From Rhizomicrobium sp. (GTDB taxonomy: Bacteria; Pseudomonadota; Alphaproteobacteria; Micropepsales; Micropepsaceae): a DNA stretch of 64,000 nt. The DNA lies in assembly GCA_037200385.1 (NCBI GenBank), contig JBBCGL010000001.1, positions 2,294,001 through 2,358,000 on the forward strand, in the 5' to 3' direction. The notes under the pieces are model-generated. The model was not told where the DNA came from, made no database searches, and worked only from the letters and a program-made list of their open reading frames with translations. Shown one piece after another: positions 1-64,000 of the stretch. The position numbers and the translations under genes were made by a program. Positions within the stretch are counted from its first letter, which is position 1; every line of letters starts with the position of its first letter.

Positions 1-1378
1 CCACGCAGTAGAGAATTCCAGCGTCCTTGACCTTCCGAATGACGTCCACGATGTCAGAGATGTCGTTGAGTTCGTCGCCCACGATCGTGAGTTCGCCAGC
101 CTTCTCGAATTCCTCAAGAACCGTCGCGATGGACTTGCGGCGGTCAAGCACGCCCTTATGACACCATGCGTGCGACCAACTGAGCCAACGCTTCTCACGA
201 CGCTTCACTACCGCGCCATCGTCACCCTTCACCTCGACGTCGACTTCGCGCGTCTCGCGGCCAACTACGGTCAATCCGTAGAGGTCATCGAGGCCGCCCC
301 CGTCGAGGCCCACGACGACGACTTCGCAGCGCTCCAAGATGACTTCCAGCGTGATCGCGCTGTCGGCCCGCTTCTTCCAGTGTTCTGCACCAGCCCAATT
401 GTCCGAGCGCGCGCCCATACCAGGCTCGACGTTGGCGTGCTTTGCGAAGAAGCCTACGAGCGATTTCTGGCCTTCGCGGGTCGCCTCATCCAGATCATCG
501 AGCAGCGACTGCTCGTCGACCGACGCACCGAGATTGGGGTTGGTGATGTAGAAGTTCTTCGGGTCCTTGTAGGCGGTATCCCGAACCATCTCCTCCGGAA
601 ACTCGTACAAGAGGCCGAGCGAGCGCGGCACGGTGATCTTGCCATCGCGTATATCGCGAAATCGCCTTAGCCAATCGAGGAAGACGCCGGCGGGCGGTTC
701 ATCACTTTGCGTTGATAGCGCGATCACGAAGCCTTCCGGCCGGCTCTTTAGACCGCCCATCGCTTCGCGAAACATATTCTTGGCGTTGGCTCGCTTCCCA
801 AATAGCCAGAGCTCGTCGATTAGAACGCCAGTTGCCTTGCTGCCGCCAACCGTCTCTGAATCGGCGGCGACGATCTTTAGCGTCGCATTCGTCTCCAAGT
901 GCTTGATCGTTCTCTCATGCACGATCGGCTTGAGGAAGCGACGTAGCTCAGGATCCTCCGCCACCATGTCCATGGCGGGGTCGGCGGAGTTCTTCGCGAT
1001 CTCGATCGTCGGCGCCAGGATCGTAAAGCTGGCCGAATGGCGCCAGTTCAGAAGAAGGGCGGTCAGCATGATGCCGGCCGCCTTGGTGGACTTGCCATTC
1101 TTCTTCGAGATCAGTTCGAAGAAGCGATTGATCTCCCGGCGCCCGGTCTCCGGGTTGTATGCGCCAAAGACGGCGGTCGGCAGGTCAAACACCCACGGCC
1201 GCGCGACTTCGCCGAACGTGGGCTTGCCGAGCACATCGATAATCTTGAGCGACCGAAAGATGTCGAGCGCTGCGGCAGCTTCGTCCGGGAAGAGCGCGCC
1301 GCAGGGCAGCAGCGACTTGCCCGCTACGATACGCTCGCGCCAGTCAAGGCACGCGGTTGACCAGGTCGGCGGCCTCAA
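1..1378 (-). CDS. terL: Phage terminase large subunit (partial, runs off left edge)
   Basis: ATPase/nuclease motor that packages phage DNA into proheads. The frame runs off the left edge, leaving about 459 N-terminal residues. A Walker A box (SKKNGKST, residues ~91-98) and a Walker B box (GVLIDELW, ~184-191) mark the ATPase domain; an acidic GLDGGGLDD stretch near residue 360 fits the start of the nuclease domain. The pattern is that of the Terminase_1 (HK97-like) family. An in-frame TGA lies three codons upstream and there is no early ATG, so the start is taken as the TTG at 1378, overlapping the stop of the small-subunit gene. Head and tail genes are expected to the left, outside the window. 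Confidence 0.9.
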   Translation of the reverse strand, partial: MRPPTWSTACLDWRERIVAGKSLLPCGALFPDEAAAALDIFRSLKIIDVLGKPTFGEVARPWVFDLPTAVFGAYNPETGRREINRFFELISKKNGKSTKAAGIMLTALLLNWRHSASFTILAPTIEIAKNSADPAMDMVAEDPELRRFLKPIVHERTIKHLETNATLKIVAADSETVGGSKATGVLIDELWLFGKRANAKNMFREAMGGLKSRPEGFVIALSTQSDEPPAGVFLDWLRRFRDIRDGKITVPRSLGLLYEFPEEMVRDTAYKDPKNFYITNPNLGASVDEQSLLDDLDEATREGQKSLVGFFAKHANVEPGMGARSDNWAGAEHWKKRADSAITLEVILERCEVVVVGLDGGGLDDLYGLTVVGRETREVDVEVKGDDGAVVKRREKRWLSWSHAWCHKGVLDRRKSIATVLEEFEKAGELTIVGDELNDISDIVDVIRKVKDAGILYCV

Positions 1379-1986
1379 TCGACGTCATCCACTACGGCTT
1401 CGCCGTTGACCGCGGCCAGCTTCGGCGCCGGCCGTGGCGCAAAACGTCCTCCCGCCGCCACGGCCGCTGCCGCGTCGGCCCTGGCGGCGACCTTCTTTCC
1501 GACATAGCCCGGAGCGGCCGAGGCAGGCGGGGCTTCCAGATCCACGATCTGCGTTAGGGCCTCAAGCCGATTTGTCGCCCCAACGAGCCCATCATCGACC
1601 ATCTGCTTGCGCAGGTTGCGCAGCACCTCGGCGCGGGCCAAGGCCTTGCCGGTCGCGAGCTCGTCCGGGAAGTGCTGGCGAAGTTCATCCTCGGTGCAAC
1701 CGATCGCGCGAGCCACGTCCACCGGCTTCATGTTGCAGCCGATGAAGAACGCGACGTCATCGCGGTGCGTCTTCGTCGGCTTGAACGACGACTGCCCCGC
1801 CTTTGCAGCCTCTGCGATTTTTTTTACGGCAAGAATCTCAGCAGAAAAATATTTGCGGAAGGTAGGAACCGACAGATCGAAGAGCTTGGCGACCTTCGCG
1901 ATTTTCGCGCCAGCCCCTAGTAACTCTTGGACTTTTCCCCGTTGTCCGGGTGTCGGCTCCTTCGGAGGCCGCCCACGTTCTGCCAT
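1375..1986 (-). CDS. terS: Phage terminase small subunit-like DNA-binding protein
   Basis: 203 aa protein directly upstream of and overlapping the large terminase gene, which fits the small subunit that recognises the packaging site. The N-terminal part (residues ~16-48) is a resolvase-like helix-turn-helix (AKIAKVAKLFDLSVPTFRKY). A second HTH-like segment follows (KPVDVARAIGCTEDELRQHF). The C-terminus is alanine-rich and low in complexity. The ATG at 1986 is preferred over an upstream in-frame start at 2040 because the conserved-looking part begins there. The role is inferred from position and the HTH rather than from a recognised signature. Confidence 0.7.
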   Translation of the reverse strand: MAERGRPPKEPTPGQRGKVQELLGAGAKIAKVAKLFDLSVPTFRKYFSAEILAVKKIAEAAKAGQSSFKPTKTHRDDVAFFIGCNMKPVDVARAIGCTEDELRQHFPDELATGKALARAEVLRNLRKQMVDDGLVGATNRLEALTQIVDLEAPPASAAPGYVGKKVAARADAAAAVAAGGRFAPRPAPKLAAVNGEAVVDDVD

Positions 1987-2150
1987 GGCGGTGTCCGTCC
2001 GATTTATTTTCCGGTTGCCGGTGCGCCGCTCGCATCCCAAACATCACACGCTAAAAAAAATCTGCGCGTGCTACCGTATGCGGTTACCGCCCCCTACGGT
2101 CGTAGGGATTGCACCCCCGGGGGGGTGGGGTCGGGCGCGAGGTTCCCTGG
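1987..2150. other. Non-coding gap between HNH nuclease and terminase genes (possible packaging site)
   Basis: No supported gene. The stretch holds an A8 run (2053-2060), a small hairpin CCCTAC-GGTC-GTAGGG at about 2092-2107 and a C/G-rich block after it. In HK97-like phages the cos site lies beside the HNH and terminase genes, so this is the natural place to look for it. Nothing in the sequence proves it. Confidence 0.3.
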
Positions 2151-2498
2151 TCAGCCTGCCGAGGCGCGCGCGCGGCGCGCGCGGGCTATCGCGGTCTTCT
2201 TGCCGTGGTGTGACCCGCAAAGGCACTGGCCGTTCTTCAGGTCGAAGGGCTGACCACCGTCGCGCCGCTCAACGATGTGGTCCGCGAACACGCGGTGATC
2301 AGGCTGAGCCTTCGTACACCGCAGGCCGGTACGCTCGTCTATGTCTTCACAGCGACCGCCTGCGCGACCAATCACCTGGTCGGACCAAGTGCGATGTTCG
2401 GGCGTTAGGTAGTGGCGCTCGGCTTCCTTCGGCGGTGGCTTCGCGGTGCGGCTGTCCAACGTACCTATGCGCGCACCGATCATGCGCAGCTTGGTCAT
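2151..2498 (-). CDS. HNH endonuclease
   Basis: 115 aa. The C-terminal half has an HNH layout: RCEDIDERTGLRC, then ADHIVERRDGG, then NGQCLCGSHHGKKT, with paired cysteines for a structural zinc and the His-Asn-His catalytic set. In HK97-like phages an HNH protein next to the terminase genes assists cos cleavage during packaging; its place here fits that role. The ATG at 2498 is chosen because the domain starts soon after it and the longer frame upstream (to 2729) overlaps the next gene and has unlikely composition. Confidence 0.8.
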   Translation of the reverse strand: MTKLRMIGARIGTLDSRTAKPPPKEAERHYLTPEHRTWSDQVIGRAGGRCEDIDERTGLRCTKAQPDHRVFADHIVERRDGGQPFDLKNGQCLCGSHHGKKTAIARARRARASAG

Positions 2499-2610
2499 GG
2501 GTCCGCCCGAACATGGTTGCGCCCGGTCAACTCTTTCGAGCCCCGGGCGCACCAACTGAACATGCCGATTCACATGCCACATACCGTCTCCCCTTGCAAG
2601 GGGAGGAAGA

Positions 2611-3213
2611 TCAGATGTAGCCCCAATGCCGCGCGAGCACGTCGAGCCCATCAAGCAAGAGAGGCAGCCCCGCCTTCGGATGGACGCGGATTGCACGCGT
2701 GCATGCTTCGAGACTGGCGTTCCCATCATCGATCAACAGCATCTCGACTACATGGCGAGATCGCTGGCCGAGCTTTCTGATTGCGTCGCCGTATTCCTCC
2801 ATCGCGTCGAGCTTGGCATCCGCCAGCGTGGTTCTCGGCATTCCGCCACCGCCGCCAGTCAATTGCACGAAGCCCTGCATCCGCGCTTTCTGGAACAAGT
2901 CCTGGAGCCGATGGCCTGCCGCGACGTGGTATTCCTCGATGTTTCGCTTCGAGAAGAGCCACTCCAGCCGATCGATCTTGCGCATCGTAACCAGCACCCG
3001 CTTTCCGTCGCCGTCGGGATCACGCACCTTGCACGCGACAGCGCGGCTTCCGTCGTAACCGGGCTCGCATGGCGCCTTGGCGCCATATGCGGCACGCAGG
3101 CGCGCTGCCTGTTCACGGATGTCCGCAGCGCGCTTCGGATCCTGTTCGATTGCAGCGCGGGCCATGCCCTGCGCGTGAGCGCCCGTGGGCGCCGGTTGCC
3201 GTTTGCCTGTCAT
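2611..3213 (-). CDS. DUF6456-like protein
   Basis: 200 aa, no signal peptide or membrane segment. Residues ~85-200 resemble DUF6456, a helical domain found in alphaproteobacterial chromosomes and phages: a RLEWLFSKRNIEEYHVAAG segment (a worn HTH-like start), then a helix-rich part ending LPLLLDGLDVLARHWGY. A glycine run (GGGGG) sits between the two parts. The start ATG overlaps the stop of the upstream gene (ATGA), so the two are probably translated together. A regulatory role is possible but not shown. Confidence 0.6.
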   Translation of the reverse strand: MTGKRQPAPTGAHAQGMARAAIEQDPKRAADIREQAARLRAAYGAKAPCEPGYDGSRAVACKVRDPDGDGKRVLVTMRKIDRLEWLFSKRNIEEYHVAAGHRLQDLFQKARMQGFVQLTGGGGGMPRTTLADAKLDAMEEYGDAIRKLGQRSRHVVEMLLIDDGNASLEACTRAIRVHPKAGLPLLLDGLDVLARHWGYI

Positions 3214-3704
3214 GCTGCGCCCGCCTCTTTGTTTTCGCTGGTCTGAATTGAAGGTCCGGAAACGCCATCAATTGAGGGTGTTTCGGTGATGGTCTTTGAG
3301 GCGAAGTACTCGCGCCATTTCGCGGCACGCAGTTCCTCCAGCTCATTTCTCCGCCTGATTCGATAGAGTTGGTTCGCCAGAGCGTGGCAGCGATGACAAT
3401 TTCTCTGGCCGACGCGATTAGGCCGCCCGCATGAGCACGTCGATTGGCCCGTCGGCGGATCGCCGCGATGATGCTGGGCGTGACAGTCTTTGCAGAGCCA
3501 AACCACGTCGAGAGGACGGTCGTAATCCGGATGATGCATCTCGGATTTCTCCGATCCGCAGTCAGCGCATGGCTGGGGTGTGATCAACCCGAGGCGTTTG
3601 GCGGCGTTTGCCATGGCGCGAGCGCCACACTTCTTAACAGTCGTGAAACAATCCGAGGTCTGCTGCGGACTATCGCCATTGTTTGTCGTGAAACCTTCTC
3701 TCAT
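3210..3704 (-). CDS. Zinc-ribbon / HNH-like phage protein
   Basis: 164 aa. It contains CADCGSEKSEMHHPDYDRP followed by WLCKDCHAQHHRG: two CxxC knuckles around His residues, as in HNH-like zinc fingers of phage early genes. A second cysteine cluster (CSCGRPN, then CHRCHA) lies at residues ~95-110. Whether it cuts DNA is unclear because a full His-Asn-His triad is not obvious. It overlaps both neighbours by ATGA junctions, so it belongs to the leftward early operon. Confidence 0.65.
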   Translation of the reverse strand: MREGFTTNNGDSPQQTSDCFTTVKKCGARAMANAAKRLGLITPQPCADCGSEKSEMHHPDYDRPLDVVWLCKDCHAQHHRGDPPTGQSTCSCGRPNRVGQRNCHRCHALANQLYRIRRRNELEELRAAKWREYFASKTITETPSIDGVSGPSIQTSENKEAGAA

Positions 3705-4735
3705 GAGGCCTTCCTCATGGCGACGACTTCGACATCATGGCCGAACACCTTCACCAAGCGCGCACGCCAGACAGCCGTGGCGAAGCGCTCGGCCACGACG
3801 CCATACGGGCACTCCAGCCGGAACGGCGGGCCGCGATGCAACACGACGCCCCGAAACCACGCCTCCAGCTCAATCGGCGGCGTGCCGGCTGCGAGCAGCG
3901 CGTCGATGAACTCGCGGTCGATCAGCACTCCGGACTTCGGCGCCTTGCGCGCAACCGCGGCGGCCGCGCGCACCTTCGCCAGGTAGGGCACGAATTTACG
4001 TTCCCGCATCCAATTTTGCGGGAATTGTGTCATCTGCGGTCGATCCTTTGGCCGCGTCGCGTTCACCGCCGCCAGCCAGCGCCCGTACTCGGCGATGCAG
4101 TCGACCATCTCGGGGCCAGTCGGTCGCTCCTCCGGCGGAGGCGCGTCGTCGAGACCCACGCGCACCCAAGCGTCTCGTGCCTCGCTCTCGGTGACCGGCG
4201 CATTCGCCATGCCGGGAAGGTCCATGTAGGCCTTCCAGATCGGTGGCCAACTCGCGATGGCGATGGCTTCCCGTTCTTCCCGAGAGGGCAACCGAACATC
4301 GTCTACCGCCTCCTCAGGCGAAGGATGACGGTTCACTGACGGTTCAAGTGACGGTTCTTCTTTATATAGGATTCCACCTGGTAGAGCGGAATTTCCATGC
4401 GGTGGAGAAACGATTCCACCAGGTAGAACGGCGTCTTTGGTCTTTCTACGTGGTGGAATCTTCTCTTCGAAGCCTGGAACGGTAAGTTGGAAGCCCTTCA
4501 CTGGCTCGCCGCGGACGGTGATCTCGGTCGATTTGATCAGCCCCAACTCCTCAAGCTTGGCGAGGTGCTTGTAGACCGTCGATTGCGCGAGTTCCGTATG
4601 CTCCACGATGAGATCGATGGAGGGCCAGCAAAGGCCCTGTTCATTTGCGTTGTCGGCGAGCTTCGCCAGCACCAGCTTCGCGGCCGGCGAACCGGTGAGT
4701 TGCTTCATGGCCCATCCAACGACCTCGCCGCTCAT
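3701..4735 (-). CDS. O-like replication initiator (winged-helix DNA-binding protein)
   Basis: 344 aa. The N-terminus (residues ~10-85) is a phage-replication type winged helix: MKQLTGSPAAKLVLAKLAD, then CWPSIDLIVEHTELAQSTVY and a basic wing. This is followed by a low-complexity linker encoded by repeated DNA (see 4326-4460) and a C-terminal helical part. The gene lies two genes upstream of dnaB, as lambda O lies next to the helicase loader gene, so it is read as the initiator that binds the origin and recruits helicase. The ATG at 4735 overlaps the upstream stop; the longer frame to 4924 is arginine-rich and unlikely. Confidence 0.7.
   Translation of the reverse strand: MSGEVVGWAMKQLTGSPAAKLVLAKLADNANEQGLCWPSIDLIVEHTELAQSTVYKHLAKLEELGLIKSTEITVRGEPVKGFQLTVPGFEEKIPPRRKTKDAVLPGGIVSPPHGNSALPGGILYKEEPSLEPSVNRHPSPEEAVDDVRLPSREEREAIAIASWPPIWKAYMDLPGMANAPVTESEARDAWVRVGLDDAPPPEERPTGPEMVDCIAEYGRWLAAVNATRPKDRPQMTQFPQNWMRERKFVPYLAKVRAAAAVARKAPKSGVLIDREFIDALLAAGTPPIELEAWFRGVVLHRGPPFRLECPYGVVAERFATAVWRARLVKVFGHDVEVVAMRKAS
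4326..4460. repeat. Iteron-like repeats inside the initiator gene (candidate phage replication origin)
   Basis: Three copies of TGACGGTTC at 4326, 4337 and 4349 (spacing 11 and 12 bp) lie beside an AT-rich stretch (4358-4368). Then come two direct copies of GATTCCACC-t/a-GGTAGA (from 4370 and 4412) and one inverted copy (4445-4460). The same layout, iterons plus an AT-rich segment inside the initiator coding sequence, is known from lambda O and its origin. Origin function is inferred. Confidence 0.6.
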
Positions 4736-5151
4736 GCGCCACCTCGCGCCTTCTTCGGCACGCTCAGGTACCGCTTCACGAGCGCCTGGAGGCCTGTGTC
4801 GTCTGTGTTCACCACGGTGACGCCGAGATGGGGATCGACGATCTGCGCCGCCTCGCCGGCCTCGACGATCAGCCGCACGAACTGCGCCACCTGCTTGGCC
4901 TTCGCGATACCGGTCGCCTGGCACACACGCAGATCGAGCTCGCGCACCGCCTGTCCACGCTCGGTGAACTCCGCCGTCGTCGCGCGCACTGCGAGCTCTT
5001 CCACGATCACAGGGGCCGCAGGGTCCGTCCCCTGGACACGCTCGACGCGCAGCGGCCTTCCCCAGAAGAAGAACACCGTCCCCACGGCAAGCGTCGCCGG
5101 CCGCACGATTGCGGGCGGGTGCGCGATCTCATGGGGCGTCCGCAGGCTCAT
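4732..5151 (-). CDS. Hypothetical phage protein
   Basis: 139 aa, unrecognised. It begins MSLRTPHEIAHPPAIVRPAT and has a short beta-rich segment with VFFFWGRPLRV, then a helical second half. It lies between dnaB and the initiator gene and overlaps both by ATGA junctions, so co-translation with the replication genes is likely. That position would suit a helicase-loading or accessory replication role, but no domain is seen to support this. Confidence 0.6.
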   Translation of the reverse strand: MSLRTPHEIAHPPAIVRPATLAVGTVFFFWGRPLRVERVQGTDPAAPVIVEELAVRATTAEFTERGQAVRELDLRVCQATGIAKAKQVAQFVRLIVEAGEAAQIVDPHLGVTVVNTDDTGLQALVKRYLSVPKKARGGA

Positions 5152-6578
5152 GCGTCCTCCGCGAGATTGGAGAACCGCGTGAAGCGATCGTCGAAGAACA
5201 ACTCGATCTTGTTGGTGGCGCCGTGCCGGTGTTTCTCCACCATCACCTCGGCGCGGCGATGGGCGCGCTCGCACTTGTCGAGCCACTTCGAATGTTCGGG
5301 GCTGCTGGGGTCGGGCTCGCGGCTCTTGAGGTAGTATTCCTCGCGGTAGACGAACATCACGACGTCGGCGTCCTGCTCGATGGAGCCCGATTCCCGGAGG
5401 TCCGACAGCACTGGCCTTTTATCGTCGCGGCTGTCGACCGCGCGGCTCAATTGCGAAAGCGCCACCACGGGCACATCGAGATCCTTCGCCAGCACCTTCA
5501 GCGCCTTGCTGATCTCGGTGATCTCCTGCACGCGGTTCTCGGTGCGGCCACTGCCCGCGACCAGCTGCAGGTGATCGACCATGATGCAGCCGATGTTCTT
5601 CTCGCGCTTCATGCGCCTGGCGCGCGCCGCGATCTGCGCGATGGAGATGCCGCCCGTGTCGTCGATGTAGAGCGGGATGCTTTGCAGGTCCTGGTTGGCC
5701 TGCACGAAGGTCTCCCACTCCGTGTCCGAGAACCGACCGTTCCGGATCTTCCACATCTCGAGCTCGGTCTGCTCGGACAGGATGCGGGCGCCAAGCTGCT
5801 GCGCCGCCATTTCGAGGGAGAAGAACAGCACCGGCGCGCCGCGGGGCACCTCGGCTCCGGCTTCAATGTCCTGCAGGTATGCGCGCGCGGTGTGGAACGC
5901 CATGTTGGTGGCGAGCGACGTCTTTCCCATGCCCGGCCGGCCGGCGAGGATGATCAGGTCCGACGGCTGGAGCCCGCCCAGCAGGCTGTCGATGTCGGTG
6001 AACCCGGTGACCAGGCCCGAGATGCGGCCGCCGCGCGCTTGGGCCTTCTCGGCCAACTCGACGGTGCGCCGAAGGCTCTCGGCGAAGTCCATGGGGCCGG
6101 TGCCGTACTTGCTGCTCTCGCTGACGCGGTAGAGCGCTTTTTCGGCCGCCTCGATCTGAGCCTGGGGCGGACGGTCGTGCGGCGCCTCATAGGCGGCGTT
6201 GACGATGCCCTCGCCAATCCCGATCAGCGCCCGCCGCACGGCGAGCTCCCGCAGGATCCGCGCGAGGTCGCGGACGTTCGGGATCGCCGGGGCCGCTTGG
6301 ACCAAGCCGGCGAGATAGGCGTGGCCGCCCACCTCCATCAAGCCGGGATCGGCCTTCATCGCGGCGTGGAGCGTAAGTGGTGTCAGCACCATGCCGCCGC
6401 GCTCCGCCGCGCCCAGCATCGCCTCAAACAGGCGCTGGTGCAGCGGATCGTAGAAGTCCTCCGCCTTCAGGATCGAGCTGACGCGCTCCACCGCCTGGTT
6501 GTCGACCAGGATGGCGCCGAGCAGGGCCTGCTCGACCTCAATGTCGTAGGGGACGTGCCGATAGGCTTCCTGATCCAT
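5148..6578 (-). CDS. dnaB: Replicative DNA helicase DnaB
   Basis: 476 aa, normal length for a DnaB hexameric 5'-3' helicase. The N-terminal domain starts PYDIEVEQALLGAILVDN; the RecA-like domain has Walker A GRPGMGKT (residues 213-220), a FFSLEM segment and a MVDHLQL Walker B-like strand. Later motifs include LSQLSRAVDSRDDKRP and LRESGSIEQDADVV. It drives fork unwinding for phage DNA synthesis. The start is the ATG at 6578, which overlaps the upstream TGA; upstream in-frame starts extend into the previous gene. A phage-borne DnaB makes the phage independent of host helicase loading. Confidence 0.95.
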   Translation of the reverse strand: MDQEAYRHVPYDIEVEQALLGAILVDNQAVERVSSILKAEDFYDPLHQRLFEAMLGAAERGGMVLTPLTLHAAMKADPGLMEVGGHAYLAGLVQAAPAIPNVRDLARILRELAVRRALIGIGEGIVNAAYEAPHDRPPQAQIEAAEKALYRVSESSKYGTGPMDFAESLRRTVELAEKAQARGGRISGLVTGFTDIDSLLGGLQPSDLIILAGRPGMGKTSLATNMAFHTARAYLQDIEAGAEVPRGAPVLFFSLEMAAQQLGARILSEQTELEMWKIRNGRFSDTEWETFVQANQDLQSIPLYIDDTGGISIAQIAARARRMKREKNIGCIMVDHLQLVAGSGRTENRVQEITEISKALKVLAKDLDVPVVALSQLSRAVDSRDDKRPVLSDLRESGSIEQDADVVMFVYREEYYLKSREPDPSSPEHSKWLDKCERAHRRAEVMVEKHRHGATNKIELFFDDRFTRFSNLAEDA

Positions 6579-7096
6579 CAGCGCGCCCTCCGCTCGGTGG
6601 CGTCGACGAGCGCACGCGCCTGCCAAGCCAACCACGCCATGCGCATTCCGCTCCGGACGTAGTCGCCTCTCTTTGAGCGGATGAAGTAGCTCTCGCGCTC
6701 GATCGGCGTGCAGAGGCCGCCCGCCCATGCCTCAAAGCGGCGGCGCTGCGCCTCGGTGTCGCTGAGCACGTCGAGCTGGATGACGTTGGTGGGCTCGGCT
6801 GGAGCAGTAGGAGCGGCGTTGGCTCCGTCGTTGGCGGCTACGACGCGCAACGCGAACCAATCCTCGGCGGCAACCGTGGCGTAGCCAAGCGAACTTGCCA
6901 GCAGCTCCAACACGTCCTTCGCTGGCTTCCGTGCCATGACCATCGCCATGTGCACGGCCGCCGTGAGCAGCATCATCGTGCCGTCGGCCGGATCGGTACC
7001 CGCCGCTTCGCATATCGCGCGAACTGCGCGCTCCAACATGAGCACGCGTTCCTTCGGATCGCGAATATTGGCGCTCGAAATTGTCGTCTGGCTCAT
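6578..7096 (-). CDS. Hypothetical phage protein
   Basis: 172 aa, not recognised. The N-terminal half is helical (RVLMLERAVRAICEAAG, MMLLTAAVHMAMVMARKP); the C-terminal part (FEAWAGGLCTPIERESYF, YVRSGMRMAWLAWQAR) resembles a short tail seen in many phage early proteins. It is linked to dnaB and to the next gene by overlapping stop/start codons. The ATG at 7096 is preferred because it overlaps the upstream stop. Confidence 0.6.
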   Translation of the reverse strand: MSQTTISSANIRDPKERVLMLERAVRAICEAAGTDPADGTMMLLTAAVHMAMVMARKPAKDVLELLASSLGYATVAAEDWFALRVVAANDGANAAPTAPAEPTNVIQLDVLSDTEAQRRRFEAWAGGLCTPIERESYFIRSKRGDYVRSGMRMAWLAWQARALVDATERRAR

Positions 7097-7353
7097 GTTG
7101 TTGCCTTCGCAAACAGGTCCGGCATCGCCGCTTGGATCGTGCGCGTGATTTCCTTGGGCGAGACAACGACGCATCGCGCCATGATCTCGTCCTCGCGCCC
7201 TTTCGGGATGTCGTAATGAGGATGGCGCCCGGCGTGGAACCAGCAGCGCTTGATATCGAGCTGCCGCGCCATCTCGTGGAGATTGAGCACGCTGTACGGC
7301 ACGCAGATCAGGTGGCGTCGGTTGTCGCAGACGTAAGAGAGACCGCCCCTCAT
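7093..7353 (-). CDS. DUF4031 domain protein
   Basis: 86 aa, about the whole length of a DUF4031 domain. Typical pieces are LHEMARQLDIKRCWFHA and HPHYDIPKGREDEIMAR. This family is small, widespread in phages and in bacteria, and has no settled function. It overlaps both neighbours by ATGA junctions within the leftward operon. Confidence 0.75.
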   Translation of the reverse strand: MRGGLSYVCDNRRHLICVPYSVLNLHEMARQLDIKRCWFHAGRHPHYDIPKGREDEIMARCVVVSPKEITRTIQAAMPDLFAKATT

Positions 7354-7907
7354 GGCGTCACCTGCATGTCGCGGGTCGCGACGCTGGCGCCGGTGCGGGC
7401 GCAGAACTTGAGCCCGTGCAGCGGGCAGGTGACGGTGCCGTCCCGGTTAGCTGGAACTGACCCCAGATGGGTCCCGCGATGCGGGCAGATAAGCCCATGC
7501 TGCCCTTGCACAGCGGGTTTGCCGTGCCAGGCGCGATGCAGATCGATGCCGCCCGGCATCGTTGCGAAGATCACATTGACGGGGACATCGCGGAGGCATT
7601 TGCGGCGGCGATAGATTACCGGCCCGTGCTCCATGCCGACGTGGTGCAGCGGAATCCCGAACACACCCTGCTCGCCATAGCGATTGTTGGTCGCCTTCCG
7701 CCACGCGCCTTGAGGCACGAACCGCCAATCGAGGTGGTAGTGCTGGTATGGAAAATTAAGATGCTCGGCATCGCTGTGTCGGACGCCCATCACCGCCCAA
7801 CTGCGTGGCGCGAGGTCGAACAGCTTATGACGGACCGTCGCAACCATGTAGTACTGGCCCACGATCGGTGGCGTCTTCATTTCGTCGACGCGCTTGCCTT
7901 TGCTCAT
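7350..7907 (-). CDS. Rieske [2Fe-2S] domain protein encoded by the phage
   Basis: 185 aa. The C-terminal third carries an intact Rieske cluster site: C141-x-H143, 17 residues, then C161-x2-H164 (CPHRG and CPLHG), enough to bind a [2Fe-2S] cluster. No oxygenase catalytic domain (mononuclear iron site) follows, so it is not a full ring-hydroxylating oxygenase; the N-terminal ~120 residues are not recognised. No signal peptide, so it acts in the cytoplasm. It lies in the middle of the early operon between a DUF4031 gene and a cysteine-peptidase-like gene. An electron carrier or redox-sensing role is a guess. Confidence 0.8.
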   Translation of the reverse strand: MSKGKRVDEMKTPPIVGQYYMVATVRHKLFDLAPRSWAVMGVRHSDAEHLNFPYQHYHLDWRFVPQGAWRKATNNRYGEQGVFGIPLHHVGMEHGPVIYRRRKCLRDVPVNVIFATMPGGIDLHRAWHGKPAVQGQHGLICPHRGTHLGSVPANRDGTVTCPLHGLKFCARTGASVATRDMQVTP

Positions 7908-8425
7908 CGCGGCACCTCGACCTCAATCGCGTGCGTGATGTGCCAGCCACCGCTCGCGCGCGGCACGCACTCGTTAAGAAGCCACGGTACGAGATTGCCG
8001 TGCCAATAGCGGAATGCCGTCCAACCACTACCGTTCGCGATGCAGTTGATGTCGAAGACGCCGACGTCGTCAGGTATTGTGGCGCCGTGACGCGCAGCGC
8101 CGACCCAATGTGTGAAGCGATAGCGCGCGCGCAGCGGCACACCGGGCAACGTCCATGGCCCTTCCCATTGAATGCGGACGAGACCGTAGTCCGGCCATTG
8201 CGCACCGATCTTGCGCCAAGGCCGCCCGATGCTGCGCAACGCATCGCTCATCATTGTCGGGTTGGTGTAGCGCTTGCCGTCGAAGCCGAGCATGTGCGGG
8301 CGCACCTGGTCGAGCGTCATATGCATGATCGCGGCAAGGGCGCCGGGGCCGCAGTTCGCGCCCCACTCATCGTGTGCGCGCTGCGCGTCCTCGGCCGTGA
8401 ACAGCGTGGGTTGCGGGCGTATCAT
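7904..8425 (-). CDS. Papain/C39-like cysteine peptidase-fold protein
   Basis: 173 aa. It has the start of a papain-like fold, WGANCGPGALAAI, with the likely nucleophile Cys25, then a histidine in RFTHWVGA (His106) and an acidic/Asn strand VGVFDINC (Asp125). Spacing and order fit the C39-like cysteine peptidase group. There is no export signal, so it would act in the cytoplasm on phage or host proteins, or be a catalytically inert relative. The ATG at 8425 overlaps the upstream stop. Confidence 0.6.
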   Translation of the reverse strand: MIRPQPTLFTAEDAQRAHDEWGANCGPGALAAIMHMTLDQVRPHMLGFDGKRYTNPTMMSDALRSIGRPWRKIGAQWPDYGLVRIQWEGPWTLPGVPLRARYRFTHWVGAARHGATIPDDVGVFDINCIANGSGWTAFRYWHGNLVPWLLNECVPRASGGWHITHAIEVEVPR

Positions 8426-8667
8426 GTGCCCTCCCCTGGGGGTTCGACCCACAGCGCAACTGGCGGCTGACCGCCTATGACCCGGAGCACAACGGATCCT
8501 CCAGCGTTCAGCGCCGCGAGTTCTTCCGGCGTCGGCTCCCAAGCGCTCTCGCAGCCGTTTCCGACTATGCGCACCCAAAGATGCGCGCAGTTGCCATCCC
8601 GCTCTGGGTCCCAGCTGGCAGGAGCCCCCAGCCTGTTCGTCGCGCCGGTGATGCGTCTGCTGATCAC
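8422..8667 (-). CDS. Hypothetical phage protein
   Basis: 81 aa if it starts at the GTG at 8667, which overlaps the TGA of the upstream methyltransferase gene (GTGA) like the other junctions of this operon; an in-frame start at 8682 is also possible. No recognised domain. It ends in a proline-rich tail (IGGQPPVALWVEPPGE). Confidence 0.5.
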   Translation of the reverse strand: MISRRITGATNRLGAPASWDPERDGNCAHLWVRIVGNGCESAWEPTPEELAALNAGGSVVLRVIGGQPPVALWVEPPGEGT

Positions 8668-9410
8668 TCTGCGGCCTCCCACTTTCCACGCGCTACACGC
8701 CGGCCAGCACCGCGCTTAAGCGTTTGACGGACCTTGGCGCGCCAATGCGTGTTGCGGTGCGCGCGCGGGTGCGCCGCGATCATCCGATAGAGGTCGCCGA
8801 GGCCGACCGAGCCGCGCAGATCGCGAAGGGCTGCCACAACAATCGATCGCCAGGGCACATCTATTGCTGCGACCAGCACGCTCCGCGGGAGACGAAGTGG
8901 CACGAAGGCACCGGTGAGGCCCGACATCGCCAAAATATCGGCATCCTCTGTTCCGAAAGCCGCAAGCAAGACGGGGGCGCCAGAGTTTGCGGCTTGGCCG
9001 AAGTGTTTCGCCTTGGGGTCAGAGATACGGATGCGGTCGCCGTCAGGCTGGTGGAAGATCACCCGGCCGGCGAGAAACAGAAGGGCGGATGCATTTGCCC
9101 AAATCGGCTGAAACCACTCGGTGTCGGTGCGAACGTGAATCAGTGCCGTGCCGCGATGGTGCTGCGCCAACTTCTCGATGAAGCGACCGACGACGCGCCG
9201 GTCGAAAGGTGGGTTGAGCCAGACGCGGCCAAACCAATCATGAGAGAGACCGTCTTCCGACTCAGTAAACGTTACCCGTGCGCAATCCCATGGACGCGGG
9301 TCGTTGCCGCAAGGATCAAGATCGAACTGTCCGAGCGGATCGAGTATCCAGCGGGGCGTGATCGCGATTTGGCTTTTGCCGATAGTGCGCTGATGGGAGC
9401 CGAGGGTCAT
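8664..9410 (-). CDS. Phage DNA N6-adenine methyltransferase (Dam family)
   Basis: 248 aa. It has the phage Dam (DNA_N6_adenine_Mtase) signature: TPRWILDPLGQFDLDPCG, then VWLNPPFD (NPPF at residues 66-69, the catalytic motif) and a beta strand ALIHVRTDTEWF. The C-terminal ~60 residues are an extension rich in Arg. Methylating its own DNA would shield the phage from restriction or mark replicated DNA. First of four consecutive DNA methyltransferase genes. The ATG at 9410 overlaps the stop of the upstream frame. Confidence 0.85.
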   Translation of the reverse strand: MTLGSHQRTIGKSQIAITPRWILDPLGQFDLDPCGNDPRPWDCARVTFTESEDGLSHDWFGRVWLNPPFDRRVVGRFIEKLAQHHRGTALIHVRTDTEWFQPIWANASALLFLAGRVIFHQPDGDRIRISDPKAKHFGQAANSGAPVLLAAFGTEDADILAMSGLTGAFVPLRLPRSVLVAAIDVPWRSIVVAALRDLRGSVGLGDLYRMIAAHPRAHRNTHWRAKVRQTLKRGAGRRVARGKWEAAE

Positions 9411-10565
9411 TCAGCGCCCTCCGCCGCGAAACATTCGATCTTGGCCGGTGCGAATATCGCATTGCCCTTGTCGCCGTTGATCCGCCGCGCGGCCATCTCG
9501 GCGTAGCGCGGGTTCAACTCGATCAGTGTCGCATCGCGTCCCAGCCGATCCGCGACAAGGCCGGTCGTGCCAGCGCCTCCGAATGGATCGAGCACTACCC
9601 CCCCCCCGCGGGCAGCCAGCGAGGATCAACGGCTCGATGAGCGCTGGCGGAAAGGTGGCAAAATGCGCTTCCTTAAAGGAATGCGTGCCCACATCGATCG
9701 CGACCAGGTCGTCGCGGGTGCCCACCGCTCCATGCGGAGCCGATAGGCTCGCAATAAAGAGATCGTTGTTGCGGAAGGCGCGCACGCCTCGCTGCGCGTC
9801 ACGATCCAACTCGTCCCAACGCTCATTAAAGCCGACGTGCCGCCGCGAATGTCCTCGCTGCTTGCCACCTTTGACGGCCTTCATCACGCCGTTGGTCTTT
9901 CGGCCGCCATTGGCGCGTGTGCTGCCGGCCTGCTCGGTCACATTTTGGGAGAGCCGGGCTTCGGAGGCAGGCGCCATGCCCTTTCTCACCGCGTCGTAAT
10001 CGTAGAAATAGTGCCGTGACTTCGTAAGCATGAAGACTTCCTCGACCGCGCAGGTCGGCCGATCAGTGGTGGACTCCGGCATTGGGTTTCTTTTCACCCA
10101 AGGCAAATGTTGACGCAGCCACCAACCGTCAGCTTGAAGTGCGAACGCCACGCGCCACGGAAGCCCAACCAGGTCCTTCGGCTTGAGCCCTGGTGTGCGG
10201 GCGAGGGAGCCCGTGCCTGCGGCGCGCCACTGAGCCGCTTTCACCTGATTTGCCGAGATCGCCGATACGTTGGACGCTTGCTTCCCCGCGTGCTCGCGCG
10301 ATTGTGCCCCCCACGACCCAGCGTAACAGTCGCCGAGATTCAGCCAGAGGACACCATCGTCGCGCAGCAGCCTATGTACATCGCGGAAAACCCGAACGAT
10401 CTGTTCGACATATTCGTCGACGGTGTGTTCGAGGCCAATCTGACCTGCCATCTCATAATTGCGCAGCCCGAGGTAAGGCGGCGAGGTAACGCAACAGTTT
10501 ATCGACCGCCCGGGAAGAATCCGCAGGGCTGTCCGGCAATCGCCTTGGATGATCCGCACGGTCAT
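9407..10565 (-). pseudogene. DNA methyltransferase (N4-cytosine/N6-adenine), frame split at a G10 tract
   Basis: The N-terminal frame from the ATG at 10565 has the catalytic TSPPY motif (residues 27-31) and a target-recognition region. At the G10 tract (9598-9607, coding strand) it leaves the conserved frame, reads a basic tail and stops at 9411. The missing SAM-binding end, LDPFGGAGTTG onward, is intact in another frame and ends at 9407, where its TGA overlaps the Dam start in the ATGA manner of this operon. One G fewer would join the two into a normal enzyme. So it is either an inactivating frameshift, a phase-variable switch or a sequencing error. Confidence 0.8.
9598..9607. repeat. Homopolymer tract (C10 on +, G10 on coding strand)
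   Basis: Ten identical bases inside the methyltransferase gene at the exact point where the reading frame changes. Tracts of this kind slip during replication and are classic phase-variation sites. Confidence 0.95.
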
Positions 10566-12535
10566 TCGCCGTCCTCCCGCCTCGTTCGGATCAGGAAGGC
10601 CGGGATTTCGAGCCGGTCCGCCTTCGGGCGCTGCTCGACCGCGGCGGGCTGCTCGACGAATTGCGGCGCCGGCGTGGGGTCGGTCTGCGTCGCCTTGAAC
10701 GCCGCGCCAACCCACAAACCGATGGGCTTGTCGGCGTCGGGCGGCACGAAGCGGTCACCATCCCAATGGCCGGCGCGCTCAGGGCACCGTTCTGCATAGA
10801 TGCTCTCGTCGCTGAACGTCGGGTGGTTCGGCTTCTTGAAGGTGTCGGGCCAGTGGCCGTCGGCATCAGCTTCCACGCCAGCCTTGAACGCGCCGCGCAG
10901 GTCGTAGTCGTCACCGCTGTCGGTCGGGGCGTGCTCAGCTTTCCACTCTTGGAACGCGAGTTCGTCCTCAGCCGACAGCAGCGTCTCGTAAGCCTCATCC
11001 GCCGCCGCCCTGCGCGTGGTGAACGCCTCCGCCTGCGCGAGCTCGCCGGCCGTCACGAAGGCCGCCGCGACGACATGCGTCTCGTCCACCTGGACCATGC
11101 CGCGGTCGTCCGTGATCGCGGCGACGCGCGCGGGACCGGGCATCAAGGAGCTGCGGCCGGGATTGGGCGCCGGCAGGTCCTCCAGGACCTCACCCGTCTC
11201 CGGATCGAAATAGGCCGTCCGGTCACCGTCAGGCGCGCCAAGATCGACGCCCATGACGACAGGCTCGGCTCCATCTGCTTTCGTCGAGCCGTCTTCTGGC
11301 GCCTCGTTGCCCCACACATCCCACCCGCGGCGGCCGACACGAGCGTTCAACTCGATACGCGGCATGTTGGGGAAGTGCTCTTCGACCCACTCGTGGACAT
11401 AGGCGGGCTTCGCCGAGTGCTTGCCGCGGTCCGCGTCGTCGAGCTTCGGCCGCGCCGCAAAGATCACGCTTTCGCCCTGCGTGCCCATCGATGGCGCCGG
11501 CACGTTGCCGCGCGTGCCGATCAGCAGGATCTCGTCGCGGTCCCGGTTCCAATAGCCGGTGCCCGCCGCGCCGACCTCGATGAACAAACGACCCGGACCG
11601 CCAAGGCCCGTCTTCGCCTGCTCCGGCGTCGGCGTGAACGGCACGATGTCCTTCACCCAGACGACGTAGGACTTGTAAGTGAACCCCCAGCTCTCCATCA
11701 CGCGGATGCCGCGCGCCAGGTCCGTGGTCCACAGCAGCAGAAGGCAGTCCTTCGCAGCGATCTTCTGCACGTCGCGTGCTGCGATCGTGCGCTCGTCGCT
11801 CGTCGGATAGTGGTTGTCCGCCGCCCGGTCCAAACCGGTCGCGCGGCTGAACACGACGAACTCCCACTCCGGATCAGCCAGAATGACGCCGTACTGCTTG
11901 TCCGGCAGCTCGCGCTGCTTCTTCCCCAGCGCCTTCTCTCGCGCCGTCCGCTCGGCGCGCTTGATGATGTTGCGAACGACGTTGGCCTTGCCGGCCTCCG
12001 CCTCCTTCGCGATATCGCGCTGCAGGTGCGCCGGCTGACGCGCCGCCTTCTGCGCCGCCGAGACTGCGATGAGACCGCGCTCGACGGCTTCAACTAGCTC
12101 CTCGGTGCCCGACCGCAGAACTTCCTTCGCACGCTCGATCGACGCCTTGCCGACGTTGAGCATCTGGGCTGCGGTCTCGGCCGAAACACCCTCAGTTGAG
12201 GGTGTTTCCGACGGACGGCCGGGCGCGATCTGCGCCATCCGGGCGCCCACCATGGAGAGCTGGCTTGGGTTCAGGTGGCGCCGATGGATGTTCTTCGAGA
12301 CGACGTAGGCCGTCGCCTCGGCATAGGTGCCTTCGAAGAGCGAGAACCGCACATCGACTCCGGCCACCTGCGACGCGCGATAGCGATTGCGGCCGTCCAG
12401 GATCAGGCCTTCGAACAAATCGACGTTCTCGTGCACGCCGTTTTTCTTGACGTCGGCAACCAGCCCATCGAAGTCCCCGCCCTCGATGAGCGGGAAAAGG
12501 TTTGCCAGCGGATGAAAGCCGATGGGTTCGCTCAT
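10562..12535 (-). CDS. ParB-N / MT-A70 fusion: adenine methyltransferase
   Basis: 657 aa with two parts. Residues ~5-100 are a ParB/Sulfiredoxin-like N-terminal domain (LILDGRNRYRASQVAG, KNIHRRHLNPSQLSMVG). Residues ~205-400 are an MT-A70 type methyltransferase with ADPEWEF (221-224), a variant of the usual DPPW motif, followed by RAADNHYPT, LLLWTT and WVKDIVPFT. The remaining ~250 residues are a variable acidic tail. Such fusions are common in alphaproteobacterial phages and probably methylate adenine in DNA. Whether DPEW is fully active cannot be told here. Overlaps both neighbours by ATGA. Confidence 0.85.
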   Translation of the reverse strand: MSEPIGFHPLANLFPLIEGGDFDGLVADVKKNGVHENVDLFEGLILDGRNRYRASQVAGVDVRFSLFEGTYAEATAYVVSKNIHRRHLNPSQLSMVGARMAQIAPGRPSETPSTEGVSAETAAQMLNVGKASIERAKEVLRSGTEELVEAVERGLIAVSAAQKAARQPAHLQRDIAKEAEAGKANVVRNIIKRAERTAREKALGKKQRELPDKQYGVILADPEWEFVVFSRATGLDRAADNHYPTSDERTIAARDVQKIAAKDCLLLLWTTDLARGIRVMESWGFTYKSYVVWVKDIVPFTPTPEQAKTGLGGPGRLFIEVGAAGTGYWNRDRDEILLIGTRGNVPAPSMGTQGESVIFAARPKLDDADRGKHSAKPAYVHEWVEEHFPNMPRIELNARVGRRGWDVWGNEAPEDGSTKADGAEPVVMGVDLGAPDGDRTAYFDPETGEVLEDLPAPNPGRSSLMPGPARVAAITDDRGMVQVDETHVVAAAFVTAGELAQAEAFTTRRAAADEAYETLLSAEDELAFQEWKAEHAPTDSGDDYDLRGAFKAGVEADADGHWPDTFKKPNHPTFSDESIYAERCPERAGHWDGDRFVPPDADKPIGLWVGAAFKATQTDPTPAPQFVEQPAAVEQRPKADRLEIPAFLIRTRREDGE

Positions 12536-12948
12536 GGCGTGGCTCCCATCAGGTCCGCTTCGATCTCAGCGCCGGTGAGCGCGATGGCGCCGAACACCGA
12601 GGATTGCCCCAGCACCGTCCCCTCCGGCGTATCCATCGGCTCCTTGGTGAAGGAGCGCGCCAGGTCCGCAATGCGGTCACCGAACTGCAGCGCGCGAGAG
12701 ATCGCGATGCAGCCGTCATGGATGATCAGGTCGATATCGCTGCCGTTCTGCGCGCCGGTGGGGCAGAACAATTCGCGGATCCGTCCGTCGACGTCCCAGC
12801 TGTAGCCGATCGCGAGCAAGCGCTTCTCGCCGCGATGATTGGTGAAGGTCACGTCGACGACAACGCTTTGACGGCGATCCGGAAGACGGCGCCGCGGCGG
12901 CTGTGCATCGGCGGCGATGATCGCGAGCACCCACTGAACCAGACTCAT
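12532..12948 (-). CDS. TSCPD domain protein
   Basis: 138 aa. Residues ~30-110 match the TSCPD domain found as a small partner or C-terminal part of class II ribonucleotide reductases: beta strands SVVVDVTFTN, then IRELFCPTGAQNGSDIDLI and a helical ISRALQFGDRIADLARSF. A link to nucleotide supply for phage replication is plausible, but no reductase gene is in view. Start is the ATG overlapping the upstream TGA. Confidence 0.65.
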   Translation of the reverse strand: MSLVQWVLAIIAADAQPPRRRLPDRRQSVVVDVTFTNHRGEKRLLAIGYSWDVDGRIRELFCPTGAQNGSDIDLIIHDGCIAISRALQFGDRIADLARSFTKEPMDTPEGTVLGQSSVFGAIALTGAEIEADLMGATP

Positions 12949-13538
12949 GCGAACTGCTCCCCAGCCTTGACCGTGACGTCGGCCGTGAGATGCCGCTTGA
13001 CGACCTCGAACTCGACCACCGAGCATTCCGAGCCGAGCTGGGCGTAACGCTCCCCGAAGACCTCGCGATATTCGCGGAGGAAGTTCGCGCGATCGGCAAT
13101 GGCTTCGCGCGCCATATCGACGTCGCTGATGTCGACGAGTGGGCGGGTCCGGTGGTGAAGGACGCGGACCTGCATCCGATGCAGCGCCGGCGGCATGTGC
13201 TCCGGCCGGAAGCGCTCCGACTTCCACCGCGGCACCTGCGGCGGCTTCTGCGTCCACTGGCCGACGCCCCAACCGTAGTTGGTGTGCTCCATCGCTTCCC
13301 AGGTGCCTTTGCCCTGATACCAAACGCACGGCTCGGCAACCCAGAACATCTCGCCGACGTCGGCGGAGGCGAACGGCCGGCGCGTTTCGATCTCCTGCGT
13401 CTCGCCCCGCGGCTTCCAGCGCACGCGCAGCGGGACGCGCTTCTGCGTCATGGTGCCGGCGAACATCGCCAGCGCCTCGTGCTCTTCGACGCAGAGGCGC
13501 AGCATGCGCGGAGCTTTTGCGGGGCGCTGGGCCCTCAT
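12945..13538 (-). CDS. ASCH-like phage protein
   Basis: 197 aa. The layout resembles phage ASCH-domain proteins: a strand pair GEMFWVAEPCVWY, a middle W..ERFRPEHMPPALHRMQV segment and LVDISDVDMAREA before a helical end (FLREYREVFG). ASCH domains are RNA-binding or nucleoside-handling folds; similar phage proteins have been annotated as morphogenetic or early proteins. Function here is open. The ATG at 13538 overlaps the upstream stop codon. Confidence 0.6.
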   Translation of the reverse strand: MRAQRPAKAPRMLRLCVEEHEALAMFAGTMTQKRVPLRVRWKPRGETQEIETRRPFASADVGEMFWVAEPCVWYQGKGTWEAMEHTNYGWGVGQWTQKPPQVPRWKSERFRPEHMPPALHRMQVRVLHHRTRPLVDISDVDMAREAIADRANFLREYREVFGERYAQLGSECSVVEFEVVKRHLTADVTVKAGEQFA

Positions 13539-13732
13539 CCGGCGCTCCCCATGCTCGGGGGCCGACGGACGAGCTGGAGGCACATCTCGGCCTCGCGCTC
13601 GACGTCTTTCACCTGGTCCAGCGCGTCGTCGCGCTGATCCACGCTGCCGCGCACGGCCATGTTCGCCTGATGGCGCACAGCCAGGCCGTGGCGTCTGGAC
13701 AGATGGCGGAACACTTCGAGCAGCGGGCTCAT
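13535..13732 (-). CDS. Small hypothetical phage protein
   Basis: 65 aa, basic N-terminus (HLSRRHGLAVRHQ) followed by a helix rich in charged residues (RDDALDQVKDVEREAEM). Not recognised. Supported by ATGA overlaps at both ends, in the middle of the methyltransferase block. Confidence 0.55.
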   Translation of the reverse strand: MSPLLEVFRHLSRRHGLAVRHQANMAVRGSVDQRDDALDQVKDVEREAEMCLQLVRRPPSMGSAG

Positions 13733-16320
13733 GCTGCCGCTCCATCGAGCGCGAGCAGGCCGTCCCATGGGCCGCGTTGCGGCGCGACCGACAGCGCGAT
13801 CGCGACGTTGCGAACCCATATCGGCTCCGCCGACAGCATGAACGTCTCGCCCGACCAGGCGAGCAGCAGCGTGCGCCCCATGACGCTCGCGATGGCCTGT
13901 GCGGACTTCGCCGGCACCGCGTTCCCGATGCGCTCGCGCCAGGCGGAATCCGAGAGCCCGTCGAGCTCCAAGAACTCTTCCGGGTCCACCAAGCTTTGGA
14001 GCGCTGCCAGCTCGAGCGTGGTCAGCGGGCGGTGCCATGTGCCGTCGAGAGCGCGGATGACGCAGACGAGCCGGTCATTCGCGGCCGGAAGCTTGATCGA
14101 GGATCCTGCCGGATCAAAGAGCGCCGCGGCGAAGTCGCGCGGGTCGGCAACGCTATTCCAGCCGTTGTTGTTCTTCGCGAAGCCGGGCACTGCATAGGCG
14201 GTCTGGGGCCAGCCCAGCACGCCATAATGTCCGCCAGTCCTGTAATGCTCGCGTCCGGCCTTGAACGCCTCCGGCCGCGGATCGGCGACGCTCATCGCGC
14301 CGCTGCCGACGCGGTCACTGCCGGTGACGGTCTTGCCGCTGTCGCCGAACGCGCCGACGAACATCTTGTTGGCGTGCGTGCCCTCGCCCCAGGGATAGCG
14401 GATGTCGGCGACCGCGAAGGCGCCATTACCGGTGGTGCTGGCGCCGATGACCGCGCCCGCAGCGCCGTCGAAGGACGTCACCTTGTACTTGGTCTGCTTG
14501 TAGTCCGGCCGGTCTGTCGGCCGCGGGTCGGCAACGGCCAGCCCGCCCACCGGACCGCCTCCGCCGGCGACGGCCGGGGTGTGCTGATCGAAGCGCACGA
14601 TGCGGTAGATGTTGTTGAAGGGCGTGCGGCCCAGGATGCGCGGGTCCGACACCGCGTTGATTCCGCCGCCGACGGCAGTCTGGCCGGTCACCGTGCCCGC
14701 AGGCTGATCCCATTCCCGCACCCCTAGCTGGACCGACTTCGGATGACCGTCCACGCGCGGGTCCGCGACGACGGACGCACCGTTCTCCCGACCCGATATG
14801 ACGGCGCGCGAGTGGTCATCGAACGGCGTCACATGCCATTTGCCGTGCAACTCATTGGCAGGCCGCATGGGGCGCGGATCGGCGACGATCGCGGCGCCGT
14901 TCTGGCGCCCGGAGATCACCGCGCGGGAGATTTCATCGAACCCTGTGACGCGCAGCACCCCGTTGAACATGCCGCCGTTAGCCGGCCTGGGGTCCGCTAC
15001 GCTGAACGCGCCATTCGTTGGCCAGGTCTCACCAGCCACCACACCGCTATGCACATCCCATGGCCGGACGCCGAGCCCGGCAGAGTGAAGGCCCGCACCC
15101 TCAATGCGCGGGTCCGCGACGGAGAATTTGCCCTGGAGGGGCGAACGCGCGCCGCTGATGACGCCGGAGCTTTCGCCCCAACTCATCACACCAGCCTGGT
15201 TCGAACTCCACAGGTCGAGCCTTGGATCGGCCACCGAGTAGCTGCCGTTCGAAGGCGCGGTCTTGCCCGCAACGACGCCGGTGTGCTGCTCCCACGCCTT
15301 GACGCCGAACGTGTCGGCACGATCGCGCTCAGCAATCCGGGGGTCAGCAACGCCCGTGGCGCCCGACGACGGCTGGAATTTCGACGTGACAGCATTGGCG
15401 TGATCGCCCCAATGCTTGACGTTGAAGGCTTCGTTGCGCAGGCCGTCGACCGCGATGCCGTAATCCGCGAGCTGGCCATCGCGCACGTTCAGCTTGTTCA
15501 GCGATCGCCAATCCGATCCCGCCTCCACGAAGGCCAACCGAACCCACGTCTTCCATTGCAGCGCAGGCATGCGGTGCATGGCGCCGCCGAGCGTGTTCCA
15601 CGGGCCCGGGAGCGGCAGCTTTTCGAGAACTGAACCGATGCCGTGCAGACGCTGCTTGGGCGGCTGATACAGATACGGCGGCACCTTGGCCTCATGACGC
15701 GCCACCAGCAGGAAGCGCTTGCGGCTCTGCGCCAGACCGCCCAGCTCGCCGCAATCGTGCGTCGTCTCGGCGACCGCGTATCCATAGCCGCGGAAGAGCG
15801 CGATGATCTGGTCGACCAGATGCCGCCCGCGCGTTGCGATGCGCGGCACGTTCTCGAAGATGAACAACTCGACAGGATCGTCCTTGTAGGCTTCGAGCGC
15901 GAGCCACACGCCGCGCAGGGTGAGGCCGTTCAACGCCTGGTACTTGGCTGTCTTGGACGTCGTCTCGGAGAGCAGTCCGGAGAAGCCCTTGCACGGGGCC
16001 GAGAGAAACACGATGTGCGGCCGCTCGTTGCCGAAGGCTCGCCGCACGTCGTCCGGCATGGCCGGCCGCCAGGATCGCGGTGGCTCCTTGCCATGGAAGG
16101 CGATGTATTGCTCGCGGCTGAATAGGTCGAGGCATGTCCCTCCGACGCCCGCCAGCTTGCGGAAGTCCCGCAGCGCGGCCGCGTCGGAGTCGATCCCGCC
16201 CAGGCAGCGAAACTTCGCCACCATGTTGCCGACGCGCGCCTCGCCGGCGTTGAAGCCCTTCGCGCCGCCGCCCAGGCCACAGAAGATGTGAGCGTGCCGG
16301 ATTTCGCGCCTGAGGATCAT
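13729..16320 (-). CDS. C5-cytosine DNA methyltransferase with an array of VADPR repeats
   Basis: 863 aa, about twice the usual length. The catalytic part is intact: FCGLGGGAKGFN (SAM binding), SAPCKGFSG with nucleophile Cys110, FIFENVPR (ENV at 156-158) and QSRKRFLLVA (~197-206). Residues ~300-727 are occupied by 11 imperfect repeats of about 40 residues, each with an aromatic-Asp/Trp segment, a VxSG/VxGx turn and an ending VADPR. After the array come the C-terminal C5-MTase motifs (LTTLELAALQSL, ERIGNAVPAKSAQ). The repeats sit where the target-recognition domain normally lies. Overlaps both neighbours. Confidence 0.9.
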   Translation of the reverse strand: MILRREIRHAHIFCGLGGGAKGFNAGEARVGNMVAKFRCLGGIDSDAAALRDFRKLAGVGGTCLDLFSREQYIAFHGKEPPRSWRPAMPDDVRRAFGNERPHIVFLSAPCKGFSGLLSETTSKTAKYQALNGLTLRGVWLALEAYKDDPVELFIFENVPRIATRGRHLVDQIIALFRGYGYAVAETTHDCGELGGLAQSRKRFLLVARHEAKVPPYLYQPPKQRLHGIGSVLEKLPLPGPWNTLGGAMHRMPALQWKTWVRLAFVEAGSDWRSLNKLNVRDGQLADYGIAVDGLRNEAFNVKHWGDHANAVTSKFQPSSGATGVADPRIAERDRADTFGVKAWEQHTGVVAGKTAPSNGSYSVADPRLDLWSSNQAGVMSWGESSGVISGARSPLQGKFSVADPRIEGAGLHSAGLGVRPWDVHSGVVAGETWPTNGAFSVADPRPANGGMFNGVLRVTGFDEISRAVISGRQNGAAIVADPRPMRPANELHGKWHVTPFDDHSRAVISGRENGASVVADPRVDGHPKSVQLGVREWDQPAGTVTGQTAVGGGINAVSDPRILGRTPFNNIYRIVRFDQHTPAVAGGGGPVGGLAVADPRPTDRPDYKQTKYKVTSFDGAAGAVIGASTTGNGAFAVADIRYPWGEGTHANKMFVGAFGDSGKTVTGSDRVGSGAMSVADPRPEAFKAGREHYRTGGHYGVLGWPQTAYAVPGFAKNNNGWNSVADPRDFAAALFDPAGSSIKLPAANDRLVCVIRALDGTWHRPLTTLELAALQSLVDPEEFLELDGLSDSAWRERIGNAVPAKSAQAIASVMGRTLLLAWSGETFMLSAEPIWVRNVAIALSVAPQRGPWDGLLALDGAAA

Positions 16321-17072
16321 TCCGCGTCACCCTGCCAAAGCGGATGCTCGAGCGGGGTACCGAAGGCCCAATTCCAGACGTCGGCGCCACCGGTCACGCC
16401 AGCGAGGTATTTGCCGTCAACCTTTTCGGGCCGCACGAATTTGGCGATAAAGTTGAAAACGCCCCGCGTCTCGCAACGCCACACAGCGCCCTCGACCTCA
16501 TCCCACGCGCCGTGGTGACCGGTCGGACCAAGAGCCGCCATAGCCGCATCGATGGGAAAGGCGTCGCCATCGGACAGCACGGCCGCAGAACGCAGATCAC
16601 ATTTGCCGAAAAGCGTTCGCGCCTCGTCATGCGGCCAGCGATCGGTCCCCGCCAGCACATCGAATGCGACGAAGAGATCACTCTCGGCCGCAATCAGGTA
16701 GCGGGTGCCGTGTGCCTGAGCGAGCCATTCGCCGGCGATGCGTGAGCCAGGCGGCAAAGCGGCGGCGATCTGGGCAGCGCGGTCTCTCACCCATGTGCCG
16801 AAGCGATGGTGCTGCAAATAGTGGGAATCAGCGGCGTGATAGCCCGCGCGCGTAATTGGCACGATAGTGCCGTCGATGTTCGCGATGGTGACGCAGGAGC
16901 CGTCAAGCTTCTCCGTCACGATGATCCGATCGTGCCGGTCGCGTTTCTTCTCGCACAAGATGGCCGCCTGCCCGGTGCCGATACTCCAATCACCCGACCC
17001 AAGGCGACTATTTGGCAAGTGCGGAATGCTGCCGTAGCCCTTGCGGCCAAGAGGTTTCGCTGGCTTGGTCAT
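16317..17072 (-). CDS. RNA ligase family protein
   Basis: 251 aa. It has nucleotidyltransferase motif I, TEKLDGSC, with the adenylated Lys55, then motif III/IIIa-like IAGEWLAQAHG and FVAFDVL, and motif IV/V-like EGAVWRC plus FIAKFVRPE. This order fits T4 Rnl2-like RNA ligases. Phage RNA ligases repair tRNAs cut by host anticodon nucleases, which agrees with the anti-restriction character of the surrounding genes. The substrate is not shown by the sequence. Confidence 0.85.
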   Translation of the reverse strand: MTKPAKPLGRKGYGSIPHLPNSRLGSGDWSIGTGQAAILCEKKRDRHDRIIVTEKLDGSCVTIANIDGTIVPITRAGYHAADSHYLQHHRFGTWVRDRAAQIAAALPPGSRIAGEWLAQAHGTRYLIAAESDLFVAFDVLAGTDRWPHDEARTLFGKCDLRSAAVLSDGDAFPIDAAMAALGPTGHHGAWDEVEGAVWRCETRGVFNFIAKFVRPEKVDGKYLAGVTGGADVWNWAFGTPLEHPLWQGDAE

Positions 17073-17620
17073 TCCGCGTCACCCTGCGGCGCGAAGCCCA
17101 TGAGCGACTTCAATTCGGAATGGTTGAGCGTGGGCGGAAAGTCGAACGGGCGCGCGAACCCGATGCAAGCGGGCGACTCGAAGATCATCCCAGCCGGGTC
17201 TTGCGGTTGCGGCAGAGCGGGCGGCTCGCTGGCGACGCGCCTACGCGGATGCGCGCGACCCGCCATCAGCTGGTCTTTCGTCGGCGCCGGGATCGACGAC
17301 ACGAAGTGCGACTTGGTCGGCGCGCTCCGCTCCGGCTTGCGCGCGTACTCGCCCTTGCCGATCTTGAGCAGCTTGTCGCGGTTGGCGAGATAGACCAGCG
17401 CGCCGGCCACGGTGCCCGTGGAGAGTTCGGTCCGCCCCGTCTGGTACATGAACTCGCGCAGCTCGCGCGCTGCGAAGGTCGTGTGCGCGGCGCCATAGAG
17501 CGACGCGGCGAGCAGCACCGTCTCGTGAACGGCACTGAGGGGCGTCGCCTCCGCATGGCGCGCCTCTCGGCGCATATCGCGCCCTGCCCCCGTCGATTCC
17601 GGTGATCCAGCCAGCCCCAT
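17069..17620 (-). CDS. Hypothetical phage protein with winged-helix-like N-terminus
   Basis: 183 aa. Residues ~30-95 look like a winged helix (VHETVLLAASLY, AARELREFMYQTG, TVAGALVYLANRDKLLKIGKGEY), as in small DNA-binding proteins. The rest is proline-rich and without a recognised fold. An AGGAC ribosome-binding sequence precedes the ATG at 17620. It overlaps the RNA ligase gene by ATGA. Confidence 0.55.
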   Translation of the reverse strand: MGLAGSPESTGAGRDMRREARHAEATPLSAVHETVLLAASLYGAAHTTFAARELREFMYQTGRTELSTGTVAGALVYLANRDKLLKIGKGEYARKPERSAPTKSHFVSSIPAPTKDQLMAGRAHPRRRVASEPPALPQPQDPAGMIFESPACIGFARPFDFPPTLNHSELKSLMGFAPQGDAE

Positions 17621-17629
17621 GTCCTGCCC

Positions 17630-17956
17630 CTATGCCGCCGTCTTGGGATCAGGCTCTTCGGCCGGCGGAATGGCAGTGGGCGGCGGCTCTCGCAGGAGGG
17701 CGCTGTAGGGATTGTCCGCCATGCCCAGCGCGCCGAGATACATGTCGAGCATCGCCTCCTGCTCCTGGCGGTCGGCGGCGTCCATCTTCCTGAGGCGCAC
17801 GACCTGGCGCATGATCTTGGTGTCGAAGCCGGTGCCCTTGGCCTCGGAATAGACCTCGCGGATGTCGTCGGCGAGCGCCTTCTTCTCTTCCTCGAGCCGC
17901 TCGATGCGCTCGACGAAGGAGCGCAGATGTTCTTTCGCGAAGCCTGATGCAGCCAT
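17630..17956 (-). CDS. GapR-like (DUF2312) nucleoid protein
   Basis: 108 aa. Residues ~1-80 match the GapR/DUF2312 family: [20 protein letters not shown], then [18 protein letters not shown] and [19 protein letters not shown]. In Caulobacter GapR binds overtwisted AT-rich DNA and is needed for replication and topoisomerase action. A phage copy in the replication operon may protect or load onto phage DNA. A proline-rich C-terminal tail ([14 protein letters not shown]) is extra. The family is nearly confined to Alphaproteobacteria and their phages, so it points to the host group. Confidence 0.9.
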
Positions 17957-17969
17957 AGTCGATACCCCC

Positions 17970-18434
17970 TCAAGCCGCGGCGCGGCGTTCATCCTTGATG
18001 CGCAGCGGAATGCCCCAACTGCGGATAGCGTCGATTGCTTCGTCGATCGTGTGAGCCACGGCCGTCGGCATGCCGATCGTCGCAACGTCGGCATGCAGAT
18101 CGCTCTGCGTTTCAGTGACGTCGCCGTCGTCTGATTTGAGTTCGAGGCCGTAGGCGCCGCAGACAACGAGATCGCCGAACTGCAGGCGGTGCAGGAGCAC
18201 CAGGTCGTGCATCCCGGGGATGACGCCCATCGCCTTGAGGATCCCGGCTTCCGCCTTCGTGCGAAAACCGCCGTTCGGAACATGGAAGAACCGCGTTGCC
18301 GGCGTGAGCGCGAGCGCCAGGACCTTCACCAGAGCGATCTGGAGCTGCTGCTCCTGCTGGCGACGCGTGCGCCGGCGCGGCCGGGCCTTCGGCGCAGCGA
18401 AGTCGATCACGATCCGGCGACGGGGGCGGTTCAT
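17970..18434 (-). CDS. VRR-NUC domain nuclease
   Basis: 154 aa. After a basic N-terminus it shows the VRR-NUC order: [29 protein letters not shown] (catalytic Asp) and [16 protein letters not shown] (ExK core). These are Holliday-junction or flap-type nucleases in phages and would process replication or recombination intermediates. The ATG at 18434 overlaps the upstream stop. Confidence 0.85.
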
Positions 18435-18715
18435 ACGAACGTCACCCCGTGGCGCTCCTCGTACCGGGCGCGCTCGTCCTCCATCCCTTCCGCAATGGCC
18501 TGCAGATACTCGAGCTCGGTGATGACGCCCTTCTTGACCAGGAGCTTGACCAGCGATGCGTGGTCGATCATCGCGGTGTTGATGCCGACGCGCAGATGCT
18601 TTGGCCACACGCTGTGATCGTCGCGCGCGATCTCGTAGGCTACGCCCGCCTGCATGGCGTGTTGCGCGATCTGGTGGCGCCGGGCGAACTCGGCTGCTTT
18701 TTCGGCGTCAGTCAT
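18431..18715 (-). CDS. Hypothetical phage protein
   Basis: 94 aa, mostly helical (EKAAEFARRHQIAQHAMQAG, LVKLLVKKGVITELEYLQAI). The middle and end resemble small phage proteins of unknown role. The ATG at 18715 slightly overlaps the upstream gene. In-frame starts further upstream are less likely. Confidence 0.55.
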   Translation of the reverse strand: MTDAEKAAEFARRHQIAQHAMQAGVAYEIARDDHSVWPKHLRVGINTAMIDHASLVKLLVKKGVITELEYLQAIAEGMEDERARYEERHGVTFV

Positions 18716-19292
18716 GGAGGCCTCCAAACAGGTCGCCGGTGCCGTCGTCGGCATCGGCCATGTCCGCGTCGGTCGCGTTGGGGTCGATCAGGTGCGGGTC
18801 GATTCCGTGGCCGAGCGCGTAGGCCATGGCGGCCGCGAACTGGCGCTGCGGCATGCCGAGTTGCGATGCGGCCGCGCCCATGTTGTCCATGGCGTTGCGC
18901 AACTGGATCTCGAGGATGGGGTCATGCTCGGTGTGGCCGAGCAGGTAGTAGCGGGCGAAGGCGGCGAAGCGCGGGTTGTTGCGGTAGGCGTTCACGAAGG
19001 CCGTCAGGCCTTGCGGGTTCTCGCCGTTCCACCAGTTCTCCGCGGCTTTCTTCGACTGGCCGGCGTCCTCGGCGATCTCCTGCGTCGGCGCCTGGCGCCC
19101 GTCGCCATACGCTTCGCGCAGGACTGTCCTGTTCAGGCGGCAGATGTCCTCGTTGGAGAGAATATTTCGGGGTGATTCTCCCCGAGATATTCTGCCGGCC
19201 TGATACCGAATGCTTCGGCCGCGGTCGCCGCGAGAGTTTCGGTCGAACCCACCGCGATTGTTTCGCTGCGAAATTCCCAGTGCACCGCTCAT
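18708..19292 (-). CDS. Hypothetical phage protein with Arg/Gly/Asn-rich N-terminus
   Basis: 194 aa, unrecognised. The N-terminal ~45 residues are rich in R, G, N and S (QRNNRGG, RNSRGDRGRS) and may bind nucleic acid; a helical part follows (AFVNAYRNNPRFAAFARYY) and an acidic end (DADMADADDGTGD). The N-terminal coding region contains a strong inverted repeat at 19160-19192. Start ATG 19292 is preferred over GTG 19301. Confidence 0.5.
   Translation of the reverse strand: MSGALGISQRNNRGGFDRNSRGDRGRSIRYQAGRISRGESPRNILSNEDICRLNRTVLREAYGDGRQAPTQEIAEDAGQSKKAAENWWNGENPQGLTAFVNAYRNNPRFAAFARYYLLGHTEHDPILEIQLRNAMDNMGAAASQLGMPQRQFAAAMAYALGHGIDPHLIDPNATDADMADADDGTGDLFGGLHD
19160..19192. repeat. 13-bp-arm inverted repeat (hairpin) inside coding sequence
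   Basis: Arms GAATATTTCGGGG (19160-19172) and CCCCGAGATATTC (19180-19192) pair with one mismatch around a 7-nt loop. It lies near the 5' end of a gene in the leftward operon, so it could act in RNA as a processing or attenuation structure, or as a protein-binding palindrome. Confidence 0.6.
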
Positions 19293-19407
19293 GACCGCCA
19301 CCGATGATGATCGCGCGGCGCAATGCCGAGCGTTCCAGTACCCGCCAACTTGGCGCGCGGCTCGTCGGCCGCGCGTCCTTCTTCGAAAGCGAAATGGGAT
19401 GCGCAGC

Positions 19408-19710
19408 TCATGTGCGCCTCACGGTCCAAATGAAGCCGTCGCCATGTCGCGGCCCGAGCACGATCGCCGTGCCGCTCCGGCTCCAGCCGTGTTCGACCAG
19501 CGGCAGCTCGTCGAACAGGCGGTCGAGGATCCTGGGCGCGCCGATCAGCCCGACAACGAAAACGTCGAACACGTCCTTACGCGCGACGAAGATGCCCATT
19601 GGCGAGACGATCGCCTCTTCCTTCGGGCGCACGAACGGAGCGGTTCCGGCGCTCGCCGGCGCGACGGTCGATGCTTCCCAATGCTGCAAGCGGAGACCCG
19701 CGGCGCTCAT
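19408..19710 (-). CDS. Hypothetical phage protein
   Basis: 100 aa. A central segment (KDVFDVFVVGLIGAPRILD, then ELPLVEHGWSRSGTAIVL) has a plausible alternating fold but no known family. It is the first leftward gene after the stretch of rightward genes at 19812-20738. No clear ribosome-binding site. Confidence 0.4.
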   Translation of the reverse strand: MSAAGLRLQHWEASTVAPASAGTAPFVRPKEEAIVSPMGIFVARKDVFDVFVVGLIGAPRILDRLFDELPLVEHGWSRSGTAIVLGPRHGDGFIWTVRRT

Positions 19711-19811
19711 GCAGCACCGCCGAATTTGGACGAGTCGGACGTTGCCTTGACGGCCTCGCCCGACTCGCCATCGCCTGGAGTCACCACAACAGCAGGCGAA
19801 GGAGAGTTTTC

Positions 19812-20099
19812 ATGCCCGACACGAACCCCATTGCGTTCGCGTGGTACCGACCAGGCGACTACGCCCGCCTTTTCGAAATCAGCGCCGACAAGTACCGCCT
19901 TCCCGAGACTTTCGAGGAATGGCGCAAGAAAGCGCAGATGCAATTCGACGAACTCCGGCATAAGGGGATCGCGGTTCAGAAGGTATTCATCGATCCCGAA
20001 GCTCTTCTCAGCTGGGCCGTTGGCGCCGCCATCGATCGCAATAAGCGCGCTGAGTTTGCCGCCTTCGTCTTCCGCAACGCGGGCGAAACACGCCATTGA
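19812..20099 (+). CDS. Small conserved phage protein (IAFAWYRPGDY family)
   Basis: 95 aa. It begins MPDTNPIAFAWYRPGDYARL and resembles a small family common in alphaproteobacterial phages. A strong ribosome-binding site (AAGGAGAG) ends 6 bases before the ATG, and codon third positions are GC-rich as in the other genes. Function unknown. It runs against the surrounding leftward operon, so it needs its own promoter or is silenced by leftward transcription. An opposite-strand frame (19707-20153) covers it and is judged a shadow. Confidence 0.7.
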   Translation: MPDTNPIAFAWYRPGDYARLFEISADKYRLPETFEEWRKKAQMQFDELRHKGIAVQKVFIDPEALLSWAVGAAIDRNKRAEFAAFVFRNAGETRH

Positions 20100-20132
20100 G
20101 GCGAGGTCCGCCTCCATGACCGCCGCACTGGT

Positions 20133-20161
20133 GATGTCGTGAGGGGCGCTCATGCGGCGGC
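20133..20161. repeat. 29-bp exact direct repeat, copy 1 (copy 2 at 20475-20503)
   Basis: The 29 bases at 20133-20161 recur unchanged at 20475-20503, 342 bp away; the core is GAGGGGCGCTCATGCGGCGG. On the minus strand each copy contains an ATGA stop/start junction followed by codons for MSAPHDI. Shorter matches occur near 19702 and 20955. The copies look like the duplicated 5' end of a leftward gene. Confidence 0.85.
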
Positions 20162-20200
20162 TCCAAGTCTGCGACCAGAAGCCTTCAAAGGAGAATTTGC

Positions 20201-20464
20201 ATGTCCTTCGACCTTGCAGATCGTGTCGCGGCTCTTGAGCGCGCGAACGGCGCGCTGCGCCTGGCCGTGTTCATGCTGGCGGAGATCACGCATGAGACGT
20301 CCCCGGAAGCATTTGAGGCAGCACTTCGGAAGAATCGCCTTGTGGAACAGTCGGCGCGCTTTGGGAGGCTCGATCTCGGGCGGGCCGAGATATCGGAAGG
20401 CCTTCGAGATGCGCTCGCTCTGCTGGAGTCAGCTCGGCCAAAATCTTCCGGCGAAGCGCGATGA
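20201..20464 (+). CDS. Small helical phage protein
   Basis: 87 aa, mostly helical (LADRVAALERANGALRLAV, SPEAFEAALRKNRLVEQS). A good ribosome-binding site (AAAGGAG, 7 bases before ATG) supports it. Unknown function. A minus-strand frame starting in the repeat at 20475-20503 overlaps it, so the strand assignment is not fully certain. Confidence 0.55.
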   Translation: MSFDLADRVAALERANGALRLAVFMLAEITHETSPEAFEAALRKNRLVEQSARFGRLDLGRAEISEGLRDALALLESARPKSSGEAR

Positions 20465-20474
20465 ACTCGCCCAC

Positions 20475-20503
20475 GATGTCGTGAGGGGCGCTCATGCGGC
20501 GGC
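20475..20503. repeat. 29-bp exact direct repeat, copy 2
   Basis: Second identical copy of the 29-bp unit at 20133-20161. It lies just after the small gene at 20201-20464 and again carries the minus-strand MSAPHDI start context. Confidence 0.85.
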
Positions 20504-20591
20504 CATGCAAGAGACCGGGTGCGCCATTGGCTGACGCACCCGACTCAAGTTTTGCTGCAAGCCGCAACGCAAACAGCAAAAGGCGAACATC

Positions 20592-20738
20592 ATGGAAATC
20601 GACCAGGACACGCTCGAAGCTATGTTCGAGCGCATTGAGTTCCTGCATCGCGACGTCAAACGAACGCTCGATCGGCAGGACGAGATTGTCGAGGCGCTCA
20701 AGTCCTTGCAGAGCAGTATCGATGGGCTCATGGCCTAG
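20592..20738 (+). CDS. 48-residue coiled-coil protein
   Basis: Short single-helix protein (MEIDQDTLEAMFERIEFLHR, then RTLDRQDEIVEALKSL) with heptad-like spacing, so probably an oligomeric helix. AAGGCG lies a few bases before the ATG. It overlaps the end of the leftward gene 20728-20961 on the opposite strand. No known family. Confidence 0.55.
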   Translation: MEIDQDTLEAMFERIEFLHRDVKRTLDRQDEIVEALKSLQSSIDGLMA

Positions 20739-20961
20739 CCCCCGTCGTAATCCGCGCGATGCGCCGAAGGCGCATTTCCCGATCGAACCGAATACCGCTC
20801 TCGTGATATCGGGCAACCTCTTCGATCTCGTCCTCGCTCAGCCTGGCGCGCGCCAAGCGGAAGTCGATCCGCTTATCGGCGATGACGGAATGAAGCCTCC
20901 GCAAAAGCCAGCCGGCGTAGCATCCGAACGCAATCGCCGATGTCAGCGCCAACCAAGTCAT
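20728..20961 (-). CDS. Small membrane protein next to cro
   Basis: 77 aa. Residues 1-20 (WLALTSAIAFGCYAGWLL) form one membrane helix, followed by a charged cytoplasmic part (RLSEDEIEEVARYHESGIRF). The ATG overlaps the stop of the Cro-like gene, so it is the second gene of the leftward transcript. Its role is unknown; exclusion or regulation are typical for proteins at this place. Confidence 0.6.
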   Translation of the reverse strand: MTWLALTSAIAFGCYAGWLLRRLHSVIADKRIDFRLARARLSEDEIEEVARYHESGIRFDREMRLRRIARITTGARP

Positions 20962-21230
20962 GCGGCGGCCCGTCTGGCGCGCACAGGCTTTTCAGGTGCG
21001 AAGGTCTCCGGCCAAAGGTCGGGTCGGAGTTGGTGGCAGCTGACGCGATTTCCGGCCTGCGCTGTCGCGCGATCCAGCGGGATGCACCATTCAGCGGGGA
21101 TATCCTGGCCTTTGCGAAGGCACTCGCTGATCGACGTTTGGCGACGTCCGACGACTTCGCCAACCGCAGCCTGATTGCCGAGCACCTCGATGCAGCGCTT
21201 CAACGCTTCTTTGCCGAACACATCTGCCAT
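20958..21230 (-). CDS. cro: Cro/YdaS-like transcriptional regulator
   Basis: 90 aa. An HTH of the YdaS/Cro type: ALKRCIEVLGNQAAVGEVVG, then RRQTSISECLRKGQDIPAEW (recognition helix), then VSCHQLRPDLWP, which is typical of YdaS-like proteins. It is divergent from the CI repressor gene and is the first gene of the leftward operon, as Cro is in lambdoid phages. The ATG at 21230 is only a few bases downstream of the expected transcript start, so its message may be almost leaderless. A TTG at 21242 is an alternative start. Confidence 0.8.
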   Translation of the reverse strand: MADVFGKEALKRCIEVLGNQAAVGEVVGRRQTSISECLRKGQDIPAEWCIPLDRATAQAGNRVSCHQLRPDLWPETFAPEKPVRARRAAA

Positions 21231-21239
21231 GGGCCCAAG

Positions 21240-21304
21240 CAAATACCAGCGTTCTGGTTTTTGTCAACAGAACTCTGGTGGCGCTCGATTACCAGCGGAT
21301 TGGT
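21240..21304. promoter_or_regulatory. cI-cro operator region: three ACCAG-N4-CTGGT sites and leftward promoter PR
   Basis: Operator sites at 21245-21258 (perfect), 21266-21279 (AACAG half, one mismatch) and 21291-21304 (TTGGT half, one mismatch). On the minus strand a TTGACA -35 box (21267-21262) and a TATTTG -10 (21245-21240) flank the first site; the second overlaps the -35. The third lies just before the CI ribosome-binding site. Bound CI would block cro transcription. The sites are palindromic and also recur at 22423-22458. Confidence 0.85.
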
Positions 21305-21315
21305 ACAAGGGCGTA

Positions 21316-21975
21316 ATGAAGCACGGCATTGGGAAACGCGTCCGCGAGGCAAGGAACGCTTTGGGCATTAGCCAAGCGGAGCTTGGGAAGCGTGCGGGGC
21401 TTGGCCAGCAAGCGATCGCGGAAATCGAATCAGGGCGCACGCGGACGTCGGTACACGTCGTTGCTATTGCGCGAGCGCTGGGGAGATCACCGGAATGGCT
21501 GGAGGGGGCAACCGATCCTGTGGGTAAATCTCGACAGGACGTCGTCGAACTCTCGGGCAACGAATATGCGCGAGTGCCCGTTTACGACATCCGGTTCGCG
21601 GCGGGCGCGGGCTCATCCAACGAAGACGAGACCCCTATCGACCACTATTTGATAAGTTTGAGCATGCTGCACTCGCTGACGGACGCACCGGTATCCCAAA
21701 TTGCCGTATTCCAGGCTGATGGTGACAGCATGGAAAACACGATTTTCAGTCGCGATTGGGTGTTCGTGGACAGACGCAAAACGCGCCTCACCAATCCCGG
21801 TATCTATGCTCTGATTTTCGAAGGAGACGGGTTGCTCAAGCGCGCGGCTCAACATCTCGAAACCGGTGCCGTCACCCTGATCAGCGACAATGCAAAGTAC
21901 CCTCCTCAGACCATCAAGAAGCCTGAGCGCCTTCAGGTCGTTGGCCGGGTGTTTATGTCGATAAGGCGGCACTAA
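21316..21975 (+). CDS. cI: CI-type phage repressor (HTH + LexA-like S24 peptidase)
   Basis: 219 aa. The N-terminal XRE helix-turn-helix (ARNALGISQAELGKRAGLGQ, QQAIAEIESGRTRTS) is followed by a self-cleaving S24 domain: cleavage site Ala96-Gly97 (FAAGAGS), catalytic Ser138 (ADGDSMENTI) and Lys175 (GDGLLKRAA). RecA-stimulated self-cleavage would induce the prophage. AAGG precedes the ATG at 21316. It is divergent from cro and flanked by five operator-like palindromes, so it is the master switch of lysogeny. Confidence 0.93.
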   Translation: MKHGIGKRVREARNALGISQAELGKRAGLGQQAIAEIESGRTRTSVHVVAIARALGRSPEWLEGATDPVGKSRQDVVELSGNEYARVPVYDIRFAAGAGSSNEDETPIDHYLISLSMLHSLTDAPVSQIAVFQADGDSMENTIFSRDWVFVDRRKTRLTNPGIYALIFEGDGLLKRAAQHLETGAVTLISDNAKYPPQTIKKPERLQVVGRVFMSIRRH

Positions 21976-21979
21976 TTCG

Positions 21980-22366
21980 CTAGTGCGTGCGATAGGCGGT
22001 CCCTGTCGCCACCAACGTGTGCCAGCAGTTTTTAAGCAGGCTGCCGAGAACGCGCGTCTCTACATGAACACCAGCGATGCCATCTGCGCCTCGCGCATAA
22101 GCGGCAACGCGCAGATCATTCTCGACGTCCTCGGCCGACGGCGGCTTATCGAGCATATTTCTATGGCATCTGCTGGCGTCGACGACGCCGATGATTCTCG
22201 CGCCAGGCGGAACATCCGCCACAATTCTTACATCCATGGCCGCTCGCTGATCTGCCAAACTCGTATAGGGCGTTTCTCCACCGATATGCATATTGGCCGA
22301 CTCGGTGGCGCAACTTGCTAGAAGAAGCGCGGTCGCAATCGCAGCGATTTGTTTTTGCCTATTCAC
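21980..22366 (-). CDS. Prophage lipoprotein (possible lysogenic conversion factor)
   Basis: 128 aa, GTG start with GGGGGAC before it. A lipoprotein signal (AIATALLLASC) predicts lipidation at Cys19. The mature part has two more cysteines and a GADGIAGVHVET ... WHTLVATGTAYR pattern like RcsF/YbjQ-type small domains. It is convergent with cI and faces away from the lytic operons, the usual place for genes expressed in the lysogen. Surface exclusion of other phages is a reasonable guess. Confidence 0.7.
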   Translation of the reverse strand: MNRQKQIAAIATALLLASCATESANMHIGGETPYTSLADQRAAMDVRIVADVPPGARIIGVVDASRCHRNMLDKPPSAEDVENDLRVAAYARGADGIAGVHVETRVLGSLLKNCWHTLVATGTAYRTH

Positions 22367-22422
22367 CGGCCGTCCCCCGTCAAGCCTCTAAAAGGTAGGA
22401 CAACCGAGCCACACTCTTCTCC

Positions 22423-22464
22423 ACCAGACTTCTGGTTGACATTTACCAGATTGCTGGTAACCAT
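22423..22464 (+). promoter_or_regulatory. Second operator pair and rightward promoter (PL/PR-like)
   Basis: Two perfect ACCAG-N4-CTGGT sites at 22423-22436 and 22445-22458. A TTGACA box (22436-22441) begins in the first site's last base and is followed after 3 bases by the second site, the same arrangement as in front of cro. The -10 is weak (around 22459-22464). It would drive the rightward operon, including the DGR, and be shut by CI. Confidence 0.8.
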
Positions 22465-22516
22465 CACCTCCGATCCCGCTTCGCGCGGGCATGGAGGAAC
22501 GGAATGGGCCGGGAGG

Positions 22517-22828
22517 ATGCACAAGCAGGAACGCTACGAACGCCTGGCGTTGACGGTAGAGGACATCGACATCGTGGCGCGGAACCTCACGCGTCTTGCG
22601 AAGTGGGATATTTCCCCCAGTGCCTTTGCGGACGACGTGCTGAACCGCGCGTTGCACGACTATATCCCCAGCTCGTTCATGTCGCCGGACGCGACGCAGA
22701 CCGCTTCGGACAGCCAGGCATTTCGGACCGTCACGGAAGAGGAGTTGCTCGAGGCACTTCTCGTAGTGCCGCCCTATCGGTGCTGGGCCCGAGACATGGT
22801 GCCGGCTCGCGGTGTCCGGCCTCTCTAG
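22517..22828 (+). CDS. Hypothetical protein, first gene of the rightward operon
   Basis: 103 aa. Starts MHKQERYERLALTVEDIDIV and is largely helical (ARNLTRLAKWDISPSAFADD). GGGAGG lies directly against the ATG, too close for an ordinary ribosome-binding site, so the start is uncertain; the alternative ATG at 22504 opens a different frame of unlikely composition. First gene after the CI-controlled promoter. It overlaps the end of the opposite-strand gene by 4 bp. Confidence 0.55.
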   Translation: MHKQERYERLALTVEDIDIVARNLTRLAKWDISPSAFADDVLNRALHDYIPSSFMSPDATQTASDSQAFRTVTEEELLEALLVVPPYRCWARDMVPARGVRPL

Positions 22829-23184
22829 CCGCGATCACGTTCACCTTGCCAGGCACGCCAGTGCTTCTTTTCGCCGGCGTCGGACAACAGATCGTCGAGC
22901 ATCGCCCGGATTGCGCCGAGGTGTTGCTCCGCTCCCCTGATCTGATCGCCCATCGCCATCAGGATCACCATCGACTGCGCTGCGGTCTTCGGCACGCGTT
23001 CAATGAACATGCGCGCAAACTCGGCTTCCCAATGCGGCGCCTCGAACCGGTCCGGTGCACCGACCCTAAGGCGAACAGCGAGGGTTTGGATATCGCGGTG
23101 AAGCCGCGAGACCTCCATCACAAGTTTCTCGAGAGTGGCTCGAACCTCGCCGTCAGGCAGATCCACTCCATATCCTTTGGTCAT
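22825..23184 (-). CDS. Hypothetical phage protein on the opposite strand
   Basis: 119 aa, helical, with coiled-coil tendency (VRATLEKLVMEVSRLHRDIQ) and a Met-rich middle helix (SMVILMAMGDQI). AGAAG lies upstream of the ATG. It converges with the gene before it and interrupts the rightward operon, so it may be read in the lysogen. No known family. Confidence 0.5.
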   Translation of the reverse strand: MTKGYGVDLPDGEVRATLEKLVMEVSRLHRDIQTLAVRLRVGAPDRFEAPHWEAEFARMFIERVPKTAAQSMVILMAMGDQIRGAEQHLGAIRAMLDDLLSDAGEKKHWRAWQGERDRG

Positions 23185-23288
23185 CGCAATCTTCTTTCGT
23201 TGGGCTTCGCAACTCCAACGGAAGGCGAGTCGGCCGGCGCGGTCAACGCGTCGTCCGGCTCGTCAACTCTTCACGCGCAGGTGGCGGC

Positions 23289-23486
23289 ATGAGGCACTAC
23301 GAAATCCAGATCCGGCACCACGGCGCATGGGTCCGTTACATCGGGTTCAAGCCTGCGGCGCCGCGCGCAATGGTCGATGCGGCCTGGGCCAGCCACTGCG
23401 CGTCGGGCCGCAGGGCCGCGCGGCTCGTCACGATCAGTCCCGACAGCGCGAGAGCAACGGTCGTTTCGACCAAGGAGACATCATGA
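23289..23486 (+). CDS. Small hypothetical phage protein
   Basis: 65 aa, basic, beginning MRHYEIQIRHHGAWVRYIGF, a compact beta-type start. Not recognised. Its stop overlaps the ATG of the next gene, so the two are coupled. Confidence 0.6.
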   Translation: MRHYEIQIRHHGAWVRYIGFKPAAPRAMVDAAWASHCASGRRAARLVTISPDSARATVVSTKETS

Positions 23487-23758
23487 GCATCGAGCGCTTT
23501 GAACACCGGCCGACAGAGTTCGTCAGCGTCCATGCTGGGTCTGGGCTCGTCTATGTCGGGATCGCCTCCCGGGAAGATTTCGACAATATCGCGGCGCCGG
23601 TCTGCGACCACGGTGAGAACGAGAAGGGTCATGTGCTGACCAAGTGGGTCCAAGCACCCGGCGACAACGGTGCCATCGTCATTTTCCAGTATTGGCTCAA
23701 GTCGCGGACGGTTGCGTCCCTCCTCGCCGACAAGGCCCCGCGTGAGGTGTCCATATGA
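23483..23758 (+). CDS. Hypothetical phage protein
   Basis: 91 aa; a good ribosome-binding site (AAGGAGA) precedes the ATG. The sequence alternates strands and turns (EFVSVHAGSGLVYVGIAS, GAIVIFQYWLKSRTVASLL). Unknown function. Overlaps both neighbours by ATGA. Confidence 0.6.
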   Translation: MSIERFEHRPTEFVSVHAGSGLVYVGIASREDFDNIAAPVCDHGENEKGHVLTKWVQAPGDNGAIVIFQYWLKSRTVASLLADKAPREVSI

Positions 23759-24090
23759 GCGTCCACCCCCTTCCCGAGCGCAAGACGGCGCCAGCCTCGA
23801 CGCTGACCCGCATCGCCGTCCGCATGGACAAGGCCGCGGCGGTGACGATGCCGGACGGTGGCGTGATCTACGCGCCGCTCGTCCGCCGGCCGCAGCTGCG
23901 CAATGCGATGACGACGGCGGAGCAGATCCTGCAAGAGATCGCCGAGCTCGCGAAACGCGGGCCCGTCGTGATCACCGAGCTGCGGATCGGCGACGCGCCG
24001 AAACCCGTCGCGGCGTTCCGGCCACTTCCGCCGCGCCAGGATGACGGCCGGCCGAGCGACAGCGCCTTCAACGGCGAGGGCTGCGCATGA
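23755..24090 (+). CDS. Hypothetical phage protein
   Basis: 111 aa, unrecognised. It contains an amphipathic helix (MTTAEQILQEIAELAKRG) and a proline-rich end. Coupled by ATGA overlaps to the genes on both sides. Confidence 0.55.
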   Translation: MSVHPLPERKTAPASTLTRIAVRMDKAAAVTMPDGGVIYAPLVRRPQLRNAMTTAEQILQEIAELAKRGPVVITELRIGDAPKPVAAFRPLPPRQDDGRPSDSAFNGEGCA

Positions 24091-24227
24091 GGACCGTGGA
24101 GCAGTCCCTCGGGTTTTCCGACATCCCGCTCAAGGCGAAGGTGTTCTTTGTCCTCACCCTGCTCTTCTGCGGGGGCATGGCCGGTATCGGGCTCTATCTG
24201 TTGGCGATGGGCGAGGCGCTGCTATGA
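24087..24227 (+). CDS. 46-residue single-pass membrane protein
   Basis: MRTVEQSLGFSDIPLKAKVF followed by one membrane helix (FVLTLLFCGGMAGIGLYLLA). Too short for the usual ORF cut-off but supported by ATGA coupling to the upstream gene. Its stop lies in the 8-bp duplication that flanks the small inserted element at 24230-24536; before that insertion it would have overlapped the start of the gene at 24539. Confidence 0.6.
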   Translation: MRTVEQSLGFSDIPLKAKVFFVLTLLFCGGMAGIGLYLLAMGEALL

Positions 24228-24229
24228 GG

Positions 24230-24536
24230 CATGCTTATCCGCTTGACACCCAAGGAGTCTAGATGATGGGCGATGGCGATCTCCGAATGCTCGGTGCGCG
24301 GGATGGTCTTGTTTCAGGCCTCTTAGCCGTGCGCGCCGAAATCCATGCGCGCGCGTACTATCCGATTGATCCGCGCTACACGCGAAAGATCGCGGCGCGA
24401 GAGGCTATTCTGCGACCGTTGCGTGACGTTGAGAAACGCATCGTTGAATCTCTCGACGCCGTGAAACTGGCCTATGAGAAATCCCTGCAACCGCACCCCA
24501 CGGCTAGCGGTCATGGGTGAGAAGCGGATAAGCATG
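24230..24536. mobile_element. 307-bp element with 15-bp terminal inverted repeats and 8-bp target duplication
   Basis: Left end CATGCTTATCCGCTT (24230-24244) and right end AAGCGGATAAGCATG (24522-24536) are perfect inverted repeats. The element is flanked by direct repeats CTATGAGG (24222-24229 and 24537-24544), the mark of a target duplication. Removing the element and one repeat restores an ATGA overlap between the gene ending at 24227 and the gene starting at 24539. It encodes one 85-aa protein and no transposase, so it would have to be moved in trans, like a MITE. Confidence 0.75.
24263..24520 (+). CDS. 85-residue passenger protein of the inserted element
   Basis: Begins MMGDGDLRMLGARDGLVSGL; helical and charged (RKIAAREAILRPLRDVEKRI, ESLDAVKLAYEKSL). 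AAGGAG sits 5 bases before the ATG. It lies wholly between the inverted repeats of the 307-bp element. No recognised domain; it is not a transposase by size or composition. It could be a toxin/antitoxin-like or structural cargo, but nothing shows this. Confidence 0.6.
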   Translation: MMGDGDLRMLGARDGLVSGLLAVRAEIHARAYYPIDPRYTRKIAAREAILRPLRDVEKRIVESLDAVKLAYEKSLQPHPTASGHG

Positions 24537-24538
24537 CT

Positions 24539-24823
24539 ATGAGGTATCGCTCGCATGCCGAACGGCAGCTCGCACGAAGCCGTACCGTCCTTGGCCGCGG
24601 TCGGCGGCAGCGCGAGCAGGACGGCCTGACATCGGCACAAATCCGGGCGCGCATCGTGACGGCCATCTGTGACGCCGACGACAAGGCACAAGCCCTGTCG
24701 CGAGACGCCCTGCTCCGCACCAACATCCCGCCATACGCGATCGACGAACATTTCGCTGCAGCGATGAAGGCGGCGGAAGAGATGCGGCCAGGCCTGGCGC
24801 AGCGCGCACGGAGCTTCGCATGA
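24539..24823 (+). CDS. Hypothetical phage protein
   Basis: 94 aa. A basic N-terminus (RYRSHAERQLARSRTVLGRG) is followed by helices (SAQIRARIVTAICDADDKAQ). Its ATG lies within the right copy of the CTATGAGG duplication. Overlaps the next gene by ATGA. Unknown role. Confidence 0.6.
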   Translation: MRYRSHAERQLARSRTVLGRGRRQREQDGLTSAQIRARIVTAICDADDKAQALSRDALLRTNIPPYAIDEHFAAAMKAAEEMRPGLAQRARSFA

Positions 24824-25317
24824 TCTGGACCCCTTCGAACCGCGGCCACACGCCGGCGCGCCTTCTCGCCGATCGGCACTACAGCCGGCAGAAGGTAGGC
24901 TCGCCGCAGTTCATGCCACCGGGGTCTTGCCGCGTGCTGGTCGCCGGCAATTCCAAGGCGGTGTTCGGACTCAGCTTCCCGAAGGCCGAGTACGTGAAGC
25001 ACGCCTGGCCGGGTGCCTGGATCGTCTCGATCTTCCGCAATGAGGACGCCGGTCCGCTGGCGTCGAAGATGATCCGCGACGCGCTGGCCGTGATGCAGAC
25101 CGAATACGGCTACGGCGCGCCGCCAGAGATCGGCTGCGTATCCTTCGTCGATCCGAAGAAGGTGCGCGGCGTTCATGAGCGCGGCGAGCTGGTCAAAGGC
25201 TTCTGCTTCAAGCGCGCGGGCTTCCGCGCCGTCGGCGAGACCAAGAAGGGTCTGATCGCCTGGCAGCTACTGCCGCTTGAGATGCCGGCGCCCAGATCTA
25301 TGCCGGAGTCCGCATGA
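24820..25317 (+). CDS. GNAT-like phage protein (possibly Mom-related)
   Basis: 165 aa. The order TPARLLADRHYSRQKVGSP, then VFGLSFPKAEYVKHAWPGAW (beta strand plus turn), then EIGCVSFVDPKKVRG and CFKRAGFRAVGETKKGLI resembles acyltransferase-fold phage proteins, including the Mu Mom group that modifies adenines. Motifs are too diverged to be sure. Cytoplasmic. If Mom-like, it would add to the DNA modification genes of this prophage; otherwise it is an unknown acetyltransferase-fold protein. Confidence 0.5.
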   Translation: MIWTPSNRGHTPARLLADRHYSRQKVGSPQFMPPGSCRVLVAGNSKAVFGLSFPKAEYVKHAWPGAWIVSIFRNEDAGPLASKMIRDALAVMQTEYGYGAPPEIGCVSFVDPKKVRGVHERGELVKGFCFKRAGFRAVGETKKGLIAWQLLPLEMPAPRSMPESA

Positions 25318-25652
25318 CGGATCGTCTGTCAATCAAGAACCTCGACGCCCCAACCTTGCAGCGGTTGCACGACGCGCTGCTGAACCAGGGACTTCTCATC
25401 GAGGCCGGCTGGGTTTCGTTGCGCATCGCAGCGATACCGCCAGACGCGCCGGAGGTACAGCTCGAAGAAATGCGCAATGCGTTCTTCGCCGGCGCCAAGC
25501 ACCTGTTCTCGTCGATTATGATCGTGCTGGACCCCGGCTCAGAAGAGCCTACCGCGGCCGATATGGCGCGCATGGACAAGATCCAGCGCGAGCTCGACGC
25601 ATACATCCAAACCTTCGCGCTTCGCCGCCTTCCGACCGAGGGCTGCGCATGA
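25314..25652 (+). CDS. Conserved phage hypothetical protein
   Basis: 112 aa. It matches a recurrent small phage protein pattern: LLIEAGWVSLRIAAIPPDAP, then MRNAFFAGAKHLFSSIMIVL and a DxEEPTAADMARMDKIQREL end. Commonly found in alphaproteobacterial phages, function unknown. Overlaps both neighbours by ATGA. Confidence 0.65.
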   Translation: MTDRLSIKNLDAPTLQRLHDALLNQGLLIEAGWVSLRIAAIPPDAPEVQLEEMRNAFFAGAKHLFSSIMIVLDPGSEEPTAADMARMDKIQRELDAYIQTFALRRLPTEGCA

Positions 25653-25810
25653 CCCGGCTCTGGCTCAAAGACGCCATCGCCGGCGCGATGCTCGCGGTCT
25701 TCCTGACCGGCTGCGCATGCCTGCCGCTGATCGCGCCTTACGGCATCGCCGATCTCACCAATCACCCCGGCCTTAGCGGCCATCATCACCAACGGAGCAT
25801 CGAACCATGA
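25649..25810 (+). CDS. 53-residue lipoprotein coupled to the first DGR target
   Basis: Begins MTRLWLKDAIAGAMLAVFLT with a lipobox LTGC (Cys23), so it should be lipidated at the cell membrane; the mature part is only about 30 residues and ends with a His-rich stretch (GHHHQ). Its TGA overlaps the ATG of the first variable protein. It may be a spanin-like or anchoring factor. The coupling hints at joint action with the DGR target, but this is not proven. Confidence 0.6.
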   Translation: MTRLWLKDAIAGAMLAVFLTGCACLPLIAPYGIADLTNHPGLSGHHHQRSIEP

Positions 25811-26712
25811 ACGCAAGTGTGAAATTGGAAGCCTCTGCGGCGGCGCTGATCAGACCGGACGCGACTGCGTCCGCCTTCAAGGTGATTGGCCGCAACAACC
25901 TCGTCGTCAAGGCCGGAACGGTTTTCGCCGGGCACACCTTCGCCGAGGACATCGACGTCAAGCCTGACCTCGATCCCGGCTATATTCCGGGCGCCGACTA
26001 TATCGTCAGGTTCGACGGCGCCGATCTGTCTGTTTCCCGCCCGACCGGTATCCCGGAAGGCGAGACCCTGCTCGGCGGCTTCCATTACGCGCCAGGCGGC
26101 AATGCGCCATCGCGAAGCGGCGGCGACGACGTGCCCGCGATCAATCCCTACTCCCTGTGGGACGTTGGTTTCCGCCCCGCCTGCCCCGACCCCCGCGGCA
26201 TGACGCTGGTCGAGGCGCCCGGTGGCTGCTTCTGGTGCGACATCTACCTGACTGGCACAAATCATCTCGCCGATGGCACGAGCAAGTTCGGCGCGACTAT
26301 CGCCGATGGCACCGACCTGCCACGCGATTCCAATGGAAGCCCGGTGCGGCGGTTCGACTACGAGGCCGCGAAGGCCGCGATGGCGGCGCATGGCAAGGGG
26401 CTGCTCGGCGTCGATGAGTTCTTCGCTGCGGCGTTCGGCGTCACCGAGAAGACTGCTGCGCCGCGCGATCCTGTCACGACCGGTCTCGACGCGCTGCGGA
26501 CCAGCCGTTTCGGCTTGATGCAAGCGACGGGCAATATGTGGGCCTGGGGTCACGACGCCGACCCCGACATGCCGCGTCCTTCGTTCTTCGGCGGTTCCTG
26601 GCTCAACGACGAGGACGCGGGCTCGCGCTGCGCGGACCTCGGCGCCTGGCCGGACGACTCGGTCGTCAACATCGGCGCGCGCGGGCGCAGTGACCACCTG
26701 CAGCTTGGATAG
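25807..26712 (+). CDS. DGR target protein 1 (C-type-lectin/FGE-like variable protein)
   Basis: 301 aa, no signal peptide. The N-terminal ~90 residues are a beta-rich display part (NNLVVKAGTVFAG, GYIPGADYIVRF). Residues ~95-301 have a formylglycine-generating-enzyme-like C-type lectin fold: GGFHYAPGG, PRGMTLV, TSRFGLMQATGNMWAWG, FFGGSWLND, ending in GARGRSDHLQLG. The last ~45 residues are encoded by variable repeat 1 (26571-26694). Together these features resemble the Bordetella phage Mtd type of ligand-binding protein. It would display a diversified binding surface. Translationally coupled to the lipoprotein before it. Confidence 0.9.
   Translation: MNASVKLEASAAALIRPDATASAFKVIGRNNLVVKAGTVFAGHTFAEDIDVKPDLDPGYIPGADYIVRFDGADLSVSRPTGIPEGETLLGGFHYAPGGNAPSRSGGDDVPAINPYSLWDVGFRPACPDPRGMTLVEAPGGCFWCDIYLTGTNHLADGTSKFGATIADGTDLPRDSNGSPVRRFDYEAAKAAMAAHGKGLLGVDEFFAAAFGVTEKTAAPRDPVTTGLDALRTSRFGLMQATGNMWAWGHDADPDMPRPSFFGGSWLNDEDAGSRCADLGAWPDDSVVNIGARGRSDHLQLG
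26571..26694 (+). repeat. DGR variable repeat 1 (VR1)
   Basis: 124 bp, aligned without gaps to the template repeat at 28084-28207. There are 11 differences and every one is at a template A (replaced by G, T or C); the C, G and T positions are unchanged. The last 27 bases (ATCGGC to TGAC) are identical, the expected initiation-of-mutagenic-homing segment, and the match to the template stops after TGAC. Confidence 0.95.
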
Positions 26713-26731
26713 AAGCCGCGACAGCGGCTTC
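26712..26731 (+). repeat. Hairpin after VR1 (GAAGCCGC-GACA-GCGGCTTC)
   Basis: Perfect 8-bp stem with GACA loop, starting in the stop codon of target protein 1 and 17 bases after the end of VR1. Bordetella phage BPP-1 needs a hairpin/cruciform of this stem length with a 4-nt loop just after its variable repeat for efficient homing. The template lacks it, which fits its role as a mark of the target. Confidence 0.85.
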
Positions 26732-26754
26732 CTCAAACTCTCAACAGGGAAATC

Positions 26755-27672
26755 ATGACCATGAAAAGCCGGATCACAAAGAAGAAGCCAGGCGCGCCGA
26801 AGGCGACACTCGTCAAGCGCGACAAGACGAGCCCTGCGATCAAGGTCGCTGGTCTCGGCGCGGCGGTTTGCGCGGGCGTCACGTTTCGTGGGGTGACCTT
26901 CAAGAAGCCCACGCCCATCAAGGCACCAATAGGCGGCTACGTGGCGGGTTGCGATTACGTCGTGACGATAACGCGCGGCAAGCCCGCGGCACTGCCGATG
27001 GCGTCGGACAGCATTCCGGCGAACGCGATCGGTGGCTTTCACTTCGCCCCTGGCGGCAATGCGTTTGGCATCACCGGCGGTGACAGCACGCCGGCAATCA
27101 ATCCGTATTCGGCCTGGGACCGGAATTTTCGTCCCGCATGCGCCGATCCGCGCGGCATGACGCTGGTGGACGTACCGAGCGAGGGCCGTATCTGGTTCGA
27201 CATCTATCTGCTCGGCAAGGACCATCTCGAGAGCGGCACGAGCCGGCATGGCGCGACGATCGCCGACGGCACCGATCTGCCGCAGAACCCGGCCGGTGGT
27301 TATTTCCCGCGCTTCGACTACGAGGCGGCATGCGCGGTGATGAAACACCACGGCAAGCAGCTGCTCGGCGCCGAAGAGTTTTTCGCCGCAGCGTATGGCG
27401 TCACCGAAAAAACCGCTGCGCCGACGGAGCCGAAAACCACGGGTCTTGATGCGCAACGAACGAGCCGGTGGGGCTTGATGCAGGCGACCGGCAACATGTG
27501 GGTGTGGGGCACAGACGGTCATCCCACCGTGCCGCGTCCTTCGATCTTCGGCGGTTCCTGGCTCGTCGGCGTGCCCGCGGGCTCGCGCTACGCGTCCCTC
27601 GACTACTGGCCGGCCGGCTCGAGCGGCGGCATCGGCGCGCGCGGGCGCAGTGACCACCTGCAGCTTGGATAG
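26755..27672 (+). CDS. DGR target protein 2 (C-type-lectin/FGE-like variable protein)
   Basis: 305 aa, clearly a paralogue of target protein 1: same lectin core (GGFHFAPGGN, PRGMTLVDVPS, TSRWGLMQATGNMWVWG, IFGGSWLVG) and the same 3' end, but a different N-terminal ~75 residues (basic start, GVTFRGVTFKKPTPIK). So the binding domain is shared while the attachment part differs. The C-terminal residues are encoded by VR2. Two targets for one template would let the phage diversify two binding proteins. No signal peptide. CAGGGA precedes the ATG. Confidence 0.9.
   Translation: MTMKSRITKKKPGAPKATLVKRDKTSPAIKVAGLGAAVCAGVTFRGVTFKKPTPIKAPIGGYVAGCDYVVTITRGKPAALPMASDSIPANAIGGFHFAPGGNAFGITGGDSTPAINPYSAWDRNFRPACADPRGMTLVDVPSEGRIWFDIYLLGKDHLESGTSRHGATIADGTDLPQNPAGGYFPRFDYEAACAVMKHHGKQLLGAEEFFAAAYGVTEKTAAPTEPKTTGLDAQRTSRWGLMQATGNMWVWGTDGHPTVPRPSIFGGSWLVGVPAGSRYASLDYWPAGSSGGIGARGRSDHLQLG
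27531..27654 (+). repeat. DGR variable repeat 2 (VR2)
   Basis: 124 bp, gap-free alignment to the template. There are 16 differences, all at template adenines (G, T and C replacements), leaving all other positions intact. VR1 and VR2 differ from each other at many of the same codons, so they were diversified separately. Confidence 0.95.
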
Positions 27673-27691
27673 CCGACGCGACAGCGGCGGC
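27672..27691 (+). repeat. Hairpin after VR2 (GCCGACGC-GACA-GCGGCGGC)
   Basis: 8-bp stem with one A-G mismatch and the same GACA loop as the VR1 hairpin, in the same position relative to the stop codon. Stem bases differ from those of VR1 while pairing and loop are kept, which argues for a structural function. Confidence 0.8.
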
Positions 27692-27707
27692 ACGAGGTTA
27701 TCGCGCG

Positions 27708-28079
27708 ATGATCACCAGGGATGAAAATACCAGCACCGATGCCCTGGCAATCGTCGAGAAGTATGAGGCGTTTGTGAAATATACCTACCCGATCGTTCAG
27801 CGAAGCCCAAAGCATCACGGCGTCCTGCGGGACGCCGTGATTGCGGAAATGTTCGTCACGGTCGGCGATCTCTATCACGCGGCAAAGTCGCGGCAGCTCT
27901 CTCGGCTCTATCAGGTCGATGCGCGCTTCGCGACGCTGCGTTCCTATCTGCGCTTCCTCGCCAGCCACGAGATCCGCGTCCTCACGCCCAAGAACCATGC
28001 TCATGCCTTGAGCCTGCTCTCGGAGCCGGGGCGCATGCTCGGCGCCTGGCAAAAGAAGCTCAGAGGGCAGAAGGGGTAA
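27708..28079 (+). CDS. avd: DGR accessory protein Avd-like (four-helix bundle)
   Basis: 123 aa, basic and all-helical, as expected for Avd: ALAIVEKYEAFVKYTYPIVQ, VLRDAVIAEMFVTVGDLYHA, ATLRSYLRFLASHEIRVL, LLSEPGRMLGAWQKKLRG. Avd forms a pentamer that binds the reverse transcriptase and the template RNA and is required for mutagenic cDNA synthesis. Its stop lies 4 bases before the template repeat, the usual order avd-TR-RT. Confidence 0.88.
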   Translation: MITRDENTSTDALAIVEKYEAFVKYTYPIVQRSPKHHGVLRDAVIAEMFVTVGDLYHAAKSRQLSRLYQVDARFATLRSYLRFLASHEIRVLTPKNHAHALSLLSEPGRMLGAWQKKLRGQKG

Positions 28080-28083
28080 GCAT

Positions 28084-28207
28084 GCCGCGTCCTTCGATCT
28101 TCGGCGGTTCCTGGCTCAACGACGAGAACGCGGGCTCGCGCTACGCGAACCTCGACAACTGGCCGGACAACTCGAACGACAACATCGGCGCGCGCGGGCG
28201 CAGTGAC
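28084..28207 (+). ncRNA. DGR template repeat (TR) and start of the DGR RNA
   Basis: 124 bp template for VR1 and VR2. It contains 24 adenines, many in AAC and GAC codon positions that in the targets become solvent-exposed variable residues. The RNA probably continues into the non-coding, GC-rich stretch 28208-28394, which would serve as the spacer from which the reverse transcriptase primes in BPP-1-type DGRs. The open frame running through TR is not considered a gene. Confidence 0.93.
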
Positions 28208-28394
28208 GACCGGAATTCGACGCGGCGGCGATCACGGTCCCGCCGGTCTTCCACGACCGCACATAAGCGGGTTCGGTGGTCAGCCCGTCTGTCCTGCTTC
28301 GGCGAACACACTCCACGGTCCGGCAGAGCGGGGCGTAGCGGGGCAACCCGTCGAGACCCGCGGCCGGCTTTCTTTTCGCAAAGGAACATCAGAC

Positions 28395-28769
28395 ATGAAG
28401 CATGAACCGAACTGCCCTGCAGAGCACGACGCGCTCCACGCGGACTGTTCCTGTGGGCCCAAAAACCTGCGCACGATCAACCTCGGCACCGGCCGATTTA
28501 TTATCAATCATGGGTACTATGGTGAGCAGGCCGCGCTCTTCATCGAGCAAGCGCCGGCCCCCGGGAAACCGGGAGCTGACGCATCGGGTAGTGGCCTGCC
28601 GCCCAACCGAGTCGTGGACGGTGGCACGATCATCACCTTCGAGAACATCGCTTGTGCCGAAGCTCTCGCCGCCGAACTGCAATCGGCAATCGCGCGCATC
28701 GGGTCGCGTCGCGGTTCGGGTCACATCGATGATGACGGATCGGTATTCACCCGCAAGTACAACGAATAG
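28395..28769 (+). CDS. Hypothetical protein between TR and reverse transcriptase
   Basis: 124 aa. Cys-rich N-terminus (CPAEHDALHADCSCGPKN) followed by strands (GRFIINHGYYGEQAALFIEQ) and a late helix (CAEALAAELQSAIARIG). AAAGGAAC precedes the ATG. An additional gene between template and RT is unusual for compact DGRs. Not a known HRDC-type DGR accessory. Function unknown. Confidence 0.6.
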   Translation: MKHEPNCPAEHDALHADCSCGPKNLRTINLGTGRFIINHGYYGEQAALFIEQAPAPGKPGADASGSGLPPNRVVDGGTIITFENIACAEALAAELQSAIARIGSRRGSGHIDDDGSVFTRKYNE

Positions 28770-28785
28770 AAACGGAGACGATGAC

Positions 28786-29787
28786 ATGACCAGGCGATTC
28801 CGTAACTTGATCGGCCAGATCGTCTCGCAGGCAAACTTGGCCGAGGCGTATCGTCTTACCTGCGCCGGCAAGCGGCAGACGTCCGCCTACCTGGAGTTCA
28901 AGGAATACGCACCGCTCAACCTGGCTGAACTCGCTGGCAATATGGCCGAGGGGAGCTACGTCGCCGGCGACCCCTATGAATTCTATGTGTTCGATCCGAA
29001 GAAGCGACTGATCTCGGCGCTGCCGTTTCGCGATCGTGTCGCGCAGCAGGCACTCTGTCTCGTCATCGGGCCGATCTTCGAAGCTGCGCTCTTGCCCCGG
29101 ACCTTCGCCTGTCGTCCCGGTAAGGGCGTGCATGCCGGTGTTGTGCAATTGCAAAGCGAGATGCGCCATCTGACGCGCGGCGGCGCACCGCTCTATTTCC
29201 TCAAGACCGATTTTCGCGGCTATTTCGCGTCGATCGACCGCGCGATCCTGTGGCGGCTGATCGAAGCGAGGATTTCCTGCCGCGCGACGTTGCGGCTTAT
29301 CGAGGCGATGGCCCCTCGCGCTGGCGTTGGCTTGCCGATCGGCAGCCTGACATCGCAGATCTTCGCCAACCTATACCTGGGCGCGACGCTCGACCGTCAC
29401 CTGCAGCAGACGCTCGGCGAGGACACCTGGTATCGCTACATGGACGATATCGTTGTGCTCGGCGCGGATCCCGATCATCTGCGAAGCCTTAAGACATCGA
29501 TCGAAACTTACGCGCGCGACCAGCTCGGCCTTGCCTTCTCGAAATGGGGCATCGCCAGCATCGCGCGCGGGGTCAATTTCCTCGGCTATCGGATCTGGAC
29601 CACGCACAAGCTGCTGCGCAAGACCAGCGTCACACGGGCAAGGCACAAGCTCAAGGCCTATCGCGCACGCGGCGAAACGGAGCGGCTGCGGAAGTTCACG
29701 GCCGCATGGCTGGGCCATGCGCGCTGGGCCGACAGCGCCAATCTGATCCAGAGCTTAGGACTGCAACAGCCGGAGAGGCGTCAATGA
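28786..29787 (+). CDS. DGR reverse transcriptase
   Basis: 333 aa, normal for DGR RTs (no RNase H or maturase domain). Motifs in order: FLKTDFRGYF (residues ~138-147), the DGR-type GLPIGSLTSQ in place of QGxxxSP (182-191), the catalytic YMDD (218-221) and the thumb motif NFLGYRIW. It copies the TR RNA, misincorporating opposite adenines, and the cDNA replaces a VR. GGAG lies 8 bases upstream of the ATG at 28786. Its TGA overlaps the next gene. Confidence 0.97.
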   Translation: MTRRFRNLIGQIVSQANLAEAYRLTCAGKRQTSAYLEFKEYAPLNLAELAGNMAEGSYVAGDPYEFYVFDPKKRLISALPFRDRVAQQALCLVIGPIFEAALLPRTFACRPGKGVHAGVVQLQSEMRHLTRGGAPLYFLKTDFRGYFASIDRAILWRLIEARISCRATLRLIEAMAPRAGVGLPIGSLTSQIFANLYLGATLDRHLQQTLGEDTWYRYMDDIVVLGADPDHLRSLKTSIETYARDQLGLAFSKWGIASIARGVNFLGYRIWTTHKLLRKTSVTRARHKLKAYRARGETERLRKFTAAWLGHARWADSANLIQSLGLQQPERRQ

Positions 29788-29984
29788 CCACCGAACGCCG
29801 GGCCGCGCGCGAAGACGCGCTCAAGGAACACATCCAGTCGATGCCGGCCAACCTGCTGCGCGAATACTTGGTCGAGTTCGTCGATGGCGCGTCCGACATA
29901 ACCCGCGAGACGATGATCGTCACGCTGCACGCGCAGAACCATATGCCGCCAATTGAACGAAACGAAGGAGACCATCATGGCTGA
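29784..29984 (+). CDS. Small hypothetical protein following the RT
   Basis: 66 aa, helical (ARREDALKEHIQSMPANLLR, EYLVEFVDGASDITRETMI). Its ATG overlaps the RT stop, so it is made with the RT, and it may be a small regulatory or accessory protein; no known family. Confidence 0.55.
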   Translation: MTTERRAAREDALKEHIQSMPANLLREYLVEFVDGASDITRETMIVTLHAQNHMPPIERNEGDHHG

Positions 29985-30396
29985 TGTTTGTGCTGCCGGT
30001 GTACCCATCGGGTCCGGCCCCTGCCCGGTATGTGACGCGACCGAGGACAACGACTGCGGAGGTATGACGCCGGCGGCGCAAGAACTCGCTCGCCAGACCG
30101 ACAAGATCCGCGAGCACTTCTCGATTCTGCAGGATGGGCCCGCCCGCTATGTTTTGGCCGACAACCGTAGCGACGACCCTTGCCCCGTCTATGTGACGCT
30201 TTGCGGCGCGATGGCGGCTCTTGAGACTCGTCTTGCGGAAGAGGTCAACGCGTGTGGTCAAATTCTCGCCGACGCGTCAAAGCCCGCCTCGGGCGGAAAG
30301 CCGCTCCCGCGCGAGGAGGCGGTCCGGCGTATGGATGATCTGCGCAAGGTGATGGAAGGCGCGTACGACCTCCGCAGCGTCGAAGGCGAAGGATAA
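29977..30396 (+). CDS. Hypothetical phage protein
   Basis: 139 aa. N-terminal CPVCDATEDNDCGG may bind metal; the rest is helical (AAQELARQTDKIREHFSIL) with a Lys/Arg-rich end. GGAGACC precedes the ATG at 29977. Unrecognised. Confidence 0.55.
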   Translation: MADVCAAGVPIGSGPCPVCDATEDNDCGGMTPAAQELARQTDKIREHFSILQDGPARYVLADNRSDDPCPVYVTLCGAMAALETRLAEEVNACGQILADASKPASGGKPLPREEAVRRMDDLRKVMEGAYDLRSVEGEG

Positions 30397-30401
30397 TCAC
30401 C

Positions 30402-31331
30402 ATGACCATCCCCATCCACGAAGGGCCCGCTATGACCCCAACAGACGAAGTGGTGACGATTCTTCGGCCGTTCCTGCGCGAACTCGTTGACCATGTTTGG
30501 AACGTTGCCAACGAAGACGAGTCCGTGCCCGCGACGGATTGGGCAGACCGCATGATCGATGAGGTTGTGCGAATCTGCCCCCTTCCGCTAGAGGCCATCA
30601 CCGCCGCCTCTCTCCCTGGCGGGGAGGAGTTCAACCGAACGCTTCGTTGCTTGATCTGTCACGAGGGGGTCTCCTGGCACTGTGATAAATGCGGCACGCG
30701 AGCCGTCAACGAGGACGAATTGCTTGCCACGCTTCAGGCGGAATACCGTCGCCCCACCGCAGCGGGGATAGTGCCGGATGCATCGTTTCTGCTGGATCGC
30801 CTCGCCCACTTCGAGGGCAACAAAGATTTGAGCGACCACGACATGCGGGAGTGGAACGGGCATATCACTCCAGCAATCGCAAGGCTCAGGAGCGCAATCG
30901 CCGCCGCTCCCTCCCCCGTCGCACCGACGACACAGGTGGGCGTGGATGCTTTGCTTGATGCGGCACGCGCGGAGGAACGGAAGCGCCTGGCAAAGCTTCT
31001 TGAAGAGCGGGCATCACAATTGCCCGGGGGCATCGAGCGGGCTGGTTTCTTCCTCTCCGCCATCACGGTACGCCGCGGGCGCCTGCTGACTAACGCCGAG
31101 CAGATCGCAAACCTTAGAGCGGCCATTAGCGACGAGCCCGCGCCACATCCAGCACCTGGATATCTGGAGGCGGAAGACGATCCGACGCCGTTTCCTGGCC
31201 ATGACGTCACCTTTCCGGGTGAAGATTTCCCTGACGACGGCTTGGGCCTTGGCTGCTCAATCTGCAACATGCGTGGCGCTGCTTTAAGCCGCCCGTGCAA
31301 GCCCGCCCTCTCCCGCGCTGAGGAGGCGTGA
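30402..31331 (+). CDS. Hypothetical phage protein with zinc-ribbon-like segments
   Basis: 309 aa. A CLICHEGVSWHCDKCG segment (residues ~77-92) and a C-terminal CSICNMRGA look like single zinc knuckles; between them are helical stretches (ARAEERKRLAKLLEERASQL). This build, mixed and variable, is typical of Ead/Ea22-like phage early proteins. The first ATG is used; the ATG at 30432 is also possible. Confidence 0.5.
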   Translation: MTIPIHEGPAMTPTDEVVTILRPFLRELVDHVWNVANEDESVPATDWADRMIDEVVRICPLPLEAITAASLPGGEEFNRTLRCLICHEGVSWHCDKCGTRAVNEDELLATLQAEYRRPTAAGIVPDASFLLDRLAHFEGNKDLSDHDMREWNGHITPAIARLRSAIAAAPSPVAPTTQVGVDALLDAARAEERKRLAKLLEERASQLPGGIERAGFFLSAITVRRGRLLTNAEQIANLRAAISDEPAPHPAPGYLEAEDDPTPFPGHDVTFPGEDFPDDGLGLGCSICNMRGAALSRPCKPALSRAEEA

Positions 31332-31547
31332 ATGAAGGCGAACCCGCTCGCGCATCTTCCAGCGGCCAAGGGACTTCTCGCGCTTCCACCTGAGGTGCGC
31401 GGCGCATTGCGTCAGCTCCTGCTTGATCTTCGGATCGACGCTGCTGCACGCGCTCAGCACAGTTGGAAAAAGAACAAGGGGCCTATGGCGGTCTATTGGA
31501 AGGCTGTCAGCGTCTATGCGGGGTGGATCGCGAGGCTTCTGCGATGA
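31332..31547 (+). CDS. Small hypothetical phage protein
   Basis: 71 aa, basic and helical (LPPEVRGALRQLLLDLRIDA, then AVYWKAVSVYAGWIARLL). Starts one base after the previous stop and overlaps the next gene by ATGA. Not recognised. Confidence 0.55.
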   Translation: MKANPLAHLPAAKGLLALPPEVRGALRQLLLDLRIDAAARAQHSWKKNKGPMAVYWKAVSVYAGWIARLLR

Positions 31548-31945
31548 CCAAACCTGTTCGACTTCAGCTTTCGCGACGCAAGGGCTTCGACCTCCAAGCG
31601 CTGTCGCGCGCGCGGAACGGGTTGCCGGCGCTGAAGGTGACGCGGCCGCACGAGTTGAGCAATCCATTCCGCATCACGGGCCCTCACAAGCAGATGGGCA
31701 GCGCCAAGGACGGATCAATTAAGCCCTGGTGGGTCGAAACCGACAGCCAAGTGTGGATGTTCGAAACCAAACCTGAGGCCCAAGCCGCGTCGGTGAAGCT
31801 TTTCCGAGCATGGTTCAAGTTGCCGGCGCAGGCGACGCTGCGCGAGCGATGTGTCCTCATCCTGCGGCGCACAAACCCGGCCTGCTTCTGCGCTCCGGAG
31901 GATCCTTGCCATGTCGACGTCCTGCTCGAGGTCGTCAACCAATGA
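31544..31945 (+). CDS. DUF4326 domain protein
   Basis: 133 aa. Matches DUF4326: VRLQLSRRKGFDLQ, then KVTRPHELSNPFRI, SVKLFRAWFKL and the Cys-rich end NPACFCAPEDPCHVDVLLEV. Common in phages and plasmids, function unknown; the conserved cysteines suggest metal binding. Coupled to its neighbours by ATGA overlaps. Confidence 0.8.
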   Translation: MTKPVRLQLSRRKGFDLQALSRARNGLPALKVTRPHELSNPFRITGPHKQMGSAKDGSIKPWWVETDSQVWMFETKPEAQAASVKLFRAWFKLPAQATLRERCVLILRRTNPACFCAPEDPCHVDVLLEVVNQ

Positions 31946-32253
31946 CGCCCACCAACCAGGATCAAGAGCTCGTGTTGCCATCTCCGGCCGTCGCGCCCCG
32001 CATCATGCTCTCCGAGGTCATCGCGATCGCGCGGGTGTCACGGGTCACCATCCAGCGCCGCGTCATAGCGGGAAAGTTTCCTAACGCAATCGACCGCGGC
32101 CGGGAGATGATCTTCGAGCGACGCGCCGTCTACGAACACCTTGGAATCCGAACAGAGGGTGCCGACAATGTGGGTGCGGAAAACCCCTGGGAGCGCGGCG
32201 CGCATGCCATCGCTGAGCGTCGAGCTGCCGGCCTACGTCATCACGAAGGATAG
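31942..32253 (+). CDS. xis: AlpA-like excisionase / MerR-type HTH
   Basis: 103 aa. Residues ~22-70 form an AlpA/Xis winged HTH: MLSEVIAIARVSRVTIQRRV followed by FPNAIDRGREMIFERRAVYE. It lies immediately upstream of, and overlaps, the integrase gene, the usual place for a recombination directionality factor that tips integrase toward excision. The ATG at 31942 overlaps the upstream stop. Confidence 0.78.
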   Translation: MTPTNQDQELVLPSPAVAPRIMLSEVIAIARVSRVTIQRRVIAGKFPNAIDRGREMIFERRAVYEHLGIRTEGADNVGAENPWERGAHAIAERRAAGLRHHEG

Positions 32254-33364
32254 GAAGGCGGGCACCGTCTTCTACTTCCAGGTCCCCAAGCGCCAGCGTC
32301 CGCTGGGGTGGCCGGGCACCCATAGGCTGCCGCTCGAACATTCGAAACGCACCGGCCTGGGCGACGCCGCCGAGCTCGCGGCCGTGACCGCCGACGCCGC
32401 CAGTCTCTATCGGCGGATGCAAGCCGAACTCTCGGGCGAGCCGGAAAAGGCGCGCCTCCATACGCTGCCATGGCTGGTCAAATCGTTTGAGAAGCACCTC
32501 GAGACGAAGCCTCGCAAGGGCAAGCGCAAAGGCATCGCGAAGTCGACGGCGCGCCAGTACGCATGGGCCGCGCGCCAGCTCATCGAGTGGTCGAAGGAAT
32601 CGGGCCATCCACATGTCCGCGCGATCACGCGCCCTGCCGTGCTGCAATTTCTCGACACGATGATGGACAAACCGACGAAGCGGCTGCACGTCGCTGGATA
32701 TCTCCGCCAGCTGATGTTCCATGCGATGGACAAAGGCGTGCGCCTGGACAACCCGGCGATCAAACTCGGCCTGGAGACGCCCGACGCGCACGTCCACATT
32801 TGGACGGGCGAAGAGACGGAGACCATGATTGCCGCGGCGGACGAGATGGGGATCGAGGGCATCGCCACGGCCATCGCGATCGCGCACGATGAAGGCCCAC
32901 GGCCGGGCGACATTCGCAAGTTCATGCGGCCACGGGACTACACACCCAACGAAGGCGCGTTCCGCTACTTCCAGAACAAGACCAACGGCTGGGTGGTCAG
33001 CCCGGCCGGCCAGCGCGTGTTTGAGCGACTGCGCCAGCAGCCCCATACCCAGCTGATGCTGGTCATCAACCATCGCACGAGCAAGAAGTACAACGAGCGC
33101 GTCTTTGCGCGCGACTTCGACCGGGTGCGCGAGAAGACCGGCTTCGTCCACCTGCAGTTCCGCCATCTCCGGCATACGTTCTGCGTCAACGGCAAGCGCG
33201 CCGGGCTCGATGAATTTGAGATCGCGTCGAAGACCGGCCACTCGTCCAAGTCGGTGCGCGACATGCTCGCCCAGCACTACCTGCCCCATGACAGCGTCGT
33301 GGCGACCAAGGCCACGGCGAAGCTGGAGGACTATCGGCGGAAGCTGTCCGGCGCGGCCGGGTAG
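32204..33364 (+). CDS. int: Tyrosine integrase
   Basis: 386 aa. The N-terminal SAM-like DNA-binding part (KSTARQYAWAARQLIEWSKE) is followed by the catalytic domain with all active-site residues: Arg233 (DEGPRPGD), Lys259 (FQNKTNG), His321 and Arg323 (RHLRHTF), His346 (KTGHSSKS) and Tyr359 (AQHYLPH). It catalyses site-specific integration and excision. The gene end is 153 bp from a tRNA-Gln gene. Start ATG 32204 (GGGAG upstream) is preferred; 32168 is a second choice. Overlaps the excisionase gene in another frame. Confidence 0.92.
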   Translation: MPSLSVELPAYVITKDRKAGTVFYFQVPKRQRPLGWPGTHRLPLEHSKRTGLGDAAELAAVTADAASLYRRMQAELSGEPEKARLHTLPWLVKSFEKHLETKPRKGKRKGIAKSTARQYAWAARQLIEWSKESGHPHVRAITRPAVLQFLDTMMDKPTKRLHVAGYLRQLMFHAMDKGVRLDNPAIKLGLETPDAHVHIWTGEETETMIAAADEMGIEGIATAIAIAHDEGPRPGDIRKFMRPRDYTPNEGAFRYFQNKTNGWVVSPAGQRVFERLRQQPHTQLMLVINHRTSKKYNERVFARDFDRVREKTGFVHLQFRHLRHTFCVNGKRAGLDEFEIASKTGHSSKSVRDMLAQHYLPHDSVVATKATAKLEDYRRKLSGAAG

Positions 33365-33517
33365 CCCGGCCGGCGCGCCTGGTGCGGGGGCCCGCAAACC
33401 TGCTTGCCGCGCCTGCCGGAAGTTGGTACGACCCCGCCCTTGGCGAACGGATGTTGGACGGAATTGTCTGGCGCTGTTTGACACGCCGGAAATATACCAC
33501 TCGGCTCAATGGCTTAG

Positions 33518-33591
33518 TGGGGGATCGTCTAACGGTAGGACTGCAGACTCTGACTCTGCCTGTCTAGGTTCGAATCCTAGTCCCCCAGCCA
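33518..33591 (+). tRNA. tRNA-Gln (anticodon CTG), CCA encoded
   Basis: Full cloverleaf: acceptor TGGGGGA paired with TCCCCCA, D arm GTCTAACGGTAGGAC, anticodon stem GCAGA/TCTGC with loop CTCTGAC (CTG reads CAG, Gln), T arm CTAGG-TTCGAAT-CCTAG, discriminator G and encoded CCA. It lies 153 bp downstream of the integrase and is the likely attachment site. The phage lies on its 5' side, so the phage would supply the 5' part of the gene after integration, less usual than 3'-end use. Confidence 0.93.
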
Positions 33592-33870
33592 AGATTTCCG
33601 CAGGAAACCAGGCGTTTTCAAAACCGCGAATTACGGTGTCCGAGATGTGGAACGCTCGAACGTTCGAGGCTGTGCCGTTTCGTTCACGGCACCGTAGCCT
33701 TGAATCAGCCGGCAGATCGCTTCGCTGAGCTGAAGCTCCCCCGCCATCAGGATGTCGATCGGCGCTCCGTCGGCGAAACTGCTTCAACCGGACAAATCAG
33801 AACAGACCCGGCAAGGCGCGCGGTCGCCGAGTTGCCGCCGGCACGATTGCGCAAGGCCAAAGCGGCGACG

Positions 33871-34248
33871 TTACTGCTTGGGGCTGGTGCCGAGCGCCTT
33901 CAGGTCCTTGTTGATGCGATCAAGAATTTCATCCGTGATAGTTCCTTTGGAAATCGGTTGGAGCTCGTTGAGGCTCATCATCTTGAAGGATTCATAGTCG
34001 GGGTGCTCAAGCAGGTGCGGCACGTCTTTCATCAATACGGCCTTCGCAGCCGGATCCGCGACCAAGGCTTCAATCGGTGTGTCGGCATCGAATCCGCCGG
34101 CCGGGACGGGCGGCCTGTCCGCTGGCGGCACGGCTGTATCTCCTGCGGCCGGCACCTTAGCGGGAGGCATGCCGGGCGGGGATGCGTTCTGCGCGAACGC
34201 GCTTGGCGCCACGAGGAGGGCGGCGGCAAAAATTACGGGCTTCATCAT
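33871..34248 (-). CDS. Exported hypothetical protein
   Basis: 125 aa with a Sec signal (KPVIFAAALLVAPSAFAQ). After a proline-rich linker the C-terminal ~65 residues (DTPIEALVADPAAKAVLMKD, then ELQPISKGTITDEILDRI) match a short domain often found at the end of secreted hydrolases of Proteobacteria. It stands alone here, so it may be a split or partner domain. GGAG lies 6 bases before the ATG at 34248. Confidence 0.65.
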   Translation of the reverse strand: MMKPVIFAAALLVAPSAFAQNASPPGMPPAKVPAAGDTAVPPADRPPVPAGGFDADTPIEALVADPAAKAVLMKDVPHLLEHPDYESFKMMSLNELQPISKGTITDEILDRINKDLKALGTSPKQ

Positions 34249-34310
34249 CTTTGTCTCCATCTTAAGCGGCGCCTCGGGTCGGGCACATAGGTTTCGGTCC
34301 CGGTGAGCGG

Positions 34311-36056
34311 TTATGGCGTCCAGCTCCAATCCGCGGCCTTCGCGCGGCATCCGCCGCCGGGGGCCCCCGTCCAAGCCCGGCCGTGAACGAAGCGGCCGGT
34401 CGGCGATCCTGTCGGGCGGCGGTCTCTTACAGCGAAGCCCCCGTTCACCAGCACGTCGTCGACGCCGGTGGCGAGTTGCGCCGGCTTGGAAAACGTTGCC
34501 TTGTCGATGATCGTTTGGGGGGTGAATACCACGATGTCGGCGTAGTAGCCGGGCTTGAGCCGCCCGCGATCCTTCAGCGAGAGATTCGCGGCGGGAAAGC
34601 TGGTGAGCCGCCGAATGGCTTCGCGAAGCGGGATGATGCGATCGTCGCGCACGTAGCGCCCCAAAAGCCGGGCGAAGTTGCCATAGGCGCGGGGATGATC
34701 CTGGGAGAGCAAGAAAACACCCTCGGGCGCAGGCGCATCCTCGTCGGAACCGAAGCTCATCCAAGGAAGCGCCACCTCTCTTCGGACGTTATCCTCGCTC
34801 ATCTCGAAATAAGCGACTTCGATGCGGGAGCCATCCTGGATCACAAGATCGATGGCCGTCTCTTCCGGACTTTCCCGGCGCGCCGCCGCCACCTCCGCCA
34901 AGGTCTTGCCCGTCAAAGGCTTGAGCGCCGGATTCTTGAACCCCAACAGCAAAACGCCGTCCGCGCCGGCGGCGCCGTAGGCGTTGTCCCAGTCCTTGGG
35001 ATGGGCGTTGCGCATCTCCGCGGCGACCCGGGCGCGTATCGCCGGATTCTTCAAGCGCTCGATCCATCGCTCCAAACCGCCGTCCTGGACCCATAGCGGC
35101 ATGGCCGCGCTCAGGCCCGTGGCGCTCGCCGTGTAGAGGTACATGTCGGCCGTTATCCGGATGCCGGCGGCGCGAGCGGCTTCGATCTTCGCGATGGCCG
35201 GTTCGAGCTTGGGCCAGTTGTTCCTTCCCGCCTGCTTGAAATGGTAGATCTCGGCCGGAGCTCCCGACGCGCGGGCGATGTCGATCGTCTCCTGGACGGA
35301 TTCGACGAAGCGATCACCTTCGTTCCGGATATGCGCGATATAAATCCCGCCGCACGCCGCGGAAACCCGCGCCAGGTCCTCCAGCTCGGGCGTCTGCGCG
35401 AAGCTTGCAGGGGCGTACATCAGCGCGGTGGTCAGTCCCAGCGCGCCCTGCTCCATCGCCTCGCGCACAAGCGTTCGCATCTTCCGGAGCTGCACCGGGT
35501 TCGGCTGCACGTTCGACTCGCCGAGAACATCCGTTCGGATTGTGGCTTCGCTGACGAACGAAGCGATGTTCGGGGAAATGCCTCGCTTCTGCAGGCGGTC
35601 GAGAAATTCTCCAAGCGTCGTCCAATCGACCTTGTATTTGATGTCGCCTTCCCGGGCTGCCGTCTTCGCCTTCATGTCCGGCGACAGCGGTCCCATCGAG
35701 CTTTCGCCCGTGACCTCGAGCGTGACGCCCTGGACGAGGTCGCTGAGCGCGCGGCCGTCGACAAGCAGGCTTTCCTCCGGGTGCGCCAGCATGTTTATAA
35801 AGCCAGGCGACACCGCTTTGCCGTGCGCATCGACCTCGACGCGACCCCGCGCCGAAATATGGGGCGCTATCGCCACGATGCGATCGCCTGTTACGGCGAC
35901 GTCGCCGACGAACGGAGCCCCACCCGAACCATCGTAGATCGTCCCGCCGCGAATGATCACGTCATAACGGGGATGCTCATCCGCCAAGGAGCTTTTGGAC
36001 GCGCCGACGAACAGCAGGGCCGCTGCGCAAAGACAAAGCTTTTTCCAGTCTTGCAT
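34311..36056 (-). CDS. N-acyl-D-amino-acid deacylase (exported amidohydrolase)
   Basis: 581 aa with a Sec signal (LCLCAAALLFVGASKSSLAD). Amidohydrolase family of D-aminoacylases: YDVIIRGGTIYDGSGGAP, SPGFINMLAHPEESLL, QGVTLEVTGESSMGPL, IYIAHIRNEGDRFVESV and a C-terminal GRLKPGYYADIVVF. The usual HxH zinc motif is replaced by the NMLAHPEE variant seen in one subgroup, so metal use may differ. It would hydrolyse N-acyl-D-amino acids or D-residue-containing dipeptides in the periplasm. Five bases separate it from the upstream lyase gene: one operon. Confidence 0.85.
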   Translation of the reverse strand: MQDWKKLCLCAAALLFVGASKSSLADEHPRYDVIIRGGTIYDGSGGAPFVGDVAVTGDRIVAIAPHISARGRVEVDAHGKAVSPGFINMLAHPEESLLVDGRALSDLVQGVTLEVTGESSMGPLSPDMKAKTAAREGDIKYKVDWTTLGEFLDRLQKRGISPNIASFVSEATIRTDVLGESNVQPNPVQLRKMRTLVREAMEQGALGLTTALMYAPASFAQTPELEDLARVSAACGGIYIAHIRNEGDRFVESVQETIDIARASGAPAEIYHFKQAGRNNWPKLEPAIAKIEAARAAGIRITADMYLYTASATGLSAAMPLWVQDGGLERWIERLKNPAIRARVAAEMRNAHPKDWDNAYGAAGADGVLLLGFKNPALKPLTGKTLAEVAAARRESPEETAIDLVIQDGSRIEVAYFEMSEDNVRREVALPWMSFGSDEDAPAPEGVFLLSQDHPRAYGNFARLLGRYVRDDRIIPLREAIRRLTSFPAANLSLKDRGRLKPGYYADIVVFTPQTIIDKATFSKPAQLATGVDDVLVNGGFAVRDRRPTGSPTGRFVHGRAWTGAPGGGCRAKAADWSWTP

Positions 36057-36061
36057 GCGGC

Positions 36062-37249
36062 TCACGCGCCGGCTTGCACCGAAGGACCGACGAGCTCGCG
36101 ATAGAGCAGAGCATCGTTGCTGGCGCCCTCCGAATTTATCACGAGCACGCGGGCTTCCGGGCCGAGTTCCAAAAGAGCGCGTTCTTCCGCGCTTTGGGCA
36201 ATCTGGATCAGACCCGCCAGTCCTGCCGCCCCGCTCGCGCCGGCGACGACCGATCGATCCCCGCCGACCGGATGCGCGAGCCACCGCATGGCGCGAACCG
36301 CATCGGCCTCGTCCACGGTCATGAAGGCGTCCGCCAGTCGCGAGAGAATGTTCCAGGCGATCACGGAGGGTTTGTAGCATTCGAGCATCGACATGATGGT
36401 CGCCGGGCCGCTCTCCACCCCCACCAGCCGCCCGGCGCGGGCGCTTTCGAACAGACACGCCGCCCGCGAAGGTTCAACGACGATGGTCTTTGGCTTGGAC
36501 GCGCCGAGCGCGTCTGCGAACCGCCCGGCGACGGCCGCCGCCAGACCGCCCACACCCGCCTGCACGAAGAAATGGGTCGGACGCTCCTGAAGCTGGCCGA
36601 GACATTCCTCGGCGAGCACCGTGTATCCTTGCATGACGATCCGCGGCACCTGCTCGTCCTCCTGCGAGGCGATGTCGGAAATGAGCGTCCATCCCAGCTC
36701 ACGGCTCGCGCGAGCGGCGGCGGCGACGGCGTCGTCATAGGTCCCGTCTACTCGAACGACGCGCGCACCGCGGCTTGAGATGGCGGCCAGCCTGGGACCG
36801 CTGACCCGTTCCGGCGCGAAAATCACCGCGTGGCATCCGGCCCAAACCGCACCCTGGGCCACGGACAGGCCGTGATTGCCATCCGTGGCACAGGTAACTG
36901 TCGTTTCGGCGGAAATTGTCCTCACTGCCGGATCATCGAGGTCGCCAAAACCGATTCGGCGGCCGAGGCGACGGGAGGCCGCTTCGCTGATCACGCGTGC
37001 GACGGCGTAGGCACCGCCGAGCGCCTTGAAACTTCCCAGCCCAAGCCGGTCGCCTTCATCCTTGAGCCAAAGCGCCGATATCCCCAGGTTCGAGGCCAAC
37101 CCCGGAAGTGATACCAAGGGGCTGGGACCGGAGGCCGAGTGGAGAGCCGCGAACGCGGCGGCGTCCTGCGCCGCTGCAGCGGTCAGAATCCGCGCGTCTG
37201 CTTCGACCAGCGGCGCACCGGCTTGGGTGAAAGTGTTCAAGACCAGCAT
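36062..37249 (-). CDS. Diaminopropionate ammonia-lyase-like PLP enzyme
   Basis: 395 aa, fold type II. The PLP lysine is Lys75 in RLGLGSFKALGGAYAV, a pattern specific to the diaminopropionate ammonia-lyase (DpaL/YgeX) group; GVGGLAAAVAGRF is the phosphate loop. DpaL degrades both L- and D-2,3-diaminopropionate to pyruvate and ammonia and also acts on D-serine, which agrees with the D-amino acid theme here. Cytoplasmic. It is the first gene of a leftward operon with the deacylase and starts opposite the S12 hydrolase gene across two operator-like palindromes. Confidence 0.85.
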   Translation of the reverse strand: MLVLNTFTQAGAPLVEADARILTAAAAQDAAAFAALHSASGPSPLVSLPGLASNLGISALWLKDEGDRLGLGSFKALGGAYAVARVISEAASRRLGRRIGFGDLDDPAVRTISAETTVTCATDGNHGLSVAQGAVWAGCHAVIFAPERVSGPRLAAISSRGARVVRVDGTYDDAVAAAARASRELGWTLISDIASQEDEQVPRIVMQGYTVLAEECLGQLQERPTHFFVQAGVGGLAAAVAGRFADALGASKPKTIVVEPSRAACLFESARAGRLVGVESGPATIMSMLECYKPSVIAWNILSRLADAFMTVDEADAVRAMRWLAHPVGGDRSVVAGASGAAGLAGLIQIAQSAEERALLELGPEARVLVINSEGASNDALLYRELVGPSVQAGA

Positions 37250-37335
37250 ATGACCGCCCTGCTCGCCTGTCCGTGACTGCTCGCCGAGACGAGGATCGGA
37301 TCTGCACCGCTTCGCCAGTTACCAACATGAAAAAC

Positions 37336-37368
37336 TTGCAGTCAATGCAAAACTTGCAGACAGTGCAA
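37336..37368. promoter_or_regulatory. Two TTGCA-N5-TGCAA palindromes in the divergent promoter region
   Basis: Perfect sites at 37336-37350 (TTGCAGTCAATGCAA) and 37354-37368 (TTGCAGACAGTGCAA), 18 bp apart, in the 192-bp gap between the lyase operon (left) and the S12 hydrolase (right). The same motif occurs before the TonB receptor and the D-amino acid lyase genes. Proposed operator of the XRE-cupin regulator at 38823-39515. Confidence 0.8.
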
Positions 37369-37441
37369 TTCCAAGCGTTTCGGTGGCCACGGCGATATCC
37401 CGCCCGGCGAGGGTGCGCTGCAGCGAGCGGGCGAACGTTGA

Positions 37442-38809
37442 ATGAGAACTGCGATCATTGCTCTGGCCCTTGGATTGACGGCGCCGCTGGCTGCTTGGGC
37501 AGCCCCCTCTCCGGTCGGGGTGGCGATCGATGCCGCGGCGCACCGGTGGCTGGCCACCACCGGAGCGCCATCCGTCTCCGTCGCCGTCGTGAAGGACGGT
37601 CAGATCGTTTACGAAAAGGCCTACGGAGCGGCCCGTCTCTTCCCGCTGCAGCACCCGACGACCAGGACACGGTACGCCATCGATAGCGTGTCCAAGGAGT
37701 TCACCGCGGCAGCACTGCTCTCCCTGCAGGAAGGCGGGAGGCTGAATATCGACGACAAAGTGGCGAAGTATTTTCCGGATTTGACGGGTGCCCGAGATAT
37801 CACCATCAAGCAGCTATTGAGCCATACAGCCGGATACCGGGACTACTGGCCTCAAGATTTCAATCCGCCCGAGATGACTCGGCCAACAACGACCGCCGCC
37901 ATTTTAAGCGAATGGGGCAGGAAGCCGCTTGATTTCAAACCGGGGATGGACTGGCAATATTCCAACACCGGCTTCGTCATCGCGGGCGCGATCGCCGAGA
38001 AGGTTTCGGGCGAATCCCTGATGGCGCTGCTGGAAACGCGAATTTTTCGCCCGTTGCACATGAACGACGTCGTAGAGCACGACACGACCGCGCCCGGGAC
38101 TACGGACGCCGCCGGCTACACCCGGTATGGGGAGGGGCCGATCCGGCCAGCGCCGAGAGAGGCGGCAGGCTGGCTCTTCGCTGCGAGCGGATTGGCGATG
38201 ACGCCACACGATCTCGCGCTTTGGGACATCAGCCTCATCGACCGATCGCTTCTGCAGCGAAGCTCCTACGATGCGTTTTACAGACCAACAATACTCACGA
38301 ATGGCCGGAACACGCATTACAGTCTCGGGCTTAACGTCGTCACCGACCGGGGCCGTCCAAGCCTCGGCCACACGGGGGGCGGTTCGGGATTCCTCGCCGC
38401 CAACCGGCTTTGGCCAGGCGACAAGATCGCCATCGTCGCCTTGACCAACAATGACTGGGCCCGGCCGGACTCGCTGGTCGACCGGATCGCGTTTCTGGTG
38501 TTGAAGCCCGATCCTGCCGAGGCTCGGGCCTTGGCCGTCTTCGCGGATTTTCAGCGCGGCGCGGTGAATCGGAACCTGTTCACCGCGAACGGCAACGCCT
38601 TCCTCACCCCGGCGGTGCTTGCAGATTATCGGTCCGGTCTTGCACCACTTGGAAGGCCGCTTCAACTGACCCTATCGAGCGAGACCCTTCGTGGGGGCAT
38701 GCGGACGCGAAACTGGAAGATAATCACCGCGAAAGGCACTGCGGATGTCACTGAACGGGGATTCCCGCAAGGCAAGCTTGAGGAATTCATGGTCAGCGCT
38801 GCCCGGTGA
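37442..38809 (+). CDS. Exported S12 serine hydrolase (beta-lactamase / D-aminopeptidase family), copy 1
   Basis: 455 aa with a Sec signal (IIALALGLTAPLAAWAA). S12 motifs: Ser82-V-S-Lys85 (DSVSKEFTAA), Tyr172-S-Asn174 (YSNTGF) and a late HTGGGSGF in place of the KTG box. These enzymes include D-aminopeptidases, DD-peptidases and esterases acting on D-residues. Periplasmic. Divergent from the lyase/deacylase operon and sharing its operator region, so likely co-regulated. Substrate not determinable. Confidence 0.85.
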   Translation: MRTAIIALALGLTAPLAAWAAPSPVGVAIDAAAHRWLATTGAPSVSVAVVKDGQIVYEKAYGAARLFPLQHPTTRTRYAIDSVSKEFTAAALLSLQEGGRLNIDDKVAKYFPDLTGARDITIKQLLSHTAGYRDYWPQDFNPPEMTRPTTTAAILSEWGRKPLDFKPGMDWQYSNTGFVIAGAIAEKVSGESLMALLETRIFRPLHMNDVVEHDTTAPGTTDAAGYTRYGEGPIRPAPREAAGWLFAASGLAMTPHDLALWDISLIDRSLLQRSSYDAFYRPTILTNGRNTHYSLGLNVVTDRGRPSLGHTGGGSGFLAANRLWPGDKIAIVALTNNDWARPDSLVDRIAFLVLKPDPAEARALAVFADFQRGAVNRNLFTANGNAFLTPAVLADYRSGLAPLGRPLQLTLSSETLRGGMRTRNWKIITAKGTADVTERGFPQGKLEEFMVSAAR

Positions 38810-38822
38810 GGTGAGCCGGTCC

Positions 38823-39515
38823 TCAGCGCGCGGCCGCCGCTTTCCGGCGTCGCGGCGCGGCAACCGCCGGCCGGATCGAATTCTCGACTTTTTGCACCGC
38901 AATCGACTTGTTGTCGGCCGACTCGGCTGCGATTTGGCGCTGCCCCCCCGTGCAGATCGAAAGCGTCCGGCACGGCCCTTCGGCGGCGGCGAGATAGGCA
39001 TGGCCCATTCCGCTGTCAAAGAAAACAGAGTCGCCAACTTCCAGCTTCAGCGGCTCGTAGAGATCCGTGCAAAGTATGATCGCGCCGCTCAAGACAACCG
39101 AAAATTCTTCTCCGGAATGTCGGATGAGCTCGCCGAACTCCTCCATCGAGCGCACATGATGATCGACGAACATCGGTACGAAGCTTTTGTTCAGAAGCTC
39201 CGAGGCGGGATAGGTGTGCGTATAGGCCTCGGAGGATATTGTTCGTCCCTCACCGGCCCGGGTGATGCTGCGCCTTCCGGTCGTGGCCGCCACAGGCTGC
39301 TCCTCCACCCCTTGAGCAAATAGAAGGCTGATATCGACGTCCAGCCCGTCGGCCAATCGCGCCAATTTCGGATAGCTGAGATTGATGCGGTTGTTTTCGA
39401 TCCGCGAAAGCGTCGGTACTGAAAAGCCGGTTCGCCTGCCGACCTCCCCAAGGGTCCAGCCCTTGGCGAGCCGCAAGTTCTTCAGGGCGAGTCCTGGCTT
39501 TGCGGTTGTTTTCAT
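38823..39515 (-). CDS. XRE-family regulator with C-terminal cupin domain
   Basis: 230 aa. Residues ~10-65 are an XRE HTH (LKNLRLAKGWTLGEVGRRTG, FSVPTLSRIENNRINLS); residues ~110-195 are a cupin (PMFVDHHVRSMEEFGELIRH, GEEFSVVLSGAIILCTD, LEVGDSVFFDSGMGHAYL) that binds an effector. PuuR/SutR-type regulators with this build control amino acid and amine catabolism. GGGAG precedes the ATG at 39515; the longer frame to 39650 is not needed. Its location in the middle of the cluster makes it the best candidate to bind the TTGCA-N5-TGCAA sites. Confidence 0.9.
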   Translation of the reverse strand: MKTTAKPGLALKNLRLAKGWTLGEVGRRTGFSVPTLSRIENNRINLSYPKLARLADGLDVDISLLFAQGVEEQPVAATTGRRSITRAGEGRTISSEAYTHTYPASELLNKSFVPMFVDHHVRSMEEFGELIRHSGEEFSVVLSGAIILCTDLYEPLKLEVGDSVFFDSGMGHAYLAAAEGPCRTLSICTGGQRQIAAESADNKSIAVQKVENSIRPAVAAPRRRKAAAAR

Positions 39516-39686
39516 TATTGCTGCTCCCGTTTCGCCAGCAATCCTATTGCAGGTCGGTATATGAAGCCAACAACCCGCTCGCCATGGAGGCGAGCGGGTG
39601 CGGCCGATTTTCATTCGCTCGGCCATTCGGCGACCGGGCGCGGTATCCACTCAATACTTATCTAATTCATCGGCAGTCGACGCCCC

Positions 39687-41927
39687 CTAGTAACTCACCG
39701 TGATATTGACCCCGTACGTCGTCGGCTGGATCAAGCTCGCCGCGTCATAGCTGCCCGGGTAGTTCGGATTGATCACCTGCAAGAAGGTGATCCCACGCGA
39801 GTTATTGATGTTCTTGGCGAAGATCGACAAGTCGTAGCGGTCGTAGTCGACACCGGCGCGAAGGTCCAAGACATTATAGCTGGGCAGTTGAACCCGTGTT
39901 GACACCGTGGAGTAGTCCGTCAACTCGTCGCCGTTAAACCGCCAATTGGCGCCGACGAACGGTCTCCAGTCAGACCCGATGAGCCAGCTATAGGTGGCGC
40001 CGACCGCCGCGTTGACTTGGGGAACCCGTGCAAGCCGATCGCCCGTCAGGCCACCGATGCCCGGAGCATCCGCCGTCAGGCGCGCGTCGACATAGCCCAA
40101 AGAGCCATTGAGCGTAAGTCCGTCGAACGGCGTGTAGTTGGCGCTGAGCTCGACGCCTTTGCTCACGGCCTGTCCGCCGTTTTCGAGCACGAAATAGCTC
40201 AAATTGTTCACGAAGACGGTCGTGCCGAGCTGAATGTCGGACCAGTTGATCCAGAAACCGTCGAAGGAATAGTTGAGCTTGCCGTCGAGAAGCGTCTGCT
40301 TGATGCCGGCTTCGTAACTGACGATGGTTTCCGGCCCAAACGCGACGGGGACCGCGCCGGGAGCTCCGGGTACGACCGGGTTGGGGCCGCCTGGATTGTA
40401 ACCGCTGGCGATCCGCGCATAGACCATAAGATCGTCGTCGAACTTATAGCGGGGGTTGATCAACCAGGTGAAGGAGCTGTCGCTGGAGGTTCTCGTCAAG
40501 TTGCTGTTCACCTGGGCGACGCCGGTTCCGATCAGCGAAAAATTCTGATTGTTGGTACCGTAACGTCCGCCGACAAGTACGTCGAATTTATCGGTGACGT
40601 TTACGCGCACGTCGCCATATCCGGCGTATTCGGTGTATCTCGCAAGAAGGAGACTGTCTTCGATCGCAGGCAGATTTGTCTGGACGACGCCGGTGTTTAT
40701 GTTGATCGGGACAAAGGACTGGAATTGATTGTTCCGCTGATGATCGAAATAGAAGCCGCCCTGCCATTCGATGAATTGACCGGTCGGCGATTCGAGTCTG
40801 ACCTCGTCCGTCTCCCGCTCCGTGTGCGTCATGGTGCCGTAGTAACCGCCGAGGTCGGTGGCGCCAAACGCCGCATCGAGCGACGCCGGAGCCGGTCCGT
40901 TGTTCTGGTCCGCGTGGTCGTCGGCCGACAAAGTGTCGTAGCTCGAGACTCCGAGCAGCTTGGCCCAGCCGAAGTCGTAGCTGACTGTAAGGCTGGCCAC
41001 CCGGTTTTCATTCTTTCCAATCTCATTCGCGTAGCGGCGCTCGATATCTGCGCCGTAGATCGGCCTGAGATCCTGCGTGACGTCTTCAACGTTCTGGTTG
41101 TTGCTGTGAAGGTCCTGCACGAGATAGGTCGCGTCTATGGTCAGGTTGTCGGTCGGCTGCCAGCGGAGCGCCGCGCGCACACCCTTCACGAAGGCGCCGT
41201 TGTCATTGCGTTCACCCAACACCGGATTGTTGATGTAACCCGGGTCTTCGCGTTGGTAAGCACTCGCGCGCAGCGAGAGCTCATCCTGGATGAGCGGCAC
41301 GTTGACCATGCCGCGGAAGGCATCGCCCTCGCCGCCACCGTCGGTGGATTCGTACTCCGCCGAGGCACGAGCAGCGAATGAGGTGGGGTCCGGCGGCGTT
41401 GTGACGTACTTGATCAATCCACCGAGCGAATTGGCCCCGTAGAGCGTGCCTTGGGGGCCACTAAGAACCTCCACTCTTTGAAGATCCGCGGGATCCAGAT
41501 CGGGCGTTTCGATGCCGGCGTCCGAATAGCCCGTCGATGAGCCGTAGGGCGTTTCATCGATGTAGATTCCGGTGGTCGAAGAGTTTGAACCCGTCGCGAT
41601 GCCGCGAATGACCGGCTGTGTGTTGCCCGGGCGGATGGAATTGAAGGAAACGCCAGGAACCCGCGTCAGCCAATCTTCGAATCTGTCGGCATGCGTCTGA
41701 ACGAGATCCGCGCCCGACAACGCCGTCACCGTCGCGGGGACGTCCAGGACGCGTTCAAGACGCTTCTGCGCCGTGACCACCACTGTTTCAATGACCGACG
41801 TCCGGTCGGACTTCGAGTCGTCGGCGCGCGTGCCAGCATCGGCCGCCTGAGCCTGCGCGCTTAATCCGTAAAGAACAGCGACGCTCGATGTCGCGGCCAA
41901 TAGATATGTCCTACCGAGGATACGCAT
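39687..41927 (-). CDS. TonB-dependent outer-membrane receptor
   Basis: 746 aa with a signal peptide (LLAATSSVAVLYGLSAQAQA). A TonB box-like segment (IETVVVTAQKR) starts the mature part, followed by the plug (VLDVPATVTALSGADLV, VEVLSGPQGTLYGANSLGG) and a 22-strand barrel ending in an aromatic-residue signature (GVNITVSY). It imports scarce, large substrates across the outer membrane; in this setting, peptides or acylated amino acids are likely. GGAGGGGG precedes the ATG. Two TTGCA-type palindromes lie about 150 bp upstream. Confidence 0.93.
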   Translation of the reverse strand: MRILGRTYLLAATSSVAVLYGLSAQAQAADAGTRADDSKSDRTSVIETVVVTAQKRLERVLDVPATVTALSGADLVQTHADRFEDWLTRVPGVSFNSIRPGNTQPVIRGIATGSNSSTTGIYIDETPYGSSTGYSDAGIETPDLDPADLQRVEVLSGPQGTLYGANSLGGLIKYVTTPPDPTSFAARASAEYESTDGGGEGDAFRGMVNVPLIQDELSLRASAYQREDPGYINNPVLGERNDNGAFVKGVRAALRWQPTDNLTIDATYLVQDLHSNNQNVEDVTQDLRPIYGADIERRYANEIGKNENRVASLTVSYDFGWAKLLGVSSYDTLSADDHADQNNGPAPASLDAAFGATDLGGYYGTMTHTERETDEVRLESPTGQFIEWQGGFYFDHQRNNQFQSFVPININTGVVQTNLPAIEDSLLLARYTEYAGYGDVRVNVTDKFDVLVGGRYGTNNQNFSLIGTGVAQVNSNLTRTSSDSSFTWLINPRYKFDDDLMVYARIASGYNPGGPNPVVPGAPGAVPVAFGPETIVSYEAGIKQTLLDGKLNYSFDGFWINWSDIQLGTTVFVNNLSYFVLENGGQAVSKGVELSANYTPFDGLTLNGSLGYVDARLTADAPGIGGLTGDRLARVPQVNAAVGATYSWLIGSDWRPFVGANWRFNGDELTDYSTVSTRVQLPSYNVLDLRAGVDYDRYDLSIFAKNINNSRGITFLQVINPNYPGSYDAASLIQPTTYGVNITVSY

Positions 41928-42070
41928 TCCCCCCTCCATAAGTTTAGACTCCAACCCACACCCCAACCACCGGACGGCCCAGGCAAGACGCATCGGCCGG
42001 CACTGTGCAGCGCCCCCAAACCGTCCGCCGCAATCATGGCGTCCTGTCGTTGCATGTCGCCACGCAACAT

Positions 42071-42104
42071 TTGCATATTTTGCATAATTTTGCAGTTTGT
42101 GCAA
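42071..42104. promoter_or_regulatory. Two TTGCA-N5-TGCAA type palindromes upstream of the TonB receptor
   Basis: Sites at 42071-42085 (TTGCATATTTTGCAT, last base off) and 42090-42104 (TTGCAGTTTGTGCAA, perfect), 19 bp apart, in the 208-bp gap between the receptor gene and the upstream hydrolase gene. Same arrangement of paired sites as at 37336-37368. Confidence 0.78.
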
Positions 42105-42135
42105 CTCGTTGATGACGACATTTATCGTGCGGTCA

Positions 42136-43290
42136 TCACTTTCCATCGGCGCGGATGGCCCCGCGCAACACGCCGGGGAGAATCTGGTCAACCAATTCGT
42201 CCGCGACGGGACCATTGCTGAGAACGGCGAGGCTCAGGCCCAGACGCGGAAACGTGACCATGTCCGCCGTGAAGCCGTTGATGGCACCGGGGTGCTGGAC
42301 GAATTTTTCCCCCTCCAACTCGTCGACGATCAGCCCCATTCCATAATTGCTGGTTGGGGGCTTCTTTGGCGCCGGCCTGGCGTTGGTGGATGCCAAATCC
42401 CCGTTCTTCAATCGCGACGGCTCGAGCATCAGCGCCAGACTTGCCGGCGTTATGACGTCTCCGGCGAATAGCGCGCGATGCCAGGCCAGCAAATCCTCGG
42501 CCGTCGATCTCAAAGCGCCCGCCGCTCGCGGGATCGACATCGAGATGAAAAGCGCATTGTGGAAATTTCCCGGTCCCCAGACCTCGTAGCCGGACGCGCG
42601 GTGTGGAACCACGTCCGACACCCGATCCACCACGGTGGATTTGAGGCGGGCGCGATCCAGAACTTCTCGTTTCAGATATGTCGAATAGGTTTCGCCGGTG
42701 ACCTTCTCGATCACGGCCCCCAGGAGCACAAATCCGCTATTGCTGTAGCTGTGCGCGGTTCCCGGCTCGAAATCGTATTCCACCGCTTGCTTCGAGAGAT
42801 ACGCAACGAGCTTGGCAAGGCTGATATCCTGGCTCTGCAGCATCGTGTACGGAAACAGGTCCGCGGTGAAATTGTGCAATCCGGAAGTGTGTGTCAGCAG
42901 CTGCCGAAGCGTGACGGCAGCCGCGTCCGGGAAGTCGGGGATGAACCTCGACAGCGGATCGTCCACCGCCAGCAACCCCTGCTCCTGCAATCGTAGGATC
43001 GCGGCAGCCGTGAACTGCTTGGTCATCGAGCCAATGTGGAACACCGTCTCCGGCACTACCGGCGTAAAGCACTCGAGGTTCGCGCTCCCGAATCCTTCCC
43101 GGAACACCGTACGCCAGCCATGTGCGATGGCGATCATCAGCCCTGGCGTGGCGCCCTTTGAGATCGTATCCGCGGCGGCCGCACGGACCTCGGCGAAAGA
43201 CGGGTCAAGCGACGCCGCTTTGCTTTTCACCGCCGTGGCGGCGGCAAGACCCGCCGCTCCCGCTACTATGCTCCGTCGACTGAGCTCCAT
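42136..43290 (-). CDS. Tat-exported S12 serine hydrolase, copy 2
   Basis: 384 aa. The N-terminus has a twin-arginine signal (LSRRSIVAGAAGLAAATAV). Catalytic motifs Ser88-M-T-Lys91 (GSMTKQFTAA) and Tyr182-S-Asn184 (YSNSGF); a QHPGAINGF segment replaces the KTG box. Export by Tat implies folding or cofactor loading before transport. It is followed by the TonB receptor gene, which has its own promoter region. Likely D-peptidase or esterase role within the island. Confidence 0.85.
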   Translation of the reverse strand: MELSRRSIVAGAAGLAAATAVKSKAASLDPSFAEVRAAAADTISKGATPGLMIAIAHGWRTVFREGFGSANLECFTPVVPETVFHIGSMTKQFTAAAILRLQEQGLLAVDDPLSRFIPDFPDAAAVTLRQLLTHTSGLHNFTADLFPYTMLQSQDISLAKLVAYLSKQAVEYDFEPGTAHSYSNSGFVLLGAVIEKVTGETYSTYLKREVLDRARLKSTVVDRVSDVVPHRASGYEVWGPGNFHNALFISMSIPRAAGALRSTAEDLLAWHRALFAGDVITPASLALMLEPSRLKNGDLASTNARPAPKKPPTSNYGMGLIVDELEGEKFVQHPGAINGFTADMVTFPRLGLSLAVLSNGPVADELVDQILPGVLRGAIRADGK

Positions 43291-43327
43291 GATGTTGCGG
43301 CCTCCTTCGCGTATTCATCCGTTTCGG

Positions 43328-45208
43328 TCAATTCACATAAGCGCTGAACATGCCGACAAAATCGTACATGGCGAGCGACAACACCGAGACCACGGCGAGC
43401 GCCGCAAGATGGCCGCGCCCAATCCAGCTCCACCAGGTCGTGGGATGAGCGGGGCCACTGAGGACCGCCCACCAGAGGAGCACTGCGGCAGGAAGCGTCA
43501 AAGCGGCGAAAGCCTGCGAGGTGCGGACGGGCCAAAGAACGCCCCACAAATAGGAATGGTCGACCGAACCGCTCGCATACAGGATCGCCGGAGGAGCGCC
43601 CACCGCTACCGCCAAAAGCAGCGCGCCCCCCAAACCCATGCGCGACCGGCGCGCGCCGCCCCTCGCCCAGACGGGATAAAGGAATCCGGTTAGGCCGGCG
43701 GCCAGAAGTGCCGTCAGCACCGCCATCGCGATCGCAGGATCATCCAGCCAACGCACCCGCTCGAACCCGCCGGGAGCGATGTTCGTGGTCATGATCATGC
43801 GCGGCGACGTGGGATCAGGGGTGAAGGCGACCACGCTGAGCCCGGCCGCAAAGATGCCCGGGGAGAGTTCTCGCGCCGGCCCGTCGCCGCCGATCATCAG
43901 ACCCGCCTGGGTATGGCGGACCTTGATCGTTCCCTCGTCGAGCAGGGTCATGAGACGCCCAAAGCCCTCGTGTTGGCGCCGCATCGTCAGGTAACTGCCC
44001 AGATACCCGTCCCATCGGGATGTCCACTCCGTCCGGCCGCGCGGGGGCGGAGCCAACGCTTGAGGATTTCCTGGGGACAGGAGCGTCGCAAAGAACGCGC
44101 TGGCGGTCGGCATCAACGGCAGCGGTTTGTTCGCGCCCTTGTGGACCGTGACGTCCCAAGTCGTGTGGCAATAGAACAGCCCCGAATTGTGTTCGAAGGC
44201 AAAGGCCATGAAGCAGCGATGGGGACCGAGCGCCCCACTGTGCTGGACGAGCACCTTCGAGCCCAGGGGATTGAGCTCGAATATTATTCCGTGTACGGCG
44301 GTCCGACCGGCGTTCTGGCGCTGCACCGCGAAGATGTCGCGGCGCATTTCCTCGGTTATCGTGCCGCTTCTGTCGTTGCCGAGAAGCGCGATCATATAGC
44401 GGGCCATATCCGAGGCCGTCGCGATCAGGCCCCCGGATGGGGCGGAGTCGTAGCGCGCGAAGAGATAAGGAAGATTTTCGCCCGTCTTTGGGATGAAGGC
44501 CTGGAGCAAGTGCTTTGGGCGGCGTCCGTCCGTGATGAAGCCGCTCGATGCCATCCCCAGCGGCCGAAGAATGTCGCGCGTAACGCCCTCGACATACCCG
44601 ATCCTCTCCACGTTCGAGACCAGGGCACCCAGAACATCGATTCCGTAATTCGAATAGGCAGGAAAATCCCCGGGCCGGCGAAACAGAACCGGCATGCTCG
44701 CCTGGAGCGCGGCGGCGCTGAAGGGCCCTTTGGGCGGGGTTCCGCGGTATCGGTCGAACATGGACTCATCCAGCCCACTGGTCTGGGTGAACAGATCTCG
44801 GATCGTGACCTGTCGCGAGCCCCAGCTCGGAAGACGAACATCCTGGAGATAGCGGTTGGCGGGGTCGTCGTAGTCGCGAATGCCGCCCTTCAACTTCAAT
44901 CGGGCGACCTGGACGGCGGTGAAGGTCTTCGTGATCGAGGCGATCGGAAACAGCGTCACGTCCGGACGAACGGCCACGCGCGTGCCGGGGGCCTCGATCC
45001 CATATCCTTTGGCGAACCGAACCTGTCCGTCCCGGACGAACGCGATGACCGCGCCGCTCGTGCGACCGTCTCTTACGGCTTGGCCCAGAATCGTGTCGCC
45101 CAGATTCTCCATTGCCCGATCGTAGGCGGCACCCTGCGGCTGCGTTGTCGCTGCCGTCGCCGGCGACAGAACGAGGGCACAGGCAATCAGTCCGAACCTG
45201 AGGTTCAT
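43328..45208 (-). CDS. S12 serine hydrolase with C-terminal membrane domain, copy 3
   Basis: 626 aa with a signal peptide (FGLIACALVLSPATA). Hydrolase motifs Ser91-I-T-Lys94 (ASITKTFTAV) and YSNYGI, with QHSGALGP in the KTG region. The last ~130 residues form about four membrane helices (VLTALLAAGLTGFLYPVW, AFAALTLPAAVLLWWAVL, LAALAVVSVLSLAMYDFV), so the catalytic domain is tethered to the inner membrane facing the periplasm. The start ATG 45208 has GGGG upstream. It ends 37 bp before copy 2, so the two are probably one transcript. Confidence 0.85.
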   Translation of the reverse strand: MNLRFGLIACALVLSPATAATTQPQGAAYDRAMENLGDTILGQAVRDGRTSGAVIAFVRDGQVRFAKGYGIEAPGTRVAVRPDVTLFPIASITKTFTAVQVARLKLKGGIRDYDDPANRYLQDVRLPSWGSRQVTIRDLFTQTSGLDESMFDRYRGTPPKGPFSAAALQASMPVLFRRPGDFPAYSNYGIDVLGALVSNVERIGYVEGVTRDILRPLGMASSGFITDGRRPKHLLQAFIPKTGENLPYLFARYDSAPSGGLIATASDMARYMIALLGNDRSGTITEEMRRDIFAVQRQNAGRTAVHGIIFELNPLGSKVLVQHSGALGPHRCFMAFAFEHNSGLFYCHTTWDVTVHKGANKPLPLMPTASAFFATLLSPGNPQALAPPPRGRTEWTSRWDGYLGSYLTMRRQHEGFGRLMTLLDEGTIKVRHTQAGLMIGGDGPARELSPGIFAAGLSVVAFTPDPTSPRMIMTTNIAPGGFERVRWLDDPAIAMAVLTALLAAGLTGFLYPVWARGGARRSRMGLGGALLLAVAVGAPPAILYASGSVDHSYLWGVLWPVRTSQAFAALTLPAAVLLWWAVLSGPAHPTTWWSWIGRGHLAALAVVSVLSLAMYDFVGMFSAYVN

Positions 45209-45283
45209 CGGTTGCCCCATGGCTGAAAACACGACTGCGCCGCCCGATGGTCGATGAACGAAGACTTTCGCACCGCGCTTGCC

Positions 45284-46567
45284 TCAGAACCAAGTCGTGA
45301 CGACAGACACGACGTTGTAGCGATCATCGACTATCGGAATGGCGCGCCATTTATCGAATGTGGTGCACGGATGGGAGATGCCGAAGCACAACAAGTCGCC
45401 CACCTGAAGCGGCGAGGAGGCGGGGAATTCCAGATGGGCGTGCTGGTCGTTCAGGGCGATGACCGTGTGGTTCTCCGGGAGCGCCTGCGGCTCGCTGTGG
45501 AGGTCTCGCCGGAACCAGCGCAGCGGCTTCGGCAGGTCGATGTCGTAGGATGCATCCCGCTTGCCCAGCGTGGCGTAACCGCGCGTCGGCTCGGGACGTG
45601 ACTGAAGGTGAGCCCAAACCTCGAGCGCCGGGCGGGGGACCGGTTCGCCTTGGGTAAGTTCGGGACTGCGATGGCGCATCCGCTCATGGAAGCCCGCCAG
45701 CCACCCATCGTCGTGGGTCAGATAACAGCCGCTCCGAACAAGAATGCGGGTTGCGTCCCCGGTTTTCGCCCGGTGAAGAGACAAGGCCGCCATGTCGTAG
45801 TAACAGGAGCCGCCGCCGCTCAAGATGATCGGCTCCTCCCGAAAATAGCCTCGAACCGACATCGCTTCCGCCAGTTCGACCGTCTGACCGAAAAGCATCG
45901 TGATCGCCTTTTCGATCTCCAGCTGATCGGCGCCGGGGACGATGCCTTCGTAGGTTTCAACCCCTCTAAGCCTGAGTTTGGCGCTGTCCATTACGGCCGC
46001 CGCCACACGCAGCCCCTCCGCGACCGAGCGAACGCCGGTGCGGGCACCGACTTGCCCCATCTCCACCAATACGCCGAGACGCCGGTCGGGGACGAACGAC
46101 AAGCCGCGCTGAAGCAATTGGACGCTTTCTACGGAGTCCACGAGCACCATGAGCTCGAGTTCGGGATATCGGTTCAGCGCGCCCGACAGGAGCCTGAGCT
46201 CGGCGGGACCGACAACTTGATTGGCGATCAGGATTCGTCGCTGCCCGTGCAGCAACATCGCCTCCATCTGCTGGACCGTGGCGGCCGTCATTCCCGCGGC
46301 GCCATCCTCGAGCTGCCGCGCCATGAGTTCGGGACTCATGGTGGTCTTGCCGTGCGGCCAAAGCTCCGCGCCGGTCAATTCCAGAAAGCGCCGCATCGCG
46401 GAGGAATTGGCCGCGAGCGCGGAGCTTTTCAGAACCGCACATGGCAGCGTCAGGTCGCCGTTGAGCAGGTTCCAATTCTGCGCGCCGATGGTCTGCGTTG
46501 TCGGCCATGGGCCATGAGAGGCCATGCCCTTCAACCAAGGGCCCAAGACTTGTTCAGCGGGCGCCAT
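45284..46567 (-). CDS. DSD1-type PLP enzyme (D-serine deaminase / D-threonine aldolase family)
   Basis: 427 aa, alanine-racemase-type TIM barrel. The PLP lysine is Lys74 in LWPHGKTTM, the equivalent of the HGKTHK signature; C-terminal His and Cys (NDQHAHLEF, GISHPCTTF) form the zinc site typical of D-serine dehydratase and D-threonine aldolase. It would deaminate or cleave D-amino acids in the cytoplasm. The ATG at 46567 is preferred over a TTG at 46642. The 338-bp gap upstream (46568-46905) holds two operator-like palindromes and no gene. Confidence 0.87.
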   Translation of the reverse strand: MAPAEQVLGPWLKGMASHGPWPTTQTIGAQNWNLLNGDLTLPCAVLKSSALAANSSAMRRFLELTGAELWPHGKTTMSPELMARQLEDGAAGMTAATVQQMEAMLLHGQRRILIANQVVGPAELRLLSGALNRYPELELMVLVDSVESVQLLQRGLSFVPDRRLGVLVEMGQVGARTGVRSVAEGLRVAAAVMDSAKLRLRGVETYEGIVPGADQLEIEKAITMLFGQTVELAEAMSVRGYFREEPIILSGGGSCYYDMAALSLHRAKTGDATRILVRSGCYLTHDDGWLAGFHERMRHRSPELTQGEPVPRPALEVWAHLQSRPEPTRGYATLGKRDASYDIDLPKPLRWFRRDLHSEPQALPENHTVIALNDQHAHLEFPASSPLQVGDLLCFGISHPCTTFDKWRAIPIVDDRYNVVSVVTTWF

Positions 46568-46802
46568 GGACCGAAGCTCCGCAAGGCTCCCGGCCCGCCA
46601 ACGATGGGAGATGATGCCACAGGGCTTCGGAGGGAATGCCAACCTCGCCGGGCGGCGACAGCCGGCAGGTACGCTGATTGCGCGTCATGCGAACACGATC
46701 CGTCATTTCCCTTCGTCCGACGCCCGTCGTCGAGCGATTTGTCGGTGTTGGGAACGGCGCCAGAGTCCGCCCGCTCCAGCGCAAACTTGGCCATCGCCAG
46801 AT

Positions 46803-46845
46803 TTGCATGTCAAGCAACTTATGTGAAAACTTGCTGTTTTGGCAA
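46803..46845. promoter_or_regulatory. Two degenerate TTGCA-N5-TGCAA type palindromes before the D-amino acid enzyme gene
   Basis: Sites at 46803-46817 (TTGCATGTCAAGCAA) and 46831-46845 (TTGCTGTTTTGGCAA): the TTGC and GCAA ends are kept with the same 15-bp length. They lie in the 338-bp non-coding gap 46568-46905 upstream of the DSD1-type gene; a TATAAT-like stretch (AATAATATAG) follows on the plus strand. Third location of this motif in the cluster. Confidence 0.65.
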
Positions 46846-46905
46846 TAATATAGACAACGAATGCGCAGCCGCCGCCACGGTGCAGCCGCGCGCGAAGGCG
46901 GGCGC

Positions 46906-48978
46906 TTAGTGAAGATGCGCGTTGAAGAAGTCGGTCGTGGCGGAAAGCAAGGTCAGCCAGCTGCGGTTCAAGAGAAAATCGTGCTGCTCTCCGGTGAAGA
47001 CCAATTGTTGCCTATCGACGGAACCGCCGCGCAGCGCGTTCCACAACTCGACGGACTGCGAGAAGGGGACATCCTGATCTCCATCGGACTGCGAGAGCAA
47101 AACGGGAGACCGCCAACCGCTCACATCCGAAACCACGGATGATTTCCAAGCGATATCTCTATATTCCGGCGGCAGCCGGTCACCAAGCCAGCTGACCCAA
47201 TCGTGCACGCCGGCGAAGTCGACACCCGCGGCGTATTGCGACGGTGCGCGGGCAAGCGCAAGAGCGGTCATCAACCCGCCATAGCTCGCGCCATAGACTC
47301 CGATGCGCTGCGGGTCCACATCGGGCAATCCGGCCAGGTAATTCGCGGCCGCCTGCGCGTCCAAGAGCTCGCTCGCGCCCAGCGGACCAAAGCCCTTGGC
47401 TTCGCGGAAATCCATCCCATACCCCGTCCCTCCCCGGTAATTCACCGAAAGCACGAGATAGCCCTGGGACGCCAGCAGCTGGTTCATGGCGTACATCTCG
47501 GAATAGGCGTGCATCGGGTTCCAGCCGAGCAGCATCTGGCGCTGGGGACCGCCGTGAAAAAAGACGATTGCCGGTCCGCGCGAGGCGGAGCCGGGCCTCG
47601 TGGTCGGCAAGAACAGCTGCGCGTGCACCTGGAGACCATCGCTCGCCGTGAACACCACCGCTCGCGGCTGCACCAGCTTGATGCCCCCGTTCGGGCTCCA
47701 TTCGATGGGATCCACCGTCTTCGAGGCGCCGGCGGCGACGATCGCCGGGTGCAGCGGCGTGAAGGCGTCGCCTTCCATAAGGGCGACGTCATGGCCGAAG
47801 AACTTCGGCGAATCGTACACGTCCGCCGCCTCGCCACGGACCAGTTGATCCCTGCCCGAAAGATCGACGCGGGCGACCTGGTAACGATCCAGGTCGCCGC
47901 GGTTCGACATGTACAAAATCGACTCTCGGTCCGGTGATGGCTCGCTGGTGAAGACTTCGAATTCGCCCTGAACAAGCGGTGTGACGCCGCCGGATTGGAT
48001 GTCCAGCGCGTAGAGATTGAGCCATCCATTCCGTTCCCAGGGAAACACGATGCGGTCTGCCCGCATCCACCGCAGGGATTGCGTGGAGGACTCCAAGCCA
48101 CGGAACACGCTGCCGGGTCCCGACGGTGCGACGAAGACTTGGCGGCCCTGCCCGGTCGCAGCGTCGGCAATCCATAAGGCCCATGGCGGACCGGACCGCC
48201 CGACCAGGAAATCGCCCGCGCGCCGCTGGTCGCTCCGAATCCACGCGATCTGACGACCGTCCGGCGACCATTCCGGCTCGCGGTCATATTCGAAGGATGG
48301 CGACATCAAGCGAAGCGTCCGCGAGCCGACATCGAAGACGCCGATGAGAGCATGGTCCTTTCGCTTCAGGACCATCGCCAGCTTCGAGCCGTCCGGCGAC
48401 CACAGGATTTTCAGTACCTCCCCGGCGCCGGAGACCTGATAAGGGCGGCCCGCCCCTTCGAGCGAAAGGAGCCATGCCGCTTTATCCGGGGAGATGTAGG
48501 CGATCAATTGCCGCCCCGGCGCCGCGGCGGGAGATCTGCCAAGTGCGATCTTCCGTGCATGGCCGCCGGCCGCCGGGACCGTCCATATCTCCGCAGCGGC
48601 CGGCGGATTGGGTTGGTCGAGGAGATCGGCAGCGTTGCCCTCGTCTATGGCGGTGCCCCGGACGAACACGAGTCGGTGGCCTGCCCACGCGATCTGTCCG
48701 GTCTGCATGCCGGCGTCGCCGGCGAAGGCGGTGACCTGCTGCGAGCGAAAGCCTCCCGAGCGCAAGGCGGTCGCGACGAAAACATTTCGTTCGCCGTTTT
48801 TCTCCAATACCCACGCCAGCTTGCGGTCCGTTGGGGACGGGACCAGATCCGATGCAAACGGGAAGCTCGTCATCTCCGCCACGAGCGCCTGCGTTCCGAG
48901 GGGTGCAGTGGAAGCGGAACCGGCCGAAATGACCAGTGCCGACGACATGACGAAGCAAGCCAGGGTTCGGGCGATCAT
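46906..48978 (-). CDS. S9-family (prolyl oligopeptidase / acylaminoacyl) peptidase, exported
   Basis: 690 aa with a signal peptide (TLACFVMSSALVISAGSAS). A beta-propeller (repeated WSPDGxxLA segments) is followed by an alpha/beta hydrolase domain with GPAIVFFHGGPQ, nucleophile Ser in GASYGG (~563), Asp in SDGDQDVPF (~627) and His in GEQHDF (~665). It removes dipeptides or acylated residues from peptides in the periplasm. Its ATG overlaps the stop of the permease gene, so peptidase and transporter form one operon. Confidence 0.9.
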   Translation of the reverse strand: MIARTLACFVMSSALVISAGSASTAPLGTQALVAEMTSFPFASDLVPSPTDRKLAWVLEKNGERNVFVATALRSGGFRSQQVTAFAGDAGMQTGQIAWAGHRLVFVRGTAIDEGNAADLLDQPNPPAAAEIWTVPAAGGHARKIALGRSPAAAPGRQLIAYISPDKAAWLLSLEGAGRPYQVSGAGEVLKILWSPDGSKLAMVLKRKDHALIGVFDVGSRTLRLMSPSFEYDREPEWSPDGRQIAWIRSDQRRAGDFLVGRSGPPWALWIADAATGQGRQVFVAPSGPGSVFRGLESSTQSLRWMRADRIVFPWERNGWLNLYALDIQSGGVTPLVQGEFEVFTSEPSPDRESILYMSNRGDLDRYQVARVDLSGRDQLVRGEAADVYDSPKFFGHDVALMEGDAFTPLHPAIVAAGASKTVDPIEWSPNGGIKLVQPRAVVFTASDGLQVHAQLFLPTTRPGSASRGPAIVFFHGGPQRQMLLGWNPMHAYSEMYAMNQLLASQGYLVLSVNYRGGTGYGMDFREAKGFGPLGASELLDAQAAANYLAGLPDVDPQRIGVYGASYGGLMTALALARAPSQYAAGVDFAGVHDWVSWLGDRLPPEYRDIAWKSSVVSDVSGWRSPVLLSQSDGDQDVPFSQSVELWNALRGGSVDRQQLVFTGEQHDFLLNRSWLTLLSATTDFFNAHLH

Positions 48979-50108
48979 CAATCGAAGCCTTCTTGCAAAG
49001 GTTGGGCAGCGCCGGCTTTGCTGACGCTCTTCCAAACCCCAAAGGTTAAAACGGGGAGGACATAGATGAGCAGGAATACGACGGCCAAGATCCGGTAGCC
49101 CTTGGCGATCAGAGCGACGAGGCCGACGCGATCCGCGACGACCATCGACGCGGTCAGGAGCAAGGCGGCGACGGCCAACTTCTTCGCCGGCGTAAACGCC
49201 CAACCCCGCCAATCGTAAACCTTGCCAATGCGCGCGTTAATCGACTGGACGGCGGCGGTTCCACCTTCCAGCAGCGCGCAGAAGACCATCGTCTGAAAAA
49301 CGTAGCGCAAAAACGGCATGCCGAGGCGCACCAGGATGAAATCCGAGGGAAGCTTGGCCGCCCCGATGGAGGGGTAGAAGGCGCTCATGCAGAGAAAGAA
49401 AGCTATCGCCGGCGCCATCGCGAGGGGACCGGCCAAAGCACCGGCGATGAGGGCGTCCCGACGGCTGGTCAAGTGGCGCAGCACCGGAAGGATCGCCACC
49501 GCGGCCAACATATTGTAGCTGGCATAGGCAGTTCCTCCCGCGACCCATCCCGTTGTCGGCGTATGAAGCGTGAGCGCCCGTCCGATCGCGCCGCCGAACC
49601 GCCAAAGCGAGAGGAGGAGAAAAAGCCCGTAAACTGCGTAGAGGAAGATGCTCACATACTTGAAGAGGCCCTCGACCGCATTTTGACCGAAGGCAACCAC
49701 GGCCGCGATGCACATGCCGAGGACAAGCGTGCCCACCCATAGGGGCGCGCCGAACAACGCCGCTCCGAGCGCTCCGGCCGTGGCACCGAAAACCGAGAGG
49801 ATAAGGATGAGCGTCAGGACATAGGCCAGCTCGCAAATCGGCGAAAGAGGTCCCAGAAGATTGCGAAAGAACGTATCGTAGTCGCGACTGGCCGTGACGA
49901 AGGCGAGACAGAAGCTGGCCATGCCAACGCAGCTCCAGATGACCATCGCGAGAACCATGCCCATCAGGCCGCCGACAGGGCCGCTCGGCAGAAAGAATTC
50001 GGCGAGTTCGCGCCCGGTCGCGTAGCCGCCGCCGATCACCACCGCCTTGAAGGCAAGGCCGGGAAGGACGAACCGGTCAAACCACTTGCGCCAGCCAGCC
50101 ACCGCCAT
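48978..50108 (-). CDS. YkvI-like membrane permease
   Basis: 376 aa with about ten membrane helices (LMGMVLAMVIWSCVGMASF, YVLTLILILSVFGATAGAL, LAVVFLLIYVLPVLTFGVW). The start (LAFKAVVIGGGYATGRELAE) and pattern match the YkvI family of LeuT-fold transporters, whose substrates are mostly unknown. Co-transcription with the S9 peptidase suggests it takes up the released amino acids or dipeptides. A TetR-type palindrome lies at 50261-50289, upstream. Confidence 0.82.
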   Translation of the reverse strand: MAVAGWRKWFDRFVLPGLAFKAVVIGGGYATGRELAEFFLPSGPVGGLMGMVLAMVIWSCVGMASFCLAFVTASRDYDTFFRNLLGPLSPICELAYVLTLILILSVFGATAGALGAALFGAPLWVGTLVLGMCIAAVVAFGQNAVEGLFKYVSIFLYAVYGLFLLLSLWRFGGAIGRALTLHTPTTGWVAGGTAYASYNMLAAVAILPVLRHLTSRRDALIAGALAGPLAMAPAIAFFLCMSAFYPSIGAAKLPSDFILVRLGMPFLRYVFQTMVFCALLEGGTAAVQSINARIGKVYDWRGWAFTPAKKLAVAALLLTASMVVADRVGLVALIAKGYRILAVVFLLIYVLPVLTFGVWKSVSKAGAAQPLQEGFD

Positions 50109-50260
50109 CAGGGCACCGACAGGAGATCCGAGGCCACTCTCAAGCAGCCAACGGCAGTGAGGCGCCGCAACGCCTCGGGGAGATGGAAAGCGAACTTGGA
50201 TGCCATGGCGTCAGTCGAAGACGATCCGGGGATGCCGCAGATGTATCTCACCGTAGCGAC

Positions 50261-50289
50261 GAATTACTCGACACGCAATCGAGTTTTTC
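50261..50289. promoter_or_regulatory. Palindrome with GAAAAACTCGA half-site upstream of the permease operon
   Basis: On the minus strand GAAAAACTCGA (50289-50279), 7 bases, then TCGAGTAATTC (50271-50261): 11-bp arms with two mismatches. It overlaps the 3' end of the TetR gene and precedes the permease start by about 150 bp. The half-site is identical to that at 56391-56403. Confidence 0.6.
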
Positions 50290-51031
50290 GCCTTGACGCA
50301 CCTTGCGGATCGGCGATCAGACCGGCAACGATTTCCGGCATCGCCGTCGGGAGCGCGAGAGCGGGCATTTCTATCGGATTTTCGCGGCGCTCGAGGATCG
50401 GCGGTACGTAGTTGAAGAGATAAGAGGTGGCGGCCCGCTGGGCTTCCCGGCGGGCGAAATCCGAGACATGTCCCGTCTCGCTCAGCGAAGAACGCCAGAT
50501 GGCGTCGCTGATGCGGGTGGCATAGGCGAAGACACCGACCTCGTCCTTAAATCGCGGCCTTATGAACTGCCGATCGACGGCTTGCCGGATGCGTTCCGCC
50601 GCCTCCAAAATTCCCGGTTCTCGACCCGCATAGACGTTGCCGGGAATCTTCCATGTCGAAAAGAGCTGCAAGAATGCGAGATCCGCCTCATACGCGCTGA
50701 TGAGTGCCTCGCTGAGATGTTCGTACACCTCGGGCCAGGTCTCCGCCGGCTTCGTCAGCGCGGTGACGGTGACGAACTTATGCCAGGGGCCGGCATAGTC
50801 GATCAGCTCGGCAAACAACTCCATTTTACCCGGAAAGAAGTGGTAGCAGGATGCCAGGGGCATGTCGGCTTCGCGTGCGATATCCTGGTAGGTGATGTCG
50901 TCTATGTACCGTTGACGGACAAGAATTAGAGCCGTCTCCAGGAGAAGCTTGCGGCGCGCATCGCCCCGCGCCTGCCGAAATTTGCGGCGCGGTCTCTTGA
51001 TGTCGGTCGTAGAGGCACGGACCTTGCGCAT
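50264..51031 (-). CDS. TetR-family regulator
   Basis: 255 aa. N-terminal HTH (DARRKLLLETALILVRQRYI, DITYQDIAREADMPLASCYH, FFPGKMELFAELI) followed by a helical effector-binding part. A basic extension (MRKVRASTTDIKRPRRKFRQ) precedes the HTH. It is divergent from the GPH-type transporter with a 350-bp gap (51032-51381) that contains an inverted repeat at 51316-51343. Related repeats lie before the permease operon and in the hydrolase/MaoC gap, so it may control all three. Confidence 0.9.
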   Translation of the reverse strand: MRKVRASTTDIKRPRRKFRQARGDARRKLLLETALILVRQRYIDDITYQDIAREADMPLASCYHFFPGKMELFAELIDYAGPWHKFVTVTALTKPAETWPEVYEHLSEALISAYEADLAFLQLFSTWKIPGNVYAGREPGILEAAERIRQAVDRQFIRPRFKDEVGVFAYATRISDAIWRSSLSETGHVSDFARREAQRAATSYLFNYVPPILERRENPIEMPALALPTAMPEIVAGLIADPQGASRRKTRLRVE

Positions 51032-51315
51032 TGCGCATCCTTCGATGGCTTAGGCGGATTGTCGCCGACCTGCCATGGCGCCCGCAAGCTGTCCCGGATC
51101 GGCGCGAACCATAACCGCACCCGACTCGATTCCGCCGAAAAAAATACGCTGGCGACCGAGAGGGGGCGACTCACCGGGGTGCGGCTCGCCCTTGCGCGAT
51201 TCATCGCACTTCGACCGACAGTCCGAAATTTTCAATGGGAATCAACTAGGCCTCTCTCTGTGCCGACCCGTTCGGGCGCATGCACGATTCCATATTGAAT
51301 TCGCTGGCCGCGCCT

Positions 51316-51343
51316 GAGAAACTCGATATTATTTCAGTTTCTC
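51316..51343. promoter_or_regulatory. Inverted repeat upstream of the GPH transporter (TetR operator candidate)
   Basis: Perfect arms GAGAAACT (51316-51323) and AGTTTCTC (51336-51343), spacer 12, with AAACTCGA at the same distance from the centre as in the repeat at 56391-56422. It lies 39 bp before the transporter ATG. The rest of the 350-bp gap 51032-51381 shows no gene. Confidence 0.65.
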
Positions 51344-51381
51344 CCACCTTAAGTGGCGGGGCCGCGCGAAAAGGACCGAGC

Positions 51382-52752
51382 ATGACCGCCAAATCCCCGG
51401 AGCACCTCTCCAAGAAGGTCCTGGTGGGATATGCCATGGGCTCCATCGGCACCGGAATTTTCAACACCGTGCCCAGCATTCTGCTGCTTTTCTACATGAC
51501 CGACATTCTCGGCTTGCGCCCGATCATGGCGGCCGCAGCAGTGGTGGTGCCGAAGGTCCTGGCCGTCTTCACGGACCCGCTGATGGGCGCCCTCTCCGAC
51601 CGCACCCGCAGCCCTTGGGGCCGCCGCAGTCCATGGCTGCTGGCAGGCGCCATCCTCTTGTCGTTGAGCTTTGTGTTTCTGTTCCGGGCTCCGGCGTTTC
51701 CAGACCCCATGGCGCGTTTCGCCTGGGTCCTCTGCATCTATGCGATCAGCGCCACCTCCTATTCGGTCTTCGCCGTTCCGTATGTCGCCATGCCGGCCGA
51801 GATGAGCGACGATCCGAATGAGCGAACCAGGATCATGAGCTGGCGCATGTGCTTTGTCGTCGCCGGCGTCCTGATCGGCGCGGCGGGCGCACCGGCGGTC
51901 GTTCAAGCCTTGGGATCGGGGGCCAAAGGCTATGGCGGAATGTCGCTCCTTCTTGGCGCGATCACCGGCTTCGCCATGCTGACGGCATTCTTTGCGTCGA
52001 GATCCGTGAGGCAGACGGCGGCACAAAACGGAACTCCGGGGTTTCGCGCCGAGGCGGCCAAGGCGATCGGCGATCCCATTCTGCGCCACCTCACGGCCGC
52101 GTTCATCATCCAAGTGGTCGCCACGAGCATCTCCGGCGCCGCGATGCCGTATGTCGCCACGCACCTGCTCGGCAAGAACGCCGGATTTATGGGCGGCCTT
52201 TACTTGGCGCTCGTGCTGACGAGTTTCTTCTGCATCCCGCTTTGGGCGGCGATATCCGCACGCATCGGGAAGCGCCGCGCCTTCGTCATCGGCGCGCTCA
52301 TTTCCGCCGGAACGGCGATGAGCCTTGTGTTCGTGCATCCGGGCTATCCATCCTGGTTGCTCATCGCCCAATTTGTCGTCTCCGGTTTCGGCTTCTCCGG
52401 CCTTCAGGTTCTCCCCTTCGCGATGCTGACCGATGTGATCCAGCACGACGCATTGATGCGGGAGGGAAGACGGGAAGGGCTCTACACCGGGCTTTGGACG
52501 GCGACGGAGAAAGTGGGGTTGGCGCTGGGCCCCCTGGTGACCGCTTGCGCGCTGGCGCTCGGGGGATATGTCGGGGGTGCGGGCCAGGCCGAACCTTCCG
52601 CAGCTCTCGCGGCGATCCTCGTATCGGTCTCGGTCGTTCCGGCCGCCCTCTTCGCGCTGTCGGCCCTGATCATAAGCCGATATCCCCTGACGGAATCCAG
52701 ACTGGCGGAAATCAGAAACGCCAACCTTGAAGACAGTCTGAAACCGGCGTAG
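51382..52752 (+). CDS. MFS transporter, GPH (glycoside-pentoside-hexuronide):cation symporter family
   Basis: 456 aa, 12 membrane helices. GPH marks: GYAMGSIGTGIFNTVPSILL, DPLMGALSDRTRSPWGRRSP and ATEKVGLALGP. The family usually carries sugars with sodium or protons but the specificity here is unknown; a sugar transporter is out of place among peptide genes, so an amino-sugar or glycopeptide part may be the substrate. AAAGGA precedes the ATG at 51382; an earlier in-frame start (51280) is unlikely. Divergent from the TetR gene. Confidence 0.85.
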   Translation: MTAKSPEHLSKKVLVGYAMGSIGTGIFNTVPSILLLFYMTDILGLRPIMAAAAVVVPKVLAVFTDPLMGALSDRTRSPWGRRSPWLLAGAILLSLSFVFLFRAPAFPDPMARFAWVLCIYAISATSYSVFAVPYVAMPAEMSDDPNERTRIMSWRMCFVVAGVLIGAAGAPAVVQALGSGAKGYGGMSLLLGAITGFAMLTAFFASRSVRQTAAQNGTPGFRAEAAKAIGDPILRHLTAAFIIQVVATSISGAAMPYVATHLLGKNAGFMGGLYLALVLTSFFCIPLWAAISARIGKRRAFVIGALISAGTAMSLVFVHPGYPSWLLIAQFVVSGFGFSGLQVLPFAMLTDVIQHDALMREGRREGLYTGLWTATEKVGLALGPLVTACALALGGYVGGAGQAEPSAALAAILVSVSVVPAALFALSALIISRYPLTESRLAEIRNANLEDSLKPA

Positions 52753-52781
52753 CGGCCGCCGTGCGGAGATCGGCCTCCATC

Positions 52782-53789
52782 CTAGCCGAGGTCGAACGCT
52801 CGCTGCCGCTGCCCCAGGCTATCAATGCTGTTGGCGATCAGAAGCTGGAGCAGAATTCGACTTTTTTGCGGATTCAACGCGCCGGCGGCGAGGAAGCCCA
52901 GCGCGTCGTCGTCGACTTCGACGTTGCGATCGACCCGGCCTTCGCCGAGCCGGGTCGACCGAACGACGGCGATGCCGTCGCGTGCCGCTGCACCAAGGCG
53001 ATCGAGCACCGCGGCGGGGGCATTGCCGTTGCCGAGACCGGCCAGGACGATGCCGGCCGTTTTCCTTCGCGCCAGCGCCGAGACTATGGACGAATCCATG
53101 CCGGCATGGGCGTAGACGACATCGACTCTCGGCTCCGCGCCAGGGTCGAACATGCGATATCTGTCCCGGCGGACCGCCCCCGGCGGCGGCGCGAAGAAGA
53201 ATGCCCCACTGGCGGACACCGCCCCAAGCGGTCGTTCGGGGAAAGAGCGAAAAGCTTCCGGCGGAGCGTTGCTGACCTTCGTTGCGGCGCGCGCTCCGTG
53301 TATGGCCCCGCCCATGACCACAAGCACGCCCCGATCCCGCGCAGCCGGCAGCGCGGCGAGGCGGATCGCATCGGCGAGGTTGCTGGGTCCATCCGCATCG
53401 TCGGCGTTGCTCGGCCTCATGGCGCCGACCAAAACGACCGGCGGCCCGACCGGAAGGACCAGATCGAGAAAATAGGCGGTCTCCTCCAGCGTGTCGGTGC
53501 CGTGCGTGATCACCACCCCATCCGTCGCTTTGTCGGACAACGCCGCGACCAGCCGGTCGTGGAGACGGTGCCAGACGGCGGTGTTCATATCCTGCGATCC
53601 GATGTCCGCCACCTGCTCGCTGCGGATGTCGGCGAAGGCGCCGACCTGCGCCTTCGCGATCAGGCTCCCCACGCCGACTTGACCATAGGCATAGCGCCGC
53701 GGACCGGACATCGCCGTTCGGGCCGCGATGGTCCCGCCCGTCCCGATTACCAGTATCCGCGGGACAGACGGTGCGCGGCCGCCGATCAT
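52782..53789 (-). CDS. L-asparaginase (type II-like)
   Basis: 335 aa. Both threonine motifs are present: GTGGTIAAR (Thr20) and ITHGTDTLEETAYF (Thr98-Asp99), with GAMRPSNADDADGP after. It hydrolyses L-asparagine (and often D-asparagine or glutamine) to aspartate and ammonia. No signal peptide, so cytoplasmic, although type II enzymes are usually exported. Its ATG overlaps the stop of the dehydratase gene, so both act in one pathway of amino acid breakdown. Confidence 0.92.
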   Translation of the reverse strand: MIGGRAPSVPRILVIGTGGTIAARTAMSGPRRYAYGQVGVGSLIAKAQVGAFADIRSEQVADIGSQDMNTAVWHRLHDRLVAALSDKATDGVVITHGTDTLEETAYFLDLVLPVGPPVVLVGAMRPSNADDADGPSNLADAIRLAALPAARDRGVLVVMGGAIHGARAATKVSNAPPEAFRSFPERPLGAVSASGAFFFAPPPGAVRRDRYRMFDPGAEPRVDVVYAHAGMDSSIVSALARRKTAGIVLAGLGNGNAPAAVLDRLGAAARDGIAVVRSTRLGEGRVDRNVEVDDDALGFLAAGALNPQKSRILLQLLIANSIDSLGQRQRAFDLG

Positions 53790-54778
53790 CCGGCCGATCC
53801 GCCGATGACCCCGCTGTACAGTCCCGGATCGACGTTTGAACCCGAAACCACCACGGCGAGCGCACCCGTGCCCATTTTGCCCTGTCCCGTGAGCGCGGCA
53901 GCGAGCGCCACCGCCCCACCGGGTTCGATGACCAGCTTCATTTTTTCGAAGGCGAATTTCATTGCCGCTCTGACCTGGTCGTCCGTCACCACCAAACCGC
54001 CGGAGAGCAGGCGCTTGAGGATGGGGAATGTGAGTTCACCCGGGCTTGGAGCCAAAAGCGCATCACAGATAGACGTTGCGCCCTTCGAGACCGTCTCGCG
54101 ATGCCCCGATTTCAGCGACATTGCGGTGTCGTCAAATCCGGCGGGTTCCACCGCGTAGACGTCCGCATCCGGCGCCAGATCCTTCACCGCGGTGGCGACA
54201 CCTGCGACGAGACCGCCGCCGCCGCAGGGAACGAAAACGCCGGCAAGCAGAGCACCGACGTCATGGACCTGCTCCACCAGTTCGAGACCGACCGTCCCCT
54301 GCCCGGCGATGACGAACGGATCGTCGAAGGACGGCACCAGGGTTGCCCTCCTCTGCACCGCCAAATCGGCGGCGATCTGCTCACGCGAGTCGGTCGAGCG
54401 ATCGTAGAACACGACCTCGGCGCCCAGGGCGCGCGTATTGGCGATCTTGATGCCGGGAGCATCGGCAGGCATGACGATGGTCGCCGGGATTCCCAGGAGT
54501 CGCGCGGCCGCCGCCACGCCCTGCGCGTGATTTCCCGACGAGTAGGCGACGACGCCGCCGGCTTTCGCTTCGTCGTCCAATCGCGCCAGGCGATTGAAAG
54601 CGCCTCTGAATTTGAATGAGCCCGTTCGCTGCGCGCCCTCGAACTTGACCAGGACGCGCCTTCCGGCCCGCTCGTTGAGAGCTTCGAATTCGAGCAGCGG
54701 CGTACGAACCGCGACGCCGCGGATGAGAGCGGCAGCAGAATGAATTTCATGCGGTGAGATGGCGAATGACAGAGACAC
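53786..54778 (-). CDS. Threonine dehydratase / serine racemase-like PLP enzyme
   Basis: 330 aa, fold type II, without the ACT regulatory domain of biosynthetic IlvA, so a catabolic form. PLP lysine Lys56 in TGSFKFRGA, phosphate loop PCGGGGLVAGV, and VVAYSSGNHAQGVA. It turns threonine or serine into a keto acid and ammonia, or racemises serine. First gene of a leftward pair with the asparaginase. Confidence 0.88.
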   Translation of the reverse strand: MSLSFAISPHEIHSAAALIRGVAVRTPLLEFEALNERAGRRVLVKFEGAQRTGSFKFRGAFNRLARLDDEAKAGGVVAYSSGNHAQGVAAAARLLGIPATIVMPADAPGIKIANTRALGAEVVFYDRSTDSREQIAADLAVQRRATLVPSFDDPFVIAGQGTVGLELVEQVHDVGALLAGVFVPCGGGGLVAGVATAVKDLAPDADVYAVEPAGFDDTAMSLKSGHRETVSKGATSICDALLAPSPGELTFPILKRLLSGGLVVTDDQVRAAMKFAFEKMKLVIEPGGAVALAAALTGQGKMGTGALAVVVSGSNVDPGLYSGVIGGSAG

Positions 54779-54839
54779 GCAAACCTCGCGCTGGATGGCG
54801 GTGAATCAATGGAATGAGCTGTCGCCGAACCCTGGTCTT

Positions 54840-56306
54840 TCAGGGCGCCTCAGCCGGCGCCCCAGACGACGAGATAGCCCAATCCACGGGCGCGATCCGC
54901 AGGGCGCAACCCGTTCGCACCGGCGCATGGGGGTCGCGAAGAAAATCCACATAGGTTTGAAGGATGCATGGATTGCCCGACGCGAGAACGGAGTGCGAGC
55001 TGGAGGGATCGACAACGAGGTTCGGATGGTCGAGGTGAAGGGCGATCGCCTCGGAGTATTCCGTCGGACAGATGGGATCGTAGCTGCCCGATAGGAGAAG
55101 CGTGGGCAGATCGCTTTGCACCGGGCCGGTCAGCTCGGGCGGCGTGGGGCGGACCGGCCAGCTTGCACACCGCCGAGCGAAGTCCCATCCCTCAGGGCGG
55201 ATGTCGGCTTTGATATCCTCCGGCCACGGGTTCTTATAGGGGACGCGGGCCTCCTGGACACCGGGAGAGGGATTGTCATCTCCGCACAGCGTCGCCGCGT
55301 TCAGGCCCAGCGCCGAGCGGCGCGTTGGGTCGAAGGGCCCGTATCCCTCGCTCTCCGCCGTTTCCCGAGACGCGAACAATGTCGCGTAGTCCTTCCGCGC
55401 GGCCGCATCGACGAGCATCGGCGTGAACCGAAGCGAGAAGCTGTAGTACATGGTCAGATAGAGGCGATCGAAGATGCGCGCCGCGGTGACCGGCTGGCCT
55501 TGATACGTCTCGGGGCTGCGTTCTGCATCCCGCATCGTGGCGATGAAGCGATTGCGAAGGTCCGGGTAGGCTTTGTTGCACGCCGGATCGGCCTGACAGT
55601 CGTCGAACACGCGCGCAAAGGCGTTCAGCGTCGATGGCCGGGTCCAATCGTATCCGGCTTGCATCGTATCGCCGGAGTCCAGCGTCACCGAGCGCAAGGC
55701 TTCCGGATAGAGCCTCTCATACTGAAGGGCATAGTAAGCGCCGAAGGAAACGCCGAGCACGTTCCAAGGACCCAGGCGCAGCGCTCGGCGGAGCGCCTCC
55801 ACGTCATGCGTGGATGGAATGCTGCGGTATTGTTCGACGTCGACACCTTGTGCCGTCCAACGTCGGTAGCACGCGGCCAGGTCGTCGACGCCGTTGCACG
55901 ACAGGGCCGGTTCCGAATAGCCGTACCCGCGAGACTCCACCACGATGATATCCCGGTCTCGCCCGGCCGGGGAGGAGGCGATCAACGGCAGGGAAAAGAG
56001 CGAAGACACTCCCGGGCCGCCGGGCAGGAGAACGATCGGATCCTTGAGCCTCGCCGCGCTGTCGGCCGCAGCCACGGTGGCGACGAGGATTCGGATACGC
56101 TTCGAGCCCGCCCCCAAGCTCCAATTCTCGGGCACCTCCAGGGTGGAGCATCTGACGCGCGCCGGGGCGTGAAAGGGGCAAGCGACCGGAGCAAGTTTCG
56201 CGAGAGACAGGTCGACCGTCTCAGGCGCGGCGGTCGCGCCGCCCGAGATCATTGCCGCGGCCCCTAGCACCGCAATCGCCACCAAACAGCTTGCCCGCAA
56301 ACCCAT
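54840..56306 (-). CDS. Exported alpha/beta hydrolase (TAP-like, tripeptidyl/prolyl aminopeptidase type)
   Basis: 488 aa with a signal peptide (SCLVAIAVLGAAAMISGGAT). Alpha/beta hydrolase motifs: VLLPGGPGVSS (oxyanion loop), nucleophile in LGVSFGAYYA, acid in SGSYDPICPTEYSE and His in SSSHSVLA. Cys pairs suggest disulfides in the periplasm. The TAP-like C-terminal domain marks tripeptidyl aminopeptidases. GGGGAACTG precedes the ATG at 56306. The 321-bp gap upstream (56307-56627), shared with the MaoC gene, carries two palindromes. Confidence 0.85.
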   Translation of the reverse strand: MGLRASCLVAIAVLGAAAMISGGATAAPETVDLSLAKLAPVACPFHAPARVRCSTLEVPENWSLGAGSKRIRILVATVAAADSAARLKDPIVLLPGGPGVSSLFSLPLIASSPAGRDRDIIVVESRGYGYSEPALSCNGVDDLAACYRRWTAQGVDVEQYRSIPSTHDVEALRRALRLGPWNVLGVSFGAYYALQYERLYPEALRSVTLDSGDTMQAGYDWTRPSTLNAFARVFDDCQADPACNKAYPDLRNRFIATMRDAERSPETYQGQPVTAARIFDRLYLTMYYSFSLRFTPMLVDAAARKDYATLFASRETAESEGYGPFDPTRRSALGLNAATLCGDDNPSPGVQEARVPYKNPWPEDIKADIRPEGWDFARRCASWPVRPTPPELTGPVQSDLPTLLLSGSYDPICPTEYSEAIALHLDHPNLVVDPSSSHSVLASGNPCILQTYVDFLRDPHAPVRTGCALRIAPVDWAISSSGAPAEAP

Positions 56307-56390
56307 TTTCAACAGTTCCCCGTAGAGACGATGCGCCGCGCATCCCAAAACATGGGACTGCAGCTCTGCAATTTTGTAAAGCTGAAAATC

Positions 56391-56422
56391 GTGAAAAACT
56401 CGACTCATATCGACTTTTTCAC
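56391..56422. promoter_or_regulatory. 13-bp-arm inverted repeat in the hydrolase/MaoC divergent promoter region
   Basis: Arms GTGAAAAACTCGA (56391-56403) and TCGACTTTTTCAC (56410-56422), one mismatch, 6-base spacer. Its left half shares GAAAAACTCGA with the palindrome at 50261-50289 and matches the one at 51316-51343 at the same distance from the centre. Candidate operator of the TetR regulator. Confidence 0.7.
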
Positions 56423-56568
56423 ATGACGATCCGGACCGGCGCGAACTCCACGGACTGAGCCGCGCCCGACTTCCTCCGTAGTTCACCGCCAAATATGACG
56501 TCTTTATCGATGTGGCATGGGCCGAAGGCGCGGGCTGCCGCGGCTTTCGAAATTTCGGACATGATATA

Positions 56569-56589
56569 TACTCGATGATGCATCGTGTA
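56569..56589. promoter_or_regulatory. Palindrome TACTCGATG-ATG-CATCGTGTA upstream of the MaoC gene
   Basis: 9-bp arms with one mismatch around ATG, embedded in an AT-rich stretch (TATATA before, TTA after), about 40 bp before the GTG start of the MaoC gene. It differs from the GAAAAACTCGA family and may bind a separate fatty-acid type regulator or overlap the promoter. Confidence 0.55.
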
Positions 56590-56627
56590 TTAGGCTGGCC
56601 GACGAAAGATCAGGGAGGGGACGAATC

Positions 56628-57152
56628 GTGACCATCGAGGAATTGCTTCGCCTGGAGCAGGCAAGGCTGGGCGTTGAGGTCGGGCCGTCACGCTGGCGCG
56701 ACGTCCGCCAAGAAGACATCAACGCGTTCGCCGTCTGCACCGATGATCCCGATCCGATGCACATCGATGTCGCGTGGGCCAAGAGATACAGCCCCTTTGG
56801 CGGAACGATCGCCTTCGGATTTTGGACGATCGCGATGCTCACGACTCTTCTCGGCGAACTCAGCCGCATGAGCCATCGCCCTTCCCTGCCACACGAGGAA
56901 CTCATCGGCATCAATTACGGCTGCGACCGTCTTCGCCTGATAGAGCCCGTGCGCGTCGGCGCCCGCATCCGCGCGCGGGCCACGCTCGTCTCCGTCGAAC
57001 AGCCGGCGCCAGATCGCATTTTGCGCAGGACGGATGTGACGGTGGACGTGGAGAATGCCTCGCGACCCGCCTTGGTGGCGCGCTGGCTGTCGGTCTCCCT
57101 CATGCCCGAAAAGGGCGTTCGCCTTGACGGCTTTCGGCGAGCGAACGCATGA
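56628..57152 (+). CDS. MaoC-like (R)-specific enoyl-CoA hydratase
   Basis: 174 aa, single hotdog domain. Motifs: QEDINAFAVCTDDPDPMHID (catalytic Asp and His), GTIAFGFWTIAMLTTLLGEL, INYGCDRLRLIEPVRVG. It hydrates or dehydrates enoyl-CoA in the cytoplasm. GTG start with GGGAGGGG upstream; its stop overlaps the ATG of the acyl-CoA ligase, so the pair handles an acyl chain together. Confidence 0.85.
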   Translation: MTIEELLRLEQARLGVEVGPSRWRDVRQEDINAFAVCTDDPDPMHIDVAWAKRYSPFGGTIAFGFWTIAMLTTLLGELSRMSHRPSLPHEELIGINYGCDRLRLIEPVRVGARIRARATLVSVEQPAPDRILRRTDVTVDVENASRPALVARWLSVSLMPEKGVRLDGFRRANA

Positions 57153-58726
57153 CCGGGGCGCCTTCCGACCTCACCGTGTATGGCGCGCTGCGCCTGATAG
57201 AAGACCAGGATCCCGTTCACACAGCCGTGGTCTACAAGGACCGGCGGTGGACCTATCGGCAGCTTCGGTCGGAGGTCGACCGGATCGCCGGAGCGCTGTT
57301 GGCGCGGGGCGTGGTGCGCGGCGACCGCGTGGCGATGCTCTGCAGCACCCGGATCGAATACTGGACGACGTTCCTCGCCACGAGCGCGATCGGGGCGATC
57401 TGGGTCGGGCTGGGATTGCGCAACAAGCTCGATGAGTTGAGCTTCGTCGTCGGAGACGCCGAGCCGCGCCTCCTGATCTCCCTCTCGGAGTTCGAAGGAC
57501 GCGACTACCGTGACGATCTGCGCGCAATCCGCGACATCACCGCTTCGATTGCGGACGTCGTCACGATTGATGGCGGCTTCGACGGATCGCTGTCGTGGGA
57601 AGACTTTTTGGAGCACGGCGGGAGTGCCGCCGCTGTGAACGACGCGGCTTTGCTCGTCGACCCCGACGATCCGGCCATCATCGTCTATACCTCCGGCACG
57701 ACGGGACGACCAAAGGGCGCCCTTCTCAGCCATTACGGCTTGGTGGCAGGCAGTCGTGCGCAGATGGAACGATCCGCGGCCGCGCGTCCGGTGCAGATCA
57801 ATTCCTTCCCGATCAACCACATCGCCTGTGTCGGCGACATCAGCCTCACCAACATGGTGGCGGGAGGCACGACCATCCTGGCCGAGCGATTCGACCCGAG
57901 GGAGCAATTGGAGATCATCGAACGGGAACGGGTCACCGTCTGGGGCGGAATTCCCGCGATGGTCCAGATGACCTTGGCCGTTCCCGACTTCGATCGTTTC
58001 GATCTGTCCTCGCTCAAAGCGGTCGGCTGGGGCGGCGGCGCCATGCCGCGCGACGTCATCGAACGGCTTTCAACCCTCGCGCCACGCGTCGGCGGCCTCT
58101 ATGGCCTGACGGAAACGACGTCGAACGTCACCTGGACCGACGCGGGCGCGCCGCTCGACGTCCTGGTTTCGACGATCGGAAAGCCGGGCTCCGCCTTCCC
58201 CTGCCGTGTCGTGACCGAGGATCGCCACCTGTGCGGCGTCGGCGAGGTCGGGGAGATTCAGTTCAAGGCCGAGACGAATATGCTGGGCTACTGGAAACAG
58301 CCGGACGCAACGCGGGAGGCCTTCACCGAGGATGGGTGGCTGCGCACCGGCGATCTGGGGATTTGGCGCGAAGACGGCAACCTCACCCTCGTCGGCCGCC
58401 GGATCGAGATGTACAAGTCCGGTGGTTTCAACATCTATCCGAGAGAGGTTGAGATCGCGCTTGAAAGCCACGCCGCAGTGGAAGCGGCGGCGGTCGTTCC
58501 GAAAGCGGACCGGCTTTACAACGAGGTCGGGCATGCTTTCGTCATGCTGCGCGGCGACACCAGACCCACGGCGCACGAGCTTGATGTGTTCCTCAGAACC
58601 AAGCTGGCGAATTACAAAATTCCCAAAACCATCCAGATCGTCGACGCGCTTCCGATCCTCGCAAACGGCAAAATCGACAAGGTCGCGTTGCGGAAGGACG
58701 CGGCTGCGGGAGAGGGACCGGCCTGA
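57149..58726 (+). CDS. AMP-dependent acyl-CoA ligase
   Basis: 525 aa, ANL superfamily. Motifs: IVYTSGTTGRPKGALLSH (AMP/ATP binding), GLTETTSNVTW, DGWLRTGDLGIWREDGNLTL, and KSGGFNIYPREVE with a C-terminal ANGKIDKVAL lysine. It activates a carboxylic acid to its CoA ester. With the MaoC gene before it and a peptidase after it, the likely substrate is an acyl group released from N-acyl amino acids or lipopeptides; this is inferred from context. Confidence 0.9.
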   Translation: MTGAPSDLTVYGALRLIEDQDPVHTAVVYKDRRWTYRQLRSEVDRIAGALLARGVVRGDRVAMLCSTRIEYWTTFLATSAIGAIWVGLGLRNKLDELSFVVGDAEPRLLISLSEFEGRDYRDDLRAIRDITASIADVVTIDGGFDGSLSWEDFLEHGGSAAAVNDAALLVDPDDPAIIVYTSGTTGRPKGALLSHYGLVAGSRAQMERSAAARPVQINSFPINHIACVGDISLTNMVAGGTTILAERFDPREQLEIIERERVTVWGGIPAMVQMTLAVPDFDRFDLSSLKAVGWGGGAMPRDVIERLSTLAPRVGGLYGLTETTSNVTWTDAGAPLDVLVSTIGKPGSAFPCRVVTEDRHLCGVGEVGEIQFKAETNMLGYWKQPDATREAFTEDGWLRTGDLGIWREDGNLTLVGRRIEMYKSGGFNIYPREVEIALESHAAVEAAAVVPKADRLYNEVGHAFVMLRGDTRPTAHELDVFLRTKLANYKIPKTIQIVDALPILANGKIDKVALRKDAAAGEGPA

Positions 58727-61030
58727 ATGCGGATTCGTAGTCTTCTGTACGGTTGTGCGGGCATGGCAGCCATTGCCGTTCTCTCTCTGACCACGGCCTT
58801 CGGCGGAGCGGTACAAGCGCCGGCGGGGACCCTGCTGGGCTTTTCTCCCGCCGGATCGGACGGTCAGCGGGCGCTGGAGCGCATCTTCGACGCGGGCTTG
58901 AGCGCCGAGGAACAGCGCCGGTGGATGAAAGCCTTGGCATCCAAGGCCAACAGCGTCGGCACGCCGCATGACCGCGCCAACGCCGAATGGATGCTGGCGC
59001 AGTTCAAGTCGTGGGGCTGGGAGGCCCATATCGAAACCTTTTATGCCCTGGACCCGACACCGGTGGCGGAGAAGCTCGAGCTTCTGGGCAAGCATCCGTT
59101 CACTGCCGCTTTGCACGAGCCGCCGCTGCCCGGCGACGCCTCTTCGGCGCAAACCGCCGACGTGCTGCCGCCCTACCTGGTGTACCAGGGCGATGGAGAT
59201 GTGACCGCCGAGGTGGTCTACGCCAACTATGGAATGCCGGAGGACTACGAGGCGCTGCAGCGCGCCGGGATCGACGTCAAAGGCAAGATCGTCATCACCC
59301 GATACGGCAATGGGTGGCGCGGCCTCAAGCCTCAGCTGGCTCAGGAACACGGCGCCGTCGGCTGTTTGATCTACTCGGATCCCGCGGACGACGGTTACGG
59401 AACGGACGACCCGTATCCCAAAGGCTCGGGGCGGCCCCGGCAAGGCGTTCAGCGGGGATCGGTCCAGAAGGTCATGGTGTATCCGGGCGATCCTCTGACG
59501 CCAGGCGTTGGCGCCACGAAGGACGCCAAGCGGTTGACGCGGGAAAACGCGCCGACGATTTTGAAGATACCGGCTCTTCCCATCTCCTACGGCGACGCGG
59601 AGCCGCTTTTGGCGGCGATCGAGGGGCCCGTGGCGCCCCGCGGGTTCCGAGGACAGCTGCCGCTCACATATCATCTGGGGCCTTCCAAGGCGAAGGTCCA
59701 TCTCCTGGTCCGGTCGGATTGGAGCCTGAAGCCCATCTACGATGTGATCGCCACCATCCGGGGCTCCGAAGCGCCCGACCAATGGGTGATCCGCGGCAAT
59801 CACCACGATGCCTGGGTGTTCGGGGCTTGGGATCCCCTGGCCGGCACCGTCGCGCTCCTGGGAGAGGCCAAGTCGATCGGCGGGCTATTGAAGACCGGAT
59901 GGCGCCCGAAACGCACGATCGTCTACGCCAGCTGGGATGGAGAGGAGCCCGGCATGATCGGTTCCACCGAGTGGGCCGAAGAGCGCGCCCTGGAGCTGTC
60001 ACGCAAGGCCGTCATCTACGTCAATTCGGACGACAATGCGCGCGGCATACTCGGAGCGGGCGCCAGCCATGAACTTCAACGGCTCGTGAACGAAGCGTCC
60101 GCCGACGTTCGCGATCCCGAAACCGGAGCGTCCGTCCAGGCACGCTTGCGGGCTTACATTCAGGTGCAGGGGCTTACCGACCCAGACCTGGCAATGGTGG
60201 CGAAAATGATCGCCGGCGGCGGCGACATCCCGGTCTATCCGATCGGCTCGGGATCCGACTATTCCGTCTTCCTGCAACATCTGGGCGTGCCTTCCATCAA
60301 TCTCGGTTATGGCTATGCCGGCGAGGATGGGGACGCGGGGATTTTTCACTCGCTCTACGACACCTTCGAGCATTTCTCCCGCTTCAGCGATCCGACCTTT
60401 GGATACGAGGTCGCGCTTTCCCAGACGGCGGGCCGGCTCGTGCTTCGGGAGGCCGACGCCGCGGTTCTCCCGCTGCAGTTCCGCGCCTTTGCCGGAATGA
60501 TCGCGGCCTATGTGGATGAGCTGAAGGCGCTTCAAGGCAGTCTGAAGAGCAAGGCGGAGGCGCAGGACAAGCTGATCTCGGCGCACGCCTTCACCCTTGC
60601 CGCCGACCCGATCAAGAAGACGTATCGGCCGCCGGAACCCGAAGCCGCGCCGCCGGCGCTGGACTTCACTTCGCTCGACACCGCGGTGACCCGGCTGGAG
60701 GCCAGCGCCATGGCTTATGACTCGGCTCTGGCGGCGAGCGGCGGCGCCCTTTCACCGGACCGGGCGGCCAAGCTCAACGGCATCCTGCAGAACATCGACC
60801 AGAGCCTCCTTGACTCCGACGGTCTGCCGGGGCGGCCCTGGTTCCAAAACCTCGCTTACGCCCCGGGACTTCTCAGCGGATACGGCGTCAAGACGCTGCC
60901 CGGCGTGCGCGAAGCGATCGAGGGGCGCCGATGGACGGAAGCCCAGACCTACATCGCGCGCACGGCCAAGGCGCTGGAGGAGTATGCGGCGCGTGTGGAT
61001 GCGGCCGCGGCCGTGCTCGCCAAGAACTGA
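58727..61030 (+). CDS. Exported M28 peptidase, glutamate carboxypeptidase II-like
   Basis: 767 aa with a signal peptide (YGCAGMAAIAVLSLTTAFGG). Full GCPII layout: N-terminal part, PA domain (IDVKGKIVITRYGNGWRG), M28 core with di-zinc ligands in GNHHDAWVFGAWDP, SWDGEEPGMIGSTEW, NSDDNA and FHSLYDTFEH, and a C-terminal transferrin-receptor-like dimerisation domain. It removes C-terminal glutamate or other residues from peptides in the periplasm. The ATG follows the ligase stop directly, so it is in the same operon. Confidence 0.92.
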   Translation: MRIRSLLYGCAGMAAIAVLSLTTAFGGAVQAPAGTLLGFSPAGSDGQRALERIFDAGLSAEEQRRWMKALASKANSVGTPHDRANAEWMLAQFKSWGWEAHIETFYALDPTPVAEKLELLGKHPFTAALHEPPLPGDASSAQTADVLPPYLVYQGDGDVTAEVVYANYGMPEDYEALQRAGIDVKGKIVITRYGNGWRGLKPQLAQEHGAVGCLIYSDPADDGYGTDDPYPKGSGRPRQGVQRGSVQKVMVYPGDPLTPGVGATKDAKRLTRENAPTILKIPALPISYGDAEPLLAAIEGPVAPRGFRGQLPLTYHLGPSKAKVHLLVRSDWSLKPIYDVIATIRGSEAPDQWVIRGNHHDAWVFGAWDPLAGTVALLGEAKSIGGLLKTGWRPKRTIVYASWDGEEPGMIGSTEWAEERALELSRKAVIYVNSDDNARGILGAGASHELQRLVNEASADVRDPETGASVQARLRAYIQVQGLTDPDLAMVAKMIAGGGDIPVYPIGSGSDYSVFLQHLGVPSINLGYGYAGEDGDAGIFHSLYDTFEHFSRFSDPTFGYEVALSQTAGRLVLREADAAVLPLQFRAFAGMIAAYVDELKALQGSLKSKAEAQDKLISAHAFTLAADPIKKTYRPPEPEAAPPALDFTSLDTAVTRLEASAMAYDSALAASGGALSPDRAAKLNGILQNIDQSLLDSDGLPGRPWFQNLAYAPGLLSGYGVKTLPGVREAIEGRRWTEAQTYIARTAKALEEYAARVDAAAAVLAKN

Positions 61031-61125
61031 GCCGACGAAGCGCGAAATGGATCAGCAGACGCGTTGGACCAAGCGCATCGCGGCGATGGAAGAAAAGCCG
61101 ACGACGCCGAGACTTCGAGCTCGCG

Positions 61126-61653
61126 TCATGACCGCCCCACGCTCGCGCCCAAGGTGACGAGAAGCTCGTCCAGTTGCTCGAACGCCTCGCCAAACTCACC
61201 CACACTCTCGGAGGCGATGGCCTCGTCGAGAGCTTCCTTCGAGGGATAGCGGTCGTGCATGACCACCAGGGTCTCGGCACCGCGTTCTTCAAAGGTCACC
61301 GTGGTGACGGGTCCACCCTCGCCACCTTCGTCATTCGTCCATACGAGGCGGGAGGGCGGCGTCACTTCGATATACTTGCCGAAGAACGCCACGGGCTGCT
61401 CCGAGGCAGGATGGCCGAACACGAAACGGTAGGTGCCCCCCGTACGAACATCGGCCTCGCAGGAAATGAAGGATATCCCAATCGACTTCGGCGCCCACCA
61501 CCGCTTGAGCAGCTCGGGCTTGGTCCACGCCTCGAACACGATCCGCGCCGGGGCGTTGAAGGTTCGCGTAACGACCAGCTCACGCCCGGACGTCCGTTCC
61601 ACCGTCGTGCGGTTCTTCATGGGGGCGGGCTCATTCTCTCTTTTTGCGTCCAT
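61126..61653 (-). CDS. SRPBCC (AHSA1-like) protein paired with ArsR
   Basis: 175 aa. START/AHSA1 fold: ELVVTRTFNAPARIVFEAWT, LLKRWWAPKSIGI, FFGKYIEVTPPSRLVWTN, TTVTFEERGAETLVVM. Binds small hydrophobic ligands. Its start (ATG 61653, AAGGAG upstream) overlaps the end of the ArsR gene; this ArsR-SRPBCC pairing is common and usually self-regulated. Role unknown. Confidence 0.88.
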   Translation of the reverse strand: MDAKRENEPAPMKNRTTVERTSGRELVVTRTFNAPARIVFEAWTKPELLKRWWAPKSIGISFISCEADVRTGGTYRFVFGHPASEQPVAFFGKYIEVTPPSRLVWTNDEGGEGGPVTTVTFEERGAETLVVMHDRYPSKEALDEAIASESVGEFGEAFEQLDELLVTLGASVGRS

Positions 61654-61996
61654 CGACCTTCTCCTTCCGTTTCAGTTCCTCGACAACCTCGTCCAGCGCG
61701 TCGAAGCGTGCGTCCCAGAGCCGGCGGTACCCCTCGATCCATGCCGCTTCTTCCTCCAGCCGGCGCAGGCCGAGCGTGCAGGTCCGCACGCGACCGACCT
61801 TCCGCGTGGCGACGAGCCCCGCCTGCTCCAAGATGCCGACATGCTTCTTCATCCCCGTGAGGGTCATGTGGAACGTCTCGGCAAGATCCGAGATCGAAGC
61901 GTCGGCACGCCCGAGCCGCTCCAGAACGCCGCGCCGGGTGGCGTCCGAGAGCGCGGCGAACGAGGCATCGAAGCGGGCCCGGCTATACTGAACCAT
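61631..61996 (-). CDS. ArsR-family regulator
   Basis: 121 aa winged helix: FDASFAALSDATRRGVLERL, ASISDLAETFHMTLTGMKKH, VGILEQAGLVATRKVGRVRT. Lacks the metal-binding CxC of ArsR proper, so it probably senses another signal. The 10-bp-arm palindrome at 61985-62008 covers its own start codon, so the transcript is nearly leaderless and autorepressed. Confidence 0.9.
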   Translation of the reverse strand: MVQYSRARFDASFAALSDATRRGVLERLGRADASISDLAETFHMTLTGMKKHVGILEQAGLVATRKVGRVRTCTLGLRRLEEEAAWIEGYRRLWDARFDALDEVVEELKRKEKVDGRKKRE

Positions 61997-62006
61997 TCGG
62001 TTCAGT
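61987..62006. promoter_or_regulatory. Perfect palindrome ACTGAACC-ATTC-GGTTCAGT over the ArsR start
   Basis: 8-bp perfect arms, extendable to 10 (ATACTGAACC / GGTTCAGTAT, 61985-62008). The right-to-left reading places the ATG of the ArsR gene (61996-61994) in the spacer, and codons 2-5 of the protein come from the arm. Strong autoregulatory operator candidate. Confidence 0.85.
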
Positions 62007-62191
62007 ATGTGACATATGGATCGGCGGCAGGCAAGGAAGGCCGAGCGCGCGGCTCGCCTCGCGGCCGCCTTCGTGCGTATCGAGACGGCGCGGCCTCGTC
62101 GGATCGGCGGCTCGCCGACCCGTGACGAGCCTTCTGGACTCGTTGCCGCGGCTTCCGCATGCTTGGGCGCGAATGGAAGGGACGCGGCACC

Positions 62192-62395
62192 ATGTACAAA
62201 TTCGGTGTTTTTCTCGACTACATCGGCGGGCCCGGCATCTTCGTGAGCGCCTTCCTGCTGTACGCCACGCGCAACGAGCCCGAAACGATATGGCCCGATG
62301 TCGCCCTCGGGGTGAGCATCGCCACGTTGCTGGCGCTCTTTTTCGGCTGGGCGCTCAAGAAGGCCGCCGTGGCAGAACCGCCCAAGAAGACGTGA
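62192..62395 (+). CDS. Small two-helix membrane protein
   Basis: 67 aa with two membrane helices (YIGGPGIFVSAFLLYATR and VALGVSIATLLALFFGWAL) and a basic C-terminus. GGAAGGGA lies upstream of the ATG at 62192. No known family. Upstream 61997-62191 shows only a low-quality frame. The following 62396-62606 appears empty. Confidence 0.6.
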   Translation: MYKFGVFLDYIGGPGIFVSAFLLYATRNEPETIWPDVALGVSIATLLALFFGWALKKAAVAEPPKKT

Positions 62396-62606
62396 GCCGC
62401 GCCTCCCGCCGCGGGATCCGAACTCGGCGTCGACGGACGGGCACCACGCCCGGACAGTTCGTTTCGGCGAGAATTACTGGGTCGTCCGCATGACGCGGGC
62501 CAATGATCGGTTTGGGCGGATGCAATTCCATCCCAACGTGCTTTAGGCTCCGCCGCATCGTCACAACCGCCGCCGCCGGCCGGCGCATCCCAGGGGCATT
62601 CGCCAG

Positions 62607-64000
62607 ATGACCGACACCACGCTCGACGCCCGCGCGGCGCGCCGCGATACCGCGTTTCTCGGGCATCCCGCCGGACTCGGCTGGCTCGCGGCGGCGGAGT
62701 TCTGGGAGCGCTTCTCCTATTACGGCATGACCACGCTGCTGGTGCTCTACATGACCCACAGCCTGCTCCAGCCCGGCCATGTCGAGCACATCTGGGGCTT
62801 CGTGCCGTTCCGTCACCTGATCGAGAGCGTCACCGGCAAGCTGTCACCCCAGGCCCTCGCCTCGCAGGTCTACGGCCTCTATGCCGGCCTCGTCTATCTC
62901 ACGCCCATCGCGGGCGGGCTGCTCGCCGACCAGGTGACGGGGCGGACCCGCGCGGTGGCGCTGGGCGCCGGCCTGATGGCGCTCGGCCATTTCCTCATGG
63001 CGTTCGATGCGAGCTTCCTGCTGGCCCTGCTCTGCCTGCTGCTCGGCGTCGGCTGCTTCAAGGGCAACATCGCCTCGCAGGTCGGCGACCTCTACCGCCA
63101 GGACGATCCGCGCCGCGCCGACGCGTTCCAGATATATCTCTTCGCGGTCCAGCTCGCGGTGATCTTCGCGCCGCTCGTCTGCGGCCGGCTGGCCGTGTGG
63201 TACGACTGGCATTGGGGCTTCGGCGCCGCGGGCGTCGGGATGCTCATCGGCCTCGTCATCTATCTCGCCGGCCGCCCGACGCTGCCCGAGGAGGAGCGGA
63301 CGCGGCGCACCGCCGGCGCCGCGCCCAAGCCGGTGCACACCGTGACGCGGCGCGAATGGGCCGCGCTCGCCGTGCTCGTCGCGCTGCTGCCGGTGCTGGC
63401 GGTGGGGCAGGTCGGCAACGGCGAGATCTTCAACGCCTATCTCGTCTGGGGCGAGGCGAACTACCAGCTCGGCTTCTTCGGCATGACGATGCCGATCACC
63501 GACCTGCTCGCCTACGGCTCGATCATCAGTGCCGGAACGATCGCGAGCTCGGCCTATTTCTGGCGCTGGTGGGGCCGGCATTGGCGCGAGCCGGAGGAGA
63601 TCAGCAAGATGACCATCGGCGTGGCGATCGGCGCGGCGGCGCCGCTGCTGCTGGTGGCCGCCTCGGCGCTGATCGCGGCGAGCAGGCAGAAAGCGGGACT
63701 CGGCTGGGCGGTGGCGTTCGAGATCGTGAACGATTTCGGCTTCGCCAACGTCTTTCCCGTCGGCCTGGCGCTCTATTCGCGTGCCGCGCCCCGGCACCTC
63801 GTCGGCGCGGTGATCGGCCTCTATTACCTGCACCTGTTCTTCGGCAATCTCCTGGTCGGCTGGCTCGGCGGCCTTCTGGAGAAGATGCCGGCGACGTCGT
63901 TCTGGCTGCTGCATGTCGGGCTGATGCTCGCCGCGGGCGCGATCCTGCTGCTGGTGCGGCTCGTGTTCGGCCGCCTGCTCGCGCCGGCCTATGCCGCGCC
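62607..64000 (+). CDS. POT-family proton-dependent peptide transporter (partial, runs off right edge)
   Basis: 464 residues present, no stop in the window. POT/PTR2 signature near the start: AAEFWERFSYYGMTTLLVLY (the ExxERFxYYG motif for proton coupling), then YLTPIAGGLLADQ and GVGCFKGNIAS, with around 11 membrane helices visible so far. It imports di- and tripeptides with protons and completes the uptake route for the peptidases of this island. The ATG at 62607 starts the conserved N-terminus. Confidence 0.92.
   Translation, partial: MTDTTLDARAARRDTAFLGHPAGLGWLAAAEFWERFSYYGMTTLLVLYMTHSLLQPGHVEHIWGFVPFRHLIESVTGKLSPQALASQVYGLYAGLVYLTPIAGGLLADQVTGRTRAVALGAGLMALGHFLMAFDASFLLALLCLLLGVGCFKGNIASQVGDLYRQDDPRRADAFQIYLFAVQLAVIFAPLVCGRLAVWYDWHWGFGAAGVGMLIGLVIYLAGRPTLPEEERTRRTAGAAPKPVHTVTRREWAALAVLVALLPVLAVGQVGNGEIFNAYLVWGEANYQLGFFGMTMPITDLLAYGSIISAGTIASSAYFWRWWGRHWREPEEISKMTIGVAIGAAAPLLLVAASALIAASRQKAGLGWAVAFEIVNDFGFANVFPVGLALYSRAAPRHLVGAVIGLYYLHLFFGNLLVGWLGGLLEKMPATSFWLLHVGLMLAAGAILLLVRLVFGRLLAPAYAA

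Follow-up and report, generated by a model that had tools for sequence, protein, structure and literature searches.

The DNA analysed here, a stretch of 64,000 nucleotides from the chromosome of a Rhizomicrobium sp. (hereafter the window), contains a template repeat (TR) and two genes that each carry a variable repeat (VR) resembling it. This raises the question of whether one template serves both genes, and whether it has done so recently. Our answer is that the cassette is very probably a diversity-generating retroelement (DGR) of the type of Bordetella phage BPP-1, located in a 64-kb prophage, in which a single template rewrites two Mtd-like paralogues. A BPP-1-like DGR with two targets in a prophage had been proposed in a preliminary description of the sequence, and the match of the cassette, the prophage genes and the attachment ends bear this out. 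On the + strand, the order of the cassette is T1, T2, avd, TR, spacer RNA, an extra ORF and the reverse transcriptase (RT) (Table 1).

Table 1. Features of the DGR cassette and of the right-hand end of the prophage, in positions of the window.
Feature	Positions	Strand	Properties
T1, target gene 1	25807..26712	+	Mtd-like, probable receptor-binding protein, 301 aa; VR at 3' end
VR1	26571..26694	+	11 differences from TR, all on template A
Hairpin after VR1	26712..26731	+	perfect 8-bp stem (8/8 pairs), GACA loop
T2, target gene 2	26755..27672	+	Mtd-like, 305 aa
VR2	27531..27654	+	16 differences from TR, all on template A
Hairpin after VR2	27672..27691	+	8-bp stem with one mismatch (7/8 pairs), GACA loop
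avd, accessory variability determinant	27708..28079	+	123 aa; PF22296 bAvd E 2.6e-26; phrog_3206 'Avd protein of DGR' E 1.8e-28
TR, template repeat	28084..28207	+	24 A in 124 bases; no A at codon position 3
DGR spacer RNA	28220..28368	+	Rfam RF03022 Phage_DGR, 67.5 bits (gathering 50), model positions 1-127 of 127
Extra ORF	28395..28769	+	124 aa; between spacer RNA and RT
DGR reverse transcriptase	28786..29787	+	333 aa; 53.9% identity to BPP-1 Brt over 96%
Tyrosine integrase of prophage	32141..33364	+	PF00589 E 1.8e-6; phrog_1 E 5.4e-20
Right attachment core	33518..33539	+	22 bases, the start of tRNA-Gln (gene 33518-33591)

When TR is aligned to the two VRs without gaps, all 27 of 27 differences fall on template A and none on the 100 other positions. 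The coordinates of the three repeats, the 11 and 16 differences and the 24 As that the preliminary description had given all proved right on recount. Relative to TR, the substitutions are A>G 7, A>T 3 and A>C 1 in VR1, and A>G 8, A>T 4 and A>C 4 in VR2. The matches extend by 3 bases in the 5' direction, which gives 127 bases with 25 A, and differences of 11 and 17, all at A. The hypergeometric probability of the A-only pattern is 1.5e-9 for VR1 and 1.4e-14 for VR2. We therefore reject the notion of three ancient repeats whose differences lie at A by coincidence: it has nothing in its favour beyond the repeats themselves, and these probabilities, together with a complete set of DGR genes and RNA, leave it practically no chance of being right. 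The template As are distributed over the first (10) and second (14) codon positions of 17 codons (7 AAC, 5 GAC, 2 ATC, GAG, TAC and AGT), none of which can be turned into a stop codon by changes at A, and the theoretical protein repertoire is about 1.8e14. A search of the 5.0-Mb chromosome with TR returned three matches, TR, VR1 and VR2, and a search with T1 matched only T1, T2 and TR; a further variable region in the chromosome was rejected on both counts.

The two VRs differ from each other at 20 of the 24 A sites and at none of the 100 non-A sites. Six template As are altered in both VRs, and at five of them the letters are different. We thus conclude that VR1 and VR2 are rewritten independently, as the preliminary description had proposed for the two targets. 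An alternative is that the DGR rewrites only one target and that ordinary gene conversion between VR1 and VR2 homogenises the other. T1 and T2 adjoin, all non-A letters are common to both VRs, and in one of the nearest relatives (L005, see below) the first VR has seemingly not been rewritten recently, all of which would suit gene conversion. However, gene conversion would copy the states of the A sites too, and each VR separately shows A-only differences from TR. On the differences between VR1 and VR2 at the A sites we reject ordinary gene conversion alone, and we consider it highly improbable that only one target is rewritten.

The genes and the RNA around the repeats are those of the BPP-1 type. 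A bAvd gene lies immediately 5' of TR, as in avd-containing DGRs, a structured spacer RNA lies directly 3' of TR, and a target of the Mtd kind carries the VR at its end. The preliminary description had correctly placed an Avd-like gene before TR and a DGR-type RT after it; it omitted the spacer RNA and the 124-codon ORF between TR and RT. The RT matches RVT_1 (E 6.5e-17), phrog_1423 (E 1.9e-106) and PDB 8ub7 (E 2.8e-108), and its translation contains GLPIGSLTSQ and YMDD. A second related RT in the chromosome was rejected, as there is one match only. Close relatives of this RT were found in none of 60 relatives, nine of which have matches with 28-37% identity (best E 2e-11), and at E 1e-60 in none of 288 other genomes of the class, a sample that overlaps the 60 relatives. 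A scan of positions 24500-30500 found no sigma-70-like promoter.

Both target genes match the PHROG tail protein family phrog_11262 (T1 E 5.7e-76, T2 E 3.7e-73). The Pfam family mtd_2nd is matched by T1 (E 1.1e-6) and, only below the threshold, by T2 (E 7.4e-4). Among solved Mtd structures, the best match of T1 has E 4.8e-51, with residues 12-250 aligned to Mtd 55-312. The N-terminal part of Mtd, about 45 residues, is absent from both T1 and T2 (an alignment gap); we take this part to be the beta-prism domain. The predicted structure of T1 is poor (mean pLDDT 53.9), which is too low to assess a C-type lectin fold. To judge from their sequences, T1 and T2 are probably receptor-binding tail proteins that bind the host; we infer both the tail location and the receptor binding. 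With the VR left out, T1 and T2 have an identity of 61.9% at the DNA level and 57.5% at the protein level.

To follow the repeats over time, we compared the window to its nearest two phages, both uncultured: L005 (IMGVR_UViG_3300028666_000282) and L006 (IMGVR_UViG_3300036823_000389), whose RTs are 91.9% and 89.5% identical to that of the window. The TR of the window differs from that of L005 at 0 of 24 As and 2 of 100 non-A positions, and from that of L006 at 0 of 24 and 1 of 100. Orthologous VRs were compared as ungapped matches of at least 62% only; the first VR of L005, which has indels, was excluded and aligned separately. VR2 differs from the proximal VR of L005 at 16 of 24 A sites and 4 of 100 others, and from the proximal VR of L006 at 18 of 24 and 2 of 100; VR1 differs from the distal VR of L006 at 12 of 24 and 2 of 100. 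A comparison of VRs among related phages, which the preliminary description had suggested as a check, hence yields differences at 12-18 of 24 A sites versus 2-4 of 100 others, and shows that the VRs turn over among close relatives. Since the template As are conserved while orthologous VRs differ at A sites, recent activity at both targets is well supported by these alignments.

Individual letters tell a similar story. TR, VR1 and VR2 of the window all read C at template position 28091, where the three copies of L006 all read G. G is also found at this position in both VRs of L054 and in the VR of L052, so the C of the window may have arisen later. In either direction, the substitution spread to the template and to both targets jointly, which is a sign of rewriting. 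The two VRs of L054 have 0 non-A differences, and the bodies of the genes that carry them are 61.2% identical. In L005, the VR of the first target has lost 3 bases in frame at two places. The TR of L005 departs from that of the window at two letters, both of which appear in the second VR and neither in the first. The first target of L005 thus looks as if it has not been fully rewritten lately.

The preliminary description had called both targets active or recently active. The second half of this claim stands, as orthologous VRs vary at A and the template As are unchanged; as for the first half, we infer that the DGR may also be active in the lysogen at present. A DGR that was silenced recently would have the same anatomy and history, with the VRs frozen in the lysogen, and would conflict with our explanation on present activity only. 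The mismatched stem after VR2 would agree with silencing, as would three prophage DGRs that gave no read signal in the portion of PMC11792537 that we cite. In the window, however, nothing is missing or interrupted among RT, avd, TR, spacer RNA, targets and hairpins, and with zero non-A differences between TR and the VRs there has been hardly any time for drift. Between relatives, purifying selection moreover acts on RT and Avd (dN/dS 0.17 and 0.11 for RT, 0.09 for Avd). We consider silencing unlikely on this evidence. Purifying selection is also shown for the bodies of the target genes, with dN/dS of 0.32 for T1 (versus L006) and of 0.20 and 0.14 for T2 (versus L006 and L005); values of 0.14-0.32 indicate that both target genes are kept.

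For the DGR that we propose, the copying mechanism can be drawn by analogy with experiments on BPP-1. An Avd-RT complex would reverse-transcribe the avd-TR-spacer RNA, placing random bases against template A in the cDNA, and this cDNA would replace the matching 3' end of either target gene. Targeting would be guided by the end that both share (GCGCGCGGGCGCAGTGAC) and by a GACA hairpin just after each VR. On this view, T1 and T2 are old Mtd-like paralogues: their bodies have diverged, whereas recurrent overwriting from one template has preserved the likeness of the variable patch everywhere but at the A sites. That the bodies of such old paralogues are only 62% identical argues for a single template that repeatedly rewrites the corresponding patch of each.

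Past VR1 and VR2 the likeness to TR ends; both targets then read CACCTGCAGCTTGGATAG, followed by the hairpin with the GACA loop. According to the passages on BPP-1 in Guo et al. (PMC3240598), efficient homing there depends on such a hairpin with a GRNA loop of 4 bases, and disruption of the stem lowers tropism switching more than 1000-fold. The GACA loops of both hairpins in the window conform to the loop rule as worded there. We observed that VR2 carries more changes than VR1 despite the mismatch in the stem of its hairpin. Among the scanned loci, 82 of 95 VR rows have a GRNA loop, a count that includes duplicate contigs and comes from a simple search that misses some imperfect stems. The weaker stem belongs to the second target in the window, L006, L011 and L015, to the first in L023 and to neither in L007 and L013; a consistent difference between first-target and second-target hairpins was sought in the window and these six loci, and no rule was found.

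Next to the age of the repeats stands the age of the genes that carry them. In a tree of 52 rows, T1 and T2 fall into separate groups with support 94 and 99, and both L005 and L006 have a copy in each group; the tree was made with a quick method and SH-aLRT only, and 20 of its 48 inner branches have support below 80. A recent duplication of the targets was rejected because the tree separates the T1 and T2 groups. Since L005 and L006 are represented in both groups, the pair probably predates the split of the window phage, L005 and L006. L054 has a second gene of the T2 type but a first gene that is not of the T1 type, which hints that targets are exchangeable.

To see how frequent such pairs are, we took a census of the 37 loci found by their RT, of which L033-L035 (RT fragment only) were omitted and 34 tabulated. 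The close set comprises 16 loci in which RT identity reaches 65% or more and the sequence upstream of the RT spans 3.2 kb or more, with the near copies L036 and L037 both counted. Two Mtd-like targets with two A-biased VRs occur in six of these 16 (L006, L007, L011, L013, L015 and L023), compared to one of nine distant loci with equal upstream DNA (L028). A further nine loci, among them the two-target loci L005 and L024 (a near copy of L023), were set aside for want of upstream DNA. Two-target DGRs are thus common in the group of close relatives. Pooled over 14 two-target loci, 343 of 646 A sites and 13 of 2728 others differ, but these totals are biased by the repeat finder, which defines repeat ends through a penalty on non-A mismatches and retains only pairs in which 75% or more of the differences are at A. 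The A count of the window itself and the comparison of orthologous VRs are independent of this filter.

The cassette lies in a prophage whose other end is outside the window. The left copy of the 22-bp attachment core is found at chromosome positions 2263482-2263503, where a tRNA search around it found none; the insertion is at the 5' end of tRNA-Gln. We searched for empty sites in 60 genomes of the genus, its own included. Left flank and tRNA end were both matched in 41 relatives, on one contig and strand in 35, and at most 1.5 kb apart in 29, and these 29 have an empty integration site. The attachment repeat and the empty sites thus delimit a prophage of about 64.0 kb, of which the right-hand 33.5 kb are within the window. 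The prophage encodes a terminase ATPase, portal, protease, major head protein, tape measure, J-like tail protein, DnaB-like helicase, repressor and integrase. With both ends, integrase, repressor, packaging, head and tail genes it has the complement of an intact temperate phage, and is apparently intact. The structural genes are on the - strand and the DGR cassette is on the + strand, so that the targets are not transcribed together with the tail genes.

The region between TR and RT varies among the close relatives. The distance from TR end to RT start is 579 in the window and 505 in L005, versus 145-316 in 26 of the 27 relatives whose TR was detected. The surplus corresponds to the 124-codon ORF in the window and to a different, 102-codon ORF in L005 and its overlapping copy L004, whereas L006 has a gap of only 187 bases between spacer RNA and RT, without room for an ORF. 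The ORF of the window matches no Pfam or PHROG family at E 0.01, no phage at E 0.01 and nothing in viral_contigs. Neither ORF has a relative among the loci compared, besides L004 and L005 sharing theirs.

The pairing of targets, the hairpins and this junction can be combined into one tentative reading, which we regard as possible, if doubtful. One template would keep two old receptor-binding paralogues paired, renewing their binding patches again and again as the bodies drift apart, so that one phage could explore two binding repertoires (two receptors or mixed trimers). Jointly with this, homing to T1 versus T2 would be tuned by the differing hairpins, and the junction of spacer RNA and RT would serve close relatives as an exchange point for small unrelated genes, which may modulate the system.

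The two-target pairing is real but already known, its novelty is modest, and the cassette leaves the knowledge of DGRs unchanged. New here are the finding that both VRs turn over under conserved template As, the age of the pair of targets, the ends of the prophage and the swapped small gene next to the spacer RNA. The window offers a clean case, with one template, two diverged targets, an apparently intact prophage on a complete chromosome and close relatives for comparison. The system is therefore suited to testing whether two targets are rewritten equally and how an imperfect hairpin affects homing.

Compared to BPP-1 (AY029185.2: mtd, bbp7 in the position of avd, TR, brt), gene order and strand are the same, the RT is 53.9% and the target 37.8% identical, the VR is at the end of the target in both, and the core of the spacer between TR and RT can be aligned. 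BPP-1 has one target whereas the window has two, both without the N-terminal 45 or so residues of Mtd. Unlike BPP-1, the window has an extra ORF between spacer RNA and RT, and its tail module (tape measure and J-like protein) is on the other strand, away from the cassette. L005 and L006 have the same two-target cassette and template As as the window, with different VR letters. They also differ from it behind the spacer RNA, where L005 has a different ORF and L006 has none. Multi-target DGRs have been described before. The Faecalibacterium prophage Lagaffe_CP has, like the window, one DGR with two Mtd-like targets; the text on it in PMC11792537 gives a hypermutation signal at both VRs in aligned relatives, and Faecalibacterium prophages with two variable regions are described there. 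Lagaffe_CP is another phage in another host, likened to the window by that description and not by sequence. Phage DGRs with two unlike targets are described in a section of PMC10743442, which also cites about 13% of DGRs as having two targets, and a phrase search of the text of PMC8144416 found no count of multi-target DGRs. In the DiGReF survey (PMC3521204, in the sections drawn on here), DGRs with several VRs make up about 1/7 and are explained by gene duplication with continued independent diversification. Given these proportions, Lagaffe_CP and the six of 16 close relatives, the preliminary description overstated the case in calling two-target phage DGRs uncommon. Few DGRs in that survey were in phage genomes, and an association with prophages could not be tested there. 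Its multi-VR DGRs are mostly in bacterial genomes, whereas that of the window is in a prophage; they resemble the window in their paralogous targets, A-only changes and independent diversification.

The prophage encodes at least three methyltransferases, namely a C5 cytosine DNA methyltransferase, a protein that combines a ParB-like part with an MT-A70 type methyltransferase part, and the product of a Dam-like gene. The C5 enzyme (863 aa; families PF00145 and phrog_116) carries 11 tandem repeats in the middle of the protein, spaced 38-46 residues apart, each of which closes with VADPR or a near form of it. These repeats are possibly several target-recognition units. The prophage also encodes an RNA ligase family protein (PF09414).

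To the left of the window, past the J-like tail gene, we observed a 1023-aa protein that has a C-terminal GDSL lipase domain and an N-terminal part resembling phage head decoration proteins. We consider it a candidate tail spike.

At the junction between the DGR spacer RNA and the RT, small ORFs with no relation to each other lie at the same place in close relatives, as in the window and L005.

Coordinates of the features described here (L005, uncultured phage IMGVR_UViG_3300028666_000282; L134, DNA left of the window)
Feature	Sequence	Position	Strand
C5 methyltransferase	window	13729-16320	-
ParB-like/MT-A70 type protein	window	10562-12535	-
Dam-like gene	window	8664-9410	
RNA ligase family protein	window	16317-17072	-
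Candidate tail spike	L134	16521-19640	-
Small ORF between DGR spacer RNA and RT	window	28395-28769	+
Small ORF between DGR spacer RNA and RT	L005	2234-2542	

Mtd-like proteins were also found in other settings. IMGVR_UViG_3300047994_000425 (a single contig, handles L018, L148 and L150) encodes them on both strands, with one of the genes adjoining the RT and another several kb off. In LR745707.1 and LR745708.1, records titled Escherichia phage T7, an Mtd-like part lies in tail fibre gene 17; these two may be engineered phages.
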